From an uncultured Blautia sp. (GTDB lineage Bacteria; Bacillota; Clostridia; Lachnospirales; Lachnospiraceae): a stretch of 20,915 nt of DNA. The stretch lies in contig CAKRVX010000027.1 in NCBI GenBank assembly GCA_934409175.1, forward strand, positions 1 through 20,915, given 5' to 3'. Made by a program: the position numbers and the translations under genes. Shown piece by piece: positions 1 through 20,915 of this stretch (position 1 is the stretch's first letter; each line of letters begins with the position of its first letter). The notes beneath the pieces are model-generated. The model worked only from the letters and a program-made list of their open reading frames with translations, did no database searches and was not told where the DNA came from.

Positions 1-81
1 AGCGAAATTGACATTCATGCCACACGTTGCCCGCACTGTACTTCCCAGTTAACAGAATCATCATCCAATAATGTCAAATAA
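1..81 (+). CDS. mscL: 3' end of probable large-conductance mechanosensitive channel MscL (partial)
   Basis: The window opens inside a forward gene; the frame starting at base 1 gives 26 residues and a TAA stop at 79-81. The visible tail contains HATRCPHCTSQL, one half of a zinc ribbon (CPHC). Many Firmicutes MscL proteins carry a C-terminal zinc ribbon of this type ('IKATRCPHCTS'), and this is the best match I recognise. The second Cys pair, the two membrane helices and the start lie outside the window, so the assignment rests on the tail alone. Another zinc-ribbon protein is possible. A terminator follows within about 10 bases. Confidence 0.5.
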   Translation, partial: SEIDIHATRCPHCTSQLTESSSNNVK

Positions 82-90
82 ACCACTCTG

Positions 91-119
91 AAAGAGAACG
101 GAAATCCCGTTCTTTTTTT
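91..119 (+). terminator. Rho-independent terminator after the partial mscL-like gene
   Basis: GAACGG (96-101) pairs with CCGTTC (107-112) around a five-base loop and is followed at once by a run of seven T. Flanking A and T bases can extend the stem. It sits 10 bases after the stop at 81 and separates that gene from the promoter at 141-169. Confidence 0.8.
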
Positions 120-140
120 ATATTGTTTTTTCTATTATAC

Positions 141-169
141 TTGTAACCCATATTCAAAAACGTTATAAT
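141..169 (+). promoter_or_regulatory. Sigma-A-type promoter for the serine hydrolase gene
   Basis: TTGTAA (141-146), a 17-base spacer and a perfect TATAAT (164-169). The predicted start of transcription is near 176, giving a leader of about 34 bases to the ATG at 210. It is the first good promoter after the upstream terminator and may also serve the SH3b gene. Confidence 0.7.
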
Positions 170-209
170 TTCTAATATAAATAATTAACCAAAACAGGTG
201 GTGAATAAC

Positions 210-1094
210 ATGTACTTTAAACGTATTTTGCTTCCCCTTATTTCTGCCAGTCTTTTACTCTCTTCTGTATGCTATGCATCCGAAGGTGAAGGTATGCTTT
301 CACCTTCTTCAGAATCAGCAGACAGCGTATTTGGAAATTCTTCTTCTTCTGCTGAACCTGTAACAGATGAAAAACTGCAGTCACTTCTAAATCAGCTGCA
401 GGGAGAACTCCCCACTGGAAACGGGAGCTGGTCTCTCTATATCTGTGATCTGTTTAACGAATCAGAGGGAGGATTAAATATCGGTTCCATGCAGGCAGCA
501 AGCCTGATCAAACTTTACATCATGGGTGCTGTTTACGAAAATTATGATACTATTGTTCAACAATATGGTAAGGACTCCGTAGATTCCAATCTGTATTCTA
601 TGATCACTGTCAGCGATAATGATGCTGCCAACACACTGGTCAGCTATCTGGGCAATGGAGACTCTTCTGCCGGAATGCAGGCTGTAAACAGTTTTTGTCA
701 GGCACATAATTATACCAAAACAAGCATGGGACGACTGTTGCTGGCAAGCAATGCACAGGGAGATAACTACACTTCAGTCGATGACTGCGCACATTTTCTC
801 CAGGCAATTTATGATGAAGAAGATTCGGACTATGCACATGCTTCCGATATGTATGCATTACTGAAGGCGCAGACCAGGAGAAATAAAATCCCGGCACAAC
901 TTCCAGAGAATGTGAAAACAGCAAATAAAACTGGTGAACTGTCCAATGTAGAAAATGATGCAGGCATTATTTATGATTCTGAAAATGATCTGGTACTCGT
1001 ATTCATGTCTCAGGGACTTTCTGATACATCTGCTGCACAGAACACAATTGCTTCACTCAGCAGAAAAATTTACGATTACTACAATAAATCCTGA
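210..1094 (+). CDS. Secreted serine hydrolase with class A beta-lactamase fold, lacking the Glu166 general base
   Basis: A 294-residue exported protein. The N-terminus (KR, then about 15 hydrophobic residues, then VCYA-S) is a Sec signal peptide, followed by a Ser-rich linker to about residue 50. The penicillin-recognising triad is present: SLIK (Ser98/Lys101), SDN (135-137) and KTG (240-242). However, there is no Glu between the SDN motif and about residue 200, so the deacylating Glu166 (ExxLN) of true class A beta-lactamases is missing. I therefore read it as a cell-wall-related DD-peptidase-like or penicillin-binding hydrolase rather than a resistance enzyme; the substrate is unknown. I chose ATG 210 because AGGTGGTGA (196-204) is correctly spaced for it; in-frame GTGs at 198 and 201 fall inside that ribosome site. 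The next gene is a secreted SH3b protein 65 bases downstream, which also suggests a cell-wall role. Confidence 0.8.
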   Translation: MYFKRILLPLISASLLLSSVCYASEGEGMLSPSSESADSVFGNSSSSAEPVTDEKLQSLLNQLQGELPTGNGSWSLYICDLFNESEGGLNIGSMQAASLIKLYIMGAVYENYDTIVQQYGKDSVDSNLYSMITVSDNDAANTLVSYLGNGDSSAGMQAVNSFCQAHNYTKTSMGRLLLASNAQGDNYTSVDDCAHFLQAIYDEEDSDYAHASDMYALLKAQTRRNKIPAQLPENVKTANKTGELSNVENDAGIIYDSENDLVLVFMSQGLSDTSAAQNTIASLSRKIYDYYNKS

Positions 1095-1159
1095 TTTTCA
1101 TGGAACTCTATCAATGACAGGGGCATATTATTTATGTATTAACTACAAGGAGGACTTTT

Positions 1160-2128
1160 ATGATGAAAAAGAGAAACAAAATTTTACCATTATTAGCAGC
1201 AACAGCTTTAGCTGTTTCAGTTCCTGGAAACTTCACGGATGTTCAGGCATCCTGCAACACCTATCGTGTAAATGTGGCCACCGGATATCTTGCCCTCAGG
1301 ACAGATACATCCTTTGATTCAAGTAATGAAATCGGTGAACTTTATACCGGTGATCTGGTAGAAGTAACAGATTATACCGGCGCTACCGGTTACTGGTATG
1401 TTTACTCTCCGAAATATGACTGTTATGGTTATGTAAACAACGATTACCTGGACGCTGTAGTCTCCTCTTCGGGAACTTCCTACAACAGTTCAACATGGAC
1501 AGTCAGCGTAAGCAAAGGTTATCTGGCCCTCCGCAGTGCCAAGGCGTACGATTCCTCTAACGAAATTGGTCAGTTATACTCTGGTGATACTGTAAATGTT
1601 TCCGACAGCAGTGATCCGACTTACTGGTATGTTTACTCTCCGAAGCTGAACTCCTACGGATATGTAAACAAAGATTACCTCTCCGGAGGCAGTTCTACAA
1701 GCAACACCAAATATTTCGGAGAAACCCGAACTGTCCATGTTGACAAAGGTTATCTGGCTCTCCGCAGCATGAAAGCTTATGATTCATCCAATGAACTTGG
1801 CGAACTTTATACCGGTGACACGGTCCAGCTGCTGGATACCAGTGATGCTCAGTACTGGTACGTTTATTCCCCTAAATATGATATGAATGGTTTTGTAAAT
1901 AAAGACTATCTCTTCGGCGGAACTTCTTACACTACACGAACCGTTCATGTTGACAAAGGTTATCTAGCTCTCCGTAATGCTAAAGCGTATGATACTTCCA
2001 ATGAAATCGGTCAGCTGAATACAGGAGATACCGTACAGATAATCGATTCCAGTGATCCTCAGTACTGGTATGTATATTCTCCGCGCCTCATAAATTACGG
2101 ATATGTAAATAAAGACTATCTGTATTAA
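1160..2128 (+). CDS. Secreted protein of four tandem bacterial SH3 (SH3b) domains
   Basis: A 322-residue protein: signal peptide (MMKKR, hydrophobic core, cleavage near VQA-S at residue 30), then four SH3b repeats at about 35-97, 112-174, 189-251 and 259-322. Each carries GYLALR, YDSSNE-(I/L)-G, TGD-V and YWYVYSP...GYVN-DYL. No catalytic domain is present, so it is probably a peptidoglycan or surface ligand binder. SH3b domains usually target cell-wall peptides, but which ligand is bound here cannot be read. Repeats 3 and 4 share TVHVDKGYLALR and are the most similar, pointing to recent duplication. AAGGAGG at 1147-1153 fits ATG 1160 (an adjacent ATG is at 1163). It probably shares a transcript with the upstream serine hydrolase. 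Confidence 0.85.
   Translation: MMKKRNKILPLLAATALAVSVPGNFTDVQASCNTYRVNVATGYLALRTDTSFDSSNEIGELYTGDLVEVTDYTGATGYWYVYSPKYDCYGYVNNDYLDAVVSSSGTSYNSSTWTVSVSKGYLALRSAKAYDSSNEIGQLYSGDTVNVSDSSDPTYWYVYSPKLNSYGYVNKDYLSGGSSTSNTKYFGETRTVHVDKGYLALRSMKAYDSSNELGELYTGDTVQLLDTSDAQYWYVYSPKYDMNGFVNKDYLFGGTSYTTRTVHVDKGYLALRNAKAYDTSNEIGQLNTGDTVQIIDSSDPQYWYVYSPRLINYGYVNKDYLY
1379..2125 (+). repeat. In-gene tandem SH3b coding repeats
   Basis: The SH3b gene contains repeat units about 190-230 bases apart. The best conserved DNA segment, GTTGACAAAGGTTATCT, occurs exactly at about 1739 and 1949, and a divergent form (AGCAAAGGTTATCTGGCCCT) near 1512. The first repeat (from about 1262) is more divergent. Such repeats could expand or contract by recombination. 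Confidence 0.6.
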
Positions 2129-2176
2129 TTATCTGCCCCTGTACATTCCGAATTTAAAGAAAGAATCCATGAAATA

Positions 2177-2617
2177 ATGCAGAATAAACAAGTAAATCAT
2201 AATATCCGCAAACATTTCAATGAGATCATTTATAACATTTCGCGCTATACAGAGATCATTCTTTCCATTGTTATCCTGGTAGTGATTGCTCTTGCCGGAA
2301 TCCGTCTGATCATGGAAGTAGCAGGCACTTCTGTTCCGAACATGGATACAGAATTTTTTACCAGCTTCCTTTCCCAGGCGCTGTCTCTGGTCGTAGGCGT
2401 AGAATTTGTAAAAATGCTCTGTCAGCATTCAGCACAGACTGTAGTGGAAGTACTGATGTTCGCCACCGCGCGTCAGATGGTTGTAGAACATCTGAAAACA
2501 AAGGAAACCCTCATCGGTGTCATCAGTATTGCCATCCTTTTTGCTATTCGAAAGTATCTGATGACTGATAACGATGATATGAATTCCCGTAAGCATGACG
2601 CCAGAAAAGAAGCCTGA
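2177..2617 (+). CDS. Small membrane protein, PsiE-like family
   Basis: A 146-residue protein with four predicted membrane segments (about 24-46, 60-80, 85-102 and 110-128) and a charged C-terminal tail (DDMNSRKHDARKEA). The spacing and the conserved patterns (FL-QAL-LVVGVEFVKML, and VEVLMFATARQMVVEH before the last helix) resemble the phosphate-starvation-inducible PsiE family, whose biochemical role is not established. There is no good ribosome site: only A-rich AAAGAAAGAA lies upstream, and a tiny ATG ORF overlaps at 2169. It starts 48 bases after the SH3b stop, so it may depend on read-through from it. The family assignment is from memory of the pattern. Confidence 0.65.
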   Translation: MQNKQVNHNIRKHFNEIIYNISRYTEIILSIVILVVIALAGIRLIMEVAGTSVPNMDTEFFTSFLSQALSLVVGVEFVKMLCQHSAQTVVEVLMFATARQMVVEHLKTKETLIGVISIAILFAIRKYLMTDNDDMNSRKHDARKEA

Positions 2618-2621
2618 AAAT

Positions 2622-2686
2622 AAAAGACTGTATATCAGGTGCTGTCCGTGAATTTCACGTGCATAATACCTGATATACAGTCTTTT
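2622..2686. terminator. Bidirectional terminator with perfect 19-bp stem
   Basis: Bases 2622-2640 and 2668-2686 are perfect inverted repeats of 19 bases (core GACTGTATATCAGGT), with A-rich and T-rich outer ends that supply a U tract in both directions. The 27-base loop contains a second small hairpin (CGTG-AATTT-CACG). It lies between the convergent PsiE-like and malic enzyme genes and ends both transcripts. Confidence 0.85.
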
Positions 2687-2737
2687 TTTATCTATACTTT
2701 TTACTATACCGCATTTAATTACTTTCTGATGTCTGTC

Positions 2738-3913
2738 TTATATTCTTGCCACGCCGGTCTTTCTCGCTGCGTCTGCAACTGCTTTCGCAACAGCCGGTCC
2801 CACACGTTTATCAAATGCTTTCGGAATAATATATTCCGGAGAAAGTTCTTCATCAGTGATCAGATTTGCAAGAGCATCTGCTGCTGCAATCTTCATCTCG
2901 TCATTAATATCCTTGGCTCTTACATCAAATGCACCTCTGAAAATTCCCGGGAATGCAAGTACATTGTTGATCTGGTTCGGATAGTCGCTTCTTCCTGTTG
3001 CAATGACCCTGGCTCCGCCAGCCTTCGCATCATCAGGATAAATCTCTGGAACCGGGTTTGCACACGCAAAAATCACGGCATCCTTTGCCATAGTTTCAAC
3101 CATTTCTTTTGTCACCATACCTGGCGCAGATACTCCGATGAAGACGTCTGCGCCCACCAGCATATCTGCAAGAGAACCAGATTTTTTCTCAAGGTTGGTA
3201 ACTTTGCTCATTTCCTCTTTGACAGGATTCATGCCTTCTGTTCTTCCTTCATAGATGGCACCTCTTCTATCGCAGAGAGTAATGTGTTTATAACCTGCTT
3301 TTAACAGCAGTTTGGTAATGGAAATTGCGGCTGCGCCGGCACCGTTTACCACGATAGACACATCCTCTTTCTTCTTTCCCACAAGGCGCATTGCATTGTT
3401 CAGACCTGCCAGAGTAATAACAGCTGTACCATGCTGATCATCATGGAAAATCGGAATATCACATTTTTCCTTCAGTTTTTTCTCTATTTCAAAGCATCTT
3501 GGAGCGGAAATATCCTCCAGGTTTACCCCACCGAAAGATCCTGAAATTAAATAAATTGTATTTACAATCTCATCTACATCATGAGACTTAATGCAAAGCG
3601 GAAATGCATCTACATCTCCGAATGCTTTAAACAGGACACATTTGCCCTCCATAACAGGCATACCTGCTTCTGGTCCGATGTCTCCCAGACCAAGAACAGC
3701 AGAACCATCTGTTACTACCAGACACATATTCCATCTTCTGGTCAGTTCATAAGACTGATTTACATCTTTCTGTATTTCCAGACAAGGCTGCGCAACGCCT
3801 GGTGTATAGGCCAGAGACAGATCATCCTTTGTCTCAACCGGAACGTTTGTTACAACCTGAATTTTGCCTTTCCATTCTTTATGCAGTCTCAGAGACTCTT
3901 TTGCATAATCCAT
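2738..3913 (-). CDS. Malic enzyme (oxaloacetate-decarboxylating malate dehydrogenase)
   Basis: A 391-residue cytoplasmic enzyme converting malate to pyruvate and CO2 with reduction of NAD(P)+. It has the short bacterial form without a phosphotransacetylase domain. Seen in order: [11 protein letters not shown] with catalytic Tyr36; [28 protein letters not shown] with catalytic-site Lys91; [12 protein letters not shown], the metal-binding acidic motif; FHDDQHGTA (157-164); and the nucleotide-binding GAGAAA (191-196). The start at 3913 was chosen because GGAGG lies eight bases before it; an in-frame ATG at 3946 would overlap the end of the upstream dehydrogenase gene. It lies 29 bases behind that gene, forming an operon. 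Whether NAD or NADP is used cannot be decided from motifs alone. Confidence 0.93.
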
Positions 3914-3942
3914 TTTATTTTCCTCCGCACTTTCTATATAAA

Positions 3943-5073
3943 TCAATAGTTTCCATTAAAGAATCTGCTGTCTTTCGGAAGTTCATAGTTCTTAAAATAA
4001 GCACCAAAATCTATTTTCAGATAATTACAGAGATTTGCCAGTTCTACCATAGTATTGTCATTTACAGGAATTCCATTCTCTCTGCGTTCTTTCTCTGCAA
4101 GCACTTCTTTCTCACCATGAGTATAAATCTGCTCTGCACCTTCTGCTTTCGGGCTCTGGCGAAGAGTTTCCAGATACTCTGAGAAATGAGCTTTAATATC
4201 CTCTGCATTTCCAAAAATTGCAGGATCAATGGCTGCAAATCCATGGCAGATACCTGTTTTGTCTTTAAAAGTACAACATTTATCAGAAGTAACACCCATA
4301 GAGAAAATAGAACTGAAGATTTCACAAAGCATTCCATATCCATAACCTTTATGACTGCCGCTTACTTCTTTATTTCCGCCGAGAGGCATAATGCCGCCGC
4401 CTTTCTTGCCGACAATATTTGCAAGTACATCCGGTGCGTCCGTGCTCTCATGGCCGTTAGCACCAAGAGCCCATCCTTCTGGAAGAGGTTTACCCATTTT
4501 GTTATACATTTCCAGTTTTCCTCTGGTTACGACTGTTGTGGAACAGTCAAAGAGGAATGGATAAGGTTCTGCAGGCATGGCTACTGCAATCGGGTTGGAA
4601 CCCAGCATAGCCTTTCGACCGAAAGTAGGTACCATAATCGCTTCTGAGTTAGTGCATGCCATACCAAGTAATCCCTGCTTGGAAGCCATTTCCGCATAAT
4701 ATCCGGCTATACCAAAATGATTGGAATTTCTTACAGAAACAAAACCAACACCTGTTTTCTTTGCCTTCTCAATTGCTTTCTCCATTGCAAAATGGGAGAT
4801 CAGCTGTCCCATTCCATTATGTCCGTCAACGACTGCTGATACAGGTGTCTCAAATACAACTTCCGGCTTCGCATCCAGATGAATGGTTCCCTTTTCAATT
4901 CCTTTATCATATCTTACCATCCGCTGCATTCCATGGCTCTCAATTCCGTACAGATCCGCAGTAAGTAAAACATCTTTGATAATATCGGTCTCTTCCTCAT
5001 TGAAACCGAATTTGCGGAATACATCGTGGCAAAAAGTATTTAATGTGTCATAACTCCATTTTACATAACCCAT
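3943..5073 (-). CDS. Ldh2-family NAD(P)-dependent malate/L-lactate dehydrogenase
   Basis: A 376-residue oxidoreductase of the malate/L-lactate dehydrogenase (type II, non-Rossmann) family. Signatures: D-YGIESHGMQR (40-51), the catalytic-His motif NSNHFG (His119) and a long conserved core (GMACTNSEA, GSNPIAVAMPA, FLFDCSTTVVTRGK). It oxidises a 2-hydroxy acid at the C2 position. Family members use malate, lactate, sulfolactate, ureidoglycolate or diketogulonate. Coupling to malic enzyme in the same operon favours malate, or lactate/malate interconversion. The ribosome site AGGAGG is 12 bases before ATG 5073, a little long. Transcription is likely from the promoter at 5138-5166, with a GntR-type box at 5113-5125 in the leader. 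Confidence 0.88.
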   Translation of the reverse strand: MGYVKWSYDTLNTFCHDVFRKFGFNEEETDIIKDVLLTADLYGIESHGMQRMVRYDKGIEKGTIHLDAKPEVVFETPVSAVVDGHNGMGQLISHFAMEKAIEKAKKTGVGFVSVRNSNHFGIAGYYAEMASKQGLLGMACTNSEAIMVPTFGRKAMLGSNPIAVAMPAEPYPFLFDCSTTVVTRGKLEMYNKMGKPLPEGWALGANGHESTDAPDVLANIVGKKGGGIMPLGGNKEVSGSHKGYGYGMLCEIFSSIFSMGVTSDKCCTFKDKTGICHGFAAIDPAIFGNAEDIKAHFSEYLETLRQSPKAEGAEQIYTHGEKEVLAEKERRENGIPVNDNTMVELANLCNYLKIDFGAYFKNYELPKDSRFFNGNY

Positions 5074-5112
5074 AATCGTAAAATTCCTCCTGAAGTATTA
5101 CTCATTTTCTTT

Positions 5113-5125
5113 TTGGTATTACCAA
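5113..5125. promoter_or_regulatory. FadR/GntR-type operator in the ldh-malic enzyme leader
   Basis: TTGGTATTACCAA is a perfect 13-base palindrome. TGGT-N3-ACCA is the pattern bound by FadR-subfamily GntR regulators such as PdhR and LldR, which control pyruvate and lactate genes. Relative to the promoter at 5138-5166 (predicted start near 5131) it covers about +7 to +19, a typical repressor position. No GntR gene is in the window. Confidence 0.6.
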
Positions 5126-5137
5126 TCTTTTGTGTTG

Positions 5138-5166
5138 ATTATACCACTCGTATCTTCAGAATGCAA
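5138..5166 (-). promoter_or_regulatory. Sigma-A-type promoter for the ldh2-malic enzyme operon
   Basis: On the minus strand: TTGCAT (5166-5161), a 17-base spacer and a perfect TATAAT (5143-5138). The leader to ATG 5073 is about 58 bases and contains the palindrome at 5113-5125. Confidence 0.75.
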
Positions 5167-5209
5167 TACACTTTTTTATTTTTTTCACTGCTTATTATTT
5201 TGGGAATAT

Positions 5210-5223
5210 GTTGTTATAACAAC
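5210..5223. promoter_or_regulatory. 14-bp palindrome, candidate activator site for the cupin gene
   Basis: GTTGTTATAACAAC is a perfect 14-base palindrome. Its length and 5-4-5 layout match CRP/FNR-family boxes (the FNR box is TTGAT-N4-ATCAA), though the half-site GTTGT is not the canonical one. Its centre, 5216.5, is 41.5 bases upstream of the start predicted from the -10 at 5246-5251. That is the class II activator position. Confidence 0.45.
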
Positions 5224-5245
5224 TCATCTTTTATATTGTATGTGG

Positions 5246-5251
5246 TATACT
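5246..5251 (+). promoter_or_regulatory. -10 element of the cupin promoter, no good -35
   Basis: TATACT preceded by TGTGG. No TTGACA-like hexamer sits 16-18 bases upstream (the sequence there reads CTCATC), which suggests dependence on an activator, consistent with the palindrome at 5210-5223. The predicted transcript start is about 5258 with a 34-base leader. Confidence 0.45.
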
Positions 5252-5291
5252 TAAAAAAAGAAAACAGAATAACCACAGGAGGATTTTTATA

Positions 5292-5633
5292 ATGGAATTT
5301 ATTAAGAATATCAAACATGAAGAAGTATTAAATCTTGCATCTCTGGTTTCTGCCCAGGATGGTCAGATCGTAAGCAAAACTCTGGCACAGAATCCTTATG
5401 TCAGCCTTACATTATTTGCCTTTTCCAAAGGCGAAGAGATCAGTACCCACGACTCCAAAGGTGACGCAATGGTTTACGTACTTGAAGGAACAGGAAAATT
5501 TACAGTAGGCGGAAAAGAACATCTGGTAAATGCAGGCGAAACCCTGATCATGCCGGCTACTATCCCACACGCCGTATATGCGCAGGAAGATTTCAAGATG
5601 CTGCTTACAGTTGTGTTCCCAACTGAAGAATAA
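5292..5633 (+). CDS. Small single-domain cupin protein
   Basis: A 113-residue protein that is almost entirely one cupin barrel. Motif 1 is seen around residues 52-74 (STHDSKGDAMVYVLEG-G-F) and motif 2 around 84-98 (AGETLIMPATIPHAV). Candidate metal ligands are His53 and the His in IPHAV; the usual HxH pair is reduced to H-D, so metal binding is uncertain. The family holds small sugar-, ligand- and metal-binding proteins, and no specific activity can be read here. AGGAGG (5277-5282) lies nine bases before ATG 5292. It is divergent from the ldh2-malic enzyme operon and may respond to the same metabolic state, but they have different candidate operators. Confidence 0.8.
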   Translation: MEFIKNIKHEEVLNLASLVSAQDGQIVSKTLAQNPYVSLTLFAFSKGEEISTHDSKGDAMVYVLEGTGKFTVGGKEHLVNAGETLIMPATIPHAVYAQEDFKMLLTVVFPTEE

Positions 5634-5658
5634 GTCTGATAACACTTCAGATTATTTT
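5633..5658 (+). terminator. Weak hairpin terminator after the cupin gene
   Basis: AGTCTGA (5633-5639) pairs with TCAGATT (5647-5653, one G-T pair) and is followed by ATTTTC. It begins at the cupin stop codon. The stem is AT-rich and the T run short, so efficiency is doubtful; the hairpin at 5709-5748 may also help end this transcript. Confidence 0.35.
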
Positions 5659-5708
5659 CAAAATCAGCTATAAACAACTGCTGAAACCACTTTTTTAAAG
5701 TTATATTT

Positions 5709-5748
5709 AAAAGAGCCATTCCACACAACATCATGGAATGACTCTTTT
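5709..5748 (-). terminator. Terminator of the mgl-GH3-GH42 operon
   Basis: Inverted repeat AAAAGAGCCATTCCA (5709-5723) and TGGAATGACTCTTTT (5734-5748) with a ten-base loop. On the minus strand the one irregular position is a G-U pair, while on the plus strand it is a C-A mismatch, so the RNA stem is better for the minus-strand operon. It lies about 29 bases past the GH42 stop at 5777. Confidence 0.75.
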
Positions 5749-5776
5749 CATTGTCTCTGGTATTTTATTTTCTGAT

Positions 5777-7783
5777 TTATTTCTTTTTTAAGATTGCAAT
5801 GTCATATGGTTTTAATTCGATAACATTCTCTACTGCCTCATGTGTGATCATGTTCTCATATGGCTGTTCTGCTGAAACCACAACCGAATGATCATTATAG
5901 TTCATAACAAATAATGCATCATTTGTTCCATCTGTAGTGTCTACAACTTCTACGCCGTCAACTTTGTACAGATCCATATCAATGCCGGCTTTTCTTCCCA
6001 GATAAACTGCCAGAAGTTTCATAGCATCTTCATCCAGATCGCAGCCAAGGTAATATACCTCACCCTTTCCTGTCTGATTTACAGTCATGCATGCTTCACC
6101 TGCATAAAAATCAGAAGTATATCTGCCAAGTACTTTTGCAGTAACCGGTTTCACTACATCACACCACATATGTGCAGTTCCGTTGCCAAATACACCGGAT
6201 GCAGCTGTTGTTTTCTCAAGAAGTGGATCATAATCTTCAACTTCTACACCTGCCAGGTCTGCAAATACACCTGGTACAGTTTCTGTAAGCATGTTATTAT
6301 ACATATCTTTAATTCCGCTTCTGAATGAGAACAGAACTTTTCCACCTGCCTGTGCATAAGACTCAATGTTCTTCTTTCCTTCATCTGATACCATCATCAG
6401 CATTGGTGCAAGGACAAGATCATAACCATTTAAGTCTTCTTCTGCTGTCACAAAATCTACCGGAATTCCCATATTCCAGAATGGGCGGTAATAATCAAGC
6501 AGTAAGGAATCATAGTATAATCCCTCTACCTGACGATGGATGGACTGGCTCCATTCACTGTCAAAAGATTTAATGATCGCAACACGTGCTCTCGGCATCA
6601 GTGCCTGATAGCTCTTACTTAATTCTTCCATTTCTGCTCCCACCTGGGAGATCTCAGCATATCTTCTGTTTGGTTTTCCATCATGATTCAAAATACCATG
6701 CCAGAGTTCTTCTGTTCCAAACGGGCATGCTCTCCAGCGGAAGTATACAACTGTGTCAGCTCCATTTGCTACAGATTGGTATGTCCACAGACGGAGTTTT
6801 CCAGGTGTTGGTGTCGGACCCATCTTGCTCCATCCGCAAGGACCGGACTGCTGTTCCATAACCCAAAACGGTTTCTTTTTATAACTTCTTAGTAATGCAT
6901 GGTCTCTTGATACTGTTTCCGGTTTTGCTTTTCCCCACTGGAATTCAATGTAATTATCCCATGTTACGAAGTCAAATTCTTTGGATAACTTAAAGTAGTC
7001 AATTCCTGTTCCAGAGTTAATTGCAGCATCCAGAAGATTGCTGGTTACCGGACGATCAGAATATTCTTTAATTGTATCTACAGATTCTTTAGTAAATTCA
7101 ATTACGGAATCGCTGCAGAAACGATAATAATCTAACAACAGTGCAGGATTCTGTCCCTGTGTATCATGGCAAGTATCATAGCATGCGCCTGCCTTCGGAA
7201 TGATCAGTTCATCAAAGTTTCTGTATGTCTGGCTCCAGAAAGTGGTTCCATATGTTTTATTCAGATTATCAATGGTACCATATTTCGCTTTCAGCCAGTT
7301 ACGAAAACGATTTTCGCAGGATTTACAGTAACATCTGGTTGTATTTGACCAGCCCAGTTCATTATCTACCTGCCACGCCTCAATTGCAGGATGTTTTGCA
7401 TATCTCTTTGCAATAAGAGTATTTAATTTCTTTGTTTTTTCTCTGTAAGTCTGGCTGTTAAAGCAATAATGTTTTCTTGTTCCGAAGAGCTTCGGATTAC
7501 CATGAATATCATTCTGGAGAATATCCGGATACTTATCTACCATCCACTTAGGAGGTGTAGCAGAAGGTGTACACATTACAACCTTAATTCCGTATTTTCC
7601 AAAGAAATCCAGTGCCTCATCCATCCACTCAAATTCATATTTTCCTTCTTCCGGTTCATAAAGACTCCATGCAAATTCACCGATTCTGATCACTTTGATA
7701 TTTGCTTTAACCATCATCTCCGCGTCTATTTTCCAGCGCTCTTTGTCCCAGTGTTCCGGATAATAATCCGCACCAATTCTCAT
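5777..7783 (-). CDS. GH42 beta-galactosidase (intracellular)
   Basis: A 668-residue glycoside hydrolase of family 42, removing terminal beta-linked galactose. The TIM barrel (about 1-380) begins with GADYYPEHW. The acid/base is Glu142 in WQVDNELGW and the nucleophile Glu310 in FWVMEQQSGP. The four zinc-site cysteines known from GH42 are all present: Cys107, Cys151, Cys153 and Cys156. A beta-galactosidase trimerisation-like domain follows (about 390-600), then a short C-terminal beta domain. There is no signal peptide, so it works inside the cell on imported substrate. The start has GGGAG eight bases upstream and lies 15 bases after the GH3 stop. It is the last gene of the mgl operon. The exact substrate (galacto-oligosaccharide, galactosyl-glycerol or another galactoside) cannot be read. 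Confidence 0.95.
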   Translation of the reverse strand: MRIGADYYPEHWDKERWKIDAEMMVKANIKVIRIGEFAWSLYEPEEGKYEFEWMDEALDFFGKYGIKVVMCTPSATPPKWMVDKYPDILQNDIHGNPKLFGTRKHYCFNSQTYREKTKKLNTLIAKRYAKHPAIEAWQVDNELGWSNTTRCYCKSCENRFRNWLKAKYGTIDNLNKTYGTTFWSQTYRNFDELIIPKAGACYDTCHDTQGQNPALLLDYYRFCSDSVIEFTKESVDTIKEYSDRPVTSNLLDAAINSGTGIDYFKLSKEFDFVTWDNYIEFQWGKAKPETVSRDHALLRSYKKKPFWVMEQQSGPCGWSKMGPTPTPGKLRLWTYQSVANGADTVVYFRWRACPFGTEELWHGILNHDGKPNRRYAEISQVGAEMEELSKSYQALMPRARVAIIKSFDSEWSQSIHRQVEGLYYDSLLLDYYRPFWNMGIPVDFVTAEEDLNGYDLVLAPMLMMVSDEGKKNIESYAQAGGKVLFSFRSGIKDMYNNMLTETVPGVFADLAGVEVEDYDPLLEKTTAASGVFGNGTAHMWCDVVKPVTAKVLGRYTSDFYAGEACMTVNQTGKGEVYYLGCDLDEDAMKLLAVYLGRKAGIDMDLYKVDGVEVVDTTDGTNDALFVMNYNDHSVVVSAEQPYENMITHEAVENVIELKPYDIAILKKK

Positions 7784-7798
7784 AGTATTTTCTCCCTG

Positions 7799-9874
7799 TT
7801 ATTGTCCAAAATTAAATTTCACAGATTTTAATGCTTCTTTGCAGCTGCAGTCACCTGTATATGCAATATATGTAATATCCTCTTCTACGAAATCATCTTT
7901 TTCTTCTGAATAATAAGCCATATCCTGTGATTTTACCTGAAGGCAAACCTTAGTCTCTTCTCCCGGCATTAACTCTACTCTTGCGAAATCTTTCAGAATC
8001 TTAATCGGACGATCTACAGCACTTCCTTCACATCCGATATAAAGCTGTACAACTTCTGCGCCTTTTACATCTCCGGTATTCTTTACATTAACAGAAATCT
8101 TTGCTGTCTTATCAAATACTTCAACTGTCGGCTCGCTGATGTCAAATGTTGTATAGGATAAACCATAGCCAAACGGATACAGAACAGGAATGTTTTCTTT
8201 ATCCATCTTGCAGTAGCCATGATAATATTCATACTCTGCATATGTGCAGTCAGGATCAAAATCAGGATAGCTGTCTTCGGAAAGTGCTACTGTATATGGA
8301 AGTTTACCGCTTGGGCAAACATCACCGAACAGAATATCTGCCAGTACATTTCCGCCTTCCATTCCACTGTAGAAGGAAAAGATAATTGCAGGAACATCTT
8401 TTTCCCACTCATCGATCAGAATCGCACTGCTTCCGATAATGGAAACGACGGTATTCGGATTAACACCCTTTACACCATGAATCAGGTCGATATCTCTCTG
8501 ATGAAGTCTCATGCTTGCTCTGTCTCCGCCCATTCCGGCAATATCACTTCTATCAGCCAGATATTCTCCTTCATCGCTATGGATATAGCCGGCAACGATC
8601 ACTACTGCATCAGCATCTGCTGCAAGTTCTTTTGCACGTTCCAGATCGCTTCCGTCATTATAAAGGATCTGTGCTTTCGGCATTTTTTTCATCAAGCCTT
8701 TAAATGGTGTGACTGTATAATATGGATGAACCTTACTGGAACCATGGTCGCCGATATTTTCTGTATCTCCCAGTACTCCAAGAACCACAATCTTCTCTGT
8801 TTTCTCTTTATCAAGCGGAAGTACATGATTTTCATTCTTCAGAAGTACCATCGATTCTTCTGCTGCTCTCTTTGCTACTGCTACATGTTCCGGGCATGCA
8901 AGAATATCTTCTGTATATTCCTGTGGATCTTTTCTTGTCTCATAATAGAGTACAGTACGAAGAATATAACCAACTGCTTCATCTACATCTTCCATAGCAA
9001 GAGTTCCGTCTTCAATTGCTTTAGGGATCTGTTCTGCATAATGGCAGATACATGGCATTTCAACATTCATTCCACTCTTTACTGCCTTTGGACCATCTTT
9101 TACAGCCCAGAGGAAATCAGATAAAGTAAATCCCTCGAATCCCCATTTATCTCTGAGGATATCTTTTAACAGATATTTACTCTCAGATGCCTGTTCTCCA
9201 TAAACTTTATTGTATGCTCCCATTACAGAAGCTGCGCCTTCTTCAATACATCTCTTGAAGTGAGGAAGATATACTTCAAAAAGTGTTCTCTTATCTGCAT
9301 GCACATCAGCTTTAAATCTCGCATTTTCAATACTGTTCATTGCGAAATGTTTAATGCATGCCATAACATTTTGGCTCTGAACGCCTCTCGTCAGAGCTGC
9401 ACCCATTTCTCCCAGATGATAGGTATCTTCTCCGTAGCACTCCTGTGCACGGCCCCAGCGTGGGTTTCTTGGAAGATTGATGCACACACCGCCGTAATAG
9501 TTTCCGCCCACTGCACGAACCTCTGCACCGATCACTTCTCCAATCTTCTCTTCCAAATCACGGTCAAAGCTGGCACCTCTTGCCATAGAAACAGGAAAGC
9601 AGGTGGCAGATCCGGCAACAACACCTCTTGGTCCGTCTACGAAACGGATATTCGGGATTCCCAGGCGTTCTACTGCTTTTGTCGGATATGGCTTTACATT
9701 ATAGTGTTCGATCAGGAACAGATCATCCAGTAATTTCTTCTCTGTAACCTGGCCTGACATTACACCGATCTTCTCATCCAGTGTAAGTTCTTTGATCACT
9801 TCATCTACATATTTCTTTATTGTTTCTTTGGAACAATTCTCTGTAAGTTTTGTTCTTTTTACTACATCTCTCAT
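7799..9874 (-). CDS. GH3 beta-glycosidase (beta-glucosidase-like, intracellular)
   Basis: A 691-residue family 3 glycoside hydrolase. The N-terminal barrel shows FVDGPRG, NLPRNPRWGRAQECYGED, KHF (175-177) and LSDF with the nucleophile Asp253. The middle alpha/beta sandwich domain has GYIHSDEGEYLADR with candidate acid/base glutamates. The C-terminal fibronectin-III-like domain (about 585-660) shows GAEVVQLY and RPIKILKDF. There is no signal peptide. Family 3 enzymes hydrolyse beta-glucosides, beta-xylosides or N-acetylglucosaminides; the KH(F/S)-X(5)-D/H signature of NagZ is absent, so a beta-glucosidase-type activity is the best guess. AAGGAG lies nine bases before the ATG. It sits between mglC (45-base gap) and GH42, so both glycosidases likely act on sugars delivered by this transporter. 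Confidence 0.92.
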   Translation of the reverse strand: MRDVVKRTKLTENCSKETIKKYVDEVIKELTLDEKIGVMSGQVTEKKLLDDLFLIEHYNVKPYPTKAVERLGIPNIRFVDGPRGVVAGSATCFPVSMARGASFDRDLEEKIGEVIGAEVRAVGGNYYGGVCINLPRNPRWGRAQECYGEDTYHLGEMGAALTRGVQSQNVMACIKHFAMNSIENARFKADVHADKRTLFEVYLPHFKRCIEEGAASVMGAYNKVYGEQASESKYLLKDILRDKWGFEGFTLSDFLWAVKDGPKAVKSGMNVEMPCICHYAEQIPKAIEDGTLAMEDVDEAVGYILRTVLYYETRKDPQEYTEDILACPEHVAVAKRAAEESMVLLKNENHVLPLDKEKTEKIVVLGVLGDTENIGDHGSSKVHPYYTVTPFKGLMKKMPKAQILYNDGSDLERAKELAADADAVVIVAGYIHSDEGEYLADRSDIAGMGGDRASMRLHQRDIDLIHGVKGVNPNTVVSIIGSSAILIDEWEKDVPAIIFSFYSGMEGGNVLADILFGDVCPSGKLPYTVALSEDSYPDFDPDCTYAEYEYYHGYCKMDKENIPVLYPFGYGLSYTTFDISEPTVEVFDKTAKISVNVKNTGDVKGAEVVQLYIGCEGSAVDRPIKILKDFARVELMPGEETKVCLQVKSQDMAYYSEEKDDFVEEDITYIAYTGDCSCKEALKSVKFNFGQ

Positions 9875-9919
9875 CCTTAACTTCTCCTTTCGTGAGTACG
9901 CCCCGCCTGATATTCTTAA

Positions 9920-10936
9920 TTATTTTCTCTTGGCATATTTTCTCATATCAATGATAACAGCAAGAAGAATGATCAGACCTTTTACGATGTACTGCCAGTA
10001 CATGTTTACACCGATGAATGCAAGGCCATAATTGATAACTGTGAACATCAGAACACCAATTACGATACCGCCGACACTACCAACACCACCTGAAAGAGAT
10101 ACACCGCCGATTACGCAGGCAGCAACTGCATCCATTTCATATCCGTTACCGGTTGTATTGGAGGCACTTCCGATACGTCCTACTTCCAGAGCTGCTGCAA
10201 ATGCATACATCATACCTGCAATTGCGTAAACCATAATCTGTGTCTTTATAACATTTACACCTGATACTTTTGCAGCTTCCGGGTTACCACCTACTGCAAA
10301 CATATATTTACCAAATTTTGTTTTATTCCATACGATCCACATAACTACACATACTGCTGCGGCAATGATGATCAGATACGGAATCTGGAAGTCTCCGATT
10401 CCAATGGAACCAATTGCAATCTGAGTTACTTTTGAATCAATACCACCAATTGGCTGTGCACCATATGGCGGACGGTCAAAATAAATAGAAGATGCACCAT
10501 ATAAGATCAACTGCATACCAAGCGTTGCGATAAACGGCGGTACTTTAAATACTGCAACAAGCACACCGGATATTCCACCAAGTACAAGACAGATTGCCAG
10601 TACCAGTAATAATGGAACGATCAGCGGAAGCTCTTTTAAGTTCGGATACATTCTGTATGCATAGTCCGGATTCTGAACTAAAGATGCGAAGATAACTGCT
10701 GCCAGACCGATCATACGTCCTGTGGAAAGGTCAACGCCCTGCACTACCAGTACCATTCCGGCTGCTAATGCAATAATGATCTTAGTTGATGACTGCGCAA
10801 AAATATTTTTAAAGTTATTGAATGATAAGAATCTTGGTTCTACTACCACAATTGCAACTAACAGGATAATAAAAACCAGATAAATTGCTTTTTCAGCAAT
10901 AAGTTCTTTAATTGAAATGTTCTTTGAATTTTTCAC
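9920..10936 (-). CDS. mglC: Sugar ABC transporter permease, MglC type
   Basis: A 338-residue inner-membrane permease of the branched-chain amino acid/ribose-galactose family, close to the 336 residues of E. coli MglC. It shows about eight to ten hydrophobic segments, the family signature VVQGVDLSTGRMIGLAAV in the N-terminal half, and the cytoplasmic coupling loop GKYMFAVGGNPEAAKVSGV. I chose the GTG at 10936 because AGGAGGGG lies six bases before it. A longer frame to 10999 exists but would overlap the ATPase gene and has no ribosome site. It follows mglA after 31 bases and partners with it and mglB in sugar uptake. Confidence 0.9.
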   Translation of the reverse strand: MKNSKNISIKELIAEKAIYLVFIILLVAIVVVEPRFLSFNNFKNIFAQSSTKIIIALAAGMVLVVQGVDLSTGRMIGLAAVIFASLVQNPDYAYRMYPNLKELPLIVPLLLVLAICLVLGGISGVLVAVFKVPPFIATLGMQLILYGASSIYFDRPPYGAQPIGGIDSKVTQIAIGSIGIGDFQIPYLIIIAAAVCVVMWIVWNKTKFGKYMFAVGGNPEAAKVSGVNVIKTQIMVYAIAGMMYAFAAALEVGRIGSASNTTGNGYEMDAVAACVIGGVSLSGGVGSVGGIVIGVLMFTVINYGLAFIGVNMYWQYIVKGLIILLAVIIDMRKYAKRK

Positions 10937-10967
10937 CAGAATCCCCTCCTGAGTTCGTATTGAAAGA

Positions 10968-12461
10968 TCAGATAAATCGGGCCGCTGCCTGCATAACATC
11001 TACCTGTCCTACTTCTTTTGAATCAAATATAGCTGATTGATGTCCATTGCTCATAACCAGAATCCTGTCGGAAATTCCAAACAGTTCCGGCATTTCTGAG
11101 CTTACTACGATAATTCCTTTTCCTTGCTCAGCCAGCTGGTTGATGAGCTGATAGATTTCAAATTTAGCACCTACGTCAATACCCCTGGTAGGCTCATCCA
11201 AGAGCAGGATATCAGGATCTGTCAGCAGCCATCTGCCCAGAATTACTTTCTGCTGATTTCCTCCTGAAAGGTTTGCGATCTTGGACTTCATTGACGGAGT
11301 TTTTACTTTCATGGCATTTATCATTTTGGTAATATCTGCTTTCATTTTTTCTCCGTTTAAAAGTCCCGTCTTCTGATATTTCGGCAAATTGGAAATTGTC
11401 ATATTAAATCCAACACTCAAACCTCCAAAAATACCATCCGATCTTCGTTCCTCTGTCAGCATTGCAAATCCATTCGCCATTGCCTCTTTTGGACTTCTGT
11501 TCTGAACTTCTTTTCCTTTTACCAGTATCTGACCTTTGCCTTTCATTCTTATGCCAAATAATGTTTCAAGGATTTCCGTTCTCTTAGATCCTACTAATCC
11601 GGCGATTCCAAGGATTTCTCCCTTATGTAATTGAAAATTAACGCCCTCAAATCCTGGATTTAATGTACCGAGGTCTTTTACTTCCATTAATACATCGCCT
11701 ATCTTGGCTTTCTTTTCCGGATAACGGTCTTTTAATTCTCGTCCAACCATCATTTTGATGATCTTATCAATGGTCAACTCACTGGCAGGTTTTGTATCAA
11801 TCCACTTGCCATCCCTCATGACTGTTACATCATCAGAAATACGCAAAATTTCTTCCATTTTATGTGATATATAAATAATACTGGTATTCTTTTTCTTAAG
11901 CTTCTCTATAATCTTAAAAAGATGCTCTACTTCTTTCTCTGTAAGCGATGAAGTCGGTTCATCCATTACAATTACTTTTGAGTTATACGAAACTGCTTTT
12001 GCAATCTCTATCATCTGTTTTTGTGAAACTTTCAGGGTTCCTATCTTAACCTTCGGATTTACCTGAATATCCAAATCATCAAAAATCGCTTTTGTGTCTT
12101 CATACATTTTCTGGTCATCTACCAGACCATGCTTCATTGGAAATCTTCCAAGCCACATATTTTCCATAACTGTCTGATTTAATACCTGGTTCAGTTCCTG
12201 ATGCACCATGGATACATGATTCTGTAATGCTTCTGATGGGCTGGAAAATTTAATGTTTTTGCCATCCAGAATGATTTCGCCCTCATCAAATGAATAAATA
12301 CCGAACAGACATTTCATTAATGTGGATTTACCTGCACCATTTTCTCCCATAAGAGAATGCACTGTTCCAGGACGTACACATAACGTTACATCGTCAAGTG
12401 CTTTTACACCAGGAAACGATTTTGAAATATGCTTTAATTCCAATATATATTCTGTTCCCAT
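10968..12461 (-). CDS. mglA: Sugar ABC transporter ATP-binding protein, MglA type (two ATPase domains)
   Basis: A 497-residue protein with two fused ABC domains. Domain 1: Walker [10 protein letters not shown] (39-47), Q-loop region VHQEL, signature-like VSQKQ (145-149), Walker B VIVMDEPT (163-170) and H-loop ISH (198-200). Domain 2: degenerate Walker [10 protein letters not shown] (288-296, typical of this family), full signature LSGGNQQK (398-405), Walker [13 protein letters not shown] (418-429) and VSSEMPE. This asymmetry is normal for MglA/RbsA/XylG. It is a useful living reference for the dead homologue at 13784-15208. AAAGGA lies seven bases before ATG 12461. It is separated from mglB by an intercistronic hairpin. 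Confidence 0.95.
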
Positions 12462-12489
12462 TTTAAAATCCTTTCCCTCTTTTTTATTA

Positions 12490-12516
12490 CAGGCATCCGT
12501 TTAAAACGAATGCCTG
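12490..12516 (-). promoter_or_regulatory. Intercistronic hairpin between mglB and mglA
   Basis: On the minus strand CAGGCATTCGTTT and AAACGGATGCCTG form a 13-bp stem (one G-U pair) around a one-base centre, so the real loop is three to five bases. It is followed by TAATAAAAAAGAGGG, not a T run, so it is not a classic terminator. Such hairpins after a binding-protein gene commonly protect that part of the mRNA or partly stop transcription, so the binding protein is made in excess. Confidence 0.6.
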
Positions 12517-12536
12517 CCTGTAAAATCAGTTATTTT

Positions 12537-13592
12537 TTATTCATAAGTTGACTTTGCTAAATCAAGATTATCTTTGGTGATTGCCTGATATGGAACTCGT
12601 ACAGCTTTTGCTTCTTCTTCCATTTCTACACCTTCGATTCCATCCATAGCGTCTTTACCATTTGTAAGGTTCTCTGCCATTTTTACAATTGTCTGTCCCT
12701 GAGTCTTAGCATCCTGTAATACGGAACCTGTGATCTCACCGCTTTCAATCTTGGAAAGAATTTCAGGAAGAGCATCAATTCCATAAATCGGAATGTATTT
12801 GCTGCTTTCTTCTCCATCTGTATTAAATCCGGCTGCTTCTACTGCTGATAAAGCACCAAGTGCCATTGCATCGTTTCCTGCTACGCAGCATTCAATTTCG
12901 TCACCGTATTTAGATACCCATGCATCCATTTTTTCTTTTGCAGTTGCTGTTACCCACATTCCTGTATCTTCTGCAAGAAGGTCAATCTCAATTCCTGCAT
13001 CTTCGATCGTGCTCTTGAGATAATCACATCTCGGCTGGGATGCTGTATGTCCCGGGTCACCCATCAGATATACAAGCTGTAATTTTCCATCACCATTTTT
13101 ATCCATTTCCGGATGTTCTTTCCAGTAGTCGATTACCATCTGTGCCTGAATAGATGCACCGTAATCTCCACCTGTAGATGTTACCTGATAAGCATTTTCA
13201 TAAGAATTAATTACATCGTAATCTGTTATCTCTTTGTTGAAGAAAATGATCGGAACATTTCCTGCGTCTTTACATTTCTGGATCAGTGTCGGAGCTGCTG
13301 TTACATCACATACAGAAACTGCAACTGCAGAAGCGCCTTTAGCCAGCATTGTATCAACCTGATTGTTCTGTGTGGACTGGTCATTCTGTCCATCTTCGAT
13401 GTTTGTTTTAAAGATTCCATCGCATGCATTTGTAATCGCTTTTCCAATATAAGAGTTGAAGTTATCAGAAGCTGAATAAATACCTGCGCCAAGAATCTTC
13501 TCATCATCAGCCTTTACCTGTGCTGCACCTACGCCGCCAACACCGGCTACCATTACTGTTGCCATTAAGACACTTAATAACTTTTTCTTCAT
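12537..13592 (-). CDS. mglB: Galactose/galactoside-binding protein, MglB type, without lipobox
   Basis: A 351-residue exported binding protein, clearly homologous to E. coli MglB (GGBP): DGQNDQSTQNNQVD, VPIIFFNKE, MWVTATAKEKMDAW and YGIDALPE. The calcium loop DKNGDGKLQ (164-172) and Glu234 are kept. By my recalled alignment the sugar contacts Asp43, Phe45, Asn119, His182, Arg188, Trp213, Asn240 and Asp273 are kept, whereas E. coli Asp154 and Asn256 are Ala184 and Gln293 here. The signal peptide ends QVKA-DD and holds no cysteine, so it is not a lipoprotein, which is unusual for a Gram-positive binding protein. It is first in the mgl operon, behind the promoter at 13644-13672. Confidence 0.92.
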   Translation of the reverse strand: MKKKLLSVLMATVMVAGVGGVGAAQVKADDEKILGAGIYSASDNFNSYIGKAITNACDGIFKTNIEDGQNDQSTQNNQVDTMLAKGASAVAVSVCDVTAAPTLIQKCKDAGNVPIIFFNKEITDYDVINSYENAYQVTSTGGDYGASIQAQMVIDYWKEHPEMDKNGDGKLQLVYLMGDPGHTASQPRCDYLKSTIEDAGIEIDLLAEDTGMWVTATAKEKMDAWVSKYGDEIECCVAGNDAMALGALSAVEAAGFNTDGEESSKYIPIYGIDALPEILSKIESGEITGSVLQDAKTQGQTIVKMAENLTNGKDAMDGIEGVEMEEEAKAVRVPYQAITKDNLDLAKSTYE

Positions 13593-13643
13593 TTGTAAAC
13601 CCTCCCATTAGTTTATTTTACGCGTTTGTTATTTTGTATATTC

Positions 13644-13672
13644 ATGTTAACTTTGAGGGACTATTTTTTCAA
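13644..13672 (-). promoter_or_regulatory. Promoter of the mglBAC-GH3-GH42 operon
   Basis: On the minus strand: TTGAAA (13672-13667), a 17-base spacer and TAACAT (13649-13644). The transcript start is near 13637 with a 45-base leader; the ribosome site GGGAGGG precedes ATG 13592. The -10 is weak, in keeping with an activated promoter. CAAAAG occurs twice on the same strand just upstream (13678-13673 and 13707-13702), possibly recognised by the AraC-type regulator encoded nearby. Confidence 0.6.
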
Positions 13673-13724
13673 CTTTTGATATTTAGATTAAGGGGGGCAT
13701 TCTTTTGTTTCTTATTTTTTGTAC

Positions 13725-13780
13725 AAAAAAAAGACGAATTATCCAAAATTTTTATCATTATTGCATATTCGCCTTTTTTC
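13725..13780 (-). terminator. Terminator of the two-component/pseudo-ATPase operon
   Basis: On the minus strand AAAAAAGGCGAAT (13779-13767) pairs with ATTCGTCTTTTTT (13739-13727, one G-U pair), and the T run continues to 13725. The loop is long (27 bases). It starts four bases after the pseudo-ATPase stop at 13784 and lies upstream of the mgl promoter, so the two operons are transcribed separately. Confidence 0.65.
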
Positions 13781-13783
13781 GTT

Positions 13784-15208
13784 TTACCATTCTTCTTCTC
13801 TTGTCAGCACACCGTGCTTAAGAAACATGGATTCTCCCTTGATTTTATTCATGATTGCAAAATTAGCAGTAAGAAGAATTACTCCGATTCCTCTTTTCTG
13901 CAATGCTCCGATCATTTTTCTTGTAATTTCCCTCATATTAATATCCATATCTGTAAATGGATTCTCAATGATCACAATCTTTGGCTGATACACCAGCCAT
14001 TTTTCATAGACCAGCTTCTGTAGTTCTGCATTTCCGATATTTTTCAGTTTCTTCTTATTCAGCTCATCATTCTGAAGAAAATCGCTTACACTTCTGGTAT
14101 ACTTTTTCGCAAACCAGAATCCTCTTACCTTTTCATGCAGCGGCACACTTACATTTTCCGTTGCACTCATATTATCCAGGATCATGCTCCTATACGGTGC
14201 TTCTGTTATAAACCCTACGCCCTCACGTACTGCCTGGCTCATATTTGATACCTTATACAATTTCTCAGAAATATAAATCTGTCCTTCTTCAATGCTCTCT
14301 TCTCCCGAAAACATTTCCCAGAAACTGCTCTTGCTTTTTTCATCTGAATAATAAATCTTAAGCAGCTCTCCAGAACACAACGTAAAATTAAGATTCTTCA
14401 GATAACAGGTACTTACATCTCTTACTTCTAATACATTGTTCTGCCCATTTATTACTTTCTGCCCATAGGCTCCAAATGTCTCCGCCTTATTTTCATATAT
14501 CAGAGCTTTCAGAACCTTGCTCAATTTACAGTTTAACTGAGAAATCCCAGATACAAATGTAGTTCTTCCATTTTGAACAACTGCAATATATTCCAACCAT
14601 TCCATAATAAAATCTTCAAATCCTACTGTCACCAGGAATGACATCTGGGATTTCATTTTGTCAATAAGAGAAAACACTTCTCCCAGGTCCTTTTCTGATA
14701 AAAGACTGGTAATCTCATCCAGAATTACAATTTTCTTTCTTTCCTCATAGGCTTTAAGTAATTCTATAATAACCTTTTCCTTGGCAGATAAACTTCTGAC
14801 TTTATGAGGCATATCATCCGAAATATCCAGTTCCGTCCTTAACTTCTGGAAACGTTCTCTATACTCTTTCTGATCCAGAAACAGTTTTCTGTCCGAAAAA
14901 AGAAATATATTATCTTCTATCGTAATAGAAGGCAATAATTTACTTTTAGAACCAATCACCGCCACCTGCTGTTTTAACAATCTGGCAGCTTCTTCATAAG
15001 CTTTCCTTTCCTCATTTACAAAAATCTTTCCTGAATAAAGTAAAACATCTCCAAGCAGCATATCAATAAAGAGCTTCTGTTCCAGAATATCATCGAATAC
15101 GATTCCTGTTATTTCTCCTTGAAACAGTTCCAGAGACAAGTCATCAAATATAACGTTATTCCCTTTTTTTATCTTTCCGCCTTCTATATTCAGTAATTCT
15201 CTTTTCAC
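13784..15208 (-). CDS. Degenerate MglA-like double ABC protein (predicted pseudo-ATPase), linked to the histidine kinase
   Basis: A 474-residue protein with the layout of MglA/RbsA but with nearly all nucleotide-binding motifs lost. Domain 1: the Walker A site is VFDDILEQKL (37-46) with no glycine loop and no GKS/T; the signature is SLSAKEK (139-145); Walker B VILDE (161-165) survives; the H-loop His is gone (TVGFED, 194-199). Domain 2: no Walker A (YYSDEKSKSS, 286-295); signature NIGNAELQK (390-398); Walker B became IVIIENPFTDMD (411-422). The frame is open and full length, so this is a kept protein, not a decayed gene. It begins with a GTG overlapping the kinase stop (GTGA), so the two are translationally coupled. 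It is probably not an energiser of transport; I infer a signalling or docking role. Annotation pipelines would call it a sugar ABC ATP-binding protein. Confidence 0.85.
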   Translation of the reverse strand: MKRELLNIEGGKIKKGNNVIFDDLSLELFQGEITGIVFDDILEQKLFIDMLLGDVLLYSGKIFVNEERKAYEEAARLLKQQVAVIGSKSKLLPSITIEDNIFLFSDRKLFLDQKEYRERFQKLRTELDISDDMPHKVRSLSAKEKVIIELLKAYEERKKIVILDEITSLLSEKDLGEVFSLIDKMKSQMSFLVTVGFEDFIMEWLEYIAVVQNGRTTFVSGISQLNCKLSKVLKALIYENKAETFGAYGQKVINGQNNVLEVRDVSTCYLKNLNFTLCSGELLKIYYSDEKSKSSFWEMFSGEESIEEGQIYISEKLYKVSNMSQAVREGVGFITEAPYRSMILDNMSATENVSVPLHEKVRGFWFAKKYTRSVSDFLQNDELNKKKLKNIGNAELQKLVYEKWLVYQPKIVIIENPFTDMDINMREITRKMIGALQKRGIGVILLTANFAIMNKIKGESMFLKHGVLTREEEW

Positions 15209-16239
15209 TGATTTCTCTGCTCCCTGTTTGTAATGATCGGTACCGATATCCTGACTTCTGTTCCAAGATTAGGAATACTATAAATATGTATTCCATATTC
15301 ATCCCCAAATAACAGCTTAATACGCCTGGATACATTCGGCAAAGCAATACCTCCACTTTTACGCTTCTCTTCTGTCAGCGGCCCTGAAGTTACCTCCAGT
15401 CTCTGGTTGATCTTTATAAGCTCTTCTTCGTCAATTCCAATTCCGTCATCATGAATATTAATCAGAAGTTTCTTCTCTGTCATCTCCAGTGAAATGGTGA
15501 TAACTCCACCTTCTGCTTTCGCTTCCAGACCATGGAAAATTGCATTTTCAACTACAGGTTGCAAAGTAAGTTTAGGGAGTTTACATTCCAGGATCCTTGC
15601 ATAGTCATCCGGAAAATTAACTCTCATATCCAGTTTATCTCCAAAACGATACTGCTGTATTTTAAAATAATTCTCTATATTCTCCAGTTCATCTTCTACT
15701 GAAACCAGATTTCCTGTATCCGTGATGGTATATCTGAAAAATGTAGACAATGCTTCCGTCGTATCAGCAATACTATCAATTCCCTCACATAGCGCATCTC
15801 CTCGTATTGCTTCCAGCGTATTATACAGAAAATGAGGATTGATCTGATTCTGCAGTGCAAGAAGTTCTGCATGTTTTGTCGATAACTCAATAATGTTCTT
15901 TTTATCCAATATGGAATCCAGCTTCTGCATTACTTCATTCTGCTCTGGAAAAATCTGATAATCCTGATCAATCAGTTCCTGAAAACTTCCACTCTGTATA
16001 AAATGTTTGAATAATTTTCTGGTCTCATTACATGGTTTGATAAGAAACTTATAAATAATCACATAAATGCTTCCTGTAATAACTATCTCTGTCACAATAA
16101 CCACCATCATAGAAAAGAATCCCAGATATCCTATCGATGCAGCCCATATAACTTCTATAAACTGAAGACCTGCTCCTAATCCCAGAAGAATCCACAGAAA
16201 ATTAACTGCCTGTCTGCTAAATATATTTCTTTTTTTCAT
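15205..16239 (-). CDS. YesM-type sensor histidine kinase with minimal sensor region
   Basis: About 344 residues. Two hydrophobic segments near the N-terminus (about 11-33 and 40-64) are joined by only a few residues, so there is no extracellular ligand domain; typical YesM kinases have one of over 200 residues. A HAMP-like linker follows, then the His_kinase domain with phospho-acceptor His136 in QINPHFLYNTLE, then an ATPase domain with N-box VENAIFHGLE and G-box DDGIGID. I chose ATG 16239 because AGGTG lies upstream and no ribosome site precedes the in-frame ATG at 16260, which would add seven residues. It follows the response regulator gene directly and overlaps the pseudo-ATPase gene. It probably phosphorylates the regulator at 16266-17885. 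Confidence 0.88.
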   Translation of the reverse strand: MKKRNIFSRQAVNFLWILLGLGAGLQFIEVIWAASIGYLGFFSMMVVIVTEIVITGSIYVIIYKFLIKPCNETRKLFKHFIQSGSFQELIDQDYQIFPEQNEVMQKLDSILDKKNIIELSTKHAELLALQNQINPHFLYNTLEAIRGDALCEGIDSIADTTEALSTFFRYTITDTGNLVSVEDELENIENYFKIQQYRFGDKLDMRVNFPDDYARILECKLPKLTLQPVVENAIFHGLEAKAEGGVITISLEMTEKKLLINIHDDGIGIDEEELIKINQRLEVTSGPLTEEKRKSGGIALPNVSRRIKLLFGDEYGIHIYSIPNLGTEVRISVPIITNREQRNQ

Positions 16240-16265
16240 AGTTTTTTTGCACCTGCACATTTTGA

Positions 16266-17885
16266 TTAACTATATAACTTTCTAAATTCTGAAGGATTCA
16301 ATCCTGTTGTCTTCTTAAACAATTTAGAAAAATATTTCAGATCATTATATCCTACTGCAGATGCTACTTCCGCAATGTCATAATTAGTCTGTATGAGATA
16401 GTTCTTTGCATTTTGGATACGAAGCTCTGTCACATACTCAAGGAAATTTTTTCCTGTTTCTTTCTTAAAGAGTGTAGAAAAATAGGCAGCATTAAATCCA
16501 ATATACTCACTGACATTCTCCAGACTGATATGTTTATTGAAATTATCATGGATATATTTCTTTGCATCACGTATCGGTTTACTCTCTTCATCCTGAATAT
16601 TCTTCATGTAAGCCTGATGCACCCGGGACAGATCCGATCTGATCCACTGAAAGAGTTCATCATAATCCCATATCCTTCTGTACTGTTTTTTATAATCTTC
16701 AATCAGAAAAAGATTTCTGCCTTCACGAGAATATTTCATACCAAACCGCAATGTTTCAACTAATTCACCAAAAACTTCATAAACCAGTTTTCCGTCATAC
16801 TTAAATGGCTTCAATTTCTCTCCAACCTTGTCAACAAGGCGGAGAGTTCCTTCAATATCCATTCTTTCCTGATAGGTCAGGATTTCATTTCGCAGACCAC
16901 TGTCAAAAATTTCTTCTTTAGTTTTTCCACTTTTACTGTCTTCACTGTAGCAGATATATGTATCTTCATTTTCGCCCATTCGATTCATGATCGCCAGTTC
17001 TGCCTCTCGGAAACTATCCGTGATTCCCATATAAGAACTATATGTATTTCCCTGTCCGATCCTTATTCTGATATCAGGAAATACAGTTTTCAAATTAGAT
17101 ACATTAACTATCAAATGTTTTAGCTTTTTCCTGACTGGTTCAATCTCTTTATCCGCTGTATTTAAAATGCATACGATTTCATCCTGATATACTGTAGACA
17201 TATAAGTTTCGCAGTATATCTCCAATTTTTCTTTTACCATCTGATGAATTTTGTTCATTACAAATTCTTCACTGTCACCGGCAGATTTGTCCGAATTTTT
17301 TGAGAAAAATGGCCTGACTCTGACTGCTGTAAAAAATCCTTTATGAAATTTACAACCATACTGTTCATTCAACTGTTCCAGACTCATATCTGCTTTTAGC
17401 GGATTAGTTGCTGAGTTCTGGAGCGTTTTCATAAGAAAATTCTCCCGTATATGTTCTCTGGATGCTTCAATGATAGATTCCATTTCGTTTCTGATTCTGG
17501 TACTCTTAATCAGAGATTCATGTGATTCTTTAATTTCAGTTAATGAGTTTTCCAGTTCTCTCTTTTTTAATGGTTTCAACAGGTAGTCTTTTACCCCATA
17601 CTTGATTGCCTGCTGTGCATATTCAAACTGACTGTAACCGCTGATTACTATGAAATTAATCTCCGGATTCACTTCTTTTGCCCTGCGTATCAGTTCAAGT
17701 CCATCATACACCGGCATACGTATATCTGTAATCACAATATCCGGTTTCTTTTCACAAATACTTTCATAAGCAGTTTTTCCATCATTTGCAAAACCAACAA
17801 TATCCATTTCCAGGGCATCCCAATCTACAAGGTGCTGGATCAGCCGACATACCTTTATTTCATCATCTGCTATTAATACCTTCAA
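16266..17885 (-). CDS. YesN-type response regulator with AraC DNA-binding domain
   Basis: A 539-residue transcription factor. The receiver domain (1-120) has acidic pocket DDE (7-9), phosphorylation Asp54 in VITDIRMP, and Lys in LLKPLKK. The long middle region (about 130-430) is typical of YesN regulators and of unassigned role. The C-terminal 100 residues form the AraC double helix-turn-helix (ISLENVSEYIGFNAAYFSTLFKK, split; AEVASAVGYNDLKYFSKLFKK). The start is TTG 17885, with GGGAGG seven bases upstream; no ATG fits. It is the first gene of the operon with the kinase and the pseudo-ATPase. The adjacent mgl-glycosidase operon is the likely target, by position and by analogy with other YesMN pairs beside sugar transporters. 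Confidence 0.92.
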   Translation of the reverse strand: MKVLIADDEIKVCRLIQHLVDWDALEMDIVGFANDGKTAYESICEKKPDIVITDIRMPVYDGLELIRRAKEVNPEINFIVISGYSQFEYAQQAIKYGVKDYLLKPLKKRELENSLTEIKESHESLIKSTRIRNEMESIIEASREHIRENFLMKTLQNSATNPLKADMSLEQLNEQYGCKFHKGFFTAVRVRPFFSKNSDKSAGDSEEFVMNKIHQMVKEKLEIYCETYMSTVYQDEIVCILNTADKEIEPVRKKLKHLIVNVSNLKTVFPDIRIRIGQGNTYSSYMGITDSFREAELAIMNRMGENEDTYICYSEDSKSGKTKEEIFDSGLRNEILTYQERMDIEGTLRLVDKVGEKLKPFKYDGKLVYEVFGELVETLRFGMKYSREGRNLFLIEDYKKQYRRIWDYDELFQWIRSDLSRVHQAYMKNIQDEESKPIRDAKKYIHDNFNKHISLENVSEYIGFNAAYFSTLFKKETGKNFLEYVTELRIQNAKNYLIQTNYDIAEVASAVGYNDLKYFSKLFKKTTGLNPSEFRKLYS

Positions 17886-17936
17886 TCCTTTTCCTCCCTG
17901 TTTACACGTACATTATTTTAATCCTTCCAAATTTCT

Positions 17937-17965
17937 ATTATAAACTATCTGGTTTTTTTTGTATA
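17937..17965 (-). promoter_or_regulatory. Promoter of the regulator-kinase-pseudo-ATPase operon
   Basis: On the minus strand: TATACA (17965-17960, four of six consensus bases), a 17-base spacer and a perfect TATAAT (17942-17937). The transcript start is near 17930 with a leader of about 45 bases to the TTG start. Confidence 0.6.
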
Positions 17966-18037
17966 CCTACGAATTTTTTATGTATTATCATTAAAATCAT
18001 CTGTTGTCATATATTTTTTCAGAATAATATTTATCCC

Positions 18038-18066
18038 TTGCTTTTGCAAAATTGCGGGAATATACT
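18038..18066 (+). promoter_or_regulatory. Promoter of nudC
   Basis: TTGCTT (18038-18043), a 17-base spacer and TATACT (18061-18066). The leader of about 93 bases contains ATGAGC...GCTCAT arms (18066-18071 and 18099-18104 approximately) that could form a weak hairpin. The rest of the 280-base divergent region (17886-18165) is AT-rich and I see no gene in it. Confidence 0.55.
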
Positions 18067-18165
18067 ATGAGCAGACAATGAACCCTTATTATTTTTACCG
18101 CTCATTATCAAAATATTATGGAATTTTTTCATTAAAATTAAAATAAAGAAAAGGATAACTACATC

Positions 18166-19014
18166 ATGATTCAGGATATTGCACCGCATACTTACCACAA
18201 TGAATATAAACCCTCCGCACCGGATAAATACAGTTTTATTCTTGCCTACGAAAAAGGCCGTATTCTTCTTCCCCGTCAGGAACGTGAAGAGGCGATCACT
18301 TTCCCACGTTTCCAGGAATTAGAAGGCAAAATTGATAACCTTTACAGCAATTATGTTTATCTCTTCTCCATTGATGAGCAACGCTTTTACCTGATTCCTC
18401 ATCTGGATGCTATGCTCCTTCCAAACTATGAATTTCAGGATGTCCGAATACTGCGTACTGCACAACCCCAGCACCTGGCATTTGCCGGAATCACAGGACA
18501 TCAGCTCTTTCAATGGTACAGTAAACGTCAATACTGCGGCTGCTGTGGAAAACCAATGGTTCACAGCCAGCAGGAACGTATGATGGAGTGCCCGTCCTGT
18601 GGCAATCATGAATATCCGGTTCTCTGCCCTGCAGTTATCGTAGGGATTACAAACGGGGATAAGATCATTCTTTCTAAATACGAAGGACGCAAATTTAAAC
18701 GTTATGCTCTGATCGCAGGTTTTGCTGAAATTGGTGAAACAATTGAAGAAACGGTGCACAGAGAAGTTATGGAAGAAGTTGGTCTGAAAGTGAAAAATCT
18801 CCGCTACTACAAGAGCCAGCCATGGTCTTTCAGTGGATCTCTGCTGTTTGGATTCTTCTGTGATGTAGACGGCGATGACACACTCACTGTAGACCATGAG
18901 GAACTCTCCATGGCCCAATGGGTAGAACGCGGCAAAATTCCGGACCAGGGAAATAACATCAGCCTGACTAAGGAAATGATGATGCTCTTCCGCGATGGAA
19001 AAGAACCCAGATAA
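18166..19014 (+). CDS. nudC: NAD(+) diphosphatase (Nudix hydrolase NudC)
   Basis: A 282-residue cytoplasmic enzyme that splits NADH/NAD+ to NMN and AMP; the family also removes NAD caps from RNA. Seen: an N-terminal domain (1-115); a zinc ribbon with Cys124, Cys127, Cys142 and Cys145; the Nudix box GFAEIGETIEETVHREVMEEVGL split over 185-207 with the REVMEE metal ligands; and the NudC-specific SQPWSFSGS (217-225, canonical SQPWPFPxS). Length is normal for the family. AAGGA is about nine bases before ATG 18166. It is a stand-alone gene between its own promoter and a bidirectional terminator. Confidence 0.95.
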   Translation: MIQDIAPHTYHNEYKPSAPDKYSFILAYEKGRILLPRQEREEAITFPRFQELEGKIDNLYSNYVYLFSIDEQRFYLIPHLDAMLLPNYEFQDVRILRTAQPQHLAFAGITGHQLFQWYSKRQYCGCCGKPMVHSQQERMMECPSCGNHEYPVLCPAVIVGITNGDKIILSKYEGRKFKRYALIAGFAEIGETIEETVHREVMEEVGLKVKNLRYYKSQPWSFSGSLLFGFFCDVDGDDTLTVDHEELSMAQWVERGKIPDQGNNISLTKEMMMLFRDGKEPR

Positions 19015-19058
19015 ACAAAGACCCTATCCGGAGGATTTTTCAGATCATAAAAAATACA

Positions 19059-19100
19059 AAAAGATACATGCACTGCTGCTTCATTGTGCATGTATCTTTT
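19059..19100. terminator. Bidirectional terminator between nudC and dnaJ-like gene
   Basis: AAAAGATACATGCAC (19059-19073) and GTGCATGTATCTTTT (19086-19100) are a perfect 15-base inverted repeat with a 12-base loop. T-rich sequence on each side (TTTTCC on plus, TTTTTGTATTTTTT on minus) can end both convergent transcripts. Confidence 0.85.
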
Positions 19101-19155
19101 CCAATTTTATATAAAGCTTTTTCATTATATGATCAAAAGCATTCTTTATTACTCT

Positions 19156-20301
19156 TCACGCCGCACTCCCATTTCCAAATCCACGGCTTCTGCGGCTGCC
19201 ATTACATTCTTGTTCAAATTCTTTCAGTTTTCGTTTTGCTTCCTGTGTCAGGTTCGTCGGAACTTCAATCTGTACGGTTGCATATTCATCACCGTGTACA
19301 GACGGATTATTCATAGCTACAATACCTTTACCTCTTAAACGAATCTTAGTTCCTGACTGTGTTCCCGGTTTGATATTACAAATAACGTCACCGTAAATAG
19401 TATGAACTTTCGCTTCGCCGCCAAATACAGCAGTTGTAAATGGAATGTTTACAGTCGTATAAACATCTCTGCCTTCCCGTCTGTATCCCGGTTTATCCTG
19501 AACATTTACTTTCAGGAGCAGATCACCGGCTTCACCTCCACCGATTCCCGGATGGCCTTTTCCCTTTAATCGGATTGACTTACCGGATTCAATACCTGCC
19601 GGAATATTGACTTCGTAGGTTTGGACACCGCCGTTACTGCTCTGCAGACGAATCACTTTCTTGCCGCCAAAAGCAGCCTCATCAAAACTTACATCCACAT
19701 CTGCATGAAGATCTTCACCCTTACTGCTGTAAGAACCGCCAAAGCCCTGACTGTGGAAATCACTGCCGCTGCCGAAGCCACCAAAGCCACTGCTTCCAAA
19801 GCCGCCAAAACCGCTGCCATGGAATCCACTGCCGCCACTTCCGTAGCTGCTTCCGCCAAAGCCACTGGATGATTTACCCTTCTTAAAGCCGCCGCCAAAA
19901 ATATTCTTCAGTATATCATCCATGTCTTCCCCATTTTCAAAATGGAATTCATGATAACCATTACCATCACTGTAAGATCCCTGGAAACCTCCGCCAAATG
20001 GATTGCCTTGGCTTCCGCCAAAACCACTGCCGAATGGACTACCCTGGGCTCCGCCATAATTACCGGCACCTTCGTCAAAAGCAGCATGACCAAACTGATC
20101 ATACAGTTTTCTCTTCTTTTCATCACTCAGAATATCATACGCTTCATTTACTTCTTTAAAATGTTCTGCAGCTGTGGCATTTCCCTCATTACTGTCCGGA
20201 TGATATTTCTTGGCCAGTTTTCGGTATGCTTTTTTAATCGCCGCTGCATCTGCGTTTCTGTTAACGCCTAAAACTTCATAATAGTCTCTCTTCAATATCA
20301 T
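19156..20301 (-). CDS. Class B DnaJ/CbpA-type co-chaperone without zinc finger
   Basis: A 381-residue Hsp40 protein. The J domain (about 4-70) has the essential HPD (34-36) in KKYHPDSNE, and stimulates DnaK ATPase. A very long Gly/Phe/Ser-rich region (about 78-192) is interrupted by an acidic patch ([18 protein letters not shown], 118-135) and packed with SGFGG and GFGS repeats. The two C-terminal substrate-binding domains follow directly, with no CxxCxGxG zinc-finger repeats, so it is CbpA-like rather than canonical DnaJ. Starts: ATG 20301 has GAGG seven bases before; a GTG at 20304 is just in front. No CIRCE element is seen upstream. The hsp20 gene lies upstream on the same strand, with a hairpin between. 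Confidence 0.9.
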
Positions 20302-20393
20302 CACCTTCCCTCATTCATAAACTTATTCTTCCCACTAAACTGTTTACGCCTGAATCCGACCATATCTATCCGTTTACAAATCCCTGTTATGCA

Positions 20394-20428
20394 AACAACG
20401 GGAAGCCAAAATATGACCTCCCGTTGTT
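20394..20428 (-). terminator. Hairpin after hsp20, possible weak terminator
   Basis: AACAACGGGA (20394-20403) and TCCCGTTGTT (20419-20428) form a perfect 10-bp stem with a 15-base loop, 14 bases past the hsp20 stop. The following minus-strand sequence (TTGCATAACAGGG) has only a short T run, so read-through into the dnaJ-like gene is likely. Confidence 0.5.
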
Positions 20429-20442
20429 ATAATCTACATCTA

Positions 20443-20910
20443 TTATCCTTCAATGGAGATGCTGCGTTTCTGTTCCACTGCTGGTTTTGCTTCTTTCTTT
20501 GGAACAAATAATGTCAGGATACCATGTTTGAACTCTGCCTTGATGTCTTCCTGCTGTACATCTTCTCCTACATAGAAGCTACGGCTGCAAGCACCTGCGT
20601 AACGTTCTCTGCGGATATAACGTCCTGTTTCTTTCTCCTGTTCATCCTTGTCCAGACCTTTTTCAGCACTGATGGTCAGGTAACCATTCTCAAGTGTTGC
20701 ATGAATCTCGTCTTTCTTAAATCCCGGAAGATCTACAACCAGTTCATATCCATTATTCAATTCCTTGATATCGGTTTTCATAACGTGGTTAGCTTTACGT
20801 CCATAAAGTTTCTTCTCTGTATCTTTCATTGCTCTGTCATCATAATAGAATGGAAAATCTCCAAAAAAGTCATCAAATAAATTTTCTCCAAAAATACTAG
20901 GCATCAACAT
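20443..20910 (-). CDS. Hsp20/alpha-crystallin small heat-shock protein
   Basis: A 155-residue ATP-independent holdase. The N-terminal arm is FGENLFDDFFGDFPF; the alpha-crystallin domain runs about 43-140 (ELVVDLPGFKKDEI, LENGYLTISAEK, the conserved GILTLFVPK); and the C-terminal IxI motif (SISIEG) is used for oligomer contacts. The window ends five bases beyond ATG 20910, so the ribosome site is not visible. A second in-frame ATG lies at 20904, and a longer N-terminus outside the window cannot be excluded. Together with the DnaJ-like gene downstream it forms a protein-folding stress pair. Confidence 0.92.
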   Translation of the reverse strand: MLMPSIFGENLFDDFFGDFPFYYDDRAMKDTEKKLYGRKANHVMKTDIKELNNGYELVVDLPGFKKDEIHATLENGYLTISAEKGLDKDEQEKETGRYIRRERYAGACSRSFYVGEDVQQEDIKAEFKHGILTLFVPKKEAKPAVEQKRSISIEG

Positions 20911-20915
20911 AAGTC

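Follow-up and report, generated by a model that had tools for sequence, protein, structure and literature searches.

We found that an MglA-like protein whose ATP-binding motifs are destroyed is encoded next to a YesM-type kinase that has no recognizable sensor, in a three-gene cassette that is conserved among genomes, and this pseudo-ATPase is best read as a third, signaling subunit of the kinase. The cassette lies in a window of 20,915 nucleotides (the whole stretch of DNA that was analyzed, from an uncultured Blautia sp.), followed by a sugar transporter operon (Table 1). We regard it as an evenly balanced call that the three genes form one three-component sensory system in which the pseudo-ATPase, likely seated on the MglC permease in place of MglA, feeds the kinase.

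Table 1. Cassette, intergenic elements and presumed target operon in the window (positions counted from its first nucleotide).
Feature	Position	Strand	Evidence
YesN-type response regulator, 539 aa, TTG start	16266..17885	(-)	Receiver and AraC-type DNA-binding domain; Pfam Response_reg, HTH_18, HTH_AraC, GGDEF_2
Short YesM-type sensor kinase, 351 aa	15205..16260	(-)	Pfam domains His_kinase and HATPase_c only
MglA-like pseudo-ATPase, 474 aa	13784..15208	(-)	Two ABC domains, ATP sites destroyed as judged by motif; homology and structure model
Terminator-like hairpin followed by a T-run, between pseudo-ATPase and mglB	13722..13782	(-)	-16.4 kcal/mol, z -4.13
Conserved box CCCCC-N2,3-AATCTAAA-N8-GTTG 5' of mglB, putative binding site of the regulator	13670..13697	(-)	Pattern search
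MglB-like galactose-type binding protein, first gene of presumed target operon	12537..13592	(-)	284 bits vs NCBIfam MglB cut-off of 420
MglA, transporter ATPase, intact motifs	10968..12461	(-)	796 bits vs cut-off of 828
MglC permease	9920..10999	(-)	Exceeds NCBIfam MglC cut-off
GH3 glycosidase	7799..9874	(-)	Domain match
GH42 beta-galactosidase-type glycosidase	5777..7783	(-)	Domain match

The preliminary description named a YesN regulator and a two-helix YesM kinase that lacks a sensor domain, and the coordinates, Pfam domains and hydropathy agree with it. A kinase with His_kinase (PF06580) and HATPase_c domains stands beside a receiver-AraC regulator, as expected of a YesM/YesN pair. The phosphorylated-His box and N-box of the kinase are intact, hydropathy (the sole criterion used for helices) marks two hydrophobic stretches at residues 21-39 and 51-69 separated by an 11-residue gap, and the Pfam domain search returned neither a sensor nor a HAMP domain. 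Long YesM kinases usually carry an outer sensor domain and HAMP; domain searches found neither in the short cassette kinases (0 of 45). The GTGA overlap described earlier lies at 15205-15208, where the kinase stop and the pseudo-ATPase start share these four letters.

The pseudo-ATPase shares 21% identity with the true MglA of the same locus over residues 21-456 (E 2e-28), and tandem ABC domains span its whole length. It thus shares whole-length homology and domain layout with the tandem ABC ATPases MglA, RbsA, AraG and XylG, but it lacks their ATP motifs and scores far under the family cut-offs (best score against a curated MglA/RbsA-type family 122 bits, cut-off 689). Where MglA has GENGAGKST as its N-half Walker A, the pseudo-ATPase has FDDILEQKL; the C-half signature is IGNAELQK instead of LSGGNQQK, the DEP of the C-half Walker B has become ENP, and the H-loop His is gone. 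Measured by these motifs (Walker A, Walker B and H-loop of the N half, LSGGN signature of the C half), it is predicted to have no working ATP site of the MglA/RbsA type. The N-half Walker B DE is retained. The earlier claim of ruined ATP sites in a full-length MglA-like protein stands, with one refinement: the C half of the true MglA has itself strayed from the Walker A consensus (GLVGSKRTE), and the meaningful C-half losses are therefore those in the signature and Walker B. When the structure model was used for a fold search, the top match was the methyl-coenzyme M reductase activation component (TM 0.63 by query), followed by the peptide-importer proteins DppD and OppD (0.67-0.72); there was no sugar-importer ATPase among the best 50 matches, and by sequence no full-length sugar-importer ATPase in the solved-structure set reached E 1e-30.

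The downstream mglBAC genes and two glycosidases were found as the preliminary description had listed them, and the hairpin and T-run, which a consensus scan with a loop limit of 8 did not call, fit a separate mgl transcript. The end of the conserved box overlaps a promoter-like TTGAAA..TAACAT (13672-13644); scanning for consensus promoters gave no useful signal, with 14 matches against an expected 19.1. The box sits at mglB in mgl-type loci and was found nowhere else in 397 genomes, and because its pattern was derived from the loci in which it was then found, the evidence that counts is where the box lies and that other loci lack it. Together with the position of the cassette, the box at the mglB promoter supports control of the mgl operon by the cassette. 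We also composed a family-wide operator pattern after viewing these sequences, so its counts (ten near-duplicate loci excluded) are descriptive only: 3' of the pseudo-ATPase it occurs in 11 of 48 regions when the forward strand is read (shuffle mean 1.06, maximum 4) and in 2 of 48 for the reverse strand. Regions 5' of the regulator gave 2 of 49 for the forward strand (shuffle mean 0.73) and 8 of 49 for the reverse, and the gene itself gave 2 of 49 for either strand (0.43).

To be more than a local arrangement, the linkage should recur, and the preliminary description had staked its hypothesis on conserved linkage to short YesM kinases in related genomes. Across 397 Lachnospiraceae genomes, all 34 matches other than ordinary transporter ATPases lie in the order regulator, short kinase, MglA-like protein (34/34), 33 of them degenerate and one intact. 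A sample of 398 genomes from the phylum gave eight short-kinase-type matches, all eight adjoining an MglA-like match; the six new ones were read and all are degenerate. Other genera, with pseudo-ATPases only 26-39% identical, show the same arrangement, which places the pattern beyond chance. Among the cassettes read, the pseudo-ATPase starts within 25 bp of the kinase end or overlaps it in 57 of 58, has a median length of 483 aa and is missing the N-half Walker A in 52 of 58; only L078 keeps all ATPase motifs. Two hydrophobic stretches with a gap of 1-26 residues are present in 54 of 57 kinases (by hydropathy), which fits a short outer loop like that of BceS. A genome may hold several cassettes, up to five among those read (G206). 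Both a transporter ATPase and a permease of the same family lie within the stretch read in 45 of 58 cassettes, at least one of the two in 53, and neither in five at the cut-offs we used. Among these five, L008 is truncated where its contig stops, and in L058 the cut start of an ATPase is visible at the margin of the stretch.

The linkage follows the kinase type. In 13 cassette-bearing genomes, a partner adjoins 23 of the 25 short YesM kinases among the matches listed (the best 150 of 304) vs none of 20 long kinases, which were hand-picked from these matches and are not a random sample. The two exceptions are L097, which has no partner, and L102, whose partner is half-size and on the opposite side of the regulator. 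The 454-aa kinase L107, which adjoins an active ATPase and has no pseudo-ATPase, falls outside both length groups, and L073, with a split kinase, was excluded from the kinase counts. Genome G002 was dropped from the short-kinase count because of broken frames; seven short frames were listed and three were not fetched, L104 and L109 (367 and 406 aa) have no pseudo-ATPase, and the frames of L108 and L110 could not be read or are split. The linkage survey thus bears out the earlier expectation, and it gives good support to the view that the pseudo-ATPase is the kinase's own partner and occupies the place of a sensor.

A single clade unites the MglA-like partners (57/57, support 0.999). Apart from L075, the members that retain a P-loop diverge earliest: L078 comes first (the clade of the remaining 56 has support 0.66), L076 and L086 follow, and L091 and L103 come next. 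We compared protein distances at 37 of the 58 loci (L078, L073, L008 and near-duplicates excluded) and found correlations of the pseudo-ATPase of 0.66 with the kinase, 0.70 with the regulator and 0.34 with the permease; the pseudo-ATPase tracks kinase and regulator more closely than the transporter. Its covariation with the permease is weak: the partial correlation is 0.25 given the kinase, that of kinase and permease given the pseudo-ATPase is 0.00, and the bootstrap interval of their difference (-0.03 to 0.54) includes 0. At the 31 loci with a near transporter, the partial correlation of pseudo-ATPase and permease with the kinase held constant comes to 0.23 (-0.01 to 0.44).

Strong joint evolution with kinase and regulator and weaker joint evolution with the transporter would also be expected if the pseudo-ATPase bound the kinase only, as a cytoplasmic sensor whose refolded, ATP-free ABC pocket takes an imported sugar or sugar phosphate and reports that import or catabolism is running. 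Residues specific to the family and absent from active ATPases point the same way; examples are E4 (98%), Pro409 (91%) and an Arg close to position 7 (85%). However, two full ABC domains are retained, as is an Asn after each Q-loop (94% and 100% of 47 sequences) that may be structural, while ATP-site residues are lost; with a same-family transporter ATPase or permease near so many cassettes (53/58), we consider this alternative unlikely. Quite improbable is a role as a transport brake, in which the pseudo-ATPase would compete with MglA for MglC and throttle import, the kinase setting its amount or state: kinship to MglA and a gene position next to an MglA/MglC operon invite the idea, but the gene is tied to the kinase gene and not to the transporter genes, and the protein tracks the kinase more than the permease. 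We give still less weight to the kinase sensing alone via its membrane helices with the pseudo-ATPase only a scaffold or stabilizer; kinases that have no outer sensing domain are a known class (PMC7828314), but the near-constant partner of the short kinases listed (23/25) argues for a role in input. Finally, a decaying pseudogene with no function deserves almost no credence although ATP motifs are destroyed and a few cassettes look decayed, and we rejected it along with chance linkage, given the recurring cassette and the full-length frames and family-specific residues conserved across deep divergence and between species. The decayed-looking cassettes are L098, which is truncated, and L073, with its split kinase.

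We also sought kinase-ATPase fusions as proof of contact and found none among the open frames listed. The only long ABC frame (849 aa, genome G739) is that of an ordinary transporter ATPase and shows no kinase similarity, and the apparent fusions P0025, P0027, P0028, P0037 and P0041 are near-identical pieces of this locus joined to neighboring or unrelated genes that look like assembly chimeras.

Several known systems resemble parts of the cassette. In XylFII-LytS-YesN and CuaD-CuaS-CuaR, both of which control a sugar ABC transporter, a transporter-derived protein likewise joins a two-component pair as third component. Their third component is an outside binding protein docked on an outer kinase domain, whereas here the kinase has no outer domain and the third gene encodes an ATPase relative. 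Some long YesM kinases in cassette-bearing genomes do adjoin Peripla_BP_4 proteins (the domain search covered nine of 14 frames, from eight of the 20 long-kinase loci). PstSCAB-PhoU-PhoR is likewise an ABC importer reporting to a kinase; it has an active ATPase with PhoU as linker and, unlike the cassette, no dedicated dead ATPase. The kinases of BceAB-BceS-BceR and other transporter-coupled intramembrane-sensing systems have two helices, no sensor domain and input from an ABC transporter; BceS carries a HAMP domain and depends on an active BceAB that binds and hydrolyzes ATP and includes a permease with a large outer loop (PMC10314905, PMC7828314). In contrast, an inactive MglA-type protein here partners a YesM-type kinase that lacks HAMP, and sugar import is the presumed target. 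Our literature search found no description of such a pseudo-ATPase/kinase system.

Taken together, these data suggest that a former transporter ATPase gave up catalysis to become a signaling subunit that provides input to a sensor-less kinase. The earlier hypothesis is partly supported. Of its proposal that the pseudo-ATPase would dock on MglC or on the kinase and report occupancy, docking on the permease is plausible, with only the weak covariation described above. Most likely the pseudo-ATPase would replace MglA on MglC, giving a receptor complex incapable of transport that could still engage sugar-loaded MglB; the conformational change would pass through the pseudo-ATPase to the adjacent two-helix kinase, and phosphorylated YesN would bind the box upstream of mglB and switch on mglBAC and the two glycosidases. 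Kinase contact, the direction of signaling and the sugar itself are, like these steps, what we infer. For the family, we tentatively propose, at somewhat less than even confidence, a single capture by a kinase, stepwise loss of hydrolysis, sensing of the sugar-loaded binding protein by permease and pseudo-ATPase, and radiation into paralogous sugar sensors mostly near a same-family transporter.

The cassette looks like an undescribed way of sensing sugar within the transporter- or accessory-coupled kinases. L078, which has all motifs intact and branches first, may show the stage that preceded loss of catalysis. If the proposal is true, it would explain where the sensor-less YesM kinases of Lachnospiraceae obtain their input. 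It would also bring pseudo-ATPases into the small group of input subunits for kinases and point to a regulator of many sugar operons.

The window holds what the preliminary description had claimed for it: a regulator gene, a kinase gene that overlaps the MglA-like gene by GTGA, and then mglB, mglA and mglC with two glycosidase genes. The histidine and the N-box of the kinase are both in place, and its only domains are His_kinase and HATPase_c. The one canonical ATP site of MglA requires the N-half Walker A, the H-loop and the C-half LSGGN. In the MglA-like protein (the dead ATPase), which is 21% identical to the window's true MglA over 452 aligned columns, all three are gone; the ATP sites had been described as ruined, and this holds for these three motifs but not for the N-half Walker B, where DE is still present. 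The described loss of the C-half Walker A is not distinctive, because the true MglA is already off consensus there. A structure model of the dead ATPase (20 sequences; mean pLDDT 81.7, pTM 0.66) is similar in fold comparison to the tandem ATPases of peptide importers. Elsewhere in the window, two adjoining open frames look by eye like malic enzyme and a malate/lactate-type dehydrogenase.

Positions of the features discussed
Feature	Position	Strand	Sequence
Regulator	16266-17885	-	window
Short kinase	15205-16260	-	window
MglA-like protein	13784-15208	-	window
mglB, mglA, mglC, GH3, GH42 genes	after the MglA-like gene, in this order	-	window
Malic-enzyme-like open frame (402 aa) and malate/lactate-type dehydrogenase-like frame (376 aa)	2738-5073	-	window
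Decaying cassette	5132-8056	-	L098
Half-size MglA-like gene (238 aa)	8289-9005	-	L102
Short-kinase cassette	4252-8523		L078 (G138:C26)

A protein search returned 51 matches, and in the 19 that we aligned, Walker A is lost in the 14 closer ones (35-89% identical) and in the remote protein P0043 (22%). Four other remote matches were rejected as dead ATPases, being ordinary ATPases by alignment. Five predicted proteins (P0025, P0027, P0028, P0037 and P0041) fuse pieces of the dead ATPase to other genes and look like assembly chimeras. Ten loci turned up when named genomes were scanned. Of these, L010 was rejected because it matches an ordinary ABC gene, and the nine genuine ones come from Lacrimispora, a Hungatella MAG, two MAGs labelled Paenibacillaceae, Lachnospiraceae UBA7225 and a Clostridiales MAG. 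The order regulator, short kinase, dead ATPase is kept in the nine as far as the contigs extend, and mglB, mglA, mglC, GH3 and GH42 are likewise present in the Lacrimispora-type loci and UBA7225. In five such loci, identity to the window is 47-51% for the kinase, 39-44% for the regulator and 27-35% for the dead ATPase, as compared to 66-77% for MglA and MglC; thus the dead ATPase evolves fast, yet it is retained.

We then counted neighbours in 397 genomes, "the family of G001", taken as Lachnospiraceae because genome G001 holds a Lacrimispora locus, with a query alignment picked by sequence and not by neighbourhood. At E 1e-50 or better, at least 34 of the 397 genomes have a match and there are at least 43 matches in total; these are lower bounds, scoring having been capped at four candidates per genome. 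Of these matches, nine score >400 bits to MglA and are ordinary transporter ATPases; two of the nine lie directly behind a cassette in which the MglA-like gene had a lower score, and for the other seven the neighbours shown include neither a kinase nor a regulator. Every one of the remaining 34 matches follows a kinase and a regulator in cassette order, among them L073 with a split kinase frame and L078 with intact ATP motifs, and the conserved linkage to short YesM kinases that had been proposed is borne out. In a phylum-wide sample, a match of some strength was seen in 128 of 398 genomes, most of these matches being too weak to distinguish dead from active ATPases. A kinase profile gave a clean separation, with eight matches of at least 414 bits in seven genomes of the 398-genome sample and the other matches listed being below 275. 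All eight, two of which come from G001, which contributed to the profiles, adjoin an MglA-like match of at least 267 bits; in the other six, the MglA-like gene has lost its motifs. Our working set comprised 58 cassettes, including near-duplicates and extras found via short kinases. The MglA-like gene starts no more than 25 bp from the kinase end in 57 of the 58 and overlaps it in 36, a count that may be overstated since the first start codon in each frame was taken as the gene start.

PF06580 gave 304 matches, 150 of them listed, in 14 cassette-bearing genomes. With G002 set aside for its broken frames, 25 kinases among the matches listed are encoded by open frames of 279-410 aa, and when we read the neighbourhoods of all 25, the partner was directly adjacent in 23. 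One of the 23, at L098, belongs to a decaying cassette with a split regulator and a truncated dead ATPase. At L102, a half-size MglA-like gene lies ahead of the regulator and not behind the kinase, and the short kinase of L097 has no partner and a regulator of a different type. In contrast, an ABC gene is directly adjacent to none of 20 long kinases (480-637 aa) hand-picked from the same listed matches. Nine proteins within two genes of the long kinase at eight of these 20 loci (L111, L113, L116, L118, L119, L121, L126 and L127) are all Peripla_BP_4 binding proteins. Therefore, two alternative designs seem to coexist in these bacteria, one pairing a long kinase with a binding protein and the other a short kinase with a dead ATPase. 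In a scan of 45 short kinases, none had a HAMP or sensor domain at E 0.01. By hydropathy only, two hydrophobic stretches (gap 1-26 residues) are seen in 54 of 57 short kinases and a single one in three.

GxxxxGK[ST] is missing from the N half in 52 of the 58 cassette ATPases and kept in L075, L076, L078, L086, L091 and L103. Only L078 has every motif in both halves among the 58 read, the C half of the L008 ATPase lying outside its contig. Most of the ATP site is among the columns lost, and the kept columns include Asn100 (94%) and Asn352 (100%), each just after a Q-loop, and several glycines. In a tree, all 57 cassette ATPases fall into a single clade, separate from the 48 active rows (47 loci, because the MglA of the window was entered twice), with support of 0.999. 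L078 branches first (0.663), followed by L076 with L086 (0.445) and L091 with L103 (0.848), an order subject to long-branch attraction and to the low values of some basal supports. Four of the five P-loop keepers besides L078 lie near the clade base, which suggests that ATPase loss was stepwise, and L078 may represent the state before catalysis was lost. The L078 cassette has its own transporter ATPase and permease divergently beside it. With the window's MglA as query, no full-length MglA/RbsA-type ATPase was found among solved structures at E 1e-30, which may mean that the set searched has no structure for this class of importer.

For 45 of the 58 cassettes, the stretch read includes an active ATPase and also a permease, each of this transporter family, and for 53 it includes at least one of the two; by the cut-offs used, neither occurs at L055, L058 (where an ATPase start is visible, cut by the edge of the stretch), L075, L089 or L008. 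Upstream of mglB, the box CCCCC-N2,3-AATCTAAA-N8-GTTG is found in the window, L001-L004, L015, L049 and L052; L005 and L006 carry variants of it, and L007 a degenerate form. At L052, mglB is divergent from the cassette and the box is present, so the box goes with the operon and not with the end of the cassette. It occurs once in the window, with no mismatches, against 0.02 matches expected when up to three mismatches are allowed. Its three occurrences in the 397 genomes are in G001, G213 and G263. Because the pattern was written from these very loci, the evidence lies in its absence elsewhere, in those three genomes and the other 394 (mgl operons without a cassette being left uncounted), and in the reversed pattern never being found in the 397 genomes. 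Other cassette-linked transporters have related boxes upstream of them, at L074 in the form of a clear 21-bp direct repeat. Direct repeats of this kind are typical of AraC-type sites. Boxes with a CCCC run precede transporter genes of non-mgl cassettes at L050, L053, L063, L066, L067, L072, L074 (downstream of the dead ATPase) and L082, and they are perhaps a family of regulator sites. The count of a family-wide operator pattern is post hoc.

To see which proteins change together, we compared distances across 37 cassettes. The rank correlation of the dead ATPase is 0.66 with the kinase, 0.70 with the regulator, 0.43 with the transporter ATPase and 0.34 with the permease, and bootstrapping supports the kinase minus permease gap (2.5-97.5% range 0.05 to 0.59). 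With the dead ATPase held constant, the kinase-permease partial correlation is 0.00; with the kinase held constant, the dead ATPase-permease value is 0.25 (0.07 to 0.44), or 0.23 (–0.01 to 0.44) when restricted to the 31 loci whose transporter lies no farther than 6 kb away. The difference between the two partial correlations is not firm (–0.03 to 0.54), and the pattern does no more than hint at a chain of permease, dead ATPase and kinase. In open-access PubMed Central full texts, a collection outside which most subscription papers and all preprints lie, we found no account of a dead ABC ATPase acting as a kinase partner. The three-component signalling cassette is real and conserved, and undescribed in the literature covered. 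That the dead ATPase docks on the permease is an evenly balanced call, and the full proposed mechanism, in which the dead ATPase on MglC would relay a sugar signal to the kinase, has about the same chance of being right as wrong. We consider it likely that the dead ATPase is the input subunit of the kinase.
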